A stretch of 56,902 bases of DNA from Candidatus Poribacteria bacterium. Its GTDB lineage: Bacteria; Poribacteria; WGA-4E; WGA-3G. The position numbers and the translations under genes are program-made. Every line of letters begins with the position of its first letter. Position 1 is the first letter of the stretch. This document shows, one piece after another, positions 1 to 56,902 of this stretch. The notes beneath the pieces are model-generated. The model was given only the letters and a program-made list of their open reading frames with translations. It was not told the origin of the DNA and ran no database searches. The stretch covers positions 1-56,902 of the forward strand of contig JAGWBU010000008.1 of NCBI GenBank assembly GCA_021295735.1. Reading direction: 5' to 3'.

Positions 1-47
1 GTGCGGATTTCTACAAAAACTTTACACACCCCCTTCCACACCTAAAC

Positions 48-76
48 TTGCCTATTTCCCTAAAGTGTGCTATAAT
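48..76 (+). promoter_or_regulatory. sigma-70 type promoter
   Basis: TTGCCT (48-53) and TATAAT (71-76) are separated by 17 bp. Transcription would start near 83, about 25 nt before the first gene. The -10 is perfect and the -35 matches 4 of 6 consensus positions. Confidence 0.6.
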
Positions 77-108
77 CCTGACAGAAACAAATACGAAACG
101 AGAATATT

Positions 109-2139
109 ATGCAACAACAGGCAATTCAGGGAAAGACTTATACCAATTCAATCGGCATGCAGTTTGTTAGAATTGAACCTGGTACTTTTACGATGGGTTC
201 GGCAACTGCAAATCTTGCAGATGAATTAATAGCTGGTAAAGACTATCTGCGAGATGGTGATTGGGATGAACAACCGGTGCATCAAGTCACACTCAGCACA
301 CCGTTTTACATCGGCATTTTTCAGGTAACGAACGCGCAATATGAAGAATTTCAATCTGCTCATAGTAAGTTACGCGGAAAATTAGGCTTTTCACAGGACG
401 ATGATGAAGCCGTTGTTTTTGTGGATTGGCACGATGCGACCCGTTTTTGTGAATGGCTATCTGAGAAAGAAGGGTTACCTTATCGGTTACCAACCGAAGC
501 AGAATGGGAATATACCTGCCGCGCAGGCACAACAACACATTTCCATACAGGTGATACCTTACCCGATGAATTTCATAAAAACGTTGGGGAGAGTTGGTAT
601 CCGGATATAGGGCGGAGCGAAGGTGCAGAGGAAATCGTACCTTTGCACGTTGGCAAAACATCACCGAATGCATGGGGCGTATACGACATGCATGGGAACG
701 TCGAGGAGTGGTGCCAAGATTGGTATGGACCTTATGAATCAGACCCACAAGTTGATCCGATTGGAAGGACAGAAGGACTTTACCGTGTGACACGAGGGGG
801 AAGCCATTCAACGCTGCTGTGCTATTTGCGTTCAGCAAATCGGATGGGGGCCGTACCTGAAGATAAACACTGGTACATCGGATTTCGCGTTGTTTGTGGG
901 GAGATGCCAGAGACCTCTACGCATTTACCAGCTCCGAAGGCAGCGTTATGGGGGCGTGATGTCAAACAGGTTACGGAACAGCGGAGTGTGCCTACTACTG
1001 TGCCGTATTTTGCTGATCCAATACCGTTTGTCCGAATTCCAGAAGATTCTAACGGACCGCTTTTTTCAAGACATAACCACGTGCCTGCGATTGTGGAATG
1101 CCCAAACGGAGATATGTTTGCAGCATGGTATTCGTGTGTAACAGAACGAGGACGTGAGTTGACGCTGGCAGCAAGCCGGTTGCGTTTTGGTGAATCGAAA
1201 TGGGAAGTTGCCGAACCGTTTTGGGGACCGCCTGATCGGAATAATCACGCGACCTCTCTGTGGTGTAATGAGAACGGACGAATTTATCATTTCAACGGTC
1301 TTTCCGCAGCAGCGACGTGGGGACCTTTAGCATTGATAATGCGCTACTCTGACGATAACTGCGCAACATGGTCAAAGCCACGCTTTATCTCACCTGAACA
1401 TCGTCTCCGACACATGCCGATCGCCTCTGTTTTCCGAAGACAGAATGGCTCAATCCTCCTTGCATGTGATGCAGTGACCGGTGGAAACGGCGGTACTGCG
1501 ATATGGTTAAGCGGCGATGATGGAGAAACGTGGTACGATCCAGGGGCAGGACAACCTATTCCGGAATTTGCAGCAGGAAAAAGCGGAGGGTGGATTGCTG
1601 GGATACATGCTGCTGTAGTGGAGTTGTCTGATGGTAGACTCATGGCGTATGGTCGAGGTGATACGATTGATGGTTGTATGCCAAAAAGTGTTTCTGAAGA
1701 TGGCGGTAAAACTTGGCATTACAGCGCGAGTCCTTTTCCTGTTGTTTCGGGTGGGCAAAGGTGCGTATTTTTGCGACTTCAGGAGGGACCGATTTTTCTT
1801 GCATCTTTTACAGGCAGCCGTAAAACACCTGAAATGATGTCAATTGTCGACGCATCTGGAAGCAAACGTTTCGTGACAGGTCTTTTTGGTGCGCTCTCTT
1901 ATGATGATGGAGAAACTTGGTCTCATATTCGCTTGATTTCAGATGATGGACCTGACCGAGAAATTGAAACAATGGATGGAAGACCCTTTATAATGGGATT
2001 AAATAGTGCTGAACCTGGTGGGTATCTCGCTGTATGCCAAGGTCAGAATGGCATTGTCCATCTGATTAGCAGTAAACAACATTATCGGTTTAACTACGCG
2101 TGGTTGAAGGAACCACCGCCATCGGAAGTGAGGAAATAA
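109..2139 (+). CDS. SUMF1/FGE-type domain fused to a sialidase-like (BNR) domain
   Basis: The 676-residue protein has two halves. Residues about 10-264 are a formylglycine-generating-enzyme/SUMF1 domain, recognised by the start GMQFVRIEPGTFTMGS, the motif GNVEEWCQDWYGPY and the end RGGSH...GFRVV. Residues about 300-676 resemble an exo-sialidase six-blade propeller with four Asp-box-like motifs: SDDNCATW, SGDDGETW, SEDGGKTW and SYDDGETW. No signal peptide is visible, so a cytoplasmic location is inferred. The product could bind or cleave a glycan, but most bacterial SUMF1-domain proteins are not proven FGEs and the substrate is unknown. It lies 1 nt upstream of the PhyH gene, so the two are probably co-transcribed. 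The start follows the promoter at 48-76. Confidence 0.85.
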   Translation: MQQQAIQGKTYTNSIGMQFVRIEPGTFTMGSATANLADELIAGKDYLRDGDWDEQPVHQVTLSTPFYIGIFQVTNAQYEEFQSAHSKLRGKLGFSQDDDEAVVFVDWHDATRFCEWLSEKEGLPYRLPTEAEWEYTCRAGTTTHFHTGDTLPDEFHKNVGESWYPDIGRSEGAEEIVPLHVGKTSPNAWGVYDMHGNVEEWCQDWYGPYESDPQVDPIGRTEGLYRVTRGGSHSTLLCYLRSANRMGAVPEDKHWYIGFRVVCGEMPETSTHLPAPKAALWGRDVKQVTEQRSVPTTVPYFADPIPFVRIPEDSNGPLFSRHNHVPAIVECPNGDMFAAWYSCVTERGRELTLAASRLRFGESKWEVAEPFWGPPDRNNHATSLWCNENGRIYHFNGLSAAATWGPLALIMRYSDDNCATWSKPRFISPEHRLRHMPIASVFRRQNGSILLACDAVTGGNGGTAIWLSGDDGETWYDPGAGQPIPEFAAGKSGGWIAGIHAAVVELSDGRLMAYGRGDTIDGCMPKSVSEDGGKTWHYSASPFPVVSGGQRCVFLRLQEGPIFLASFTGSRKTPEMMSIVDASGSKRFVTGLFGALSYDDGETWSHIRLISDDGPDREIETMDGRPFIMGLNSAEPGGYLAVCQGQNGIVHLISSKQHYRFNYAWLKEPPPSEVRK

Positions 2140-2140
2140 G

Positions 2141-3031
2141 ATGAAACTACCCTTTTTGCACCAAGAGGTAGAGGTTAGCACCGATTTGCGAGAGAGTAAT
2201 GACATCCTTGACAATCCAGATGCGTTACATGAACGTATTGCAGAAGATGGATATCTATTGATCCGTGGGCTACACGACAAAAAGACAGTGCTTGCTGCAC
2301 GTCAAGCAATTTTGGAAAAATTGGCAACAAAAAGGATGCTTGCACCCGAAACACCGTTGATGGAGGGTATCTTCAACCCAGATTATCCAGAACCGACATC
2401 AACTGGGTCAATGGGAAATAAAGCGTTGACGCAGCTGCCAGCATTTAAAGCAGTTGTTGAAGGACAACCGATAATGGATTTTTTCAAGCATTTTCTCGGT
2501 GGTGATGCGCGAACATTTGACTTCAAATGGCTCCGTACCGCTGGTCCTGGATCAGGTTCGCCTATTCATTACGATATTGTCTTTATGGGTAGAGGGACAC
2601 AAAACCTCTATTCCTGCTGGACCCCTTTTGGCGATGTTTCTTTGGATATGGGGCCGATTGTATTCTGTCTCGGCTCCAACCGATTTGAAAAGGTTCGGGA
2701 AACATACGGGCAGGCAGATGTTGATCACGATCTAATTGAGGGACATTTTAGTGATAACCCGCTTGAGATTATCGAGAAATTTGGTGGACACTGGGCAACG
2801 ACATCGTTTTCGGTTGGAGACGTTATCATTTTCAGCATGTTTCTGATGCATGCTTCGCTCGTCAATACATCTGACAAAATTCGAATTACAGCAGATACCC
2901 GTTATCAACTTGCTGCTGAAGCGATTGATGAACGGTGGATTGGGAAAAATCCGAAAGGACATTACGCTTGGAAGCAGAAAGATACCAAAATCGAGTCGTT
3001 AGCAGAATCACGGCGTAGATGGGGCGTTTAA
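2141..3031 (+). CDS. phytanoyl-CoA dioxygenase (PhyH) family protein
   Basis: The 296-residue protein belongs to the Fe(II)/2-oxoglutarate dioxygenases of the PhyH type. The metal-binding HxD is HYD at about residues 142-144. The distal histidine is in FLMHASLVN (about 236), and an arginine in KIRITADTRYQ follows, as expected for 2-oxoglutarate binding. Length is typical. No signal peptide is present. The substrate cannot be read from sequence; bacterial PhyH proteins hydroxylate many small molecules. The gene starts 2 nt after the SUMF1-sialidase stop and ends 18 nt before the PLD gene, so the three form one likely operon. Confidence 0.85.
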   Translation: MKLPFLHQEVEVSTDLRESNDILDNPDALHERIAEDGYLLIRGLHDKKTVLAARQAILEKLATKRMLAPETPLMEGIFNPDYPEPTSTGSMGNKALTQLPAFKAVVEGQPIMDFFKHFLGGDARTFDFKWLRTAGPGSGSPIHYDIVFMGRGTQNLYSCWTPFGDVSLDMGPIVFCLGSNRFEKVRETYGQADVDHDLIEGHFSDNPLEIIEKFGGHWATTSFSVGDVIIFSMFLMHASLVNTSDKIRITADTRYQLAAEAIDERWIGKNPKGHYAWKQKDTKIESLAESRRRWGV

Positions 3032-3049
3032 TGATGGAGTCATACAGAT

Positions 3050-4111
3050 ATGAATAATGCTTCACCAGCGCCGCCAAAGAGCAGGAATTCACGGTTTATC
3101 CCGTTTTTTCTCATTTTAATGGTTGCTGTTGCGATCGGCTTCGCAATCCGACATTTCAAAGGTAAACCCCACACAACTGAGGAACGAGCGTGGGAGGTAT
3201 ATTTCAGCGAAGTCGGTGCTGTCAACAGTCCTTTTTCGTTGGAGAAACGTCTTGTTGCAAAACTCGGTTCTGCAAAAGAACGGGTTGACGCAGCGCTGTA
3301 TGATTTGGATTCTAAAACAATAGCGGATGCTTTAATTGACGCGCATGACCGAGGCATAAATGTACGGGTTTTCACTGAGTTCGATAATGTAGATCGGGGG
3401 GAAATTGGGCGATTAGAAAAGGCAGGAATTCCTGTGCGTGACGATGAGGGTAATGAAGGTTATATGCATCACAAATTTATCGTGATTGACGAACGATATG
3501 TCTGGACAGGCTCGTATAATGCCACCTATAACGGCGCTTATAAGAACAATAATAACGTCATTTGGATTGATTCGGAGCCGCTTGCGTATAACTTCACACA
3601 GGAATTTCGGGAGATGTATATCTTAGCAGAAATGGATAGGTCATCGGATCCGCATATTCCATTTCCACATATTACCCTTAACGATGGCACACAAATTTCA
3701 ACCTATTTTGCGCCAGAAAACGACACGATTTCTCCGCTATTGAAGGAGATTAAATCAGCAAAAAAGTCAATTTATTTTATGGCGTTTTCGTTTACACATG
3801 ATAAACTTGGGAATGCAATGCGGGATCGATATAAAAAAGGTATTCCGGTGGAAGGCGTGTTTGAAGAAAGGCAAATTGATGAGCATTCGGAATACGAGTC
3901 AATGAAGAATGCAGGAATTCCGGTAATTTCGGATGACGGTCCTGGAACTATGCATCACAAAGTGATACTAATTGATGAGGAGACTGTTATTACCGGTTCG
4001 TATAACTTTTCTAAAAGAGCTGAGGAGCAAAACAGTGAAAACTTACTGATAATCAAGAGAAACAAAGACATTGCACAAGCATACCTAAAGGAGTTTAACC
4101 GATTAAAGTAG
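3050..4111 (+). CDS. membrane-anchored phospholipase D-like protein
   Basis: The 353-residue protein has one N-terminal hydrophobic anchor (about residues 14-31, after a basic start), then two PLD-like domains. Each carries a complete HxKxxxxD motif: HHKFIVID at about 139 and HHKVILID at about 301, each followed by TGSYN. Two HKD motifs in one chain form the active site of this superfamily, so an active phosphodiesterase or nuclease is likely. The arrangement resembles small secreted PLD-like nucleases (Nuc family). The anchor predicts a periplasmic catalytic part. It is the last gene of the first operon and converges with the HtrA-like gene 10 nt away. Confidence 0.85.
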   Translation: MNNASPAPPKSRNSRFIPFFLILMVAVAIGFAIRHFKGKPHTTEERAWEVYFSEVGAVNSPFSLEKRLVAKLGSAKERVDAALYDLDSKTIADALIDAHDRGINVRVFTEFDNVDRGEIGRLEKAGIPVRDDEGNEGYMHHKFIVIDERYVWTGSYNATYNGAYKNNNNVIWIDSEPLAYNFTQEFREMYILAEMDRSSDPHIPFPHITLNDGTQISTYFAPENDTISPLLKEIKSAKKSIYFMAFSFTHDKLGNAMRDRYKKGIPVEGVFEERQIDEHSEYESMKNAGIPVISDDGPGTMHHKVILIDEETVITGSYNFSKRAEEQNSENLLIIKRNKDIAQAYLKEFNRLK

Positions 4112-4121
4112 CACATAAACA

Positions 4122-5186
4122 CTACCGTTCCCCCAGTTTGATAGTATAGTTTTGCTCGCTCCCATTTCTATGAATTTTTAGGATAACTTCTGTATTTGGT
4201 GATGCGGTTCCGACACGTCTACGAAGTTCAGTATAGTTTTTTACAGGCGCGTTATTGAATTCGAGAATTATATCTCTTGGTAAAAGCCCACTTTTGTGGG
4301 CAGGACTGTTTTTTACGACACGCGTAACAAAAACACCAAAATTACTTATTTCAATATCAACACCAAGCCAACCCCGTGGTACCTTGCCATGTTTTATGAT
4401 TTTAGTGGCGACAGATTTAACTGTTTCAATCGGCACGGCAAAAGTAATGTTCTGACTATTCCACATCTGCATCGGTAATTGAAGTGGGTTAAACTCGTTC
4501 GGTTCAGTAAGTACAGCGAGAATCATGCCAACGATTTCGCCCGAAGTGTTTACAATTGCGCCACCGCTGTTACCGGGTGAAACAGGTACATTAATTTTGA
4601 TAAGTTCGGCACAAGGGTGCGCGGGCAAGGTTTCCCGTCCGCTTACAATACCGAACGAGATGATTGGATGTTCGCCCTGCGAACTCCCAATTGTAAAAAC
4701 CCATGAACCCATGCCAATTTTATCGGAATCTCCTTTTTTTACTTGCATAGGTAATTTGTTATCCGTCTTAAGCACAACAAGATCGGTCAGATCGTCCATC
4801 CCGATGATTTTTGCTGGAACTTTTTTGTTATTATTGAAGACAACTTCAATCTTGCTGGGCACCATATCAAAAGTAGTTGTAGCAATGTGTCCTTCCTTAT
4901 CAAGAATAATGCCAGAACTGATGTTTTCGCTGGGAAATATTTTCCTTATGTCGGGAGGTAATTGTGCCGGTGTATTCTGTGATGCAATAACTTTGACAAC
5001 AACAGGACGGGCAGTGGTGACAATTTTTTTGAATTCTTTTTCAAGCAGCTGTAACACATTTTCCTGCCCAAAACTTGGTGTTATGACACAGATGAGAAAA
5101 ATAAACGTACTTATACCAAGTAGTTTGTAAAGAATAGAAAATTTCGCGTTTATTTTTTGATTCTGTTTTAATTTTTCGGGAACCAT
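4122..5186 (-). CDS. DegP/HtrA-like trypsin-fold protein with PDZ domain, catalytic His missing
   Basis: The 354-residue protein has a basic N-terminus, a hydrophobic segment (about 22-40), a trypsin-2 fold (about 55-255) and one C-terminal PDZ domain (about 265-350, starting GWLGVDIEI). The serine motif PGNSGGAIV (about 206) and the aspartate in DDLTDLVVL (about 132) are present. The segment that normally reads like TNxHVV reads ATTTFDMV (about 100-107), so the histidine of the triad is absent. It is therefore probably a non-proteolytic sensor or chaperone. It lies 54 nt downstream of the anti-sigma gene and is likely in the same operon as the ECF sigma factor. Confidence 0.85.
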   Translation of the reverse strand: MVPEKLKQNQKINAKFSILYKLLGISTFIFLICVITPSFGQENVLQLLEKEFKKIVTTARPVVVKVIASQNTPAQLPPDIRKIFPSENISSGIILDKEGHIATTTFDMVPSKIEVVFNNNKKVPAKIIGMDDLTDLVVLKTDNKLPMQVKKGDSDKIGMGSWVFTIGSSQGEHPIISFGIVSGRETLPAHPCAELIKINVPVSPGNSGGAIVNTSGEIVGMILAVLTEPNEFNPLQLPMQMWNSQNITFAVPIETVKSVATKIIKHGKVPRGWLGVDIEISNFGVFVTRVVKNSPAHKSGLLPRDIILEFNNAPVKNYTELRRRVGTASPNTEVILKIHRNGSEQNYTIKLGER

Positions 5187-5240
5187 TTATTTATCCTCAC
5201 CAAAGTAGTTGTCTGCCTTGTAGATATTCATACCAGAGAA

Positions 5241-5798
5241 CTATAATCCTCCACCGGTTGATGCAGTGGTGTAACTGACGCGCTTTAAGGTATAGTGTTT
5301 TTGCGTCGGTTGTGTTGAAATCGCACTTGGGAAATCAGATGTTCCTGAAGCACGTGGTAGAAATTGGTTGTTGATCGATGGCGATCCAGAAGAAAGTCCA
5401 GGACGTTGTGTACTTATCTGCTTATTTGATGGCGGGATTTCACTATTGAAAAAATCATCATGGTACAGAAATGTGACAGTAGCAGTAATCAGAAGTAATA
5501 CCATAATACCACTGAAAGCCCATTTGGGCATGTTGAAAATATGCAGCAACCGCTGCCAATAGGAAAGCGTCCCTCGTTGTTCTTCGGCAAGGCGTTGTTT
5601 TAATGTTGGTATAAAATAGGGGGACGGTTCAATCTGCGGCAATTGTTGTGATGCTTTGACAGATTCGCTGAATCGAGCGTACTCACGCTGGCACGTTGTG
5701 CACTCTGCAATGTGAGACTCAAAACGTTGTATCATTTGATAATCAAGCGCATCTTCAAGATGTGCAGAAAAGTTTTCTTCAGCTTGTAAGCAGTTCAT
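5241..5798 (-). CDS. zinc-finger anti-sigma factor
   Basis: The 185-residue protein starts MNCLQAEENFSAHLEDALD and carries the zinc-binding HxxxCxxC motif (HIAECTTC, about residues 29-36) of the ZAS/zf-HC2 anti-sigma fold. A single transmembrane helix follows (about 93-112, WAFSGIMVLLLITATVTFLY), then a low-complexity tail of about 70 residues predicted to be periplasmic. Its start overlaps the sigma gene stop by 4 nt (ATGA), the usual coupling for a sigma/anti-sigma pair. The role, inferred from the family, is to hold the ECF sigma factor at the membrane until an envelope signal releases it. Confidence 0.85.
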   Translation of the reverse strand: MNCLQAEENFSAHLEDALDYQMIQRFESHIAECTTCQREYARFSESVKASQQLPQIEPSPYFIPTLKQRLAEEQRGTLSYWQRLLHIFNMPKWAFSGIMVLLLITATVTFLYHDDFFNSEIPPSNKQISTQRPGLSSGSPSINNQFLPRASGTSDFPSAISTQPTQKHYTLKRVSYTTASTGGGL

Positions 5799-6403
5799 AA
5801 TAACTCCATAAATGGTTTTAGTTTGTCTTTAAGCATTAATCGCGCTCTGTTGATACGCGATTTTGTGGTTCCACTTCGTAGTTCAAGTATTTTGCCGATT
5901 TCGTCATAACTTAATCCTTGGATGTCCCGCAGGATAAGTGGAAATCGATATTGTTCCGGTAATTCTGCGATCGCTTTTTGGATAGCGTTGCGAAGTTCCT
6001 TACGTTCCAGGGCAACTTCAGGTTGAAAAGCGGCATCTGCAGGCGCAGTTGCGATGATGTCAATTTGTTCATCGTTTTCCCTATAAGTATTATCGTTTGT
6101 AGCCATATTATCAACCCGAAAACGATTTCGCCGTCCTCTATTCCGAATTTCATTTATACATAACCTTTTTGCAATTAAATACATCCATGTTTTAAATTGA
6201 GCACGACCCGGTTTGTAACGATCTGCCGCTTTATACATGCGGATAAACGTCTCCTGTGCCAAGTCTTCAGCATTATCTTTATCGCCGGTAAATCTGGCGA
6301 TAAAATTGATTAACGACTGCTGATGTCGGCGTGCTAAAAGGTTAAACGCATCCTCATCGCCTTTTTGAAAACGCTGCATCAATTCATCATCTAATTCAAG
6401 CAT
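5795..6403 (-). CDS. RNA polymerase ECF-type sigma factor
   Basis: The 202-residue protein has region 2 (about 25-95, with AEDLAQETFIRMYKAADRY and FKTWMYLIAKRLCINEIRNR) and region 4 (about 130-195, ending in the helix-turn-helix LSYDEIGKILELRSGTTKSR). Regions 1 and 3 are absent, as in ECF factors. The linker is longer than usual and rich in Asn and Asp. It heads an operon with the anti-sigma factor (4-nt overlap) and the HtrA-like protein, a layout like sigma-E/DegP envelope stress systems. I saw no convincing autoregulated -35/-10 pair upstream. Confidence 0.9.
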   Translation of the reverse strand: MLELDDELMQRFQKGDEDAFNLLARRHQQSLINFIARFTGDKDNAEDLAQETFIRMYKAADRYKPGRAQFKTWMYLIAKRLCINEIRNRGRRNRFRVDNMATNDNTYRENDEQIDIIATAPADAAFQPEVALERKELRNAIQKAIAELPEQYRFPLILRDIQGLSYDEIGKILELRSGTTKSRINRARLMLKDKLKPFMELL

Positions 6404-6506
6404 CAGGTGCCTCCGGAAGTGCCTACATACTAATACACACCTAACAATAGATTCGGTTGCAATTTTTGTCTCTAAAAATGTCAGAATTAAGTTTAAGCCC
6501 TACGAC

Positions 6507-6535
6507 TTGACCCTTATAAGGTTTTCGTGTATGAT
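6507..6535 (+). promoter_or_regulatory. sigma-70 type promoter
   Basis: TTGACC (6507-6512) and TATGAT (6530-6535) have a 17-bp spacer, each one mismatch from consensus. It would drive the methyltransferase and dehydratase genes, with a leader of about 145 nt. The rest of the 285-nt gap before the methyltransferase shows nothing else I can identify. Confidence 0.6.
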
Positions 6536-6688
6536 TATCTTATCTTTTTCCACAAATGAAATATTGAAACAATTGCAGAATTAAGCAAAGTCGCACAACC
6601 TACTGTACTAAACGGTATAGAATTTTACCATATCGCTTTAAGTGTGTCAAATTCAAGTGATAGCGGCTTTATTTTAATGGAGGGTTAT

Positions 6689-7258
6689 ATGTTTGATCAG
6701 GTTTTAAAAGAGGTTGAGGCACAGTGTAGAGAAGAGAGAATTCCTATGTTAGGACCGGAAAAGGCAAAATTTCTCGCTGACTGCGTTGAGAAGACTAAGC
6801 CATCACTAATTGTCGAATGCGGTACTGCTATCGGCTATTCCGGTCTATGGATGTTACGTGTGTTGAAAGCTGCAGGTGCTGGACGTTTAATAACAATTGA
6901 GATAGATACTAACCGAGCAAATCAAGCGCGCGCAAATTTTGAAAGTGCAGGTTTGGCTGATCTCGTTGATTCACGCATCGGTGATGCACAGGCGGTGCTC
7001 AAAAGCATCCAAGAACCTGTGGATTTTTTGCTCCTTGATAACAATTTTGATAATTATTTCCCATGTTTTCAGGCGATTGAATCGCAGTTGACTAATCCTG
7101 CGACTGTATTGGCGGACAACGTTGGAATCGGTGCAGACTCTATGGCGGATTACCTCGAACACGTTCGTGAACACTATGAATCTGAAACACATTGGTTTGA
7201 CATTAATCTGCCGTGGGTAAAAAAGGATGCTATTGAAGTAAGCATCTATCGCCGTTAA
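6689..7258 (+). CDS. class I SAM-dependent methyltransferase (O-methyltransferase-like)
   Basis: The protein is 189 residues from the chosen ATG. Motif I is VECGTAIGYSGLWML (about 38-52), followed by the acidic strand end TIEIDT and the motif-IV-like DFLLLDNNF. This matches the caffeoyl-CoA/catechol O-methyltransferase-like family (COG4122). The frame is open upstream to a GTG at 6644, but GGAGG at 6680-6684 sits 4 nt before ATG 6689, which decides the start. The next gene follows 18 nt later, so the two are probably co-transcribed. The acceptor substrate is unknown. Confidence 0.8.
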   Translation: MFDQVLKEVEAQCREERIPMLGPEKAKFLADCVEKTKPSLIVECGTAIGYSGLWMLRVLKAAGAGRLITIEIDTNRANQARANFESAGLADLVDSRIGDAQAVLKSIQEPVDFLLLDNNFDNYFPCFQAIESQLTNPATVLADNVGIGADSMADYLEHVREHYESETHWFDINLPWVKKDAIEVSIYRR

Positions 7259-7276
7259 TCTGTGTAAGGAGGCCTA

Positions 7277-9943
7277 ATGACATATTATTTTACAAACGTT
7301 GCACGGTTACCTGCTCCAGATGATAACGTTGCGATTGCTACACAGAGATTAGATGCGGGAACACAGATTCAGCATAATGGTGAAAAGTTTTCCTTATCTC
7401 ATACCGTGTTAGAAGGACACCGTTTTGCCATCCAACCGATAATAGGGGGTGATGCACTATTGTCTTGGGGTTTACCTTTCGGTTACGCTTCACGTTCTAT
7501 TGTTCCTGGCAATTATGTGTGCAATCAGAAAATGATTGATTCACTGTCGATTAGAAATCTAAATTTTGAACTGCCATCGAGTCCCAACTTCTCTGATGTG
7601 ATAGTGCCTTATGCATTAGATGAAGCAGCGTTTAGACCGGGAAAACAGGTGGAACGCTATTCAGAAAAACGTAATTTTCTCGGTTATCGACGGGCGGGAA
7701 ACCGTGGCGTTGGAACACGGAACTATATCGTTGTGATGGGAACAACTTCACGGACCTCTGCCTTTGCCAAAAGACTTGCGGACAGATGTTCGGACAGCGT
7801 GCAAGGCTATTCTCACATAGACGGAATCGTTTCGGTAACACATACTGAAGGTGGTGAAGAAAAAACACCAAATAACATAGATATATTGTTGCGGACGCTC
7901 GCGGGTTTTACGGCACATCCTAATATCGGCGCGATCCTGCTTGTGGATTATGGCACAGAAGCAGTAACCAACGACATGTTGAAGGAATATATGCTGCGCG
8001 AGAACTATGAACTGGATGATATCACACATAATTTCTTTCGGATTGAAGGAAATTTTGATGCTAACTTAGTTAAAGGCACCAAGATACTAAATGGGTGGTT
8101 AGATACAGTTAATAGTGTTTCACGGACAGAGCAGTCTTTAGAAAATCTCAAAATTGCGTTGCAGTGCGGGGGTTCTGACGCTTTTTCGGGGGTGTCCGGT
8201 AATCCGCTCGCTGCTTATGTCGCCAAGGAGGTCATCCGTTATGGTGGATGCGCTAATCTGGCAGAAACTGATGAACTTATCGGCGCGGAGGCATATCTTT
8301 TGCAAAACGTTCGTGATTTGCCAACAGCACAGAAATTTCTCAATACTGTTGAAGTATTTAAGGAACGTGTAGGGTGGCATGGACATTCTGCTGAAGGGAA
8401 TCCATCTGGTGGAAACAATTTTAGAGGTCTCTACAACATCGCCATAAAATCAATTGGTGCAGCAATGAAGCGGAATCCTGATGTTCGCCTTGACTACGTC
8501 ATCAATTATAGTGAGTTGATGAAGAAACCCGGCTACTATTTCATGGATAGCCCCGGCAACGATTTGGAGAGCATTGCAGGACAAGTGGCTTCTGGATCAA
8601 ATATGATTTTCTTTGTTACTGGCAACGGATCAATTACCAATTTTCCTTTTGTGCCAACGATTAAGATTGTAACAACAACTGGTCGTTACGAAATGCTTGA
8701 GAAGGATATGGATGTTAACGCAGGGGCTTATCTTGATGGTACACCGATGGAGCAGCTTGGTCAAGATATGCTTGATCTCACGGTAGATGTTGCATCAGGT
8801 GAACGTTCAGTTGGAGAAAAGGCTGGACATTCACAAGTTTCGCTGTGGCGTGACTGGAAACAGACAGGCCCTACGGATTTAACACCTATGCTTGAAGCAT
8901 CTGAGGTTAAGTCTGGTCAACCATTACCGATTCCCTCAAAAGAAGCAGCAAGTATTCCTATCGATGCATACACATTTCGTGCTTTCCAAACAGCAGATGG
9001 GCGTCGAAGCGATCAACTTGCACTAATTTTGCCGACAAGTCTCTGTTCAGGACAAATTGCACAGATGATTGCGCACCGATGCAACGAACACAAGATTGGA
9101 AAAGAACAAGGAATATCCCGTTTTGTGGCACTTGCACATACAGAGGGATGCGGTGTTTCAAGTGGACGTTCCGAAGAGATTTACACCCGCACCATGATCG
9201 GACACCTGACGCATCCATCAGTAGCACTCGGTTTGCTTCTGGAACACGGTTGTGAAAAGACACACAATGACCATGTTCGCCATGAAATTCAGCAATTGGG
9301 TATTTCGCCTGAAAACTACGGTTGGGCGAGCGTGCAATTGGATGGCGGAATTGATGCTGTGATTGATAAGGTGCAAAATTGGTTTGCACATGAACTTGCT
9401 GATAAACCTTCTGTTCCGATTGTTGATGCTGGTTTAGAACACCTTTGCATAGCGGTCACTTCAGTCGGTAAAGTGACAGAGATTGTTTCGCAATCACTGA
9501 TGCAATTAACAGAGTCAATTGCCAAAGAGGGAGGGACGGTTGTTGTTCCTGCAAATGCTACATTCTTAACGGAATCCTTTTCCTCACCAACTTTGGCTTA
9601 TGGACAACGTGTTGAAAAGAACGGTTTTCATATCATGGAATCACCTACCGATCAACCGACAGAGACGTTAACAGGCTTAGGTGCGACTGGTTTAGAACTC
9701 GCGCTTGCACACATTGTTGGCGCGCCCTTGCAATCGCATGTGATGGTGCCTCTAATTCAGGTATCTACAGATTCTAAGACGCAATCAGCTTATGGTACAG
9801 ATTTGGATTTAGCATCTATTGAAGTTGATGAAATGTTGGCGCTGATTATGGAGGTGGCTTCGCGGCGGTATACCCCTAAATTGCATAGCAAGGGCAATAT
9901 AGATTTTCAGTTAACGCGGGGGTTGTTGGGGGTTTCAATGTAA
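7277..9943 (+). CDS. double-length altronate/galactarate dehydratase-like protein (UxaA family)
   Basis: At 888 residues this is much longer than a usual UxaA (about 500). Order: an SAF-like N-terminal domain (about 1-105), a first GD_AH dehydratase unit (about 130-510), then a second partial unit (about 565-870). The first unit keeps the LQCGGSDAFSG cysteine (about 296) but has Gly and Thr where UxaA proteins usually have cysteines (HTEGG near 193; DYGTE near 227). The second unit keeps both of those cysteines (HTEGCG near 625; HGCEKTHND near 659) but lacks the LQCGGSD region. The family dehydrates hexonates such as altronate or galactarate; the substrate here is unknown. A good ribosome binding site (AAGGAGG, 7266-7272) precedes the ATG. 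Confidence 0.8.
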   Translation: MTYYFTNVARLPAPDDNVAIATQRLDAGTQIQHNGEKFSLSHTVLEGHRFAIQPIIGGDALLSWGLPFGYASRSIVPGNYVCNQKMIDSLSIRNLNFELPSSPNFSDVIVPYALDEAAFRPGKQVERYSEKRNFLGYRRAGNRGVGTRNYIVVMGTTSRTSAFAKRLADRCSDSVQGYSHIDGIVSVTHTEGGEEKTPNNIDILLRTLAGFTAHPNIGAILLVDYGTEAVTNDMLKEYMLRENYELDDITHNFFRIEGNFDANLVKGTKILNGWLDTVNSVSRTEQSLENLKIALQCGGSDAFSGVSGNPLAAYVAKEVIRYGGCANLAETDELIGAEAYLLQNVRDLPTAQKFLNTVEVFKERVGWHGHSAEGNPSGGNNFRGLYNIAIKSIGAAMKRNPDVRLDYVINYSELMKKPGYYFMDSPGNDLESIAGQVASGSNMIFFVTGNGSITNFPFVPTIKIVTTTGRYEMLEKDMDVNAGAYLDGTPMEQLGQDMLDLTVDVASGERSVGEKAGHSQVSLWRDWKQTGPTDLTPMLEASEVKSGQPLPIPSKEAASIPIDAYTFRAFQTADGRRSDQLALILPTSLCSGQIAQMIAHRCNEHKIGKEQGISRFVALAHTEGCGVSSGRSEEIYTRTMIGHLTHPSVALGLLLEHGCEKTHNDHVRHEIQQLGISPENYGWASVQLDGGIDAVIDKVQNWFAHELADKPSVPIVDAGLEHLCIAVTSVGKVTEIVSQSLMQLTESIAKEGGTVVVPANATFLTESFSSPTLAYGQRVEKNGFHIMESPTDQPTETLTGLGATGLELALAHIVGAPLQSHVMVPLIQVSTDSKTQSAYGTDLDLASIEVDEMLALIMEVASRRYTPKLHSKGNIDFQLTRGLLGVSM

Positions 9944-9951
9944 GAGAATAC

Positions 9952-10866
9952 TTACATATTCAGTTTTAAATTCGGCACCTTTTTACGGAGGCGATAAACC
10001 GGTGTCAAGTCCTGAATAGGATTTCCCTTAATTCCTAAGTCCCTTAAACTTGTGAGATTTTCAACAGCGTTTATATTTTTAATTTGATTGAAAGAAATCA
10101 ATAGGCTGCTAAGCTGCGTTAGGTTTTTGAGTGGTGTAATATCGCTAATTTGATTGGAAACAAGCCAGAGTTCGGTGAGTTGTGTCAAGTTTTTGAGTGG
10201 TGTAATATCGCTAATTTGGTTAGAAACAAGCCACAAATCGGTAAGCTGTGTCAAGTTTGCAAGTGGTATGATGTCGCTAATTTTCCCGTACGAAAGCGTT
10301 AATTCTTTCAGTTGTGTCAACTCTGTAAGTGGTGTAATATCGCTGATCTGACTCTTTGAAATTGATAGGTTAGTCAGTTGTTTCAGGTTCTTTAGCGGTG
10401 ATATATCGCTGATTTGACAATTTGAGATTGAAAGTTCTGTAAGTTGTGTCAAGTTTTTGATCGGTGTGATGTCGTTGATTTTATCCCCACTGATTTCCAA
10501 TTTCGTAAGTTTTGTCATCCCCGCAAGTGGTGTTAGGTCGGTGATTTGATTCATGCGGAGATTTAAATCTGTTAGCTGCACTAAATCTGTTAACGGTGTA
10601 ATGTCTGTAATTTGATTCCTATCAAGTTCTAAACTTGATAAATTTGTTGCTTTTTCAAGACCTGTTAAATCTGTTATACCTGCGTTTGATGCAGACAGTG
10701 TCTGTAATTCATCCAAATTCTTTTGTAGGATCGGTTCGCTTGGTGCTAAACCCAACGCTTCTCGGACCGCTCCAGCTAAGTTTTGATCGGATATTTCTAC
10801 CGGTTGGGGGGAAGAACAGCTGAGGAAGAAAATGAGGATTGGAATTAGTAGGTAGAAATGTTTCAT
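9952..10866 (-). CDS. leucine-rich-repeat lipoprotein, internalin-like
   Basis: The 304-residue protein has a lipoprotein signal (FFLSC, Cys about 17), a short N-terminal cap (about 25-60) and about ten 22-residue LRRs with the internalin spacing, each containing a version of ITDITPLxNLTQLTxL. Several repeats are nearly identical at the DNA level (near 10130-10250), which implies recent internal duplication. Location is the outer or inner membrane surface, and a protein-binding scaffold role is inferred. The family is common in Planctomycetes-like and poribacterial genomes. It converges with the dehydratase gene 8 nt away. Confidence 0.85.
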   Translation of the reverse strand: MKHFYLLIPILIFFLSCSSPQPVEISDQNLAGAVREALGLAPSEPILQKNLDELQTLSASNAGITDLTGLEKATNLSSLELDRNQITDITPLTDLVQLTDLNLRMNQITDLTPLAGMTKLTKLEISGDKINDITPIKNLTQLTELSISNCQISDISPLKNLKQLTNLSISKSQISDITPLTELTQLKELTLSYGKISDIIPLANLTQLTDLWLVSNQISDITPLKNLTQLTELWLVSNQISDITPLKNLTQLSSLLISFNQIKNINAVENLTSLRDLGIKGNPIQDLTPVYRLRKKVPNLKLNM

Positions 10867-10902
10867 GCGAAGTTATTCTTGATTGAGATAGGATATGCTT
10901 GC

Positions 10903-10931
10903 ATTATAGCATTTTGTGAAGGGTTAGACAA
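10903..10931 (-). promoter_or_regulatory. promoter for the LRR lipoprotein gene
   Basis: Read on the minus strand: TTGTCT (10926-10931) and TATAAT (10903-10908) with a 17-bp spacer, about 36 nt before the ATG. This separates the LRR gene from the PIN operon upstream. Confidence 0.5.
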
Positions 10932-10936
10932 TTAGT

Positions 10937-11401
10937 TTACACCACTTCTAATTTCATTAAGAAAATAGGTGGTTCAACAATCTCAACCCCAAATTCAAAC
11001 ATAGCCTGCTTAAGTTCGGCATCATCTATAAGATCTTTGTCAGTTGATACCAAGAATTGGACTCGTCCTGAGACTGCACAATCAAGGAACATGTTATCGG
11101 TAGCATCCCGACAGAGTTCAAATGAAGAAGTGATCTCCACAATACTTGCTCGGTCCAGAAGATCAATCAGGTTTGCGACTTCGTCCAATGTATAGCGATA
11201 TTGTCGGAGCATTTTACGACTTGATAAGACCGTCTGAACTTCATCAATAATAGCGTGCGATAAGACGAGAACGAATCGTCCTGCTTGCCAAAGTGATAAA
11301 AGACGGTTAGCAAGATTACCTTTACGAATAAGTGAACGGACGAAAATGTTGGTGTCAAATGTCGCCCGGTAAACGCGCCATCGGTTCTCATTTTCGTTCA
11401 C
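10937..11401 (-). CDS. PIN-domain protein, third gene of the ATPase operon
   Basis: The 154-residue protein belongs to the PIN family seen in TIGR00305-type putative toxins. The acidic residues expected for a metal-dependent RNase are all present: ATFDTNIF (about 13-20), HAIIDEV (Glu about 54), CRDATDNMFLDCA (about 97-109) and STDKDLID (about 118-125). Its start overlaps the preceding gene by 14 nt, so it is translated with it. PIN proteins usually pair with a small antitoxin, but none is adjacent here. Instead it follows an AAA ATPase and a protein of unknown function, which suggests the effector nuclease of a defence-type operon. Confidence 0.8.
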   Translation of the reverse strand: MNENENRWRVYRATFDTNIFVRSLIRKGNLANRLLSLWQAGRFVLVLSHAIIDEVQTVLSSRKMLRQYRYTLDEVANLIDLLDRASIVEITSSFELCRDATDNMFLDCAVSGRVQFLVSTDKDLIDDAELKQAMFEFGVEIVEPPIFLMKLEVV

Positions 11402-11927
11402 GCCTCACCTCAGCGAGTGCTTCCTCAAAATCGCGTATCACTTCTTCCTCTGGCGTGTCGGCAAAAACATCGTGGAAGCGAGTTGTAACTTTATCCCATT
11501 CCTTCTGAAACTGTTTACGCTCACTTTCAACTTTAGCACGGAAGTCCGAAGTAAGGCTTTGCCACGCTGCATTTACTGATGATTCACTATTCTGAATATC
11601 TGGTGCAAAATATATCTTGTCAGCAAAATCGCTACCTTTGACGACATGTCTAATATGTTCAACAAGTTTTTGATTTTTTAACTTTGAATTGGCAACGTCA
11701 GTAACGAAAACTATATAATCATCTTGGTTAAGGTAGTGTTGGATTGCCTTCCTCAGACTGTCATTCACAGGAGCACCCATTCTATGGCACTTACGAAATG
11801 CACTTCTTCCTACTGATCGGATTGCCAAGTGTCCAAGCTGCCGTGATCTCAAAAACTCATCCTCCAAAAATTCGACTGCCTTAGTGCTACTGTCCGATCC
11901 GACGTTCCAGACTCTTACGCTTATCAT
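11388..11927 (-). CDS. conserved partner of an AAA ATPase, function unknown (possibly TOPRIM/RloB/DUF4276-like)
   Basis: I do not recognise this 179-residue protein with certainty. It starts with a beta strand and a loop (VRVWNVGSDSSTKAVEFL) and has a second strand ending in Asp (DYIVFVTDVANSK, about 55-67), then a coiled, charged C-terminus (about 125-179). The order resembles small TOPRIM-like proteins found beside AAA_15/AAA_21 ATPases (RloB, DUF4276, DUF4435), but the first-strand glutamate of TOPRIM (EGxxD/E) is not obvious. It overlaps the ATPase gene by 4 nt (ATGA) and the PIN gene by 14 nt, so all three work as a unit. Confidence 0.55.
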   Translation of the reverse strand: MISVRVWNVGSDSSTKAVEFLEDEFLRSRQLGHLAIRSVGRSAFRKCHRMGAPVNDSLRKAIQHYLNQDDYIVFVTDVANSKLKNQKLVEHIRHVVKGSDFADKIYFAPDIQNSESSVNAAWQSLTSDFRAKVESERKQFQKEWDKVTTRFHDVFADTPEEEVIRDFEEALAEVRRERK

Positions 11928-13114
11928 ACCGGTTCCTCCATCAGGTCTTGTAGCAGTCCACTATCAAAAATAGCACTACCAACTCCGAAATCTATAATCC
12001 AACCATCCAAACCTTTTCGGTTACGGCGAATCTCTTCAACGTTGATGACTTCTGTGCCGTGTCCAAGAGGATTGCGCAAGAGTAAAACACCCAGCCAATC
12101 TGACAAGTTATTAGAACTAAATGTGTCAAGAAGCTGCGAACTGTGAGTTGTGATGATTACTTGTGTTCGTTCAGCGAGTTGCTCAAGGACATTTGCAATG
12201 TCCGTTAGGGCACCAGGGTGAAGGTTTCGTTCAGGTTCTTCAATGGCAATGAGCGAGGGCAATTCAGGTTCGTTTAGCAAGATATAATAGGCAACCAAAC
12301 GCAATGTGCCATCAGATGCTCTCTTTAAAAGAATCGGTCTCTCATATCCTTCTGAAAGGCACAGTTGACGATCTCCATCAAGTACACAGAAGTCAATTCT
12401 GATATTCGTGCATCTTTGGAGAGATTCACTCACCTTGTTGAAACGTTGCCGATCATTCTCGTACCAGTACGAAAGTAGTATAGGTAATGTAGAGCCATCA
12501 TCATCTAATTTTGGTGATTCGGGGAACGCTTCAGATTCTCCGGATAAAATTTCAGTCAATCTAGTAACACCACCTCGCCTGTATCCTGGTTGAAAATCAT
12601 AAAACTCCCAACCTTTGATAAACTCAGTTAAGGTCCGGGTAATAGGTTTGTTTCCATAATCGCCAGCAGATTTCAAAGCAAGCTTGTTGGACTTGTAATT
12701 AGTTTTGTTGCTGCCATCTTCATCCTGAACCGTACCTTCTCCATTTTCAATAAAGATGGCTTGAACATTTTTTTGATCCTTTACTAATAATTCTTCAGCA
12801 ACAATAGGATTATCAGATTTGGATGAAATTTCTAGTCTATATTCTGCTGAAGTTGTTTCCACCTTGGTATGCAGTTGAAAAAAAACGTTGTTTTCTTTTC
12901 CTGCCCACAGACGATCTTGAATGAATTTAGGCGGTGGGGGATTTTCAGCAATCGTCATCGTGTTTAGAAGATTCAAAGCACTCAAGATATTTGATTTTCC
13001 ACTTGCATTAGGTCCAACGAGAACAGTAAGTGGCTTGAGCGAAAGTGTAACATTACGCAAACTCAAGAAGTTTTTAATATTAATTTGCTCTAAAAACACT
13101 TTTTGTTCCGACAT
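11924..13114 (-). CDS. AAA_21/OLD-like ABC-type ATPase, defence-associated
   Basis: The 396-residue protein has an SMC/RecF/ABC-type ATPase core. Walker A is GPNASGKS (34-41), the signature is ASDGTLRLVAYY (about 268), Walker B is LIAIEEPE (about 290) with D-loop NLHP, and the switch histidine is in TTHSSQLLD (about 325). There is no C-terminal TOPRIM domain, unlike full OLD nucleases. Such ATPases act as sensors or switches in many anti-phage systems (Gabija, Septu, PARIS, Rlo types). It heads a three-gene operon with strong Shine-Dalgarno AGGAGGTG 8 nt before the ATG and a consensus-like promoter at 13144-13172. Confidence 0.85.
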   Translation of the reverse strand: MSEQKVFLEQINIKNFLSLRNVTLSLKPLTVLVGPNASGKSNILSALNLLNTMTIAENPPPPKFIQDRLWAGKENNVFFQLHTKVETTSAEYRLEISSKSDNPIVAEELLVKDQKNVQAIFIENGEGTVQDEDGSNKTNYKSNKLALKSAGDYGNKPITRTLTEFIKGWEFYDFQPGYRRGGVTRLTEILSGESEAFPESPKLDDDGSTLPILLSYWYENDRQRFNKVSESLQRCTNIRIDFCVLDGDRQLCLSEGYERPILLKRASDGTLRLVAYYILLNEPELPSLIAIEEPERNLHPGALTDIANVLEQLAERTQVIITTHSSQLLDTFSSNNLSDWLGVLLLRNPLGHGTEVINVEEIRRNRKGLDGWIIDFGVGSAIFDSGLLQDLMEEPV

Positions 13115-13143
13115 GGGCGTTCACCTCCTATTGCTTTGTTAAA

Positions 13144-13172
13144 ATTATACATCTTCAAGCTGTACTTGTCAA
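13144..13172 (-). promoter_or_regulatory. promoter cassette copy 1 (before ATPase/PIN operon)
   Basis: On the minus strand TTGACA (13167-13172) and TATAAT (13144-13149), both perfect, are 17 bp apart. The flanks also match the copies at 19258-19287 and 20354-20383: AAGCAATTGACAAGTACA upstream and AACAARGCAAT downstream of the -10. Confidence 0.8.
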
Positions 13173-13262
13173 TTGCTTTCATAGTGATGGATATACATGC
13201 ATTGTCATAAACCACATCATCTTCATTTTGGGAGAAATTTACCACACTTGAATCGTTTTCCG

Positions 13263-13460
13263 CTATGGATCAACGGCTTTGTAGAGGACTATCTGTTCAT
13301 CGCGAATAGTGTGGAGCAATAGACTTTTGACCGGGTGTCGATTTTCATCAAAACGTGAAATGGTGGATGCACCTTGGTAGTCAGTGACTTTTATCAAGGC
13401 ATCCCGAATAGCAGTGGGATCAAGCGTTTCTGCGTTTTTATAGTAAAATCCGAAAATATG
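13263..13460 (-). pseudogene. C-terminal remnant of a branched-chain amino-acid-type substrate-binding protein
   Basis: The minus strand reads about 60 codons ending at TAG (13263-13265) that look like the end of a periplasmic Peripla_BP_6/LivJ-like protein: LDPTAIRDALIKVTDYQGAS, then SRFDENRHPVK and DEQIVLYKAVDP. No plausible start codon or N-terminal domain is present. Upstream the frame runs into the palindromic repeats at 13509. It is probably debris from a deletion beside the defence operon. The remaining bases 13115-13262 hold only the promoter cassette. Confidence 0.6.
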
Positions 13461-13508
13461 TGCACACTCCCTGGTAGATGCGGTTTCCTAACCAATGCAG
13501 AAGAATCA

Positions 13509-13733
13509 TGCAGAATGCCATGCGCGCATTCTACCAAGCGCATTCTGCCGAACTATGAGACTGAATAAACACCGGTTCGGTGAATCAACGCCAAATACGC
13601 CAAATGCCATACGCGCATTTGGCGTTGGTTTGGCGTATTTGGCGGGAAACCGAACCCGCTGAATACCATAGGTGTATTCAGCGTTGATTTGGACGAATGC
13701 CATAGGCGCATTTAGCGTTGATTTGTAGTGTGT
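13509..13733. repeat. cluster of nested palindromic repeat units
   Basis: Four units occur in tandem. Unit 1 (13509-13550) has arms GCAGAATGC/GCATTCTGC. Unit 2 (about 13574-13656) is three inverted repeats inside each other: GGTTCGGT/ACCGAACC outermost, then CGCCAAATA/TATTTGGCG, then CGCCAAATGC/GCATTTGGCG. Unit 3 (about 13659-13690) has arms TGAATACC/TGTATTCA. Unit 4 (13694-13730) has core AATGCCATAGGCGCATT. Units 2-4 share the core pattern GCCATAN(G)CGC or its variants and a tail GTTGATTTGG (GTTGGTTTGG in unit 2), while arm sequences change but stay complementary. Confidence 0.8.
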
Positions 13734-13798
13734 AAATAATTATGGTTTTTACTATAAAACTAAGGTTAAGATGGACGATATGATAGATTTTGTGTTCA

Positions 13799-14347
13799 TT
13801 ATTCACTCCTTTTCTGAAAGAGAAAGCTTTCAGAAACAACAAATTTATCGTTTGTTTCTTTTGATCTATAGATAAGTGATAGAGATTCGACCTCAAACTG
13901 AATTGGTTTCCACTCATTTTGTAATTGCTGTTGTGCGTCATTGAGAGATTGGTGCTGGAATTGTCCGACTGAGAGATGTGGGTTGAATCCACCAGTAAAT
14001 CGTGCCGTGTCGTCGTAGTCTGGAAGATATTCAGTAAGTGTGCTATGTAGTTGTACGATTTCGTTTTTGGGTTCGGGCACGAGGAAAAGTGTGCATGATT
14101 TCTTGTGGCGAAAAGCATTGAAAGATGCAAGTATTACAGAAAACGGTGTTGTCTGTTGTGCAACTTTTGCAAGTGCTGGGATAATATCTTGAAAATCTTG
14201 TTGCGGTGCAAATGGGTAAAGCAGTGTTATGTGCGGCATCCATCGCTCGAAATTGCGGTCATGGACACTACGGATTGTTTGGATAGGCGGCTGTATTGCC
14301 TCTGGCGGAATGAGGACAACTGCTGTGGTGTGTGTTTTGGTTGGCAT
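13799..14347 (-). CDS. 2'-5' RNA ligase family (2H phosphoesterase) protein
   Basis: The 182-residue protein (from ATG 14347) has the two H-x-T/S motifs of the 2H superfamily: HITLLYPF (about 39-46) and HLSVGQF (about 125-131). Length is normal for LigT-like proteins. They hydrolyse or ligate 2'-5' or cyclic phosphodiesters; the substrate here is unknown. A longer frame reaches 14464 but would overlap the SDR gene and adds a non-conserved leader, so MPTKTHTTAVVLIPPE is chosen. The Shine-Dalgarno is weak. It lies 52 nt downstream of the SDR gene and may be the last gene of the hsdR transcript. Confidence 0.8.
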   Translation of the reverse strand: MPTKTHTTAVVLIPPEAIQPPIQTIRSVHDRNFERWMPHITLLYPFAPQQDFQDIIPALAKVAQQTTPFSVILASFNAFRHKKSCTLFLVPEPKNEIVQLHSTLTEYLPDYDDTARFTGGFNPHLSVGQFQHQSLNDAQQQLQNEWKPIQFEVESLSLIYRSKETNDKFVVSESFLFQKRSE

Positions 14348-14399
14348 TGGAAAATCGGGTTGGAAACTCCTCCCACAAGAAAATCCATCATAGTATTTA

Positions 14400-15173
14400 C
14401 TATGCCTTGGCACTGGCACCGCCATCAACGAGGAGAGAAGTGCCAGTGACCCATTCAGCATCATCTGATGCGAAGAAAATTGCTGCGCGTCCGATGTCTT
14501 TAGGTAGACCTAAACGTTGCAAGGGTGTCTTTTCTAACGATTCCTCAATTTGTTCTGGCGTTAGGTAATCCTGAATTGCAGTCTCAATATAGCCGGGACA
14601 GATAGCGTTTACAGTTATTCCGAATTCACCAACCTCTAAAGCGGTATCCCGAACCATGTTGACAACAGCAGCTTTCGCGGAGGCGTAGACTGGTCCCGCA
14701 CCGCCACCGTAGGCATGGACAGAAGCGATTTGGATAATCCGTCCGAATTTCGACTTTTTCAGGTGCGGAATAGCAAGTTTCGTTGTCATAAAAACGCCGC
14801 GCAAGTTTACACCAACAACTTTGTCCCAGTCGGCAATAGAAATATCTTGTGATCCACCGGGAATATGAATACCAGCATTATTGACAAGAATATCAAGTCC
14901 ACCAAAATGTTCAACAGTTTGCTGGATCATCCGGGTGACCTGTGATTCATCGGAAACATCGGTTTTGATAAATATTCCCCGCCCGCCTAATTTCTCTATT
15001 TCTTGGACTGTTGGTGTTGTGGCATCCTTCTCGTGATACTTACCTTGCAGTGGAGATTCCTGTTTGTCAGCGATTACAACACTCGCGCCTTCGCGAGCGA
15101 ATTCAAGGGCGATTCCGCGTCCGATACCGGAACTACCACCTGTTACAATGCTAATACGGTCTTTGAGAAGCAT
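14400..15173 (-). CDS. short-chain dehydrogenase/reductase (SDR)
   Basis: The 257-residue classical SDR has cofactor motif TGGSSGIGRG (about 11-20), NNAGIH (about 97-102), catalytic YASAK (Tyr about 168, Lys about 172) with the preceding Ser in IQIASVHAYG, and the C-terminal LLVDGGASA. Length is typical for the FabG-like/glucose dehydrogenase-like group. It probably oxidises or reduces a hydroxy/keto compound with NAD(P)(H); the substrate is unknown. It starts 12 nt after the hsdR stop with AAAGG upstream, so it may be co-transcribed with the R-M locus although it has no obvious link to it. Confidence 0.9.
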   Translation of the reverse strand: MLLKDRISIVTGGSSGIGRGIALEFAREGASVVIADKQESPLQGKYHEKDATTPTVQEIEKLGGRGIFIKTDVSDESQVTRMIQQTVEHFGGLDILVNNAGIHIPGGSQDISIADWDKVVGVNLRGVFMTTKLAIPHLKKSKFGRIIQIASVHAYGGGAGPVYASAKAAVVNMVRDTALEVGEFGITVNAICPGYIETAIQDYLTPEQIEESLEKTPLQRLGLPKDIGRAAIFFASDDAEWVTGTSLLVDGGASAKA

Positions 15174-15185
15174 AAAAACTTACCT

Positions 15186-18100
15186 TTATAATGTAACTGC
15201 AGATCTGCCAGTCGTAATATTGTCTGGTTCTTGAATATTGGTGATTTCAGTATAGGCACTCTTCCCCTCTCCATAATAGGATTCAAAAACATGTTGATAT
15301 ACTGCCTTCCATTTTTTCTCAAACATGTCTTGCGTATAGGTTTCTGGCAGTCCTTGATCAAGAATTGTTTGAACAGCCATTTCAGTTTGGGCACACAATT
15401 GTTGCTGTTTACGCCAATCTAAAACCAAATTCTCTTGTTTGAGAGTTTCAAGTAATCCCTTCACAGCAGTTTTCACTTCTTCTCGCTGCGGCACAGTCAA
15501 GCGGGGTTCAGCTTTAGTTAGAAGATCAAATACCGCTAATTCCTCCTCCGAGAGTTCTTCTGATTCAGCACGTTCTTCCTCTTGATTAAGTTCATTCAGA
15601 AAATCAAAAATTTCCTCAAGATGTTGGTCTTCGCTAATATGACCTTCGTTATACTCCGCAATCATCTGTTCAAATTTCTCTTGAAGATCCATGCGACTTT
15701 TGTTGAGTTGAATCATCTCTGATAGTTTTCTATTTATCGCTCCCTTGAGTTTTTCAGCTTGAGTGCGTTTGTGTTCAGTGTTGAATTGTTCAGCCAGTTG
15801 TTCGAAGTCAATTTGGCTTAAGTCAATTTGTTCTGAGCCATAGGCATTTTGACCAGCACTGATGATGTAACCTTCAGGGGCGATTGAGCGGTCCAGTAAT
15901 TCTTCTACTGCATTTTCGACTTCGGAGATGTCAACGGGTTCACGGAGATTCTTTATTTTCCGAGCGATAATGTTTAGCAATGAACATATCCCGATGAACT
16001 CATTCGCTGCAGTGTCAGGGAGAATTGCTTTGAATAATTTATAGATTTTGTTTGCTTGTTCGAGGTAGTCATTTTTGGTTTGATCGTTGACCAGAATAAG
16101 ATTTACTGCTTCGTCAATTAATTGGATTTGCTGCAGGCTATCAGTCACCTGGATTCTGGAAAAGTCAATTCCAAGGTTACTACAAAAATCAGAAATTTCT
16201 GTAATTGCTTCTCTGAGTTCCTCAATAAGTTCTGACTTATCCGCAATTGGATTACTTCCGTTCCCGTTAGATCCTGTAGCATAAATAGCAAGTGCTTTTT
16301 CAAGGTTACGAAAAACGCCTATGTAGTCAACGATTAACCCGTTGACTTTATCTTTAAACACACGATTAGCTCTTGCAATTGTCTGCATTAAGGTATGGTT
16401 GCGTTGCGGTTTGTCAAGATAAATTGTTGAACATGAAGGGACATCAAAACCTGTGGTCCACATTGCACAGAGGAAAACAATACGGAAAGGATCATCTGGG
16501 TTTTTGAATTTGGTGTCCAAATCCTCACTTTGCATGCGTTGTCGGTGTGGGCTGATGTCAACGCCTCTCCTTCTCAGATCGTCAATTTCGTTTTGTGATT
16601 GTGACACCACCACGGCCATATCGGTTTCTTCCATAAACTGAATTAACGCCTCAAGTGGTTCCTCTCTGTCTCTTGCAACACCACTGTTTAATTCTGATCT
16701 CAGAGTTTCAAGTTTATGTCTCCAGTACTTCTGTGCTTTACCGTACACCTTAACTGCTGTGGGTTTATCAATAGAGATGACCATCGCCTTCCCCCGATAG
16801 CCCCTGCCGATAAAATGTGAAACGATGTCTTCTGCAACTTTTTCTAAACGTTCATCCCGCGTGATGAGATGATATTCGCGTGCAAACTCACGTTCCAGTC
16901 TTGCTTCTTGTGCCTCATCCAATTCCGCCTGCTCAAGAATCTGTTCAAGGTCGGTATTTAAATCCTCATTTGTCAATTGCAATCTGGGAACGCGATTTTC
17001 ATAGTAGAGCGGGACGGTTGCTTTATCCTCTACGGATTGCTTAAAATTGTATACTGACACTTCGTCTCCAAACACTTCACGTGTCTTTTCTTCGCCTACC
17101 ATTAGAGGCGTACCTGTAAACGCAATATATGCAGCATTCGGGAGCGCGGTACGCATGTTTAACGCCAATGTGTCGTATTGACTACGGTGCGCTTCATCGG
17201 TAATCACAATAATGTCTGCACGATCAGAGAGGACTGGATGTGGTTCATTATCTGCTGTCTGAAATTTATGGATAAGCGTGAAAACATAACGGTGATCTTC
17301 ACTGAGCAGTTGACGGAGGTCTTTGATGTTTTCTGCATGCACCTCCTGCTGTGTTAAGACACCGCTGGCACTCGCGAAGGTTTTGTAAATTTGGTTGTCC
17401 AATTCTTTACGGTCTGTTACGACAACGAATGTCCAGTGTCCCCGCATTTTTCTGAGGACTTTCTGTGCAAAGAAGATCATTGAGATACTTTTACCACTTC
17501 CTTGTGTATGCCAGAATACACCAAGTTTTCCAAGATTGGATTTGTTTTCCTGCAATGCCTTAATTGCGTTGTTTACGCCCAAGTATTGATGATTTTTTGA
17601 GATCAGTTTAATTGTCCCGCCTTGGATCTCCATAAACAGCGTGAAATTTTCAACGATATCTAATAATCGTTTTGGTTCACAGACACCTCGTAGAAGTGTT
17701 TCCAGTGAGACTCTCTGCTGTTCATCTTCACTTTCAATCCGTTTCCATTCGGTGAAGTGTTCCCATTCGGCAGTAAAACTCCCGACGCGGCTCTTTGAAC
17801 CGTTGGATACAATAATTAAGGCGTTGTACCAAAAAAGGTGGGGGATGGTGTCTTTGTAGTCTCGGAGGTTGTCAATGTAGGCTGCGTATAGATTTTCGCC
17901 AATCCCCTTGAACTCCATTAAGAGTAAGGGGATCCCGTTGACGAATCCTATCAGGTCTGGACGTCTGGTATACATTTCGCCAGTGATCCAGAATTGTGAC
18001 GCTGCGAAGAAGTCGTTATTTTCTGGATTCTCCCAGTCAATGACTTTAATTACTGAAACGGTTTCTTCTTGTGTGTTCGGGTCGGGGTCAGTTATTTTAA

Positions 18101-18404
18101 CACCGTCTTTCAGGAGATTGTAGATTTCCCGATTCGCTTCAACAGGGGTCATTACTTTGCGAGATTGCGTTAATTCTTCAATAGCGGAATCAATAACATC
18201 TTCAGGTGCATCATGGTTGAGCCGTACTAACGCCGCGCGGAGCCGATCAGTTAGCACAACTTCAGATTTTGCTGCTCTGCCAGTCCGAATTTTGCTGTCG
18301 TTCTCAAATTCGTTACCACAGTCCTGCGTTTGCCATCCTATTTCTTTGAGCAGTTCAATTGCGGGTTGTTCTACGAGTTGGTTTTCACTGTAGGGGTTTC
18401 GCAT
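15186..18404 (-). CDS. hsdR: type I restriction enzyme, restriction/translocase subunit R
   Basis: The protein is 1072 residues from ATG 18404 (MRNPYSENQLVEQPAIELL). The N-terminal nuclease domain has the PD...ExK pattern (RPDLIGFVN then LLLMEFKG, about 150-170). The SF2 motor follows with Walker A HTQGSGKS (about 300), DEAHRSQYD (about 404), SAT-like FTGTPLM, and a helicase C domain with TGFDVPSC and QTIARANR. The C-terminal third is charged and helical, as needed to bind the MTase core. An open frame extends to 18668 but overlaps the PIN gene and covers a RelE remnant in another frame, so it is rejected. The family cleaves unmodified DNA after ATP-driven translocation. No frameshift is seen. 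Confidence 0.92.
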   Translation of the reverse strand: MRNPYSENQLVEQPAIELLKEIGWQTQDCGNEFENDSKIRTGRAAKSEVVLTDRLRAALVRLNHDAPEDVIDSAIEELTQSRKVMTPVEANREIYNLLKDGVKITDPDPNTQEETVSVIKVIDWENPENNDFFAASQFWITGEMYTRRPDLIGFVNGIPLLLMEFKGIGENLYAAYIDNLRDYKDTIPHLFWYNALIIVSNGSKSRVGSFTAEWEHFTEWKRIESEDEQQRVSLETLLRGVCEPKRLLDIVENFTLFMEIQGGTIKLISKNHQYLGVNNAIKALQENKSNLGKLGVFWHTQGSGKSISMIFFAQKVLRKMRGHWTFVVVTDRKELDNQIYKTFASASGVLTQQEVHAENIKDLRQLLSEDHRYVFTLIHKFQTADNEPHPVLSDRADIIVITDEAHRSQYDTLALNMRTALPNAAYIAFTGTPLMVGEEKTREVFGDEVSVYNFKQSVEDKATVPLYYENRVPRLQLTNEDLNTDLEQILEQAELDEAQEARLEREFAREYHLITRDERLEKVAEDIVSHFIGRGYRGKAMVISIDKPTAVKVYGKAQKYWRHKLETLRSELNSGVARDREEPLEALIQFMEETDMAVVVSQSQNEIDDLRRRGVDISPHRQRMQSEDLDTKFKNPDDPFRIVFLCAMWTTGFDVPSCSTIYLDKPQRNHTLMQTIARANRVFKDKVNGLIVDYIGVFRNLEKALAIYATGSNGNGSNPIADKSELIEELREAITEISDFCSNLGIDFSRIQVTDSLQQIQLIDEAVNLILVNDQTKNDYLEQANKIYKLFKAILPDTAANEFIGICSLLNIIARKIKNLREPVDISEVENAVEELLDRSIAPEGYIISAGQNAYGSEQIDLSQIDFEQLAEQFNTEHKRTQAEKLKGAINRKLSEMIQLNKSRMDLQEKFEQMIAEYNEGHISEDQHLEEIFDFLNELNQEEERAESEELSEEELAVFDLLTKAEPRLTVPQREEVKTAVKGLLETLKQENLVLDWRKQQQLCAQTEMAVQTILDQGLPETYTQDMFEKKWKAVYQHVFESYYGEGKSAYTEITNIQEPDNITTGRSAVTL

Positions 18405-18421
18405 GATGAATAGTCTTATAT

Positions 18422-18541
18422 CTAACGATAGGCATCTCGACGGTGTTTGATTCGGTAAATGTTGACACGCCGATGTTGGTCGTCTATTTGATATAGAATT
18501 CGGTATATCCCAACGCGTATTCGCCAATCGGTTATATTGAT
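18422..18541 (-). pseudogene. RelE/ParE toxin C-terminal remnant
   Basis: Directly after the stop of the PIN gene and in the same frame, 39 codons read a RelE-type C-terminus: TDWRIRVGIYRILYQIDD, then RRVNIYRIKHRRDAYR and TAG (18422-18424). The central RVGxYRxLY and the terminal HRRDxYR are hallmarks of this toxin fold. There is no start codon and the N-terminal half is missing, so it is a fragment. It ends 17 nt before hsdR. Confidence 0.7.
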
Positions 18542-18544
18542 ATG

Positions 18545-18952
18545 TTATCGTGAAAACTGAGCGTAGAAATCTGCAGCTGTTACGATCTGTATATTCTGAT
18601 AGTTTCCAAGTTTTAACAAATGCGAATCGCCAGTCACAATGTGGGTTGCCGAACCTACAACCGCGCATTCAATAACTTTGTCATCGTCCGGATCCGCATC
18701 AACAATCTTGAGGGTGTTGTTAATCGTAACCAGCCGCAGAAAACTGCTGAGGTATTCAATCCTTTTTCTTGTTTGGGTTGACGAGAAATTGAGCTTGGTA
18801 GAGAGCTTTTCTGCTAATTCATCTAAAATTTCTATGCAGGTTATGCCTTTAATGCTGCCATGTCGTGCTAATTCAAGACAATGAAAAGGAGTTCCTTTCC
18901 AACCAGTAGCGGAAAATAGAATATTTGTATCATAAACAACTACCGGCTGCAT
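18545..18952 (-). CDS. PIN-domain toxin (TIGR00305-like)
   Basis: The 135-residue protein has PIN acidic residues at VVVYDTNILFSA (Asp about 8), EILDELAEKL (Glu about 43), DPDDDKVIECA (about 89-99) and TGDSHLLKLG (about 111-120). This pattern matches the putative toxin-antitoxin toxin family TIGR00305. The start overlaps the upstream antitoxin gene by 13 nt. It is expected to be an RNase held inactive by the upstream protein. It is embedded in the type I R-M locus just before hsdR. Confidence 0.85.
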   Translation of the reverse strand: MQPVVVYDTNILFSATGWKGTPFHCLELARHGSIKGITCIEILDELAEKLSTKLNFSSTQTRKRIEYLSSFLRLVTINNTLKIVDADPDDDKVIECAVVGSATHIVTGDSHLLKLGNYQNIQIVTAADFYAQFSR

Positions 18953-19230
18953 TCGCGATCCTCATGGATGAGGTCATTAACAAAATTTTCACGATCCGCC
19001 TCGCTCATCTTATCCCAATTCAACTTGCGTGAGTCACACAACTTGCGAAGTTGTGCCTCAGCGTATTCCATAAGTTCTGCTTGATCGGTTTCGACCGCAG
19101 CGTCCATCTCTAAAGTATCTTCTAAGTCTTCAAGACGCTGCATGAGCAGTTGGAATTCTTTGATTGTCAGGAGCGCAGCGGTTTTCTCACCTTTGTCATC
19201 AACAAGATATTGCGGGTTGATTTTGAGCAT
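18940..19230 (-). CDS. putative Phd/RelB-type antitoxin
   Basis: The 96-residue protein starts MLKINPQYLVDDKGEKTAAL. A short DNA-binding-like N-terminus (LTIKEFQLLMQRLEDLEDTL, about 21-40) is followed by a charged C-terminus expected to wrap the toxin. The annotated frame could start at 19287, but that part runs through the promoter's -10 and -35. AGGAGG lies 6-12 nt before ATG 19230, which decides the start. It overlaps the PIN toxin by 13 nt, typical for an antitoxin-first pair. The family assignment is by pattern and gene order. Confidence 0.75.
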   Translation of the reverse strand: MLKINPQYLVDDKGEKTAALLTIKEFQLLMQRLEDLEDTLEMDAAVETDQAELMEYAEAQLRKLCDSRKLNWDKMSEADRENFVNDLIHEDRECSR

Positions 19231-19257
19231 TGGTGTCCTCCTCATTGCCTTGTTGAT

Positions 19258-19287
19258 ATTATACATTTTCACGGTTGTACTTGTCAA
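19258..19287 (-). promoter_or_regulatory. promoter cassette copy 2 (before antitoxin/PIN pair)
   Basis: Minus strand: TTGACA (19282-19287) and TATAAT (19258-19263), 18-bp spacer. About 50 bp around it is almost identical to copy 3 (20354-20383). Confidence 0.8.
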
Positions 19288-19439
19288 TTGCTTTTGGTTT
19301 TATACTGCCAAATTTCAGAGTTTTCAGAGTAAAACGCGAAATAGCAGGTAGCGAAAAATGCCTATCCGATTAGTCTGGGAGCGGGATTATCTGGTTTTGA
19401 GCAAAATTGCGACTCTGAAATTTTGGTGTTGTCAGCGTC

Positions 19440-19490
19440 TTGCGCAATGGCAGGTCGTTCGATGAGTTAGTCTTCACTGTAAGGATTCAT
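19440..19490 (-). pseudogene. hsdR 5'-end remnant with internal stop
   Basis: On the minus strand ATG at 19490 begins MNPYSED, stop, LIERPAIAQ. The intact hsdR begins MRNPYSENQLVEQPAI, so the two align with the glutamine codon CAA turned into TAA. The ATG overlaps the stop of the upstream PIN gene as ATGA, a coupling that an intact hsdR would once have used. Downstream of about 19440 homology is lost. Bases 19288-19439 show nothing else. Confidence 0.65.
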
Positions 19491-19978
19491 TTGAAAATTG
19501 GTTCAGTTGTTCGAAATTTTAGATTATCTTTTGTTTCAATCTCGGTTATAACTTGCCGAACATCAGTTTGGGTCAAGATGTTTAATTTCCAGAGTGTGCG
19601 TAAAATCTGAGCTAAGTTAATACAATCAATACGGTTTGCACCGCAATGGTGCATTACGCGCCGTTCGTTGCTAACCAAAATAGCTTTTAGGCGTTTACAA
19701 AGTGCCATAGATTCGCGTTCCCCTGCATCAAGTGTTTGTGGTAAGGAACGCATAAACTTTTGATCTGCACTCGTCGTGCGATGTGTGCGAATTTGACCTT
19801 GTGTATTTAGTTCTATAATTTCATGCGCGAAGTGAAACCCTTTTGAGCTCGCGATTTTGATTTCATTTTCGACAGCAGTAGCAATGTTAAGCTGGTCTTG
19901 ATGAAAAACCGCAAACAAGAGAGATAACCTCTGAATCTTGGCGAAAATTGAAAGAACATCAGTATCAACAAAGACCAA
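19487..19978 (-). CDS. PIN-domain toxin partner of UPF0175 (DUF3368-like)
   Basis: The 163-residue protein starts MVFVDTDVLSIFAKI and has PIN acidic residues Asp5, Glu about 38 (ATAVENEI), DAGERESMALC (about 88-98) and a last acidic residue in RRVMHHCGANRIDCINLAQIL. The last motif is weaker than in canonical PIN proteins. UPF0175 antitoxins commonly precede DUF3368/PIN toxins, and that gene lies 2 nt upstream. The stop codon overlaps the ATG of the hsdR remnant. Expected role: RNase toxin neutralised by the UPF0175 protein. Confidence 0.78.
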   Translation of the reverse strand: MVFVDTDVLSIFAKIQRLSLLFAVFHQDQLNIATAVENEIKIASSKGFHFAHEIIELNTQGQIRTHRTTSADQKFMRSLPQTLDAGERESMALCKRLKAILVSNERRVMHHCGANRIDCINLAQILRTLWKLNILTQTDVRQVITEIETKDNLKFRTTEPIFK

Positions 19979-19980
19979 AG

Positions 19981-20304
19981 TTATTGTTCCTCTGTGCTGA
20001 TGTTTGATTTGTGCAATTCCCTGATGACCGCAATTCCCGCTTCCAAATTTTCATCTGAATCAACTTCGGCAATTTTAGATATACCTTTCTCCTTTAAAAC
20101 TGCTTCCAACTCGAAACGGTGGATTCCCGCTAATTCAGCGGCTCTTCCGAGTGTCACTTTACCTTCTTGATATAGCAGGATTGCGGCATCAAGTTGTGAC
20201 TCAGCTTCAAGAGATTTCCGTAGTTGATCGCGTTCCACTTTAGGCAATTTTTGAATTAATGGCAGCAGTTTTTCAAGAGTTATCGGTTCAGAAATTTGGA
20301 TCAT
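19981..20304 (-). CDS. UPF0175 family antitoxin-like protein
   Basis: The 107-residue protein contains the UPF0175 helix-turn-helix core (AAILLYQEGKVTLGRAAELA, about 54-73, then GIHRFELEAVLKEKGI). UPF0175 proteins are small DNA-binding antitoxins beside PIN toxins. AAGGAG lies 9 nt before the ATG, and promoter cassette copy 3 lies 50-79 nt upstream. The PIN gene starts 2 nt after the stop. The N-terminal extension of about 45 residues is longer than in the shortest members. Confidence 0.85.
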   Translation of the reverse strand: MIQISEPITLEKLLPLIQKLPKVERDQLRKSLEAESQLDAAILLYQEGKVTLGRAAELAGIHRFELEAVLKEKGISKIAEVDSDENLEAGIAVIRELHKSNISTEEQ

Positions 20305-20353
20305 CCAATTGTACTCCTTTCAGATTATATCTCAATTTAATTGCCTTGTTGAT

Positions 20354-20383
20354 ATTATACATTTTCACGTTTGTACTTGTCAA
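20354..20383 (-). promoter_or_regulatory. promoter cassette copy 3 (before UPF0175/PIN pair)
   Basis: Minus strand: TTGACA (20378-20383) and TATAAT (20354-20359), 18-bp spacer. Flanks match copy 2 nearly base for base. Confidence 0.8.
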
Positions 20384-20402
20384 TTGCTTTCAGAGTGGCG
20401 AA

Positions 20403-20480
20403 CTAAATTATGCTGTCTCTGTCAATATCAAGGTCGGATACGTCTATTTCGCCAGAGATGCGTTTGGGGAGGAGAATTAA
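20403..20480 (-). pseudogene. hsdS 3'-end remnant
   Basis: The minus strand reads LILLPKRISGEIDVSDLDID then RDSII and TAG (20403-20405). The intact hsdS has LLLPKLISGEIDVSDLDIDT at the end of its second conserved region. The two stretches are nearly identical in DNA over about 65 bp (compare 20420-20475 with 20770-20830). Unlike the intact gene, this copy stops normally and carries no DUF433 extension. Confidence 0.75.
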
Positions 20481-20514
20481 GTGGTTGGTAGAGGTGTCAT
20501 ACGGATTCAGGTTT

Positions 20515-21966
20515 TCATCTGCTAATAGACGCACGTGTTACCTTTTGATATTCGTGACACGCCTCAATGTCTTCCTGTGTGATGCGGGGATAATTCTCAA
20601 TAATTTCTTCCTCTTTCCACCCCTGTTTTAGAAGGCCAAGTATAAACGTTACAGATAAACGTGTGCCTTTGATAACCGGTTTTCCATCAAGGATCTTTTT
20701 ATCGGAGTGCAAGCGTTCTGTTAACGCATACGGGATGTGCGTTCCGCCTTTATTTGGTTGGACATCATCAGTATCAATATCAAGGTCGGATACGTCTATT
20801 TCGCCAGAGATGAGTTTAGGGAGGAGGAGGTCGCGGGTTTGTCGGAGGTTGGCGTTTTTTATAGTTAGCGTAGCTAATTCCGATGAGATTGGTCCAACAG
20901 TTTTCTCAAACTTTGCAACAATTGCGCTTGTGGGTTTCAGGAGTTGAATACCTAAAAGATCTGCCTTCGTGATTGCATTGAAAATTGTTCCGCTGCCCAT
21001 TGTATCTTCCTCTTGAAATCTGTCTTTCAATTGGTGAAGTATAAAATGTTGATTATTACTTTTGCTTCGTATTGCAGAAAGCCCACGACCAATTACGATC
21101 CTTTTGTTTGCAATGTTGATTCGTCCAACAGGAGCACGAACACTAAATAATATATCATCTGTCTCGGCAATGCGCTTTTGAACAGTGCAATAGACTCTAT
21201 CTGTTGGAAATCGTGATCCAAAGTCTGTAACTCCTTGATGAAACGGTAATCCTTCGCCTGTCTCATTGTAAAACTCTGATTTTGGTGATAGACCCATTAA
21301 AATATTACACATCTCACCAAGCTGCTTAACCTCCCAACCCTGCGGTATCGGTCTCAACTCTGATTGGACCATCGGGACGTTCTCATGTCCCGGAAATCGG
21401 TAGTGGACGAACCATTCTCGGTAGAGGGTTTGTGCCATGTCTTCAAGGATTTTGATGCGGCGGGTGTTGTTTTCTATGAGGTCGTCGTAGGTGCTGAGGA
21501 TAGCGGCGATTTTACGCTGGGTTGGGAGGGGAAGAAATGGAATGGAAATATCTTCAACCGATGACAAAGCAGCACGTTGACGGCCTGAAGCACCGCTCAT
21601 GCTCTTCACAGCAGGGTCTCGAATTATTGGACTGAGAGCCAAATATAAAATATAAGTTGAGTCTGATATATTGGGTTTACCACGAAAAATGAAAAACTCA
21701 GTTGATCCAAAACAGGGTTGATTACCCGTGTGTTTGAATTGAACGATCTTTCCGTTTTCTAAACAAGGCGTAATGCGAGCAAACAGGATGTCACCAGATT
21801 GAAATCGAGAACCGCCTCCTTTGTAAACGCGTTCTTCTTGAGGAAAAACAAACGCGTTACCTGGATTGATGTCAGCCATTTCAATGTATGGATGCTCTTT
21901 TCCCTTTTCTAATTGGACACGTGGATTAACTTCAACAAAATCACCAAAACGAATTGTGTTATTCAT
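20515..21966 (-). CDS. hsdS: type I restriction enzyme specificity subunit fused to a DUF433 domain
   Basis: The 483-residue protein has two target-recognition domains (about 1-165 and 205-350), each followed by a conserved helix: LPLPTQRKIAAILSTYDDLI (about 146-165), and the C-terminal RDLLLPKLISGEIDVSDLD (about 380-398). Residues about 405-483 are not part of HsdS. They match the DUF433 antitoxin-like domain, with ILDGKPVIKGTRLSVTFILG, GWKEEEIIENYPRITQEDIE and a final helix. The fusion is in frame, without an internal ATG. HsdS sets the DNA target of the R-M complex. DUF433 proteins normally neutralise DUF5615/PIN-like toxins; none of that family lies next to it. Confidence 0.88.
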   Translation of the reverse strand: MNNTIRFGDFVEVNPRVQLEKGKEHPYIEMADINPGNAFVFPQEERVYKGGGSRFQSGDILFARITPCLENGKIVQFKHTGNQPCFGSTEFFIFRGKPNISDSTYILYLALSPIIRDPAVKSMSGASGRQRAALSSVEDISIPFLPLPTQRKIAAILSTYDDLIENNTRRIKILEDMAQTLYREWFVHYRFPGHENVPMVQSELRPIPQGWEVKQLGEMCNILMGLSPKSEFYNETGEGLPFHQGVTDFGSRFPTDRVYCTVQKRIAETDDILFSVRAPVGRINIANKRIVIGRGLSAIRSKSNNQHFILHQLKDRFQEEDTMGSGTIFNAITKADLLGIQLLKPTSAIVAKFEKTVGPISSELATLTIKNANLRQTRDLLLPKLISGEIDVSDLDIDTDDVQPNKGGTHIPYALTERLHSDKKILDGKPVIKGTRLSVTFILGLLKQGWKEEEIIENYPRITQEDIEACHEYQKVTRASISR

Positions 21967-22023
21967 ACTGTTATGTGTTTTCTATTCATTTTTAATCACA
22001 GATTTGGATTATGAGAGGATAGA

Positions 22024-22356
22024 TCACGAAGTCGCAACGACTCGTAGGTGTCCGCCTTCTTCGTTTGAAGGCTTAATATGAATTTCAACGTCTCGGTTTA
22101 GTCTTTTCAGAATCGTAAGCAGACGTTCTACAGTAAAATCTTCAAAATTCATCTTCTTCAGACGTTTCACATCATTCGGATCAAGTCCGAAGCGTGTCGA
22201 CGCTTTTGCTGGTGTCAGTTTCAGTTCTTTAAGAATGCAGTGGATTGCATAGGCGAGATTTACCCTTAACAACTCACGTTCCGCTTCTTCCTCAGAGAAA
22301 CCGATGTCTAAAAACACATTGCCTGAACTTTCTTCAATCTTAATTTCTTCACTCAT
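22024..22356 (-). CDS. HigA2-like XRE-family helix-turn-helix protein inside the R-M operon
   Basis: The 110-residue protein matches the HigA2-like family: NVFLDIGFSEEEAERELLR (about 13-31), a helix-turn-helix (LTPAKASTRFGLDPNDVKRL, about 47-66), then FEDFTVERLLTILKRLNRDV. These proteins are usually the antitoxin of a HigB-type toxin, which is missing here. It lies 36 nt after hsdM and 57 nt before hsdS. It may act as a controller of R-M expression, or be an orphan antitoxin. Confidence 0.8.
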   Translation of the reverse strand: MSEEIKIEESSGNVFLDIGFSEEEAERELLRVNLAYAIHCILKELKLTPAKASTRFGLDPNDVKRLKKMNFEDFTVERLLTILKRLNRDVEIHIKPSNEEGGHLRVVATS

Positions 22357-22392
22357 TTTCAGCCTTCATTTCCGTATTCTACCTCAATAATA

Positions 22393-23958
22393 TTATACCG
22401 TATTCTCTAAAATCTTCGCAACATTCTCTGCGATGCGTTCTTCCATCTGGTGTGCCTCTGCGTTTAGAATTTCTAATTCCTCGTTCAGTTCTCCGAACCG
22501 TTGCGAAAAGTCAAAATCCTCAGTTTCTTGTGTTGCTACACCGACATACCGTCCGGGGTTTAAGCTCCATCCTTGTGCTTCAATTTCTTCTACTGTAGCA
22601 ACCTTACACAGACCGGGGACATCAACGTATTTCTCATCGGGGAATTTGTTTTTGAGGTATTCCTCGCTATCGTGTCTATTTTCAGGGGTTTCGTATCGGT
22701 AAAGGCGCGCTATGTTTGCCAAGAATTCCAGTTGCATAGGTGTGAATTCACGATGTGCCCGACTGACTTGATGATAAAGATGGCGCGCATCAATGAATAG
22801 GACTGTATTGTGTCTGTCGGTGTCCTGTTTGGATTTGTCAAAGAACCAGAGGGTACACGGCAGCGTTACAGTGTAGAAGAAATTTGAGGCAATGCTTATC
22901 ATCACATCAACAACACGAGATTCAATAATCTGTTTGCGTATTTCTAATTCCGAAGCGCGCGCGTCTGCAGCGGAGTTTGCCATTACAAAACCCGCTTTAC
23001 CTGTATCATTTAATGAGCTTAGAAACAACTGTATCCAAATATAATTAGCATTATCTACGCGCGGCATGCCGAAGGGAAATCGTGGATCATCTTTTATCCG
23101 TTCCATGTCTACTCTGTCCACATTAAAAGGTGGATTCGCCATCACAAAATCAAATTTACCTAAGGACTTATGCGGATCTTCATAATAACTATTGGCTTGC
23201 CTGATGTCCCCTTCATGTCCATGCACGGCAAGGTTCATCTTGCAGAGTCTGATAGTCTCATTCACCCGTTCAACACCATGAATGCTAATATGTCCCTGAT
23301 TACCGTTTTGTGTGTGATTCCGAATGAACTCCTCACTTTGAACGAACATGCCACCGGATCCACACGCGGGGTCAAGGATACGTCCGTGAAATGGTTGGAG
23401 TATTTCAACGATCAGTTTTACAAGTGATGTCGGCGTGAAGAACTCACCGCCTTTTTGCCCCTCACTCATAGCAAAATTACCGAGAAAGTATTCGTAGACT
23501 TTACCGAAGGCATCGCCTTCAATGTCCATCGAAATTTGTTCCATGATGCGTAGGAGTTCTATGAGGGTACTCTTTTCAAGGCGATTGTAGTTTTTGGGCA
23601 AAACGCCTTCGACCTGTTTGTTCTCATCTTCAATAGCTTTCATCGCATTGGAGATAGCTTGTCCAATGTTGTCACTTTCCGGTAAATTCAGCAAATGGTC
23701 GAAACGTGCAGTTTCTGGTAAATAAAAAGCACCTCTTGCTTGGAATTGTGTTCTTTCATCAATTCGTATCCGCGTTCCAGATGATGTTTCAAAGTTAAGT
23801 TCTTTTTGTACTTGTTTGAATTTATAGTCGGCGTATTTTAAAAAGATAAGTCCTAAGACTGGCGTAGAGTATTCAGAACCTTTGAGACTTGAATTGGCTC
23901 TTAATTCATCCGCAGCACTCCATAGTTTGTTTTCGATTTGAGTCAAGTTAGTATTCAT
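22393..23958 (-). CDS. hsdM: type I restriction enzyme, methyltransferase subunit M
   Basis: The 521-residue protein has an N-terminal HsdM_N helical domain (about 8-135) and an N6-adenine MTase domain with the SAM motif [10 protein letters not shown] (about 197) and the catalytic NPPF motif (ANPPFN, about 277). Length is normal. It methylates adenine within the site set by HsdS and, with HsdR, makes the restriction complex. It starts only 33 nt after lptD, with AAAGGA 12 nt before the ATG, so the R-M locus abuts the envelope operon directly. Confidence 0.93.
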
Positions 23959-23991
23959 AGTTTATTATATTCCTTTGCATTTACAGCATCA

Positions 23992-26900
23992 TTAGAAGAA
24001 TGAACGACCAAGCGAATTTCCGCTACCAAATGCATTATATGGCACACCAGCAGGTAAGGTATGGAGTCCCCATGTGTCGGTAGTCGCGTCGTAACCGACG
24101 CCCATTGAAACTGCTGGTTCACCTATCAAGTTAACCTGAAATGTGAAATCTTGTCGGACGTTATCAAACGGAGGATCGCGTTTAATACCGACCCGACTCC
24201 ATGAAATTCGCAAGTTCCAATCGTGTAAATTGCGGTTAATACTAACCCGTTGTGAGTAAAATTGCCCTTCAATCGGATAATAGATGAGGCTAAAGTCAAA
24301 CTCAAGGTCTTTATTGAAACGATATCTACCATTAGCAGTAATTGAACGGGATGCACGTATAGAGGTATGTCGTTTACTGAAAGAATTTCCGACACTTACA
24401 TACCATTGTTGTCGTGTGTATCTGACATTGGTGCGTACTCCGACCATCTTGAATTGTTTACCATCATCAGGATGCGGATTTGGGTCATGCGTAAAACGAA
24501 CAGTCATATTTAGATTTCGACTTGGTAACGGAACAATCGTAAAATCACTTTCAATCGGTTCATATTTACGTCTATATAGCGATTCAAATTCTGTAAAATC
24601 AGCAGTAAGGCGGGTATCAAAGTAGAAGATGCGATGAGCAGACTGGCTGCGCCGGGTTTTAATTTCAATGTTCGTATTAAAGTTATAAGTTATTCTTTTT
24701 CGCTCATAGAAATAGGTGCTGGGACCAAATGGATAGAGATTGTTATTTTCATCAATAGGGGGTTGATAATCAAAAGTAAGCGAGGATTGCAGTTCATGAC
24801 GTAATTTTCGGACACCTGGTATGAATCTGGTATTGTAGATTCGGAAGAGCGTATTGGTAGCTTGCGCTCTCACACTGTAAACTCCACGTATAATGTTTCT
24901 ATTTTTGTCTTGGTCTTTGGCGTGCCAGATAGCGTTTGTGTTTAAACTTGCATTTAATTTCAACTCGCGTAAAGGGGTAATAAATACGTTTGCTTGCTTG
25001 CGTAGGTCAAACCCTAAGTCAAGAGTCTGAAGAAAAACGTTATTTTCTTCACCGTGTTTACTTCGATAGGTTTGTCTATAGAAGTTTCCGAACTCAATAT
25101 CCATATCGAAGCTGGTATCTTCAAGTGTTGGAAAAGCGAGAAGTGAGAGGAAAGGCTTATCGGATTTTACTTTTTCGGCTACGAATACCATGCCATCGTT
25201 GATTGTTTCAAAGACTGGGAGTCTGCTAAACCGCATTCGTGAAAAGTTAAGCGTAAATTGCGGCAGTTTTTGGAGCGCAGTCGTCCCTTGACCTGAAAAA
25301 TCTTGAACGTGTCGTACTTCAAGCCTACTGGTAATATCACCGATGGTTTCTCGTGAATATGTTAGATTTCCATCTTCGTCAACGTCTTTTTCACTCGCTG
25401 CAGACAGGGCAGAGCCATACGTAATTATTCCAAAAGAATTAAGTGTGGATTCATTTTGGAGCTTTAAATCCTTTTTGTAGGTATGAGCGCGCCACTCAGT
25501 TCGTCCAACAAAACTCAGTGGGCGTCGTCCTGCCTGTCGACTATCCCAAGGTGTATAGAAGGATTGCCTGTGTCCCCACCGCATATTCCAACGTCTACCG
25601 ATTCGAGATGCGTCCTGTCTGCTAAAGGAGTATTCATCTGCACCGTAAAAATAAAAATCACCGCGATAGGTGCGTTTCTTATCAACCTTAATAAGACGAA
25701 ATGATTTTTTTGTGTTAATTACGCGGCTATATTCTCCAGCATATAGATTTTGTGCTTCTGATGCGACCTGCCGCGGATCTTCCCACCGTCCGCGATATCC
25801 GTGTTTTTTGTAGACTTCAAACTCTTCCTCTTCTTCATCCGTAGTATTTTCCTGTTCAGTGGTTTCATCTTCAACTGTTTCTACTTGAGTAGAGGTTTTA
25901 CTTCCATCATTTTCGTTTTCTATAGGTGGCGGCATACTTTCTGCATCACTGGTATCTTTAGTTTTATCGGAAGTGGTTGTTTTTCCGTCTTTGCTGGGTG
26001 TTGCTAATACCTCTGCTTCAAAAGTTTTCCATTCCGATTCAAACTGTTCGGCGAGTTCCTCAAATGTAGGTGTTTTCTCTTTTTTGACTAATTGGAAGAT
26101 GTAAAGACCTTCCGGTGAAAAAACAGGGCGGCGTTCGGTAATATCCCCAGCTTTTTCCAAACGTCGGACAGAATATCGCCACCCAGAATCCATCTCGTTA
26201 AGGGGTAGTCCATTACCTTCATTAATTTCAGACAATTTTGCCTCAGTAAATTCAGCGGCAAGTTGTTCAAATGTTTCGCCAGCGAGTGCGCGTTCGTGAA
26301 TTTTTTCAGCGGTTTCACGAACTTCATCTTGTGTTTGTGTGCTTGCAGTTATGGCAATATCAATACGGCGGAGTTTGATCTCACGTTCACCATAGATGTC
26401 AAGCACACGCTCAGCTTTGAGAACATGGAAAGCAGATTCAGTTTTTAAAACGCTGCTAATTTCACCTTCCTTAAGAGCAAACGCTGCTTCTTCCATGATC
26501 GGATCAAGTATCGGTTTCCCTTCTTCATCTGTCTCGCCTCGTGCAAGGTATCCCATATCGCCACCATCGTAACGCGTCTCTGAGTGGTTAGATTCATTTT
26601 GAGCGAGTTGTGAAAAGTCGGCATTTTCATCATTGAGTTGCTTGAGGATACTTTCGGCTTTTTCTTTTGCCCGGTTAGTATCTTCGTCATTGATTTTATA
26701 TTCCAGAAAGAGTTGTTTTAGCCAATATCTATCGTAATCCCCTTCAAGCCGATCATATATCTCTTTCGCTTTTTCTTGCAGTTTTGTACGTTGGGCAGGC
26801 GTAGCATTAGGTGGCAGTGGAATATGAATTTCGCGAAACTGCGTATCACTAAAGCGGTATTTTCCCTCAAATCCGAATCCTTGACCCCTTCGTGCGCTCC

Positions 26901-27729
26901 TGTCATATATTAACGCCCCGTCGTACCGTCTTTTACGTGCTATAGGTAAGATGATACCAATGTTAGGGCCTTGGTAGCTATCTGTGCCAACCCTGACAAT
27001 AATTTTTGCTACCTTGCCTTTACGTAAATCGCGCCGAATGGCGGGAAAATAGAAAAGAGGAACACCACCGATATGCAAAACAATGTTTTTTGCAATCATT
27101 TCTTCATTCATTCGGACAATCACTTCAGAGACGCTAAAATGGTAGTGGGGATATTTCAGGGAGCAGGTCGTTAGTGTCCCACCGCGGATATAAGATCTTT
27201 TGTCCTCTATTTTGAAAATTTCACTTCCACCGAAGTACCACGGATCGCTAAACGTATAGCCGTTTCGAGCAATTCCTTTTTTGGTTTCAAGGTTAAAAAC
27301 AAGTTCATCAGAATAAGTCTCCTCATTACCTACTTTAAGATACACGTTCCCCGAAGCACGCATTAAATTATCATTGAAATCTGCCCACACGTGGTCTGCT
27401 CGCAACACGACATCTTCATATTTGATGAGGGCATCTCCATGAATTTGAACAAAGTTATCTTGTAAAATGACTTTCTTTCCATCTCCGATGACTGTGTCTG
27501 GCGCAGGAGTCATCGTTTCAGGATTTAGGACTTCTTTTATGGAATTGGAAGTTTTATTCGCATCCTGGGTATTAGTTTCTTCCAAAACTTCCGGTGCTGA
27601 GGTCTCTGGAACTTGCGCACTGCTCCACTGTAGCGGGGAAAATAGACAAGTAAAAAGAACGATTGCCAACTGTATGACACGTAGAAATCCGTTAATGGGG
27701 TGTTTTTTCTCGATTATTGTGTGGGCCAT
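23992..27729 (-). CDS. lptD: LptD-like LPS-assembly outer-membrane protein with inserted parvulin-type domains
   Basis: The protein is about 1245 residues from ATG 27729, against about 780 in E. coli. Order: signal sequence (about 1-40), an OstA/LptA-like beta-jellyroll (about 85-165), then the start of the LptD barrel domain (GGVPLFYFPAIRRD, about 225, to GFEGKYRFSDTQ). About 380-400 residues with PPIC features follow: NADFSQLAQNESNH, GGDMGYLARGE, FALKEGEISSVLKTESAFHV, a second degenerate copy (GETFEQLAAEFTEA...GLYIFQLVKKE) and an acidic linker. The barrel resumes near residue 690 (GDFYFYGADEYSF, RWGHRQSFYTPWD). An upstream extension to 27897 runs through a palindromic repeat and a -10 site and is not used. 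It should insert lipopolysaccharide into the outer leaflet. Confidence 0.8.
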   Translation of the reverse strand: MAHTIIEKKHPINGFLRVIQLAIVLFTCLFSPLQWSSAQVPETSAPEVLEETNTQDANKTSNSIKEVLNPETMTPAPDTVIGDGKKVILQDNFVQIHGDALIKYEDVVLRADHVWADFNDNLMRASGNVYLKVGNEETYSDELVFNLETKKGIARNGYTFSDPWYFGGSEIFKIEDKRSYIRGGTLTTCSLKYPHYHFSVSEVIVRMNEEMIAKNIVLHIGGVPLFYFPAIRRDLRKGKVAKIIVRVGTDSYQGPNIGIILPIARKRRYDGALIYDRSARRGQGFGFEGKYRFSDTQFREIHIPLPPNATPAQRTKLQEKAKEIYDRLEGDYDRYWLKQLFLEYKINDEDTNRAKEKAESILKQLNDENADFSQLAQNESNHSETRYDGGDMGYLARGETDEEGKPILDPIMEEAAFALKEGEISSVLKTESAFHVLKAERVLDIYGEREIKLRRIDIAITASTQTQDEVRETAEKIHERALAGETFEQLAAEFTEAKLSEINEGNGLPLNEMDSGWRYSVRRLEKAGDITERRPVFSPEGLYIFQLVKKEKTPTFEELAEQFESEWKTFEAEVLATPSKDGKTTTSDKTKDTSDAESMPPPIENENDGSKTSTQVETVEDETTEQENTTDEEEEEFEVYKKHGYRGRWEDPRQVASEAQNLYAGEYSRVINTKKSFRLIKVDKKRTYRGDFYFYGADEYSFSRQDASRIGRRWNMRWGHRQSFYTPWDSRQAGRRPLSFVGRTEWRAHTYKKDLKLQNESTLNSFGIITYGSALSAASEKDVDEDGNLTYSRETIGDITSRLEVRHVQDFSGQGTTALQKLPQFTLNFSRMRFSRLPVFETINDGMVFVAEKVKSDKPFLSLLAFPTLEDTSFDMDIEFGNFYRQTYRSKHGEENNVFLQTLDLGFDLRKQANVFITPLRELKLNASLNTNAIWHAKDQDKNRNIIRGVYSVRAQATNTLFRIYNTRFIPGVRKLRHELQSSLTFDYQPPIDENNNLYPFGPSTYFYERKRITYNFNTNIEIKTRRSQSAHRIFYFDTRLTADFTEFESLYRRKYEPIESDFTIVPLPSRNLNMTVRFTHDPNPHPDDGKQFKMVGVRTNVRYTRQQWYVSVGNSFSKRHTSIRASRSITANGRYRFNKDLEFDFSLIYYPIEGQFYSQRVSINRNLHDWNLRISWSRVGIKRDPPFDNVRQDFTFQVNLIGEPAVSMGVGYDATTDTWGLHTLPAGVPYNAFGSGNSLGRSFF

Positions 27730-27771
27730 TGAAAGTTTCTGCAGCAACATTACTATGGGTTGAGTAATTTT

Positions 27772-27777
27772 ATTATA
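27772..27777 (-). promoter_or_regulatory. possible -10 element before lptD
   Basis: TATAAT on the minus strand, 42 nt before ATG 27729. No good -35 is present at the right distance (TAGACA is only 14 bp away), so this is weak; lptD may depend on the upstream operon promoter. Confidence 0.3.
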
Positions 27778-27806
27778 GGAAAGCTTGTAATTGTCTATAT
27801 GCTGCG

Positions 27807-27833
27807 GTAGGCGCGGTTTCAAACCGCGCCTAC
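27807..27833. repeat. perfect palindrome with 13-bp arms
   Basis: GTAGGCGCGGTTT / AAACCGCGCCTAC around a single C, between the SurA-like gene and lptD. No T-run follows on either strand, so it is not a simple terminator. It is similar in design to the palindrome at 37217-37237 and probably belongs to a dispersed genomic repeat family. Confidence 0.8.
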
Positions 27834-27923
27834 GAGAAGGTGTCCACATATTTTTGGATTTGGCTATGATAGGTAAAATATCTTCGTTCTTCTTCACAAG
27901 TCTTTGTTCAAACGAATCACATG

Positions 27924-29255
27924 TTATTTGTCTTTAGCATCAGGTGTTGGCACCGCGTCCTGTTTGATTTTGATATAGGCGTTTTCAAGGAGCGAGTCCG
28001 TATAAGCAGCATATTCTTTTTCAAAAAGTTGCTGACGTAGAATACCGATAATTTGCTGCTTCTCTTGCTGAGTCAACTCAGGCGTTTTGCGATCATCAAC
28101 TTTGTAAATATAAAGACCAACTTCGGTTTCAAGCGGCTTGCTATATTTTCCAACCTCAAGAGATTGGACGGCTTCCCGAATTTTTGGATTTAACTCAGTT
28201 AGGGTATGAACCCCAAAGTCGCCACCTTTTTCGCGAGTTTCCATATCATCAGAATGTTCTTTAGCAATGGCAATGAAATTTTCCCCTGCTTCCAATTTTT
28301 GTGTAATTTCCGTCGCTCGTTCACGCGCAGCCTGTAAAGTCTCCTCGCTGAATAGGAATGGAACAGTCAAATGTCGAAACGAAATTTTCTCATCAGTTCG
28401 AGTTTCAACTATGAAAACATGGATGCCATCAGACGTTTCAGTTGCTTCGCTGACTTCCCCTGCTTTGAGTTTGGCGAGGACAGTCAAGAACGCATCGGGA
28501 AGTGAAAGTATTTCAGATGGAGTAGTCTCAACAAGAGACCCTGCTTCAGCATTTAAATTATGTTTTGAGGCGATGCGGCGCGCTATACCTTCAAATTGTG
28601 TTTTATCTGATTGTATTTCTTTAAGTGCTTGAGTCACTTCGTCAGATGCAATTTTTCGGTCAACTTCTGTTGGTTTAAAAGCAATGAATATATGTCGCAA
28701 ACTAACTCTATCAGCTTTAGTTGGAAGTTGGTCTCGGTTTTCTTCAAAAAATTTTTGAATATCACTATCGCGCACTTGGAGCCTTGGTAAGATTCTCCCC
28801 ATAACCAGTTTTTCTGTCATCAGATTCCGTTGAATTTGTTCACGAAATGCTATAACGGTGAGTCCGTCTTGGTTAAGCAGTCGTTTAAACTCATCGTCTG
28901 TTGCAATCTGGTACTTCGTTTTAAAATTTTGGATATATTCCTCAATCTCAGCATCAGGAACTTGGATTTTCAGCGTTAGGGCAGCTTCCACCAATAACTT
29001 TTGCCGAATAAGTCTGTCGAGTGTTTGAGCACGCTCCTTTTCAGCTTCTTTAAGTGCTTCAGTTTCGGTGTATCGGTGAATTTGCTGGAGTTCAAATGCA
29101 TATTGCTTAACCAAGGTGTCAAGTTGTCGTTTGGTGATAACATCATCGTTAACATAGGCGATTATTTCATCAAATATCTTCGCGATAGTAGGTGTAACGC
29201 CGCTGTAGATGAGAAGCACAATTAGCAGCACAATAACAACTGTTTTGGGTTTCAT
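27924..29255 (-). CDS. SurA-like periplasmic peptidyl-prolyl isomerase/chaperone
   Basis: The protein is 443 residues from ATG 29255. A signal peptide (MKPKTVVIVLLIVLLIYSG...IAKI) is followed by a SurA_N chaperone domain (about 30-150: IIAYVNDDVITKRQLD, LIRQKLLVEAALTLKIQVPD) and two PPIC domains (about 175-280 and 285-390; the second has RHLTVPF...GENFIAIAKEHSDD and EKGGDFGVHTLTEL). The frame extends to 29333, but GGAGG 6 nt before ATG 29255 and the signal peptide decide the start. SurA proteins escort beta-barrel proteins to the BAM complex and are known to be critical for LptD. Here the gene lies directly upstream of lptD. Confidence 0.88.
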   Translation of the reverse strand: MKPKTVVIVLLIVLLIYSGVTPTIAKIFDEIIAYVNDDVITKRQLDTLVKQYAFELQQIHRYTETEALKEAEKERAQTLDRLIRQKLLVEAALTLKIQVPDAEIEEYIQNFKTKYQIATDDEFKRLLNQDGLTVIAFREQIQRNLMTEKLVMGRILPRLQVRDSDIQKFFEENRDQLPTKADRVSLRHIFIAFKPTEVDRKIASDEVTQALKEIQSDKTQFEGIARRIASKHNLNAEAGSLVETTPSEILSLPDAFLTVLAKLKAGEVSEATETSDGIHVFIVETRTDEKISFRHLTVPFLFSEETLQAARERATEITQKLEAGENFIAIAKEHSDDMETREKGGDFGVHTLTELNPKIREAVQSLEVGKYSKPLETEVGLYIYKVDDRKTPELTQQEKQQIIGILRQQLFEKEYAAYTDSLLENAYIKIKQDAVPTPDAKDK

Positions 29256-29292
29256 AAAGTGCCTCCAATTTTGAGAGTCTATAAAAGTAAGA

Positions 29293-29317
29293 CGGGCGGT
29301 TAGTGTGGTGCCGCCCG
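29293..29317. other. intercistronic GC-rich hairpin
   Basis: CGGGCGG/CCGCCCG (7-bp stem, 11-nt loop) lies between the second parvulin gene and the SurA-like gene. No U-run follows, so it may be an mRNA-processing or stability element rather than a terminator. Confidence 0.5.
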
Positions 29318-29345
29318 TACTATCTGACATCACTTCGTTGAGAAT

Positions 29346-30320
29346 CTATTCCTCAGGTGATGTCTGTTCGGATGGATTCTCAGATTCCTCTTCAGGAGGT
29401 TTATCCTCCGGAATGCGGTCAATAAAGGTTTTTACTTCGGCACGTTCCCGGAGTTGCGAGATCCACGCATTCATCAGGGCATCCCGACGTTCTCGTTCAA
29501 CTTTTCTTATTACGTTTTTACGCACATCCTCTTCACTAAAGGGTCTCTGATGTGCATCCCTCCCATCTTCTTTACGGAACATCATATAGTATTTTTCACC
29601 TTGCACTTCAACTTCAATGACTGATGGATGGAGTGAACCAACTTCTGCACTGAAGGCAGCATCCATAAACGGTTCTGTTCCCGGCGGATAAGAGTTTTTG
29701 CTAATATAGTCAGTGTCACCAGGGGATGCAGGATTAGCACCAGGCCCCACCAATTCACCTCTATCAGACAGCTCTTGCGCGACAACTGCAATGTCTTTAC
29801 CTGCTTTGATTTCAGCAAAAACTTCATCGGCGCGTTCTTTATCCAGAAGCGTGAGGCACAATAATCGGACTTGTTCCGGACGGACGTAATCCTCTTTATG
29901 CGTATCATAATATGCCTGATAATCATCTTCTGACAAGATAAGTTTGCTGTCAACTTCGCGTTCCGTGATCCTATCAATCATTAAATCGTGAAGATAATCC
30001 TTGACCTTTTTGAGAATTTCCTGATCTTCGTTGAGTTTCCGGTCTTTGGCAAGACAAAGGATTAAACGGCTTTCAGCCATGAGGGTCATGTATTCTTCAA
30101 GCCCCTCTTTGTCTTGATATTGACGTTGTTTGTATTCAGGAAGTTCGCTGATTTCCTGCATCATTTCTTCAAGTGTGATTCGCTGTTTCCCGTCCCACTC
30201 AAATTCAGCGATGACAGTTCCATCTGCACCAATTGCTTTGTCGCCACAACTATATAAGAACGGAAGTGCGGCAAGAATAGGGAGTAATAAGATGAAGCGG
30301 ATATAAGTATATTTTTTCAT
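29346..30320 (-). CDS. parvulin-like peptidyl-prolyl isomerase lipoprotein
   Basis: The 324-residue protein has a lipoprotein signal (FLYSC, Cys about 25), a SurA_N-like helical domain (about 45-130: SELPEYKQRQYQDKEGLEEY, ESRLILCLAKDRKL) and a PPIC-like domain (about 140-260, with DKERADEVFAEIKAGKDIAV and AFSAEVGSLHPSVIEVEVQG). The C-terminus is acidic. It shares architecture with the next gene upstream (30354-31331), so the two are likely tandem paralogues. The role is inferred as a membrane-tethered periplasmic folding factor for outer-membrane proteins. Shine-Dalgarno GGAGG lies 11 nt upstream. Confidence 0.8.
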   Translation of the reverse strand: MKKYTYIRFILLLPILAALPFLYSCGDKAIGADGTVIAEFEWDGKQRITLEEMMQEISELPEYKQRQYQDKEGLEEYMTLMAESRLILCLAKDRKLNEDQEILKKVKDYLHDLMIDRITEREVDSKLILSEDDYQAYYDTHKEDYVRPEQVRLLCLTLLDKERADEVFAEIKAGKDIAVVAQELSDRGELVGPGANPASPGDTDYISKNSYPPGTEPFMDAAFSAEVGSLHPSVIEVEVQGEKYYMMFRKEDGRDAHQRPFSEEDVRKNVIRKVERERRDALMNAWISQLRERAEVKTFIDRIPEDKPPEEESENPSEQTSPEE

Positions 30321-30353
30321 TAATGCTACCTCCTTTAAGGTAATGCTACGGAA

Positions 30354-31331
30354 CTACTCCTCAGACGTATCGGATTTCTCTTCCGCTGTTTCTGGCTGGA
30401 CCAGAGCAGGAATGTTCTCAGGGTAAGTTTTTAGTTTCGCTACCAGAGAGATTTCTTCAACCCATTCAAGAATGCGGGCGCGTTTCTTCTCTCGTTGAAC
30501 TTTCCGTTCAATGTCGGATTTGACTTCCTCAAATTCCTTTTGGCGTTCTGGTTGATGTTCCTCTTTACGGAAAATGAGGTAATATGTTGTATCATTGACA
30601 TCCGTTTCAAAAACGGAATCGGTCATATCTCCGATTTCCATTTCAAAAACTTCCTCAATAAATTCAGACCAACTCTGCGGTGCACTTTTGCCAAAGAAGA
30701 ATGTATTACCAGGATCCTCTTCACTTGCACTGCCAGGGCCATTCGCCAATTTCTTTTCCTCAAAAAGTTTCTTTGCCATCTCAACGATGTCTGTTCCAGC
30801 TTTAATCTGATCCAAAGTTTCATTAGCTAAGTCTTCATCATCAAGAGTAATGCAGGTGGCGCGCACTTTTGCTTCTTCAATGTATTCACTTTTGTGTTCA
30901 TCATAGAATGCCATGAGGTCATCATCAGTATAAGTCGCCTTAGCATCAACTTCCGCTTCAGTGAGCTTTTCTACCATGAGTTGATGGGTATAATCATCTA
31001 ATTTTTGGAGATGTTCGAGGAGTTTATCAAAGCCAGCATCTGTAGCTTGAAGCAGTTTGAGTCTTTCATCGATATAATCCTCTAAGTATTCTGCTTTCCC
31101 CGCTTTAGTAGCATAATTTCGCTGGCGGTAGGTTGGCAATTCAGCAATAGCTGCTTCCAATTCAGCAAGAGAAATTTGGTGAAGTTCACCACCCCACTTG
31201 TACTCTGCTATAATGATTTGGCTATTGTCAACCTGTTCTTCAGCAGATTTGTGGTTGTCGGAGCGGACAAGAGACCAAGTGAGCAGACAGGTTGCAACAA
31301 CTGCTGCCACAACAATAATAGATTTTTTCAC
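30354..31331 (-). CDS. parvulin-like peptidyl-prolyl isomerase, paralogue of the next gene
   Basis: The 325-residue protein has an N-terminal hydrophobic segment (about 4-22), with no clear lipobox. It has a SurA_N-like domain (about 40-130: AELPTYRQRNYATKAGKAEY, YIDERLKLLQATDAG) and a degenerate PPIC domain (about 145-260: EDLANETLDQIKAGTDIVEM). The acidic C-terminus (TAEEKSDTSEE) mirrors the paralogue. The parvulin active-site residues are poorly conserved, so chaperone function may outweigh isomerase activity. It lies 60 nt after mfd and 33 nt before the paralogue. Confidence 0.75.
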   Translation of the reverse strand: MKKSIIVVAAVVATCLLTWSLVRSDNHKSAEEQVDNSQIIIAEYKWGGELHQISLAELEAAIAELPTYRQRNYATKAGKAEYLEDYIDERLKLLQATDAGFDKLLEHLQKLDDYTHQLMVEKLTEAEVDAKATYTDDDLMAFYDEHKSEYIEEAKVRATCITLDDEDLANETLDQIKAGTDIVEMAKKLFEEKKLANGPGSASEEDPGNTFFFGKSAPQSWSEFIEEVFEMEIGDMTDSVFETDVNDTTYYLIFRKEEHQPERQKEFEEVKSDIERKVQREKKRARILEWVEEISLVAKLKTYPENIPALVQPETAEEKSDTSEE

Positions 31332-31391
31332 TTTGGAATTCTCCTTTCAATTTTGCTGAGGTGTTATTATACCTCACGCATATAAAATAGT

Positions 31392-34300
31392 TCAATCAGA
31401 TACAACAAATATATTTAAAATTCGTTGCAATTCGGTTAATAACTTCTTTCCAGTTAAATTTTCTATACCAACCATCAGTTGTGCTGGTGGGCGTAATTCA
31501 AGTTGTGGGTTTTTATGAACTGCCTCAACGAACTGGGTCACATCTATTCGGGGGTTGTGTTCATCAAAGGTCACTTTAATCCGATTACCTCCCGCGACAA
31601 TGGCTGTAATACCGAGTTTTTGACAGAGTTGTTTGATACTTGAGATTTCAAGCAACATCTCAACAGGTTCTGGTATATCTCCATATCTGTCTTTAAGTTC
31701 GTTGGTGAGTTCATGTTTATCTGTATCAGTTTTTAGAGCAGAAATTTTCTTGTAGATAGAAATTTTTTGTCGACTGTCAGGAATATAGTCGTCAGGAAGA
31801 AATGCTTCAATAGGTAAATTGATACTGATTTCAATTTCTTCTTCAACTTTTTCACCTTTTAATTTTCGGACAGCCTCATCAAGCAGCTTACAGTAGAGTT
31901 CATAACCAACATTTGTGATATGTCCATGTTGTTGTGCACCGAGGATGTTCCCTGCCCCTCTTATCTCTAAATCTCTCAAAGCGATTTTAAAACCGGAGCC
32001 GAGGTCCGTAAACTCTTCTATGACACGGAGCCGTTTCTGTGCACCTTCAGTAATCGGTTTATCTTGTGGATAAAAAAGATAGCCATAAGCCTGTTCATCG
32101 GCACGTCCAACTCGACCGCGGAGTTGATATAACTGTGCTAATCCGAAAGCGTCCGCCCGATTTATCATGATGGTATTAACATTAGGAATGTCTAATCCGG
32201 ACTCAATAATCATAGTACAAACGAGGATATCATGTTTGTGGCGGACAAACTCTAACATAACACTTTCTAACTCACGTTCCGGCATTTGCCCGTGAGCAAT
32301 AGCGACACGTGCATGTGGAACGAGTTCTTGAATGGTTTTGGCAATAATAGCGATATTCTGGACACGGTTGTGGACAAAAAATACCTGTCCGTTTCTTGTT
32401 AATTCATTCGTTATTGCGTCTCGGATAACCTTAGAATTGTAAGGCAGGACATGCGTTTGAATTGGCAATCTATTGGCTGGTGGCGTGTTGATGATACTGA
32501 AATCTCTTATGCCGACAAGAGACATGTGCAAAGTACGTGGAATCGGTGTAGCCGTAAGTGTGAGAACATCTACAGTCTCTTTATACTGCTTGATTTTTTC
32601 TTTGTGTTTCACGCCGAAGCGATGTTCTTCGTCAACGATGAGTAGTCCAAGGTTGTCAAAAGAGACAGTATCGGAAAGTAAGGAATGAGTGCCGATGACG
32701 ATATCGACGGTCCCTTTTGCAAGTTTTTCTTTAACCGATTTTATCTCCTTTTGGCTGCGAAAACGGTTTAACATTTCAACATGAATAGGAAACGGTTTGA
32801 AACGTTTTTCAAAGGTGTCGTAGTGTTGCAAAGCAAGAATAGTTGTCGGGACAAGCAGTGCAACCTGTTTTTCTGCCATTACTGCTTTGAAAGCGGCGCG
32901 TAATGCTACTTCTGTCTTACCGTATCCAACATCCCCACAGATAAGCCGATCCATTGGTCTTTCAGTCTCCATGTCGGCTTTAACATCTTCAATGGCTTGA
33001 AGTTGGTCATCTGTTTCTTGGAAAGGAAAAAGTGCTTCAAATTCGCCTTCCCACGGCACTTCTGTCGGAAAACTATAACCTCTGTTAGCTTGACGAGCAG
33101 CGTATAGTTTAAGGAGTTCACCTGCCATTTCTTCAACGGCAGCTTTTGCACGTCCTTTTTTCTTTTCCCAAGATTTACCACCGAGATAGTCTATGCTCGG
33201 TTGGTATGACTCGTCTTTGTTTCCAATATACTTTTGCACCAGATCAACTTGGTAAGTTGGTACATAGAGTTTGTCCGCTTCCCTGTATCTAAGGATAAGA
33301 AAATCCTGAGATTGCCCATCAATATCCATGCGGCGAATACCTTCATAAATCCCTATACCGTGAGAAACATGAACGACGTAGTCGCCCACTTTCATATCTA
33401 CGAGACTTAGAAGTGGTGCCCCGTTTTTGTATCGTTTTGATGAGACGGCTCGCCGCTGACGATTACCAAAAATTTCATTTTCTGAAATGACAACAAGCTT
33501 GAGGAATTCACTCAAAAAGCCTTCAGAGATAAAGCCTACAGATACAGAAATTTGCTCAGGTGGTAAATCGCGCTCAATTAACATCTCTAAGACCCGTTTT
33601 GCCTGCTGTGGTGTTTCGCAGAATACGTTAACGAAATATCCTTTAGTTGTCCACCTTTTGATATAGTCAATAACCATCTGGTAGTTGCCTCTACCGAGTC
33701 CAAGCGACTGCATATCAAAATGGAGTTCCAAGGTGTCCGTGGACTGATTGGCGTCAACGGGTATCTTTTTATTTTCTTGATCGGTCGTGGGAGACGCTAA
33801 AGAGATAGAGATGTTCGGATAGTTTTCTAATTCGGATTGAAGTGTATCAGTAGGCACCAGCAAACTATCAAGTGTAGGCATTAATTTTCCTTCTGCCAAT
33901 TTTCTATCATATATTTCCTGTAGTTGCTCACGCATCTGTTCCGCTTCTCGTGTTTGCCATCGAGGCTCAACCATGAAAACAATCGTTTCATCTGGTAGAT
34001 AATCCGTCAACATCTCTGTTTGCGGGAATAGCATCGGTAAGAATGCTTCAACTCCGTCAATTTCCACTGGAGGTTCGTCAATTACATTTATGCTATCTGA
34101 TTTTACCCGTTTGAGACTGTCCTCTAACAGGTGTGTCATTTCCCGAATGGAATTGATAAAATCGGGAGAATTGGCAGTTTGCTTCATCAGTCGTTCAGTT
34201 TGTGATTTCCAATGTGGCATGGAGATGTCAGCGAGACATACTTCTGACATCGGTGTGATAACAACTGAAGGCTGCTGCTCTATTGAAACTTGCGAAGTCG

Positions 34301-34997
34301 GGTCAAACAGACGAATCTCATCAAGTTCATCCCCAAAAAAATCGAGCCTGATAGGAGCATCGGAAGTGAGCGGATATATATCTAAAATATCGCCTCTGTG
34401 TGCGAATTCTCCCTTTACTTCAACCAGTTCCACTTGTCGGTATCCGCTGCGAATAAGAAAGGCAATTAGTTCATGCAATTCTATCTCATCACCGATTTTA
34501 AAGGTTTGACACGCTGCGGCTAATGTTTTACGTAATGGAAGTTTATAAGATAATCCACGAATCGTTGTGAACACAACACTTTGTGGTGTAGCTAGTGAAG
34601 CATCAAACGCGTCTGCACTACTATTTTTTGTAATAAGACTATAAAGACACCGCATTCGATCAACACAAATATTTTTGGTTGGTGAGGCACCTTCAAATAG
34701 CGTATTCTGCCACGCCTGAAAAAGAAATAGGTCGGTATGTGGATCAGTCGGTGCAGCATTCCTATGTTCTAAATTGCAGTTTTGGAACGCGCGCACCTCT
34801 TCCAGTACCTGTTCTGCTTCGCGGTGTGAAGGAAAAACGATAAGGAAAGATTTGTTTGGGAAATCTTCTATTAGACTCGCCAAGAAATAGGAAGTTGAAG
34901 CGTTGCGTAACCCTCTGAGCCACGGAGGGTTTTCTCCATTCTTAAGGCATTCAATCAGTTTCTGATAATCTTTCGTTCTTCGTAAAAACTCTTGCAC
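31392..34997 (-). CDS. mfd: transcription-repair coupling factor
   Basis: The 1201-residue protein has UvrB-like domains 1-2 (about 1-380), the RNA-polymerase-interacting domain (about 540-600, with [16 protein letters not shown]), a RecG-like motor (Walker A GDVGYGKT about 689, DEEHRFG about 788, [12 protein letters not shown], and the [19 protein letters not shown] region with TRG motif) and the C-terminal D7 TRCF domain (about 1060-1170). Mfd removes stalled RNA polymerase and recruits UvrA. The start is GTG, supported by AAGGA 7 nt upstream. It heads the operon with three parvulin-like genes and lptD. Confidence 0.95.
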
Positions 34998-35039
34998 AAA
35001 CTGTTCCTTGTTGCTCGGTAGCAGGATTACACCTAATAA

Positions 35040-35160
35040 TAACCTAAGTTGCTACGGACAAGATTTTAGATCTGTAGACACCATTTTTGATCAAGAAATT
35101 TGCATTATACGCGAAATATCGTAGCGTAAACTTTTAGTTTGCGTCTAATAGTGCACAAAC
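35040..35160. repeat. degenerate copy of the MITE-like element
   Basis: The first 42 bp match the left end of the elements at 35387 and 47005 (TAACCTAAGTTGCTACGGAC onward). The rest differs and the right terminal repeat is missing. A different hairpin (CGTAAACT/AGTTTGCG) lies where the right end should be. Confidence 0.6.
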
Positions 35161-35238
35161 TAAATGAAGATTAATTTTTTAATTCGGTACTTTTGATCTT
35201 TTTTCTGTCTGAATCGCGGAAAACGCGGAGAACACCAA

Positions 35239-35317
35239 GCGCAATTCATTGCGCCTCTTCCTGTAGTAGCGACCCGCCAAATGCCAAAAGCGCATTTGGC
35301 GTTGATTCGCAGGTCGC
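35239..35317. repeat. palindromic repeat units between mfd and the second MITE copy
   Basis: GCGCAATTCATTGCGC (35239-35254) is one palindrome. A second unit is nested: outer arms GCGACC (35269-35274)/GGTCGC (35312-35317) enclose CGCCAAATGC/GCGCATTTGGCG (35275-35301) plus the tail GTTGATTCGCA. This is the same grammar as at 13509-13733. The rest of the 570-bp gap between 34998 and 35567 is the two MITE copies and AT-rich DNA. Confidence 0.75.
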
Positions 35318-35386
35318 GACTTTAAAACTGTAGAACACTTGTCCGTCCGAGTGGCAATGTCCAGTTAATTGTAAAATCCACTATAA

Positions 35387-35506
35387 TAACCTAAGTTGCT
35401 ACGGACAAGATTTCAAGCTTGTAGACATTGCTTTTTACTGAAAAACAAGGATTTCCAGAAACCCCTCCTACAAGAGCATTCGCGATATAGGTAGCAACTT
35501 GGGTTA
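35387..35506. mobile_element. MITE-like element, copy 1
   Basis: A 120-bp element with terminal inverted repeats TAACCTAAGTTGCTAC / GTAGCAACTTGGGTTA (one mismatch), flanked by a 3-bp direct repeat TAA (35384-35386 and 35507-35509). It has no coding capacity. It is about 80% like copy 2 at 47005-47130 along its whole length by eye. Confidence 0.8.
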
Positions 35507-35567
35507 TAATAGGATAAAAGCGTTACTGAATTTTACGTGTGTTTATTGCACCTAATAACCGAACTGT

Positions 35568-36395
35568 TTATCTTATAGATTCAATTTTCTCAAGGTTTGC
35601 TTTCATTTTGCCAACTTTCATCTCTGCTTCAATTCTCACGGGGATATGGCGCGAATCATCAGTTAGCCAAAGCCGAGAACCTTCAGAAGTTTGCACCACA
35701 AGTGTTCTTACAGCACCTAAACTCTTTGTTTTTAACACATCTCCGCGTTCAACTTTCAAGCGAACTTTCATAACTTTGCCTTTGCTAATTAATGGAAAAA
35801 AGTAGGTGTTGCCTGGTGCCAACCGCTTACGGCGGAGAAAGTAGAGCATAGAAAGTTCATCTTGTGTGCCGATTGGTATCGTTAATGTTTTCTTCTCATG
35901 CTTCTCTGGGGTTTTTGAGTTAATTTGTGAAATTTTCTCATATTCTGCTTCCTTATCTCGAAAATTGATCTCCACCTTAGCTCTATATTTTCTATCTTGA
36001 AGTTGATTTCTAAAATATATTGGGTGAAGTCCGTCAACGTTGAGATACGAAAACTGAAGATTCTGAAAGCGGTAAATCCTTGCAAGTGCGCCAGTTTTAG
36101 CCTCAGATCGGATCTGGTATACATTTTGCCCATTAAAAGGTGTTTTTCGGACAATATAATCAACCCGTTTTCCCAATGGCGCCCAACCAATCTTCACGCT
36201 ATAAGTCAATTTTTCACCAACTCTCAGTGGATGTTCAGAAACGTCTTCAACATCTACGAGGAAAATTTCTCCATTTGTCTGATTTTTTTGGGAGGTATTC
36301 TTAGATATTGGTTCTTCCGAAACAATATCTGATAACGGCAAACCAATTCCGATTATAAATAATATGATTAATGATAAGCACTTCGCATAATTCAC
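35568..36395 (-). CDS. DUF3108 secreted protein
   Basis: The 275-residue protein has a signal peptide (CLSLIILFIIGIGLPLSD) followed by a DUF3108 domain (about 55-270): LRVGEKLTYSVKIGWAPLGK, then a conserved mid-part (TQDELSMLYFLRRKRLAPG). DUF3108 is a periplasmic/outer-membrane beta-rich family of unknown function, frequent beside cell-envelope genes. The start is GTG with GGAG 8 nt upstream. It is the last of three minus-strand envelope genes (with 36529-37137 and 37306-38109), spaced by 130-170 bp, so they may be separate transcripts. Confidence 0.82.
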   Translation of the reverse strand: MNYAKCLSLIILFIIGIGLPLSDIVSEEPISKNTSQKNQTNGEIFLVDVEDVSEHPLRVGEKLTYSVKIGWAPLGKRVDYIVRKTPFNGQNVYQIRSEAKTGALARIYRFQNLQFSYLNVDGLHPIYFRNQLQDRKYRAKVEINFRDKEAEYEKISQINSKTPEKHEKKTLTIPIGTQDELSMLYFLRRKRLAPGNTYFFPLISKGKVMKVRLKVERGDVLKTKSLGAVRTLVVQTSEGSRLWLTDDSRHIPVRIEAEMKVGKMKANLEKIESIR

Positions 36396-36528
36396 ATTAA
36401 TAACTCCAGAGATATATCAACTATTTCTATATCAAAAAAACAATATTCAATTGTGAAGTGCCTTGACAGCATGTAGGGCAAGCCGAGATCTTTTCACCCA
36501 TACCTATCAATTCTTGACAATGAAGGCG

Positions 36529-37137
36529 TTAAAACTGATGGGTAAAAATAAGCGCGTGTGCCCCATGTTTAGTTTGTTGCATTTGGACAGAAATTCTTCG
36601 ATTATTATAATGTTCAGCTGTTTTGGAAGCATCCAAGATATTCCAGACGTGCAAACCAATGCCTGCAATTAGGAAAAGTGAGCCGCGGATACTATGATCT
36701 GCCATTCTTGACTTGACTTGGTCTTTGGTTAAAAAATTACTCGTCCTTTCATCATAGAATCCTGTTCCAAATGTGTCATGGTTTCTATAATGTAATGCCC
36801 GCGCAATATTATAACTTGCTAAAGAAAAAACGCCTATCTCTGATGCCAGAAACAGTGTAGCTTTGAGATAATTGTCAGCGTAAGCCTGCCCTAAACCGGG
36901 CATAGATGCCGACAATAACAATGCTTTGCGTGGACTCCGTACCGGGTAGTATTGGGTGCCATGGGTACGGAATAACGGGTAAATCGTTTCAGCTTGGGCA
37001 TCTTGTGTTGAGCGTGATACCTGCGGTTTTGAAATCTGTTTTTCATTGGGAGGGTATTGATCAGCTGATAACGCCACCGTTTGGGTGTAAATTATGGTGA
37101 AAAAAGCAAATAATAAAAGAATAAGATATTTTTTCAC
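36529..37137 (-). CDS. DUF5683-like membrane protein
   Basis: The 202-residue protein has a signal peptide (about 1-24), then SPRKALLLSASMPGLGQAYA (about 70-89), the hallmark of the DUF5683 family. Further hydrophobic segments lie at about 92-112 and 150-168. Function is unknown; members occur in Bacteroidetes-like and Planctomycetes-like envelopes. The start is GTG at 37137 with AAGGAGG 4 nt upstream. It is shorter than some relatives and the C-terminus is not conserved. Confidence 0.7.
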   Translation of the reverse strand: MKKYLILLLFAFFTIIYTQTVALSADQYPPNEKQISKPQVSRSTQDAQAETIYPLFRTHGTQYYPVRSPRKALLLSASMPGLGQAYADNYLKATLFLASEIGVFSLASYNIARALHYRNHDTFGTGFYDERTSNFLTKDQVKSRMADHSIRGSLFLIAGIGLHVWNILDASKTAEHYNNRRISVQMQQTKHGAHALIFTHQF

Positions 37138-37216
37138 AAGTCCTCCTTTCGGTTTTGCACACTTGCATCACCCGGTTATCAAATATAGATCTCACAATTA
37201 ACGGGACGCTTTGATC

Positions 37217-37237
37217 GGCGCGCTTACAAAGCGCGCC
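37217..37237. repeat. palindrome with 9-bp GC-rich arms
   Basis: GGCGCGCTT / AAGCGCGCC around ACA, upstream of the DUF5683-like gene. It resembles the palindrome at 27807 in design (GGCGCG...CGCGCCTAC). A decayed relative (GCGCGCTTACAACACACTTACC) lies near 43955. Confidence 0.7.
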
Positions 37238-37305
37238 TACCATTGGGTGTTTACTCTATACACTTAACCGCAATTCTAAGACCAGAATAGAGTGAAACGT
37301 TCTTC

Positions 37306-38109
37306 TTAATGGGGTAATGCGGGTGCTAATTGTATATTCTCTGGATCAGTTTGGTATGCCCAGTCAAAGACTACAGCATCATCAAATAGTTTGCGCACAT
37401 GTATTTTAGCGAAGTTCCCATCAGCGGTATAAATGGCGTAGATATGCCCTTCAATGAGTTCAACAAACAACGTTGTATAACCGAATTCTGGAACAACATC
37501 AACATCATCAAAGTTTTCGTGATACCCCAAATCTTGCATCGCGGTTTCGTTGTCTGAATAGAGATAGGTAATATTTACCACCGTATCTAACCCAAAATAG
37601 ACATCTGCCGTTCTATTATCCCACGCGATAGTTCCTTTATGCGGATGTGAGAAATCAAAACCGCTGCGATCGGGCGCAAGCTGGTAATCATCTAATGTAA
37701 TATTCCTGCCTTCTGGTCGTGGTGTGTCCCAAGCGTTTTCGGGACTGAGTTCGCTTTCATTTCCGTTTGAATCGTAAGCGGTAACGGCATAGTAGTATGT
37801 TCTTCCGTTGCGAACATCTCTATCAACATAGTCTGTACTTCCAACAGGTAGATCAGATATTGACTCAAAATCTTTGTTATCTTCACTACGCCATACAGTG
37901 TAACCTTCCAAGTCAAATTCTGCATTCGGGTACCACTCAATACGGACATACTCATCCCCTGTGATAGTTCTAACACCTCGCGGGACAGCAGGTGGTTCAA
38001 GGTCAATATAGTCGTTGTCAACGTCTGCATCAATATAACATCCTGCAAGCGTTACTACGAGAATCACACATAAAAATTGTGCTATGAGTTCTTTTATTTT
38101 TTGCAACAT
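37306..38109 (-). CDS. lipoprotein with a fibronectin type III domain
   Basis: The protein is 267 residues from ATG 38109. The lipobox is VVTLAGC (Cys about 23). A fibronectin-III domain spans about 38-130 (PRGVRTITGDEYVRIEWYPN, RTYYYAVTAYDSNGNESELS). The remaining 130 residues are a beta-rich domain I do not recognise. An open frame continues to 38163 but adds residues before a clear lipoprotein signal, so the inner ATG is used. Location is the periplasmic face of the outer or inner membrane; function is unknown. Confidence 0.8.
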   Translation of the reverse strand: MLQKIKELIAQFLCVILVVTLAGCYIDADVDNDYIDLEPPAVPRGVRTITGDEYVRIEWYPNAEFDLEGYTVWRSEDNKDFESISDLPVGSTDYVDRDVRNGRTYYYAVTAYDSNGNESELSPENAWDTPRPEGRNITLDDYQLAPDRSGFDFSHPHKGTIAWDNRTADVYFGLDTVVNITYLYSDNETAMQDLGYHENFDDVDVVPEFGYTTLFVELIEGHIYAIYTADGNFAKIHVRKLFDDAVVFDWAYQTDPENIQLAPALPH

Positions 38110-38405
38110 TTTTAGTTCTTCTGTTGTCAAATCAAATATATTTCTAAGTGTAACGCTAATCATATCCCAGACGTTGACATGATTATTATACTATCATTAA
38201 ATTCGTAAGAATGCAAGACGAATTTGAAAGTAAGTACTCCAGACCAAATGTAATTAATGCAGCATTAGTTGTAAGTATTTGGTTTCCTACAAACTACCAT
38301 CACTCCCATAAGTATTTGTAGTAAATTGGCTCATTTTTCTTCAAAAATATGAATTTTTTACTGAAAGTTGAGAACAAAATTTAAATGGTAATATCTCCAA
38401 ATATC
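38110..38405. other. AT-rich intergenic region
   Basis: Divergent gap of about 300 bp before the promoter at 38406. I see no repeat of the palindrome families, no RNA gene and no ORF with support. Confidence 0.5.
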
Positions 38406-38434
38406 TTGACAAATCTATGACACCATGATATACT
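38406..38434 (+). promoter_or_regulatory. strong sigma-70 type promoter
   Basis: TTGACA (38406-38411) and TATACT (38429-38434) with a 17-bp spacer, ending 35 nt before the start codon of the membrane protein gene. Confidence 0.75.
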
Positions 38435-38469
38435 TACAAATAGATGAATCATATAGATAAGGAGATGTG

Positions 38470-39012
38470 ATGTCAAAAAAAAATAGTATCCTACTAACGC
38501 TAAGCCAAATCGCTATCGGAGGTGTGATAACGGTCGCTGGCTGCTTAATTTATCTATTATTTAAAAAATTTTTTTGGCAGATGCTTATTGGTGACGGAAT
38601 TACGCATGGATTTTGGGTAGGGCTGTTTTTGTTACTATCAATAGGATGTACTTACGGTGCAATCATAGTGGGGGTAACTGAAGGAATTCGATTTGCTGGA
38701 CGGAAATTCGGAATTGATATTCCTTTCAAACCGGTGTGTTCAGGGGCTTTCTTGGGTGCACCTGCAATTGTTGGGCTGCTTGCACTGCGGAATGTTCCAT
38801 GGGAAATTTTTGGAACACAGAATGTAGTTCTCAACATAATTATTCCAGTGTTTCAAACAATTGCATTCCTTTTGTCGTTACCCATTCGAGCTTGGATAAT
38901 GCTACGGATTCCGGTCGAAATTTTATATGTTGTGGCAATACCGATTGGGGCAATTTTGGGGTATCAATTATCAAATATAGATGATGCAGAAGTCAACGTC
39001 CAAGAAACTTAA
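38470..39012 (+). CDS. polytopic membrane protein, function unknown
   Basis: The protein is 180 residues from ATG 38470 (AAGGAG 5 nt upstream; a GTG directly before is less likely). It has four or five hydrophobic helices: about 8-32, 44-68, 93-108, 116-140 and 155-172. A short acidic tail follows. I do not recognise the family. It has its own promoter and lies 124 nt before purF, so it may or may not be co-transcribed with the purine genes. Confidence 0.7.
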   Translation: MSKKNSILLTLSQIAIGGVITVAGCLIYLLFKKFFWQMLIGDGITHGFWVGLFLLLSIGCTYGAIIVGVTEGIRFAGRKFGIDIPFKPVCSGAFLGAPAIVGLLALRNVPWEIFGTQNVVLNIIIPVFQTIAFLLSLPIRAWIMLRIPVEILYVVAIPIGAILGYQLSNIDDAEVNVQET

Positions 39013-39099
39013 TTCATGATAAATAACCGTTTCTGATGGTGTTCAATTGATTAGTAACCACGAAGGTTACATCTCTATCAATGTATAGCACCATGAATT

Positions 39100-39116
39100 A
39101 CGCGAATCGTTCGCGT
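39100..39116 (+). promoter_or_regulatory. LacI/PurR-like operator candidate before purF
   Basis: ACGCGAA-TCG-TTCGCGT is a perfect inverted repeat (7-bp arms) 20 bp before the purF start and just before its GGAGG (39120-39124). It resembles operators bound by LacI-family repressors; PurR of E. coli binds a related ACGCAAACG-type site. A second inverted repeat, GTAACC/GGTTAC, lies near 39054-39070. The assignment to purine control is inferred from position only. Confidence 0.45.
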
Positions 39117-39136
39117 GCCGGAGGTATCACTGACGA

Positions 39137-40540
39137 ATGCAGTATGATAAACCCAAAGACGAATGCGGCGTATTCGGTGTTTTTGGACACCCAAGAGCGG
39201 TAGAATTAACCTACTTGGGGTTACGCGCACTTCAACATCGTGGACAAGAGAGCAGCGGGATTGTCTCGTCAGATGGTGAGAGATTATCGAGTCACCATGG
39301 GATGGGGCTTGTTGATTCTGTGTTTAATACCGATGTTTTAGCAAAACTTAAAGGCCACATTGCAATTGGGCATAACCGATATTCAACGGCGGGAGAAAGC
39401 ACACTTGAAAATGCTCAACCTTTGGTGCGTAATTATAAGCAGGGTCAGCTTGCACTTGGTCACAATGGGAACTTAATCAATGCATCTCACATCCGAAATC
39501 ATCTTGAAAACCTCGGTTCAATTTTTAGCACAAGTCTGGATACCGAAGTTGTCTGCCACCTGATAGCACATTCCCGCCAAGACAGTTTGGAAGATAGAAT
39601 TTTTGATGCGTTTCGTGCAGTCGAAGGTGCGTATTCGTTCATTGTTCTGGATAAGACAACGTTAATGGGCGCGCGTGACCCACACGGATTTCGTCCGCTG
39701 TGGATCGGCAAGCTCGGAGATGCTTATATATTAACTTCTGAGACATGTGCCCTTGATGTTATAGAAGCAGAACCGATTCGTGAGGTTGATCCGGGTGAAT
39801 TGGTTACTATGCGTTCAAAACATCTCGGTGTGGAATCTTTCCGTTTCTCCCCAAAACAACCCAAATTATCCCAATGTATCTTTGAATATATCTACCTCGC
39901 TCGTCCTGATGGCATGATGTTTGGACAGGGTGTGAACAGCACAAGGCGTGCCTTCGGTAAGCAGCTTGCACGTGAACATCCTGTCAAAGCGGATGTCGTA
40001 ATTCCTGTTCCAGATTCTGCAACAATTGCTGCGCTCGGTTACGCACAAGAATCTGGTATTCCTTTCGACCTCGGACTGTCAAGAAACACCTACGTGGGAC
40101 GATCCTTTATGAATCCTACACAAGATATTCGAGAACTCATGGTGAAGGTGAAGTTGAATCCGATTCGCGAAGTCCTCAAAGGTAAACGGGTTGTTATGGT
40201 TGATGATTCAATCATGCGCGGCACAAATAGCAGGAAACTCGTCAAAATTGTTCGGCAAGGTGGGGCAACTGCAGTACATGTGCGTATTGCGTCACCGCCC
40301 AATAAGTTCCCATGTTTCTATGGTGTTGATACGCCTACGCGTGCAGAACTAATTGCAAGTAAACATTCTATTGAGGATATCCGCAAATATATTCGAGCCG
40401 ATAGCTTAGGGTACGTTAGTATTGACGGAATGCTCAAGGCAGTGAATAAACCAGAAAATTTTTGCACAGCCTGTTTTGATGGAAAGTATCGTATTACCAA
40501 TGAAGGTATACCTCGCCAGTTACCATTAATCATAGATTAA
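39137..40540 (+). CDS. purF: amidophosphoribosyltransferase
   Basis: The 467-residue protein catalyses the first step of de novo purine synthesis (PRPP plus glutamine to phosphoribosylamine). The N-terminal Ntn amidotransferase has Cys10 in DECGVFGVFG after a 9-residue propeptide. The PRPP-binding motif VVMVDDSIMRGTNS is at about 352-365. Four cysteines (about 247, 393, 443 and 446) sit where the Bacillus-type enzyme binds its oxygen-sensitive 4Fe-4S cluster (CIFEYIYLARPD, PCFYGVDT, FCTACFDGKY). It is upstream of purM with a small membrane protein gene in between. Confidence 0.95.
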   Translation: MQYDKPKDECGVFGVFGHPRAVELTYLGLRALQHRGQESSGIVSSDGERLSSHHGMGLVDSVFNTDVLAKLKGHIAIGHNRYSTAGESTLENAQPLVRNYKQGQLALGHNGNLINASHIRNHLENLGSIFSTSLDTEVVCHLIAHSRQDSLEDRIFDAFRAVEGAYSFIVLDKTTLMGARDPHGFRPLWIGKLGDAYILTSETCALDVIEAEPIREVDPGELVTMRSKHLGVESFRFSPKQPKLSQCIFEYIYLARPDGMMFGQGVNSTRRAFGKQLAREHPVKADVVIPVPDSATIAALGYAQESGIPFDLGLSRNTYVGRSFMNPTQDIRELMVKVKLNPIREVLKGKRVVMVDDSIMRGTNSRKLVKIVRQGGATAVHVRIASPPNKFPCFYGVDTPTRAELIASKHSIEDIRKYIRADSLGYVSIDGMLKAVNKPENFCTACFDGKYRITNEGIPRQLPLIID

Positions 40541-40649
40541 TTACTATCAACCCTCCAGAGATCGCTATCGAAAAAGGAATCCTTTTTAGTAAACAAATCA
40601 GATAACGTGGGAAAACATAATCACTCCTGCTGTAGAATAAGGAAATGCT

Positions 40650-41057
40650 ATGGTATTTATTGCCCCACCAAACCAAAAAAATAAAAAGAATTCTCCGAGG
40701 CGAACTTTGCAGAATCGCCAAAATACCGGTAGATCAAGAACTGGAATGGGTGGAATGGTGCGAAATTCGCTCCACACATCACAAGGTGTTTCTACATTTA
40801 AGCTCGTCGTAATGTATTCTATCCTTGGTATGGTTTTGAATTGGATACTCCCTATCGTAATCCTTAAATGGAATCCTGAGATGGTAAAGGAAGATTCGCA
40901 GTACTTTGGAACACTTGCTGCTATAATAATTACCGTTTTCTTTTTAGTGATCAGCCTTTTGAAAGGACTAATCCTAAGCCATAGGTCAAAAACAGACAAA
41001 TCAAAAACGCAAGATGCTAATGCCCAACTTTTTGGTCCAAAAAATTTAAAAAAATAA
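40650..41057 (+). CDS. small two-helix membrane protein, function unknown
   Basis: The 135-residue protein has a basic N-terminus (about 45 residues with many Arg, Lys and Asn), then two hydrophobic helices (about 50-72 and 84-109) and a charged C-terminus. It does not match a family I know. It lies between purF (110 nt) and purM (10 nt), and AAGGA precedes its ATG by 7 nt. A link to purine synthesis is not shown by sequence. Confidence 0.65.
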   Translation: MVFIAPPNQKNKKNSPRRTLQNRQNTGRSRTGMGGMVRNSLHTSQGVSTFKLVVMYSILGMVLNWILPIVILKWNPEMVKEDSQYFGTLAAIIITVFFLVISLLKGLILSHRSKTDKSKTQDANAQLFGPKNLKK

Positions 41058-41067
41058 GGAGAATTGG

Positions 41068-42114
41068 ATGGCAGATAAAAAACCGCTGTCCTATGCCGAT
41101 GCAGGTGTGTCATTTGAAGCCGAATCCAAGGCTATGCAACGGATAAAAGGCATCATGCAGACCACCTACCGATCCGAAGTTATCAGCGACGTGGGTAGTT
41201 TTGGTGGGTTATTTGCGCTCGGCACATATAAGCAACCTATTCTTGTTTCCAGCACAGATAGTGTCGGCACGAAGTTGAAAGTTGCCTTTAAAGCAGATAA
41301 ACACGATACTGTCGGCTATGATATTGTGGCACACTGTGGAAATGACATCGTTGTGCAAGGGGCTGAACCGCTTTTCTTTTTGGATTATATCGGGATCGGA
41401 AAACTGGAACCATCGGTTTTTGAACAAATTATTATAGGACTTACATCTGGGTGCCGACAGATTGGCTGTGCTTTAATTGGCGGAGAGACTGCAGAACTCC
41501 CCGGTTTCTATGCACCGGGCGAATATGATCTGGTCGGAACAATCGTAGGGGTAGTAGAAAGGAGTGCCCTAATTACTGGAGAAAGCATCGGTCCTGGGGA
41601 TAAGTTAATCGGTTTAGCATCAACGGGATTACATACAAACGGATATTCACTTGCACGACGCATATTATTTGACCGTTGTAACTACGACGTGGATACTTAT
41701 CTACCTGAACTTTCATCTACAGTCGGGGAAGAACTGCTTAAAACACACAAAAGTTATGTCAAATCCATCTTAGAACTTCGCAACGTATGTGATGTAAAAG
41801 GAATTGCCCATATAACTGGCGGCGGATTGCCAGCAAACCTAACGCGAATTCTGCCTGAAGGATGCCACGCAAGAATTCAGATGCAAAGTTGGGATGTTCC
41901 ACACATTTTTGCGATACTCCAACGAGAAGGTAACGTAGAAGAAGCAGAAATGTATCGTGTTTTTAATATGGGAGTTGGAATTGTATTGGTAGTCGCCCCC
42001 GATTCCATCTCGGCAGCTTTGGAGTCGCTAAGCGCATCAGATGAGTCGGCGTTCTTACTGGGAGATATAGTTTCAGGGAACAAAGGAGTTGAATTGTGTC
42101 CGCGCCATTCTTAA
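41068..42114 (+). CDS. purM: phosphoribosylformylglycinamidine cyclo-ligase (AIR synthetase)
   Basis: The 348-residue protein has family motifs SYADAGVSFEAE (about 6-17), SSTDSVGTKLKVA (about 57-69), HCGNDIVVQGAEPLFFLDYI (about 90-109) and the ATP-site loop IGGETAELPGFYAPGEYDL (about 137-155). It converts FGAM to AIR using ATP in the fifth step of purine synthesis. AAGGAG lies 6 nt before the ATG. Its last 19 nt overlap the following FliG-like gene in another frame. Confidence 0.95.
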   Translation: MADKKPLSYADAGVSFEAESKAMQRIKGIMQTTYRSEVISDVGSFGGLFALGTYKQPILVSSTDSVGTKLKVAFKADKHDTVGYDIVAHCGNDIVVQGAEPLFFLDYIGIGKLEPSVFEQIIIGLTSGCRQIGCALIGGETAELPGFYAPGEYDLVGTIVGVVERSALITGESIGPGDKLIGLASTGLHTNGYSLARRILFDRCNYDVDTYLPELSSTVGEELLKTHKSYVKSILELRNVCDVKGIAHITGGGLPANLTRILPEGCHARIQMQSWDVPHIFAILQREGNVEEAEMYRVFNMGVGIVLVVAPDSISAALESLSASDESAFLLGDIVSGNKGVELCPRHS

Positions 42115-42899
42115 ATGAAGCCTCGGTTCAAGAACTGACAAACCTATTTGAAAAAACACCGTTACCAGTGATTATGCAAGCATTTGAGCAGGTAGACGAT
42201 GTGGACACCGCTGTTTTCTTATTATTATTGGATGTTGCGGCTGGCAAAGTTCCCTCTGGTAGTTCCGATGAGATACGTAAGACATTAGCGCAGACTGAGG
42301 ACGGTAAATCTAAAGAGCAGAAAGAAGGAACACTTACCGCTTATGCGCAGCAAATCTTCGCACAATTCCCAATGCAGAGACAGATTCGCATTGCTGAACA
42401 CTTAGCAGAAACAGAGATGGTTGACACCGGACAAGCGGAGGAGATTTGGAATGACCTTGTTGGTAATATAAACAGCATACTACAAAGCACGCTATTCTTC
42501 GGCAACGGACCGAAAAACCTCGCGAAATTCCTTGCAAAAGTTGATATCAAACGACAGAATCAACTTATGAAAGCATTGGAAAAAAATCAACCTGAATTGG
42601 CAAACACCGTTGCGGATGGTTTGTTTACCTTTGAAGACCTTATTGATGTCCCTGATGAAGCGATTATGACACTCCTGCAAGTTTTAGAGACAAATACCTT
42701 AGCCCTTGCCTTGCACGAAGCCTCACCCGAAATTCAGGATAGATTCTTTGAAAATATGTCGGCTGCACAAGCGGAAACTGTTGAAGCTGAAAGTGAGCAA
42801 CTCACTTTTGAGCAGAAACAGTTAAGCGAAATTGCTCAGCAATCTGTCGTGAATTTAGTTCGAAATTTTGCAGCAAAAGGACTCTTAAAAATCCAGTAG
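42096..42899 (+). CDS. FliG-like protein without a flagellar context
   Basis: The 267-residue protein consists of helical repeats. The C-terminal part (about 110-265) resembles FliG middle and C domains: a run like NQLMKALEKNQPELANTVAD, then GLFTFEDLIDVPDEAIMTLL (about 168-187), and a final VVNLVRNFAAKGLLKIQ. Its N-terminus is less conserved. FliG is the flagellar rotor protein, but no flagellar gene occurs in the window. It begins within purM (19-nt overlap), so it is translationally coupled to purine synthesis. The function is unknown; distant members of this fold (MgtE-N/FliG superfamily) regulate transporters. Confidence 0.65.
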   Translation: MSAPFLNEASVQELTNLFEKTPLPVIMQAFEQVDDVDTAVFLLLLDVAAGKVPSGSSDEIRKTLAQTEDGKSKEQKEGTLTAYAQQIFAQFPMQRQIRIAEHLAETEMVDTGQAEEIWNDLVGNINSILQSTLFFGNGPKNLAKFLAKVDIKRQNQLMKALEKNQPELANTVADGLFTFEDLIDVPDEAIMTLLQVLETNTLALALHEASPEIQDRFFENMSAAQAETVEAESEQLTFEQKQLSEIAQQSVVNLVRNFAAKGLLKIQ

Positions 42900-42963
42900 A
42901 CTTCGGCACCGTTAACAGTTTCCAACCTAAAGAATTTCTACCAGCATACATCTCAAAACTCAA

Positions 42964-43917
42964 TTAGTCGTCCAATGTAAACTCGATCTTAATTTTAACG
43001 GTCATTTCAATCTCTTTGCCTTTTTTCTTCCCTGGAATAAATCTCCACTTTTTCATCGCTTCAATCGCTGCCTCTTCAAAACCGAATCCAATTTCTGTCA
43101 AAGCAACAATATTTCGTGGTATCCCATCAGTTCCCACGGTTGCTTTTAACTCTACGATGCCTTCCTTTTCTGCCCGTTTGGCATTCTTAGGATAGATCGG
43201 CTTCGGCGCTTTTGTAGCCTTAGGATATGATGTTCCTGCTTGTGAGGTATCAATATCAGGAACGTTTAAAACTGGTCCTTCAGTAGACTTCGTGTTATTA
43301 GAAAGGTCTGCAAGTGGCGAGCTACTCTGGGCAGGTCTTTCAACTGTTGGTTTTACTGCGTTCTGTGCAGGTTGAACCGGCCCTTTCAAACCTCTTGGAA
43401 TCACATTAACTCTTGGTCCCCCATCCAGCCCGGGGCCTACAAGCGCGAGATCCGTATCACTTGGAGACGGAAGTTTGAAATCGCTTTGTCTCTGTGGGAT
43501 ATTTGCATTCGTCACAGGTGTGCGTTTAATTGGCGCATCAATCTCCTGCGGCTTGGCATCAAATGTCGGGCGAGGACGTGCTTTAATAGTGTTTCGTTCC
43601 CTTTGAGGCATCTCTTGTGGGACCAATGCGACTGCAAGTTCATCACTTTCAGACGCAATCTGGTCCTTAATGTAAAGAAAACCCAAGAGAAGTGCAATTG
43701 ACACGTGTAGTGCTATTGAAAACGTTAAAGCAGCGGAATTTCGTCCGCTTGTTTTTTGCAAGGTTATCGGCGGTGGTTTGTTTTCTTGTGCGGCAGCAAT
43801 TCCGCCTTTCTGACTTTCATCAATGCTAACTTTCTTCAATTTTGCATTGATCTTTGGTTTTTTCCGTTCAGCACGACGCTGTTGCATTTGGTATGCAATA
43901 TCGGAACTTCTACTCAT
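42964..43917 (-). CDS. tonB: energy transducer TonB
   Basis: The 317-residue protein has a cytoplasmic basic start, one transmembrane helix (about 62-82, AALTFSIALHVSIALLLGFL), a proline-rich periplasmic spacer (about 95-225) and a TonB C-terminal domain (about 228-316: PIYPKNAKRAEKEGIVELKA, FEEAAIEAMKKWRFIPGKK). It should carry proton-motive energy from ExbB/ExbD to TonB-dependent receptors such as the three encoded at 49752-56636. No exbB or exbD is present in the window. The cytoplasmic stretch before the helix is longer than in E. coli TonB. Confidence 0.9.
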   Translation of the reverse strand: MSRSSDIAYQMQQRRAERKKPKINAKLKKVSIDESQKGGIAAAQENKPPPITLQKTSGRNSAALTFSIALHVSIALLLGFLYIKDQIASESDELAVALVPQEMPQRERNTIKARPRPTFDAKPQEIDAPIKRTPVTNANIPQRQSDFKLPSPSDTDLALVGPGLDGGPRVNVIPRGLKGPVQPAQNAVKPTVERPAQSSSPLADLSNNTKSTEGPVLNVPDIDTSQAGTSYPKATKAPKPIYPKNAKRAEKEGIVELKATVGTDGIPRNIVALTEIGFGFEEAAIEAMKKWRFIPGKKKGKEIEMTVKIKIEFTLDD

Positions 43918-44213
43918 CTCTTTTCCTCCCAGAAACTATCTCGTGATGTCGATAGCGCGCTTACAACACACTTACCGGAGTTTATGAGATCGTTCGTAAA
44001 ATCGATAGTGTCGCGTAAACCAAGGTTTGATACACATTAATTTGCCCATCAATGATATTGTAGCATCAGTACCAACTTTGATTAAAAACTGATTATTTCC
44101 CTATGGACCTACTTATATAACGAGTTGTGCTAAATAACCATTTGTAGAACTTTATTTCACAAAAGAAAATGTTTGTAAGTCATTATCATATATTTATATG
44201 TTCTTCAGTCCCG
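43918..44213. other. intergenic region before tonB
   Basis: AT-rich; it contains a decayed copy of the GCGCGCTTACA palindrome (about 43953-43976). No RNA gene or supported ORF was seen. Confidence 0.4.
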
Positions 44214-44372
44214 ACAAATGCCATAAGCGCATTTGACGTTGATTTGACGAGCACTCTTTAGTCCCGACAAATGCCATACGGGGAATGCCAAAAGGCATTC
44301 ATACCCGGTGAATGACTAAATGTCATTCATACCGTTGATTTCTTGATTTGGCGCATTTGGCGTTGATTTGGT
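44214..44372. repeat. palindromic repeat units, one interrupted by another
   Basis: Unit 1 (44214-44250) has core CAAATGCCATAAGCGCATTTG and tail CGTTGATTTG. Unit 2 starts identically (CAAATGCCATAC, 44266-44277), is interrupted by about 67 bp containing two further palindromes (GAATGCC/GGCATTC and GAATGAC/GTCATTC), then resumes with GCGCATTTGG and GTTGATTTGG (44350-44371). The inserted part is related to the insert at 49627-49745 on the other strand. Bases 44373-44551 are AT-rich with nothing identified. Confidence 0.75.
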
Positions 44373-44551
44373 AGGAACGATATGTATATAGCACAAATGC
44401 AAATATATGTGAAAACCAACAAAACAAAATGTTAACTGGCACAAGTCGTTTATATAGTAAATTATAGCGTATTTTAAAGTATTTGTCAACTTTTTTGAGT
44501 TGTAGGCATGTTTTTTCAAGAATTTATCTATTTCTTTGCAGGAACGTTTGA

Positions 44552-46783
44552 TTACGGATTCCACCAAAACGTCATTTTTGCAACTACAGTAGAATTCCGA
44601 AGTGCTGCTTTTGTTGTCTTGTCTGTATCGTAGGTTTGATTGAAAACAAAATAGAAATCGCTCCCAGGACGATAGATGTAATTGATCAGGAAATTTGTAG
44701 ACACAAGGTTCGTCTCCGTATTCCATTGTGCAAAGATTTTTGCAAACAAGGTTGTTGAAAACGAGTAATAGAACCTGCCTGAGAAAAGGTTAGCATCAAA
44801 ATCACCTGTTGGTAAGTTGACACGATTAAATTCGTAGTCTAAGTGTAGACTGATTCGTCCACTTGGTTTCAGAGAGCCGTCAACAAAAAATTTACGAATT
44901 TGACCATTATAAAAGTTTCCCAATTCAAAACCGGTTGTCGTACTGATAACACGGCTATCACTGGTTGAAAATCGCCCTCCGACTATGTTGTATTGGTAAT
45001 CCCCAATTGGAATAAGCACATCCTCGCGAATTTCAAAATCTTCATCCAGTCGTTCAAACATCCCTCTCGCAAAAAACATCACAGAGTCACCTGTGGCGAA
45101 TGATGTCCAATGGGTATAGGAAAAGTTCCACCGTTCCAATTCATTTTCTTGGTTGAGAATGTAATTTACTTCTGGACCCGACCAAATTTCACGAATTCCG
45201 TATTTTTGTGGTCTGGGCGTCCACCGCATTTCAGTTCGCATTTGGCGCATTCCTGTTTGTCGGACGTATCCAACCGCAGGATCAAAATCTTCATCAATAT
45301 CGGTGTAGGATCCTCCGATTCGAAAGATGTCATTTCGCCATCGCGTGCCGAAGTACCAAGCATTATTTTTCCCAGACATATCAGGTGAAAAGGTACGTGC
45401 CCACATGCCGCGTACATCAAGTCTATCGTTAGGGCGAAATTCAAAGTCGAATCCACCTGCGCGGTTATAATTGCCGAATTCGTCTTTATTTACAACAATC
45501 ATGCCGAAGCGCGATCCTGCTGCAGCATCCTTTGTAATTCGGATGACAGAGTAATTGGTACGCGGAATGTCAACTGGATCATCTTCTGCGGGTTCGTCAT
45601 AGAATTCGTCTGTAAGAACATTGAGAACCCCAACACCATAAGAACCGATTTTGCCGCTGGCTTTTCCACCGAAAATAATCGGAATAGCGTTTCCCTCAGC
45701 TAATCCGATGCGCCGACTGTAAAAAAGAAGCATCGGCGGGGGTCTCCGAAAACTTTGTCTTGGGACGCCAAAATCGAAAAGTCCCGCCCCTTCCAAAAAG
45801 AAGGGTCTTTTTTCCGGAAAGAAGAGACTAAACCGGGTGAGGTTAACCTGTTCCTGATCTGCCTCAACTTGCGCGAAGTCGGTATTATAGGTAATGTCTG
45901 TAATTAGGTTAGAAGTGACGCTATATTTTGCATCAAAGCCGAGTTTAAGTTCCCGTGTGGTCTCAAGGGCTGCATCTTCTTCGTTGACTTGCGTAACACC
46001 GGGTAGAAAGTACGGCAGAATTTCTAAATTCCGGGAGGGAGTAATTCCCTTTAATCCGCCAAGCGTGCCAAGGTTTGTTGTTCGGTATTTTGCCAAGCCA
46101 CCATAAGAAGCTGGCACGGGTGTCCATATCGTCTCTTCTTGATTCCGTATAAGCTCACGACCAACGTTCATACCCCAACTCATTGGATCGCTCTTTTTGA
46201 AACGGAGCTGACTAAATGGAATGCTGAGTTCCGTTGTCCATGATGTGTCGTTAATTTTTGATTTACATGCCACAACGGCATCCCAATCGTTGTTGAGTGT
46301 ATCTCCGTTATTCGTTATTGCTCTATCCTGTATTGCCCCCAATGCGTTTGCACGAAAAAAGAATCCGCTCCGCTTGTCATTGTATGTATCCAATAGTAGA
46401 AAAACATTGTCATTTTCGTGTATATCGCGTGCATCTCTACGCATTTCATTAGCAACAAGTTTTGACATATCTGAGTCGAAACAGATGAAACCAAAATAAA
46501 TATTGTCATCATCGTAGAGAATACGTACCTCCATCGGTTCGGAACTATTTTCACCTTCATAAGGTTCAATTTGAACAAATTGATTTATCGGTTCCGCTTT
46601 TTGCCAATCGCCTTCGGTTAGATCACCGTCAATCTCAATACTTTCGTAGGTACGGTATGCTGTAATCTGGAAATTTGGTGTTTCTGCGTTAACATTGGAA
46701 ACAACGATAGATAAAAATGTAAGAACAAATAAATAAATTCTGATTTTCGGAAACGGCGGGAAAGAAAATAGATGATGGTCCAA
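44552..46783 (-). CDS. CBM9-like plus DUF5916 outer-membrane protein
   Basis: The 743-residue protein has a signal peptide (about 1-30). A carbohydrate-binding family-9-like domain spans about 40-215, with the hallmark IDGDLTEGDWQKAEPINQFV, YDDDNIYFGFICFD and SWGMNVGRELIRNQEETIW. A DUF5916 barrel-like domain (about 240-743) begins near RNLEILPYFLPGVTQ and includes FFPEKRPFFLEGAGLFDFG. The start is TTG 46783, supported by AAAGGAGGC 8 nt upstream. It is predicted to be in the outer membrane. DUF5916 proteins are often near proteases or glycan-use genes; the ligand here is unknown. Confidence 0.88.
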   Translation of the reverse strand: MDHHLFSFPPFPKIRIYLFVLTFLSIVVSNVNAETPNFQITAYRTYESIEIDGDLTEGDWQKAEPINQFVQIEPYEGENSSEPMEVRILYDDDNIYFGFICFDSDMSKLVANEMRRDARDIHENDNVFLLLDTYNDKRSGFFFRANALGAIQDRAITNNGDTLNNDWDAVVACKSKINDTSWTTELSIPFSQLRFKKSDPMSWGMNVGRELIRNQEETIWTPVPASYGGLAKYRTTNLGTLGGLKGITPSRNLEILPYFLPGVTQVNEEDAALETTRELKLGFDAKYSVTSNLITDITYNTDFAQVEADQEQVNLTRFSLFFPEKRPFFLEGAGLFDFGVPRQSFRRPPPMLLFYSRRIGLAEGNAIPIIFGGKASGKIGSYGVGVLNVLTDEFYDEPAEDDPVDIPRTNYSVIRITKDAAAGSRFGMIVVNKDEFGNYNRAGGFDFEFRPNDRLDVRGMWARTFSPDMSGKNNAWYFGTRWRNDIFRIGGSYTDIDEDFDPAVGYVRQTGMRQMRTEMRWTPRPQKYGIREIWSGPEVNYILNQENELERWNFSYTHWTSFATGDSVMFFARGMFERLDEDFEIREDVLIPIGDYQYNIVGGRFSTSDSRVISTTTGFELGNFYNGQIRKFFVDGSLKPSGRISLHLDYEFNRVNLPTGDFDANLFSGRFYYSFSTTLFAKIFAQWNTETNLVSTNFLINYIYRPGSDFYFVFNQTYDTDKTTKAALRNSTVVAKMTFWWNP

Positions 46784-46898
46784 AAGCGTTGCCTCCTTTG
46801 CGCAGAAAATGACACATTAACATAAAGACGAAAAAGGAGGTTAATTGGATTATACAAATTTCAATGGTCAGAAATTATAGTAGTGCTTCGTCAACATA

Positions 46899-46980
46899 TT
46901 ATACCATTTCTAAATAATAACTTCTCATTAACAAAAACGCGTTCGTAGTCGCGCAATTCATTGCGCCTCTTAGCATTCTT
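46899..46980. repeat. dispersed repeat, uninterrupted copy
   Basis: TTATACCATTTCT, then AACTTCTCATT, TTCGTAGTC and the palindrome GCGCAATTCATTGCGC (46951-46966), ending CCTCTTAGCATTCTT. The same order occurs at 49560-49757, where 119 bp are inserted in the palindrome. Confidence 0.75.
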
Positions 46981-47004
46981 TCTTCGGTTGATATTCCATT
47001 AAAT

Positions 47005-47130
47005 TAACCTAAGTTGCTACGGACAAGATTTCAAGTTAGCAAACACTGCTTTTTACTGAAAAAACAAGGCTTTTTCGCTGAGAAACCCCTCCTACAAGAG
47101 CATTTGCGAAATAGGTGGCAACTTGGGTTA
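47005..47130. mobile_element. MITE-like element, copy 2
   Basis: A 126-bp element with ends TAACCTAAGTTGCTAC / GTGGCAACTTGGGTTA, flanked by the 3-bp direct repeat AAT (47002-47004 and 47131-47133). Internal sequence matches copy 1 (35387-35506), including CCCCTCCTACAAGAGCAT. No ORF. Confidence 0.8.
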
Positions 47131-47152
47131 AATTACAGAATGAGACATTGTA

Positions 47153-47183
47153 TTTTAGAATTGGTATTATACCAATTCTAAAA
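47153..47183. repeat. perfect 15-bp-arm palindrome
   Basis: TTTTAGAATTGGTAT / ATACCAATTCTAAAA around one T, 22 bp after MITE copy 2. The T-rich end could make it a bidirectional terminator, but no gene ends nearby. The motif TTATACCAWTTCT also begins the repeats at 46899 and 49560. Confidence 0.7.
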
Positions 47184-47456
47184 ATGAATTTCCCTTTTGA
47201 ATTAGAACCTACATTCCGCACTTCTAATTTCCGATTTTCGATATTTATTTTTCAAACCTACGCGGCACCTACATCGAGCAAGCAATTTCAAGTGAACCAG
47301 AGAAGAAGACAAGTGGAAAATAGAATCTTAATTCACAACATCAAATCTCTATTATCCGGTACGGATCCTTTCGTGACACGGGTTTGTCCTATAAATATTA
47401 AATTCTGATTAAACAACTGCTCCTAATTACTCAATTTCCATTTTCCAAATTTATTT

Positions 47457-47486
47457 TTGACTCTCTTTGCAATTTTGTTGTATAAT
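47457..47486 (+). promoter_or_regulatory. sigma-70 type promoter with long leader
   Basis: TTGACT (47457-47462) and TATAAT (47481-47486), 18-bp spacer. Transcription would begin near 47493, directly at the structured leader and about 190 nt before the first start codon. Confidence 0.75.
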
Positions 47487-47494
47487 ACTATTAA

Positions 47495-47660
47495 CGATCA
47501 AAACATAGTATTTCAAGATGGGCGCCCTTCTCAACTTTACTGATGAGATACTATGGTTTGATCGCCAGGGTGCCCGAACCTTTATTAAGACGGTGGAAGG
47601 TCTACCGAACAAGGATAGGGCCCCGATAAACAATGGATATCATAACAACATGATATATCT
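47495..47660 (+). ncRNA. structured 5' leader (cis-regulatory RNA candidate)
   Basis: Stem 1: 47495-47511 pairs with 47548-47564 (17 bp, one mismatch). Its loop holds GGGCGCCC (47520-47527), which can pair with GGGTGCCC (47568-47575) just after the stem. This is a pseudoknot or an alternative fold. A hairpin CGGTGG/CTACCG (about 47591-47607) and a weak hairpin ATATCAT/ATGATAT (about 47637-47657) follow, the last close to the ribosome binding site. I could not match it to a known riboswitch class. Confidence 0.5.
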
Positions 47661-47681
47661 TACTTTTACAGGAGATATAAA

Positions 47682-48507
47682 ATGAAAAGATTAGATACAT
47701 CAAAACACATCACACGTTTTGTGATGTTTCTGTTTATCACCTATGCTTGTTTACTCACGCTTCCGCTTTTCGCAGCGTTAGATATAGTAACAGGGAATGG
47801 GAATCACAATCCTAATGTCTGGGGAAGTGCTCAAGTATCAAGCCTTTATTATGATAATCAAGAGCCTGGTGTGGCATATCTCGATGGTATGGTCATGTTC
47901 GGTAATAGTGGTGACAAGCGCCACGGCTATAGTGGTGAGTTTCGTCTTTCAATCCTTGGATACGGCCGGATGAGAAGGATGCCTTTATTGGAAATATAGA
48001 GGAAAATGGTGAAGAGGGTTCTTCTAACATGATTTTTGGACACCTCTCCCTACATGTTGACAGAACAGGTGCACCAAGAAATAAGGAACACACAATGAAA
48101 GGTACTGTTACATTGAGGTGTGACCATCCGCGCTTGGCTAATAGACAAGATACATGGCAAGCGGACTTTGAAGTTGATTTTACACATAGCCCCTCGGTGT
48201 TGTTGGAATCGGTCCTACGACAAACGGTGTTGACTTCGACGATGATTTCTCTGCCAATGCGGGCGATAGCTGGGAGTCGCTGCTAATTACAGACATGCCC
48301 TTTGATGAAGTCCTTTGGTATGTACAAGCACCCGGGGATACCAAGCCCGGCACGAATGTACAAGTAGATAGCGGTGACGGTGATACGACTACGATGAGTT
48401 ACACGTTTCCTGAAGGTATCAGGGGCGCCTACAGAATCAGAGCTGAGATTTGGCGAAATGATGGAACGGGCTATTGGGAATACTACACCGTTGATGTAGC
48501 CGATTAA
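47682..48507 (+). pseudogene. secreted protein broken by two single-base frameshifts
   Basis: GGAG 7 nt before ATG 47682 and a signal peptide (about residues 10-32) start the gene. Reading continues in three frames: 47682 to about 47950, about 47950 to 48200, and about 48200 to the stop at 48507. Each join fits loss of one base, and the conceptual product is about 275 residues. Continuity is clear from the sense of the joined segments (WIRPDEKDAFIGNIEENGEE; GIGPTTNGVDFDDDFSANAG). The second join is near a CCCC run, so a sequencing or assembly error is possible. The family is unknown. Confidence 0.65.
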
Positions 48508-48522
48508 TGAAGGGGAATACTT

Positions 48523-49488
48523 ATGCTGTCCAAACGTTTCTTTATTTACTTCTTGCTGCTATGGATGGTGCCGAGTTTCGCCACTGCCAAGATCGTTTTC
48601 GAATCACAGCGTCACGGTGGACAGACCCTCTATGTGATGGACGATGATGGTAGCAATGTCCAAAGATTAACATTCACACGACTGCCGCACTACGATTCTG
48701 GTCCTGTCTGGTCTCCAAACGGTAAACGCATTGCGTTTCTAAGAGAAATATCGGAAGATAGAAGGCAGCAAAAGTCCGCGCTATTCATTATGAATAGTGA
48801 TGGCAGCCAAGAACAGCAGATCACGGATTTTAATGTGAGTTTATGTTCTTGGTCGCCCGATGGGTCCCGCATTGCTTATGGTAAAGATAGGAATATCTAT
48901 GTGATAGATATCTTTACCCGTGCTGTTCGGAAACTGACTAACAACCCAGAGCTTACCTCAAGCCCGTCGTGGTCGCCGAATGGTAAATATATTGCCTATC
49001 GCCAGGCGCATCCGGCAGCGAATTTAACAACGATCTATGTGATGAATGCGAACGGATCAGGACAGCACCCTCTTGTACCGCATGATAATTGGTATCGTTT
49101 TTCGCCTGCCTGGTCTCCAGATAGCAAATCTGTTATGTATGTTGAGGCGCTCTACGGCAATGAACATGCGTTTCAGTTGCTACAAAACAACGTTGTGATT
49201 CAGAAACACGGTTCTCCCAATCGGCGCTTTTTAAAAATTCCGACTAAAAAGTGGTTAGTTCATTCAGCGTGTTGGATGGACAACGGGAAACAGGTGCTTA
49301 TCGCTGCTGAGGAACATGCCGCAGCGGATCGGCAGATTGAGATATACCGGTATCACCTTGTTACAGGGGAGATAACGAATCTCACAAGCCATCCGCGGGA
49401 TGACCTTGAACCGCATTGGATCGACGACGATGTACTTTCTGTCACCCCACAGGGAAAAAAAGTCAGGTGGGGAACATTAAAGAAATGA
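48523..49488 (+). CDS. TolB-like beta-propeller protein, secreted
   Basis: The 321-residue protein has a signal peptide (about 1-22) and about six PD40/WD40-like repeats of the TolB type: LYVMDDDGSNVQRLTF, PVWSPNGKRIAFLRE, LFIMNSDGSQEQQIT, SWSPDGSRIAYGKD, PSWSPNGKYIAYRQ and PAWSPDSKSVMYVE. The last part is less regular. It lacks the N-terminal TolB domain of true TolB, so a Tol-Pal role is not supported. It follows the broken gene by 15 nt and shares its promoter and leader; a terminator follows at 49517. Confidence 0.85.
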   Translation: MLSKRFFIYFLLLWMVPSFATAKIVFESQRHGGQTLYVMDDDGSNVQRLTFTRLPHYDSGPVWSPNGKRIAFLREISEDRRQQKSALFIMNSDGSQEQQITDFNVSLCSWSPDGSRIAYGKDRNIYVIDIFTRAVRKLTNNPELTSSPSWSPNGKYIAYRQAHPAANLTTIYVMNANGSGQHPLVPHDNWYRFSPAWSPDSKSVMYVEALYGNEHAFQLLQNNVVIQKHGSPNRRFLKIPTKKWLVHSACWMDNGKQVLIAAEEHAAADRQIEIYRYHLVTGEITNLTSHPRDDLEPHWIDDDVLSVTPQGKKVRWGTLKK

Positions 49489-49516
49489 GTCGTTGACCTA
49501 TAGTCTAAATTCACAC

Positions 49517-49557
49517 AGGCAGGTATCCTTTATTTGGGTATCTGCCTATTTCTTTTT
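49517..49557 (+). terminator. Rho-independent terminator
   Basis: A 12-bp stem AGGCAGGTATCC / GGGTATCTGCCT (two G-U pairs), 7-nt loop, followed by ATTTCTTTTT, 28 nt after the TolB-like stop codon. Confidence 0.75.
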
Positions 49558-49559
49558 AA

Positions 49560-49757
49560 GTTATACCATTTCTGAAAAATAACTTCTCATTTTCAAATTA
49601 TCTGTTCGTAGTCGCGCAATTCATTGCCAAATCAACGCAGCATGCGCCAAATCAAGAAATCAACGGTATGAATCATGGCGAATCATTCGTCTTTAGTCAT
49701 TCACCGGGTCTGAATGCCTTATGGCATTCCCCGTGTGGCATGCTGCGCCTCTTACAT
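49560..49757. repeat. dispersed repeat copy filled with a 119-bp palindromic insert
   Basis: The flanks match 46899-46980 (TTATACCATTTCT through GCGCAATTCATTG, then CGCCTCTTACATTCTT). Between them, 49627-49745 is extra: on the minus strand it begins CAGCATGCC, ends GCATGCTG plus GTTGATTTGG, and contains further palindromes (GGAATGCC/GGCATTC, CGAATGATTCG). Confidence 0.75.
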
Positions 49758-51830
49758 TCTTAATTCCAATGTGAACGCAAAGAACGGGACAATCGGCAAT
49801 TGGGCAATCGGCACCTCTTTTGTAAAGTGCTCACCATAGCGGACTTGGAGGATATTTCTACGATTATAAGCGTTCCAAAGTTCAAAGGTAAATCCACCCT
49901 TTAAATTATCTAAACGAATGAAGGAGTAATGAACACGTAGATCCAAACGGTGATATGGTGCTGTACGTTTTTGGACACCCCAAATCGGCAGCCATGTTTG
50001 GTTTTTAGTGAACGGGTTGATATACTCTTCTCTGCCTTCTAATGTGGTATACAGAACCCCACTCTTGTATTGCCAATTCGCGCCGAATTCCCACGACTCA
50101 AAAGTGGAGTTCAGATTAATTGTCAAAACATGAGGGGTGCCAAACATAAAATCTCTTTCTTTTTCGTGAGGGGAATCTTGACGTTTTGAAACAGTATAGG
50201 AATAGGCAACCCAACCCCGAAAAGCTTCTCCGATTTCGTGTTCCAGTGAAACTTCAACACCTTTCACAGACCCAGTTTTCAGATTTTCGTAGCGTTTCTT
50301 TGATAGGTTGAAGGTAATCATATCGCTAAGGTTTTTGTAATAGCCTGCAACTTCAACCTTTGTTTCCGATGTCAGCCTTTTTTCAATTGCAACAACGTAA
50401 TGTCTTGCTAAACTGGGCGCGATCTCAGGATTTTCGTTTCCAAGCGCGACTTGGAAGAGACGTGGATTTTGCACATAATTTCCAAACATAAAACGTAGGT
50501 CTATCGGTAGAAAAGATAATCCCACACCGTTTGTTTGTTCAGGACCAAGTGTTAAACCGAGTAACCCGCGTGGCTGAAGCGAAAAGGAGTCAATCAGATT
50601 AAAGTAATTTGCTCGCATTCCTATAGTGGCATAGAGGGCAGCATAGCGAGATGAAATGAGGTCTTGCGTTGCCTGCAGATAACCTTCAAGTCGATGCAGG
50701 GCTTTAGATGTGACAGTGTGGACTTTCTCTCCCTGTGCCTTTAACCTAAAGTCATAGTCCCAATCACCTTCTTCAAGTGGGCGTGCCCCGATGCTGTTAA
50801 GACTTGACGGTAGATATGAAAGATCAAAACCTGATTCTATCAATGTCTTCGGAAATTTAACCCAATACTGAAGATCGCCACGAAGTGAATAGACACTATC
50901 CGTGTTTCCATAGAAGTATCCGTCACCGTATTTTAATGCCCTACGAGAAAATGACCGTGTCAATGATACAACAGACCTAAACGTTTTTTCTTTTCCAGAA
51001 TAGAGATGAATGCCTTGTGAATCAAAAGGATTTTCCGATTTCAATGGACCACGCAAGTCACTATCAGAGACTTCATCGGGACCGAGGCGAAATTCAGCTG
51101 AATCGTCTGCTGCAATAGTGTTAACGACCAACCTGTGGTTCTTAGTTAATTGGTAAACTGCCTTTCCCTGATAACTCCAGAAACTCGGCACCTGAGTTAC
51201 TAAATCCTCCTCAACCTTCACTAAACTCGGCAACAATTCAAAAAGCGGTCCCATATAACTACGCCGACCAAAAGCGTACCAATATCCGCGTTTACCGATA
51301 TTTCCTTCAAGAAACGCTTGGGAATACACCAGATTGGAATTGAGTTTACCTCCCAAGCGAGTATCCGTGATACTCCGGGAATAGATGTCAATGACTGCTT
51401 GAGAATCGGAACCAAATTCTGCACCGTACCCGCCTGGGTACACTTCAACATTTTGAATTACCTCTGCATTTACTGTAGAAACGATTCCGTAGAGATGATA
51501 TGGATACCCCAAGGGTAAGCGATCAAAATAGTAGAGATTATCTTCAGGTCCACCGCCACGCACGGAAAGGATTCCGGCAAAATCATTCAAAACACCAACA
51601 CTTGGCAGTTGGTTTAAAAGCCGTAACGGATCTCCACCTGTTCCAATGGCATTTCTAAATGTAGACCCTTTGAAAGTGTGTCTTGGTTTCTTTTTTATCC
51701 GTTCTGCTTCGACTACTACTGGTGGTAAGGTGATAGTATCATCCGATGCATCGTCTTTGATAGGATCACCGCTTTGTCCGATGGCACTGAGAGGAATTAT
51801 AAAAAATAAAAGGATCAAGATATATTTCAG
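49752..51830 (-). CDS. TonB-dependent receptor without a carboxypeptidase-like N-domain
   Basis: The protein is about 692 residues. A short signal peptide (about 1-20) is followed directly by a plug domain (about 60-165: LNQLPSVGVLNDFAGILSVR, GYGAEFGSDSQAVIDI) and a 22-strand-type barrel ending in an aromatic-rich C-terminus. The start is likely CTG 51830 (GGAG 7 nt upstream, giving a basic n-region LKYILILL) rather than TTG 51818. The other two receptors in the cluster have a CarboxypepD_reg-like domain that this one lacks. The plug is closely related to theirs, so the three arose by tandem duplication. The ligand is unknown. Confidence 0.85.
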   Translation of the reverse strand: MKYILILLFFIIPLSAIGQSGDPIKDDASDDTITLPPVVVEAERIKKKPRHTFKGSTFRNAIGTGGDPLRLLNQLPSVGVLNDFAGILSVRGGGPEDNLYYFDRLPLGYPYHLYGIVSTVNAEVIQNVEVYPGGYGAEFGSDSQAVIDIYSRSITDTRLGGKLNSNLVYSQAFLEGNIGKRGYWYAFGRRSYMGPLFELLPSLVKVEEDLVTQVPSFWSYQGKAVYQLTKNHRLVVNTIAADDSAEFRLGPDEVSDSDLRGPLKSENPFDSQGIHLYSGKEKTFRSVVSLTRSFSRRALKYGDGYFYGNTDSVYSLRGDLQYWVKFPKTLIESGFDLSYLPSSLNSIGARPLEEGDWDYDFRLKAQGEKVHTVTSKALHRLEGYLQATQDLISSRYAALYATIGMRANYFNLIDSFSLQPRGLLGLTLGPEQTNGVGLSFLPIDLRFMFGNYVQNPRLFQVALGNENPEIAPSLARHYVVAIEKRLTSETKVEVAGYYKNLSDMITFNLSKKRYENLKTGSVKGVEVSLEHEIGEAFRGWVAYSYTVSKRQDSPHEKERDFMFGTPHVLTINLNSTFESWEFGANWQYKSGVLYTTLEGREEYINPFTKNQTWLPIWGVQKRTAPYHRLDLRVHYSFIRLDNLKGGFTFELWNAYNRRNILQVRYGEHFTKEVPIAQLPIVPFFAFTLELRM

Positions 51831-51853
51831 GTTTCTACTCCGAAGAAAACCAT

Positions 51854-54076
51854 TTAGAATTCCGCTGTAATACCTAAATAAGGGATAATAGGCAACTGAT
51901 AAATTGAACTTCTCTCTGTATAGTCTTCGTTATATCGATAATCAAGGAGATTCTGTCGGTTATAGGCGTTAAGTAGTTCTAAAAAGATGCCTAATTCCCA
52001 ACTATTAAATCGAAAAGCTTTGCTCACCCGTAGGTCCAACCTGTGGTAAGGAGGTAATCTTTCTGAGTTCGTTTCACCATAATTAGGAAGATAGATAGGT
52101 TTTCCATTTCTCGGATCAAGTATGAGTGATGCATCAATAACAGGTGTATATGGGTTGCCAGTTCGGTACTGCCATTTCGCACCGAATTCCCAAGTAGGCG
52201 TGAGGTTATAACTTGCTGCAACGGTAGCGACATGTGTTTGATCAAACGAATAGTAACGATAAGGTTCTCCAATACGGTCGCGTCGTTTTGACAGCGCGTA
52301 AGCGTAGGAAACCCATCCAAAAAACTTATCGCCACGCCGATGCCTAAGAAATATTTCTGTTCCTTGCGCATACCCCTCACCCTGATTTTGATAGACGGAT
52401 GCCTCATCAGCAGTCACTAAGTTGGCAAGGTTTTTGTAATAAGCGGCCATTTTGATTTCTGTATCTGGTGACAGTTGACGTTTGAGTTCAAGGATGTAAT
52501 GACTCGCCTGACTGGACTTTAACTCCGGATTCCCAACACTCGGTGAAAGTTGCCCAGGAATAGGCGCTTGATTGTAAATACCATAGGCAAATTGAAGTTC
52601 GGAACTGTTAGGAAGTTCAAGCCGTACGCTACCGCGAGGTTGAATAGAGACCTCGTCAATTTCGCTGAAATAATCTGTCCGAAGTCCAAATACAACCGAT
52701 AAATAAGGGAGTAGGTTATACCTATCTTGTAAATATGTTTCAATCCGTTGTCCTCGGACGGTCTCATTAATTTCAAACTTATCCTCAAATCGGATATCAA
52801 ACTCTACCTCACCCTCATCTGGGATTCGTGTGAAGGTCCCGGTTACCTCACCGGGTTCAAGTCCGAGAATGAGTCCTGATTCCAAACGATGTTTTTCGTT
52901 TATTTCATAGGATAAGTCTTCGCGAAGTGTGTAGGTGGGCGCATCAATATATAGAGAAATTAGTGGGCCGAAATTGACATCAAATAGAAAGTTAGAACGG
53001 GTAAAAGATAAATAGGAAGTAAGCCGGTCTGTTAGCGAGGAACGCAGGTGGATCCCACCGCCTTCAAATCCACTTTCAAAGCTGGTATCACCTCTAAAAT
53101 CTTCGTCTACATTTTCACCATCTAATTGCACGGCAAACTTATCACCTGATGCAAAAAGATTGAAAAAAAGCTGGTGTTTTTCGCTGAGGTCGTAGCCTGC
53201 TTTGAGTTGATAATCCCAAAAACGAGGAAAGGCAGTGATCGCTCCTGTGTCAAATGAGAGTGAACCGATAAATAGGTCAATGTAACTTCTACGTCCAGCA
53301 GCATACCAATACCCTTTTTCACCGATTTTTCCTTGCAGTAATCCCTCTGAGTAAAGCAGATTGAGATTAAATTTTCCACGCATATTCTCCGGACTGCTGC
53401 TTTGCGAATAGATGTCTATTACGGCTTGAGAATCCACACCATACTCAGCACCATAACCCCCTGCGTAGACATCAATTCTATCAATGATTTCGGAACTCAA
53501 TGACGAAACGAGTCCACCAAAGTGGTAGGGATAACCGACGGGCACGCGGTCAAAGTAGTAGAGATTGTCTGTATCGGAACCACCGCGGATATAAAGTGCG
53601 CCGCTAAAATCGTTCGCTACACCGATTCCAGGTATTGCTGGCAGCGCACGAAGCGCATCACCCGCAGTGCCGGGGATACGTGTTATTTCTTGAGATTCAA
53701 TACTCTTTTTACTAACACTTTTCGGAACACGTTTCGTCTTTACCTCCACGTCCTCAAGTTGATAGTCAACTGCGCTGATGAATATGTTAGGTGTAAGCGT
53801 TTTGCCAGCTTCAACGGTAACAGAGATTTTTTCGGTCGATTCTGAATTTGGCAATGATATTGATATGGTATATTGACCTTCGGGAATTTCCTTTATAGAG
53901 AATTTTCCTTTTTCGTCTGTCTGTATGCGCTTGTCAAGTTCAATGATATGAACTTCTGCACCTGCTAACGGTTCATCCGTGCCTCTACTATAAACAGTGC
54001 CTTCAATCACACCTGTTTGGGCAAAGACTGTTGTAGGGATTATTAAAACCATTAGCAGACATAAAAAATATCTCAT
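51854..54076 (-). CDS. TonB-dependent receptor with carboxypeptidase-regulatory-like domain
   Basis: The 740-residue protein has a signal peptide (MRYFLCLLMVLIIPTTVFAQ), a CarboxypepD_reg-like beta-sandwich (about 22-105: IEGTVYSRGTDEPLAGAEVH), a plug (about 125-230: SGALYIRGGSDTDNLYYFDR, GGYGAEYGVDSQAVIDI) and a C-terminal barrel ending GITAEF. AGGAG lies 9 nt before ATG 54076. It resembles Bacteroidetes-style SusC/TonB receptors, but no SusD is present. It ends 23 nt before the first receptor's start, so the genes are co-transcribed. Confidence 0.9.
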   Translation of the reverse strand: MRYFLCLLMVLIIPTTVFAQTGVIEGTVYSRGTDEPLAGAEVHIIELDKRIQTDEKGKFSIKEIPEGQYTISISLPNSESTEKISVTVEAGKTLTPNIFISAVDYQLEDVEVKTKRVPKSVSKKSIESQEITRIPGTAGDALRALPAIPGIGVANDFSGALYIRGGSDTDNLYYFDRVPVGYPYHFGGLVSSLSSEIIDRIDVYAGGYGAEYGVDSQAVIDIYSQSSSPENMRGKFNLNLLYSEGLLQGKIGEKGYWYAAGRRSYIDLFIGSLSFDTGAITAFPRFWDYQLKAGYDLSEKHQLFFNLFASGDKFAVQLDGENVDEDFRGDTSFESGFEGGGIHLRSSLTDRLTSYLSFTRSNFLFDVNFGPLISLYIDAPTYTLREDLSYEINEKHRLESGLILGLEPGEVTGTFTRIPDEGEVEFDIRFEDKFEINETVRGQRIETYLQDRYNLLPYLSVVFGLRTDYFSEIDEVSIQPRGSVRLELPNSSELQFAYGIYNQAPIPGQLSPSVGNPELKSSQASHYILELKRQLSPDTEIKMAAYYKNLANLVTADEASVYQNQGEGYAQGTEIFLRHRRGDKFFGWVSYAYALSKRRDRIGEPYRYYSFDQTHVATVAASYNLTPTWEFGAKWQYRTGNPYTPVIDASLILDPRNGKPIYLPNYGETNSERLPPYHRLDLRVSKAFRFNSWELGIFLELLNAYNRQNLLDYRYNEDYTERSSIYQLPIIPYLGITAEF

Positions 54077-54185
54077 GATGTATAACTCCTATGCTCAATG
54101 TCTTGAAATTTCATGTTACATTTGATACGTTAAATTATACTATATCTATTGCCAGAATTGCAAAATTGATATGTAATTTGAATAA

Positions 54186-56636
54186 TCAAAATTCAATCGT
54201 CAAGCCGAAATAGGGCAACCTTGGAAGTTGATTACCTTCCTCTTCCTCAGTCTCATGTTCTTCAACTGTGAATTCTTCACCCAGAACCTCAAATGTTCCC
54301 GCTTGCTGAATAAACTGAATAGCATTTCTACGATTGTATACGTTCAGAATTTCAATGAAGCCACCGATCTTCATTCCAAAAAGACTCCATTTTTTGCTAA
54401 TTCTGAAATCTAATTTGTGGTACGGTGTTAGTTTCACCCATACGGTTCGGTCCAAACCTGCAAAGAGTGGGTTTAATCCAAGCGTTACTGGGTCTTGAAT
54501 AGGAATGATTGTGCTAAAAGGTGCCCCAGATGTTCCGCTTAAGTATTGCCACTTCGCACCGATCTCAAAATCCTTGCTGAAGCTATAGTTTGCCACAACA
54601 CTAACGATGTGTGTGTTATCAAAAAGATAGGGTTGATATGCAACATCTGCATTTTCTCGCCGTTCTGCGTGTGTGTATGCATAAGAAATCCAACCGAAGA
54701 ACTTATCGGGGACACGATGTCGTAGGAACAACTCAACACCGCCCACATACGAAGCTCCTTGATTGAGGAAATTTGACACCTCATCCTCGGCAATCAATTT
54801 TTGCATGTCTTTGTAGTATGTAGCGAACTTAAATTCTGTTTGAGATGAGAGTTCATGTTCTATCTCCATGATATAGTGGCGTGCAAGACTGGATTTTAAC
54901 GCAGCGTTCCCATTTTCTGACAGCAGCTGAGAAAGTTGTGGACTCTGTTCATAATGCCCGTAAGCGAAACGGAGGTTTGAACCGGTTGGAAGTGTGATAC
55001 TTACGCTCCCGCGTGGTTGAATGGAAACCTGCTTTATCAAATCCAGGTAATCAAGCCTAACACCGAGCGCCACTGAAAGCGCAGGTAATGGGTCGTATCG
55101 CGTCTGTAGATAACCCTCCGCACGTTGTAAGTCATGTCCAAATTCGTAATCTCTGGTTTCAGTCGTGCTTAATCGTGCATTTCCATCATCGTCAAACCTA
55201 ACTTTCCCTGGATCTGTACGCATTAATTCGAACTCTGTCTCTTCATCCAACACTTCTCCAAATGTTGGATAGCTGGCGTGTTCAGTACTATTCGCGGGAC
55301 TGAAAGCGAAAAGAAAACCCGGTTCAAGTTGTATCTTAGGTGATAATCTATAAGATATATCTTCGCGGAGGGTGTAGACTGGAACGTTAACCTTTAACTC
55401 GTACTCAAGAGTATCTGCGGATCTCGAAATCAATTCACCATCATCTCGGACGGTAGTCTCAGAAGTAATCAGACTTGCGTCTATATCAAGAAAGTTGAGT
55501 GAACGTGTCAGCGACAAATGTGAAGTGAGATTTTCGGTGAATTTTGAACGAAGATGGATACCCTGTCCATTAAAACCGTTTTTGAAAAAGATAGAAGCCT
55601 GAAAAGGCTCGGTTCCTGTTTCATCATCTGTTACCTCTATCTCATCATCTGTTGCCTCTGTTCCATTAACTTCTTCCTCTATTTCAAAATGAAAGTGATC
55701 GGTCGCAGCGAATGCATTAACAGTAAGATCGTGGTTTTTAGTGATCGGGTAGGAAAGTTTGAGCTGATAATCTGAAAAGTACGGGAACTGCTGCTCTGAT
55801 CCAGATTGCCTTTCAAAAATCGGGCCAACGATTAGATCTAAGTAACTTCTCCGTCCGGAGACAGATAAGTACCCTTTCTCTCCGATTTTTCCTTCAAGTA
55901 AACCTTCAGAATACCAAATGTTCAGATTAAATTTTCCATCTAACCGTTCCTTAATGCTGTCGCGTGCATGGATGTCAATCACGGATTGCGAATCCAAACC
56001 GAATTGCGCGCCGTATCCACCAGCGTAGATGTCTATCTTATCAATAGTCTCTGAACTGATAGTAGAAAGCAAGCCGCCCCAGTGAAACGGATAGCCGAGT
56101 GGGGTTCGGTCAAGATAGTAGAGGTTAGATCCAGGGTCGCTGCCACGGATATAGAGTATTCCAAAAAAATCGTTTGGAATACCGATGCTGGGAAGCGTTG
56201 TTAATCCCTTTAGTGCATCGGTGCCTACACCTGCAATACGTAGCAGTTCGCTGCCGCGAATGTCCTTACGGCTTACCGTTGGCGGAATGCGTTCCCCTTC
56301 AACGACAACTGTTTCTAACTCAAAAACTTCGCCGAGGGACATGTTTGCTTGTGTGGTATGCCCTGCGGTAACCTCAACGGAGGTCCTTGTAGGTGTGGTA
56401 AAAGAGGGATGTGTGATTGTGAGGGTGTATGTGCCGGGCGCAATACCTGTGAACCAAGCTTTACCGTCTGCATCGCTTTTTTGGCGTTCGTCAGTTTCAA
56501 GGATGTGGACTTCTGCGCCTGCAAGTGGTTTTCCGGTGGTTTGGTCATAGACAGTGCCTTCAATCGTGCCTGTTTGTGCTAATGCAGATATTGGAAGTAT
56601 AAAAACGAGTAATAGCCAGAAAAGACTTTTTTTCAA
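54186..56636 (-). CDS. TonB-dependent receptor with carboxypeptidase-regulatory-like domain, first of the cluster
   Basis: The protein is 816 residues from TTG 56636, chosen because AGGAG is 7 nt upstream and the frame then begins LKKSLFWLLLVFILPISALA, a clean signal peptide; an ATG at 56705 adds an unlikely leader. Domains: CarboxypepD_reg-like (about 24-110: IEGTVYDQTTGKPLAGAEVH), plug (about 135-235: FFGILYIRGSDPGSNLYYLD), then a barrel with a long acidic loop (about 320-345) and a C-terminal GLTIEF. The receptors share the same plug signature around the phrase NLYY(F/L)DR. Each probably binds a different ligand. Confidence 0.9.
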   Translation of the reverse strand: MKKSLFWLLLVFILPISALAQTGTIEGTVYDQTTGKPLAGAEVHILETDERQKSDADGKAWFTGIAPGTYTLTITHPSFTTPTRTSVEVTAGHTTQANMSLGEVFELETVVVEGERIPPTVSRKDIRGSELLRIAGVGTDALKGLTTLPSIGIPNDFFGILYIRGSDPGSNLYYLDRTPLGYPFHWGGLLSTISSETIDKIDIYAGGYGAQFGLDSQSVIDIHARDSIKERLDGKFNLNIWYSEGLLEGKIGEKGYLSVSGRRSYLDLIVGPIFERQSGSEQQFPYFSDYQLKLSYPITKNHDLTVNAFAATDHFHFEIEEEVNGTEATDDEIEVTDDETGTEPFQASIFFKNGFNGQGIHLRSKFTENLTSHLSLTRSLNFLDIDASLITSETTVRDDGELISRSADTLEYELKVNVPVYTLREDISYRLSPKIQLEPGFLFAFSPANSTEHASYPTFGEVLDEETEFELMRTDPGKVRFDDDGNARLSTTETRDYEFGHDLQRAEGYLQTRYDPLPALSVALGVRLDYLDLIKQVSIQPRGSVSITLPTGSNLRFAYGHYEQSPQLSQLLSENGNAALKSSLARHYIMEIEHELSSQTEFKFATYYKDMQKLIAEDEVSNFLNQGASYVGGVELFLRHRVPDKFFGWISYAYTHAERRENADVAYQPYLFDNTHIVSVVANYSFSKDFEIGAKWQYLSGTSGAPFSTIIPIQDPVTLGLNPLFAGLDRTVWVKLTPYHKLDFRISKKWSLFGMKIGGFIEILNVYNRRNAIQFIQQAGTFEVLGEEFTVEEHETEEEEGNQLPRLPYFGLTIEF

Positions 56637-56680
56637 ATTAATAACTCCTATGCGGATAGGTGATAGAAAAATATCGTAGA

Positions 56681-56760
56681 TTGGGTAGAACAACCTGAAA
56701 CCCAACTATTTTTACACCCAACGGTTGAATTGTTCGGTTTCGCTTCGCTCTATCCAACGG
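56681..56760. repeat. possible dispersed repeat upstream of the receptor cluster
   Basis: Inverted repeat TTGGGT (56681-56686)/ACCCAA (56700-56705) followed by CCCAACGGTTG and a purine-poor GC-rich piece (TCGGTTTCGCTTCGCTC). It resembles dispersed GTTGGGTTTC-type repeats seen in many genomes; only one copy occurs here. Confidence 0.35.
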
Positions 56761-56834
56761 ACATATACATTTGGATATTATTATCAAACGCACGTTAATT
56801 TTACAACATATTGTCTCAAGATTGGTCATAGGTA

Positions 56835-56855
56835 CCCACTACCTAAAGGTAGGGG
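56835..56855. repeat. hairpin at the end of the putative IS200/IS605-type element
   Basis: On the minus strand CCC-CTACC / GGTAG-(T)-GGG forms a 5+3-bp stem with one bulged base, located exactly at the tnpB-like stop codon. Such imperfect subterminal hairpins are typical ends of IS200/IS605 elements. Confidence 0.5.
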
Positions 56856-56902
56856 CTTGTGCTTCCTCGCGACTGCGGTTTTCGCTTAGCGTCCACCGTC
56901 TT
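56843..56902 (-). CDS. tnpB: C-terminal end of a TnpB-like protein (partial, continues past the window)
   Basis: The last 19 codons read KTVDAKRKPQSRGSTSPYL and stop at TAG. A short basic tail followed at once by a hairpin is the usual end of IS605-type tnpB, an RNA-guided nuclease whose guide RNA overlaps the gene's 3' end. The call rests on this tail and the hairpin only; the catalytic part is outside the window. Confidence 0.5.
   Translation of the reverse strand, partial: KTVDAKRKPQSRGSTSPYL

Follow-up and report, generated by a model that had tools for sequence, protein, structure and literature searches.

An lptD-like gene with a nested parvulin insert

The analysed stretch of Poribacterial DNA (56,902 nt; hereafter the window) carries an lptD-like gene on the reverse strand, directly downstream of a SurA-like gene (Table 1). 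According to the initial annotation, LptD features on both sides of a parvulin (PPIC) insert are encoded in one frame at 23992–27729. This frame is open throughout and its boundary at 23992 stands, but the ATG at 27729 (Met57) is internal, lying ahead of a nearby stretch that we read as signal-peptide-like, and the frame extends to 27897. The SurA-like neighbour mentioned in the same annotation is real, and lptD is separated from mfd by three genes, surA included, which all belong to the parvulin family. SurA adjoins lptD in 54 of the 56 distinct frames for which the upstream side is shown (the window gene being counted twice).

Table 1 Features of the lptD locus in the window
Feature	Position	Strand	Basis or remark
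lptD-like gene with nested parvulin insert	23992..27897	-	Open frame; 1301 aa with the GTG start, 1245 aa with the ATG at 27729
N-terminal beta-taco/jellyroll domain and barrel strands 1-4, residues 130-351	26845..27510	-	hhalign match to E. coli LptD; HMMER match (E 0.021) to 7omm, the LptD of N. gonorrhoeae
Insert, residues 352-740, 389 aa, between barrel strands 4 and 5	25678..26844	-	
Parvulin A, N-half (first strand and first helix), residues 352-387	26737..26844	-	Joined-halves score; strand and helix in the model (pLDDT mostly 82-87)
Parvulin B, complete, residues 389-499	26401..26733	-	Rotamase 403-496; profile A1 versus PrsA 2jzv, E 1.4e-11
Parvulin C, divergent, residues 503-606	26080..26391	-	Second Rotamase stretch; model; tree group lptC
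Parvulin A, second helix, start of C-half, residues 609-622	26032..26073	-	
Acidic low-complexity linker within A C-half, residues 623-693	25819..26031	-	dN/dS 0.30-0.80; pLDDT 26-39 in most
Parvulin A, remainder of C-half, residues 694-741	25675..25818	-	pLDDT 61-86
Barrel strand 5 to C terminus, residues 742-1301	23995..25674	-	LptD_2 over cut-off; hhalign
Turn with predicted helix, residues 889-925, T5 by parity	25123..25233	-	Site of further parvulin D in G059 and G060
SurA-like gene, SurA_N and two PPIC stretches, directly upstream of lptD	27924..29333	-	Pfam; conserved neighbour
Parvulin-family gene, 324 aa, Rotamase_2	29346..30320	-	Pfam
Parvulin-family gene, 325 aa, Rotamase_2	30354..31331	-	Pfam
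mfd, transcription-repair coupling factor, conserved upstream neighbour	31392..34997	-	Pfam

Of the 84 Poribacteria genomes, 81 matched the LptD-like protein; the matches cover 20 of the 21 genera and all 55 good-quality genomes, and the insert was 309–440 aa long in the 14 sequences compared. A search of a viral collection returned no match. The comparison of related genomes, which had been suggested initially, thus shows that this is one conserved gene across the phylum. The state of the window genome (230 contigs, with an estimated contamination of 5.55%) would be in keeping with two genes having been fused into one frame by assembly or gene calling. However, both junctions lie in one open frame in 78 of the 81 matching genomes, among them six single-contig genomes that have LptD with the parvulin insert; moreover, one domain is built from both ends of the insert, and purifying selection flanks both junctions on either side. 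With the two junctions sharing a frame in 78 of 81 genomes, we rule out a frame join, and the chance of an artefact of this kind is negligible.

The flanks of the insert belong to LptD

The assignment of both flanks to LptD held up, by an N-terminal motif on one side and barrel profile matches on the other. On the whole protein, LptD_2 (PF19838) matched residues 925–1055 weakly (15.1 bits, under the cut-off of 22.5), but it exceeded the cut-off in a six-frame search (25.4 bits) and when the insert was omitted (23.3 bits); this was the single match in the whole window genome, and only 2 of 13 rows of alignment A2 matched at E 0.05. The N-terminal part shares a motif with E. coli LptD and is OstA/LptA-like by profile matches that are weak but consistent: the window protein weakly matched the CT351 family (7.9e-5), and LptD models weakly matched not the window protein but L066, L067 and L074 of the other proteins scanned, with Pfam LptD_N reaching 17.7 bits in L066 with the insert omitted, under its cut-off of 20.4. 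A class-level profile from which the insert had been removed gave an hhalign alignment of 619 columns with E. coli LptD (probability 86; E 5.2e-6, as calculated for one comparison). A structure search with the full-length model placed LptD chains at all of ranks 3–16 (best, 9ia0, E 1.2e-4), with TM-scores of 0.09–0.14 by query for a model of mean pLDDT 45.4. The genome encodes LpxC, LptF/LptG and an LptA-like gene, and the protein is the sole LptD candidate in this genome with LPS genes.

The protein thus resembles known LptD (E. coli b0054, PDB 4q35 and 9i9z; N. gonorrhoeae, 7omm) in its N-terminal OstA-like domain with the LptD motif, its large barrel and its strand-2 proline (P318), which all 13 aligned rows share, that of E. 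coli among them. Prolines are described as conserved in LptD strands 1 and 2 (PMC8983717); the strand-1 proline was not seen in the window protein. Unlike known LptD, the Poribacterial protein has a strand turn that accommodates nested parvulins totalling approximately 390 residues. It further differs from E. coli LptD in the lack of a match in the genome to the LptD core model PF04453, a model that matched just two of 14 control genomes, those of E. coli and Caulobacter, and in the lack of an LptE-family match (PF04390, which matched only 3 of 14 controls). The barrel is devoid of cysteine in 54 of 56 LptDs, and therefore these 54 have no E. coli-type disulfides to the barrel, whereas 49 of the 56 proteins retain a cysteine in the motif to which C173 of E. 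coli LptD belongs. According to the same source, the cysteine pattern differs in Neisseria LptD too (PMC8983717).

Two halves of one parvulin enclose two further parvulins

The length of the insert falls within the 380–400 residues estimated initially, and its position in a strand turn is supported. Pfam Rotamase/PPIC matched two stretches of the window protein (5.5e-28; best, 403–496). Beyond the first account of the sequence, we found that the ends of the insert are the two halves of one parvulin (A), that the further parvulins B and C lie between them, and that barrel strand 5 comes directly after the last strand of A. The joined halves of A scored 26.9–78.8 bits, compared with 14.7–52.6 bits for the C-half alone, and none of 200 shuffles reached the joined score in each of the 11 sequences tested (11 of 11; 14 in hand); Pfam agreed on the split parvulin in 4 of 4 cases tested. 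The structure model of the insert had a mean pLDDT of 73.7, and PPIase 8hm4, PpiD and SurA were its best folds in a structure search. Profiles and fold both identify the domains, showing that A (in two halves), B and C are parvulins; the two halves of A would pack together. The linker within the C-half of A is 93% gap in the seven class-level relatives compared, and two genomes outside the class, G059 and G060, have a further parvulin (D) in a second barrel turn.

The best structural match of the insert model, PPIase 8hm3/8hm4 (E 7.5e-10), also has two parvulin stretches by sequence but is a separate protein, outside any barrel. PpiD (PDB 8zht, E 5.5e-6) has the same parvulin chaperone fold; PpiD is an inner-membrane protein and, unlike the insert, the PpiD-like genes in G049, G050, G053, G055 and G056 are separate. 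SurA (E. coli b0053; PDB 1m5y, E 3.9e-5) shares tandem parvulins with the insert, whereas the insert carries its parvulins in cis in a client-type barrel, splits one around two others and lacks the SurA N-domain: SurA_N gave no match in the LptD chain and is present in the neighbouring gene. The insert matches the SurA parvulins collinearly (26% identity over query 372–615), which suggested that B and C derive from the neighbouring SurA; the domain tree (107 columns, 67 rows; 13 of 64 inner branches open) does not group them, setting B and C apart from the SurA parvulins except for B of G060, which fell with one SurA P1.

By our own assignment of sites, the first-strand catalytic histidine is present in 0 of 56 A, 0 of 56 B and 1 of 56 C domains, and the terminal histidine in 7, 47 and 4 of 56, respectively. 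A catalytic PPIase is unsupported, since the first site is lost in all three, although B mostly keeps the terminal histidine; SurA's own parvulins also vary at the catalytic histidine sites. Because of the loss of the first site, the insert domains would probably act by binding, without prolyl isomerization. Within the genus, dN/dS is high in the linker but low in each of the three domains, which shows that A, B and C are under purifying selection; identity is 82–88% for parvulin A compared with 89% for the barrel.

The insert turn most likely faces the periplasm

The expectation that the insert turn faces the periplasm is favoured by strand parity (T2) and by more alignments than not, although the alignments disagree. 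In 11 pairwise alignments to E. coli LptD, the junction fell at 279–282 (T2) in six, including the two best-scoring, at 295, one strand later, in four, including that of the window protein, and at 266 in one. A weak PDB profile match (N. gonorrhoeae 7omm) also gives T2, and hhalign sets the junction one strand later. Because the alignments are not unanimous, we retained the alternative that the barrel differs from that of E. coli by one hairpin and exposes the parvulins on a surface loop, where they might serve as a shield or host-interaction module. The later junction in hhalign and in the four alignments would fit such an extracellular insert, but the six T2 alignments and the 7omm match do not, and the RRG-to-RRW spacing is 46 residues both in E. 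coli and in the window protein once residues 352–740 are cut out (the cut being ours). Parvulins of this type are otherwise known from the periplasm, and we regard a surface location as very improbable. The barrel was not formed well enough in the full-length model to place the insert, perhaps limited by the 29 close sequences. On these sequence comparisons, the turn is most likely the periplasmic T2; the Poribacterial LptD, the LPS gate, thus has parvulin domains in its own barrel, probably on the inner side of the membrane.

A candidate in-cis chaperone for LptD assembly

E. coli LptD is described as essential, slow to fold and reduced without SurA in excerpts from the literature (sources among PMC13067283, PMC11366764, PMC6592684, PMC12644819, PMC4353691 and PMC8983717). 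We propose, tentatively and with a little less than even confidence, that the parvulin insert is an in-cis, probably non-catalytic chaperone or clamp for LptD assembly, so that the Poribacterial LptD may help fold itself. In this model, the barrel hairpin would run straight into parvulin A, and B and C would project from the connection between helix 1 and helix 2 of A, forming a tethered SurA-like chaperone or clamp. As BAM folds the barrel starting at the C-terminal end, the module would keep hold of the beta-taco and of the N-terminal strands that are still unfolded, and it would remain next to the beta1/beta26 seam during barrel closure. An in-cis chaperone is not obviously needed, because most of the phylum keeps a full SurA beside lptD, and with the first histidine site lost the domains could be a mere scaffold.

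The module may instead be a lasting structural part of the finished translocon, a serious possibility and nearly as likely as the self-chaperone: it could brace the beta-taco and barrel, or dock LptA or another partner, in place of LptE and the interdomain disulfides, without a special folding role. The absence of an LptE-family match, the cysteine-free barrels, the retained C173-motif cysteine, the lost histidine site, and the direct joining of parvulin A to the hairpin with conservation at about the rate of the barrel would all suit such a brace. However, LptE is divergent, so its absence by one Pfam model is weak evidence; the parvulin-family identity of all three genes between mfd and lptD also speaks against a pure scaffold, as does one family (f5) in which SurA consists of the N-domain only, both parvulins being gone in 5 of 5 visible genes, and the LptD insert is kept.

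In family f5, under the chaperone proposal, the LptD module would supply the parvulin part missing from the neighbouring SurA. The fuller picture would be a self-chaperoned outer-membrane protein whose SurA-type parvulins, in cis, form a split module nested within a turn on the periplasmic side; in one family the chaperone would have become a bipartite machine, one gene providing the SurA core and the client itself the parvulins. As a whole, this picture is doubtful. The trimmed SurA of f5, where the other SurA-like protein in the four genomes examined reads as PpiD-like, would also fit an LptD that serves as an outer-membrane anchor offering its parvulins to other outer-membrane proteins, together with the neighbouring SurA core. 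This role in trans is improbable: the other families retain a full SurA plus the same insert, and LptD is usually a low-copy protein and hence a poor carrier for a general chaperone. In E. coli, SurA reportedly functions without its parvulins (Behrens 2001), which also argues against such a hub.

In the open-licence PMC literature, no paper on LptD with parvulin domains was found among the matches listed (titles and abstract starts), and in one set of 17 papers none names LptD together with Poribacteria. Barrel turns are normally 2–5 residues long according to an excerpt of one study (PMC13067283); here, a turn could accommodate a folded insert of nearly 400 residues. Such a client, with domains of chaperone type built into a turn, would offer a direct test of the role of parvulins in LptD, during versus after folding, and family f5, with a SurA core that lacks parvulins, provides a natural experiment in chaperone splitting.

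The insert-bearing architecture is phylum-wide

The initial annotation had placed parvulin (PPIC) domains inside the barrel of an LptD and had named the joining of two separate genes as one finding that would overturn it. Pfam Rotamase matches the middle of the protein (5.5e-28), and the lptD-like frame is free of stops (see table). The window contig comes from a fragmented genome (5.07 Mb in 230 contigs, 93.5% complete and 5.55% contaminated). Matches at E 1e-20 or better occurred in 81 of the 84 phylum genomes and in all 55 with a completeness of 90% or more and a contamination of 5% or less; the 29 named loci retrieved alongside the window were all labelled as Poribacteria. Both insert ends and the flanking LptD sequence share one open frame in 78 of the 81 matching genomes, as counted from the match list, supplemented for G054 and G057, and the gene is cut by contig ends in the other three (G011, G047 and G059). 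The genomes without a match (G048, G064 and G067) are assemblies of 600–880 contigs. A few genomes have a stop near the match start (G014, G027 and G052), outside which the two-junction frames lie, and in G013 and G057 the gene has a break elsewhere. In six single-contig genomes (G010, G023, G043, G081, G082 and G083) the frame spans 1275–1441 residues. An assembly or gene-joining artefact is thus excluded, and the same architecture, sought in related genomes, is real and present throughout the phylum. As far as we searched the open-licence PMC literature, it is an undescribed variant of LptD.

Coordinates of the features discussed (window positions unless a locus is named; residues of the respective protein)
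Feature	Position	Strand	Residues	Remark
lptD-like frame	23992-27897	-	1301 in total	stop-free
Parvulin B			389-499	complete
Parvulin C			503-606	divergent
Acidic linker	25819-26031		623-693	interrupts the C-half of parvulin A
Cysteine of the E. coli C173 motif	27163-27165		Cys245	retained
Parvulin D, L074	L074:1-3795	-	about 760-880	
Parvulin D, L076	L076:1-2334	+	about 235-380	
Two tandem Rotamase_2 genes	29346-31331			parvulin family; between mfd and surA
Methylase_S subunit	20515-21966	-	421-473 (DUF433)	type I restriction specificity; DUF433 C-terminal
HsdM	22393-23958			
HsdR	15186-18668			
FGE-sulfatase/BNR protein	109-2139	+	676 in total	both domains in one protein

One parvulin is split around two others

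The insert is 389 residues long in the window; over the 14 sequences compared, its length ranges from 309 to 440 residues and its site stays constant. Parvulin A is divided over its ends, with strand 1 and helix 1 ahead of parvulin B and helix 2 to the last strand behind parvulin C. When joined, the halves of A matched Pfam Rotamase over profile positions 2 to 94–97 of 97 in four of four sequences (L066, L067, L069 and L074), a gain of 7.8 to 14 bits over the C-half alone. Using a profile of 23 SurA and PpiD-like parvulins, two of them from E. coli SurA, joined A scored above every one of 200 N-half shuffles in each of 11 sequences tested out of 14 available; in the window, one of the 11, it reached 37.6 bits vs 14.7 for the C-half alone. 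In an AlphaFold model of residues 335–777 (29 sequences; mean pLDDT 73.7, mostly 82–87 in the N-half and 61–86 in the C-half), barrel strand 342–349 leads into A strand 352–360, and A strand 732–741 into barrel strand 744–753. We infer that the two halves of A pack together. The nearest solved folds of the insert model are the PPIase 8hm4 (E 7.5e-10), PpiD and SurA. Alignment columns of the acidic linker are 38% gap in four order-level and 93% gap in seven class-level sequences.

A further parvulin stretch, D, occurs in two genomes outside the class (G059 and G060), where it separates the sections that match window residues 919 and 920. By eye its C-half precedes strand 1 and helix 1, an order resembling circular permutation, and in a tree of 67 parvulin domains it groups weakly with A (89/73). 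Our first model, with pLDDT below 50 here, has six strands of at least 8 residues between the insert and the D site; this number being even, D is expected on the same side of the membrane as the insert, and by strand count its site should be T5, the fifth periplasmic turn.

The flanking sequence points to LptD

Similarity to known LptD is low, yet all of it points one way, and LptD features were found again on either side of the insert. The N-terminal part has a motif in common with E. coli LptD around TTC/TSC, followed by a G(G/P)xPLFYxP-type stretch; NCBIfam matched this part weakly to the CT351 family, in the window as well, and to LptD models in L066, L067 and L074, with none in the window. 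With the insert removed, a class-level profile of 14 sequences gave a 619-column hhalign alignment to E. coli LptD (probability 86; E 5.2e-6 in a single comparison), and a three-sequence profile searched against all PDB sequences ranked N. gonorrhoeae LptD first, at an E of 0.021 that is not significant alone, ahead of an unrelated second match at E 1.2. LptD_2 matches the barrel weakly: the lptD-like gene is its sole match in the genome, above the cut-off (25.4 bits), but the match falls below the cut-off when the whole protein is scanned, and only two of the 13 rows of our alignment A2 match at E 0.05. A genome-wide search with the core LptD model, PF04453, gave no match. Foldseek with a poor full-length model returned two PPIase chains first and then LptD chains at ranks 3–16, before other barrels, with low TM-scores. 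The genome carries LpxC, LptF, LptG and an LptA-like gene, and so probably makes LPS.

The insert most likely occupies a periplasmic turn

LptD is numbered with extracellular loops L1–13 and periplasmic turns T1–12, and Y247–W249 of the E. coli protein lie on strand 2 (PMC4353691). The counterpart of the preceding P246 in the window is P318, a proline present in all 13 of 13 rows, after which we read strand 3, the RRG loop (L2), strand 4 and the insert. RRG and RRW are equally far apart, 46 residues, in E. coli and, once we cut out residues 352–740, in the window. On N. gonorrhoeae LptD, the weak match from the PDB profile search, the junction maps between strands 4 and 5 in our naming. Pairwise alignments to E. 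coli LptD, several with negative scores, put the junction at 279–282 (T2) in 6 of 11 sequences, including the two best-scoring, at 295 in four (the window among them) and at 266 in one; hhalign put it one strand later than T2. We place the insert most likely, if not for certain, in T2, on the periplasmic side.

The inserted parvulins are likely to bind rather than isomerise

At the catalytic sites, which we assigned from the motif, His at the first-strand site occurs in none of 56 LptD sequences for A or B and in one for C, and the terminal His is retained in 7, 47 and 4, respectively. The same two sites in the parvulins P1 and P2 of the neighbouring SurA hold His in 46 and 25 frames (P1) and in 25 and 37 (P2), among 64 frames (53 distinct) of which 5 are without the domains; given this mixed retention, the SurA parvulins are not strictly catalytic either. 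These patterns suggest that the LptD parvulins likely bind rather than isomerise.

Folding by BAM begins at the C-terminal beta-signal. Since T2 lies close to the N-terminal end, a module in this turn would be beside the last-folding part and, after folding, beside the beta1/beta26 seam. LptD is described as lowered on surA deletion in E. coli. We infer that the insert is a putative non-catalytic, tethered chaperone or clamp. The closest rival reading is a lasting scaffold role in the completed translocon, with which two observations agree: 54 of 56 sequences have no cysteine in the barrel, yet the cysteine of the E. coli C173 motif is retained in 49 of 56, and a search of the genome for LptE-family members gave no match.

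surA mostly adjoins lptD, with further parvulin genes upstream

The SurA-like neighbour reported for the window recurs across the phylum, with surA beside lptD in 65 of 82 loci, or in 54 of the 56 distinct frames that extend to the upstream side (the window gene counted twice); 7 further frames do not reach it. The two frames without adjoining surA, L066 (G050) and L077 (G054), are those of the two family-f6 genomes, and G050 encodes a full-length SurA elsewhere. Families f1–f4 carry two Rotamase_2 genes upstream of surA wherever the stretch covers that region; the pair is one fused frame in five of five f5 genomes (648–739 residues) and in G059 (670 residues), and one such gene is visible in G060.

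In family f5, surA encodes the N-domain only, without parvulins, in all five genomes where it is visible (G049, G053, G055, G056 and G057; loci L065, L069, L070, L071 and L072, upstream of lptD), and the LptD insert is kept. The contig of the sixth, G058, begins at lptD, with the surA side outside it. All four f5 genomes examined for a PpiD-like protein have one. A full SurA is present in G059 and G060, which lie outside the class, and this makes parvulin loss from f5 SurA the simpler reading.

The nested parvulins are conserved and appear old

Identity to six genus-level relatives is 90% for residues 130–351, 82–88% for A, 77% for B, 81% for C, 52% for the linker and 89% for the barrel. In five pairwise comparisons, where dS was often above 1 and two pairs gave no value for residues 130–351, dN/dS was 0.03–0.11 for both main parts of A, 0.12–0.15 for B, 0.04–0.18 for C and 0.03–0.05 for the barrel vs 0.30–0.80 for the acidic linker; the short helix 2 of A (15 codons) was noisy (0.05–0.33). 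In the 67-domain tree, A from all 14 species falls on one side of a branch (99/88), C from all 14 likewise groups together (80/89), and B does so in 13 of 14 (99/98), the exception being B of G060, which groups with a SurA P1 (93/85). The nested arrangement thus seems to date back as far as the phylum itself. The tree gave no general tie of B and C to the SurA domains.

Elsewhere in the window, the restriction specificity subunit with a C-terminal DUF433 lies in the region of HsdM and HsdR, and another gene combines an FGE-sulfatase domain with a BNR repeat domain.
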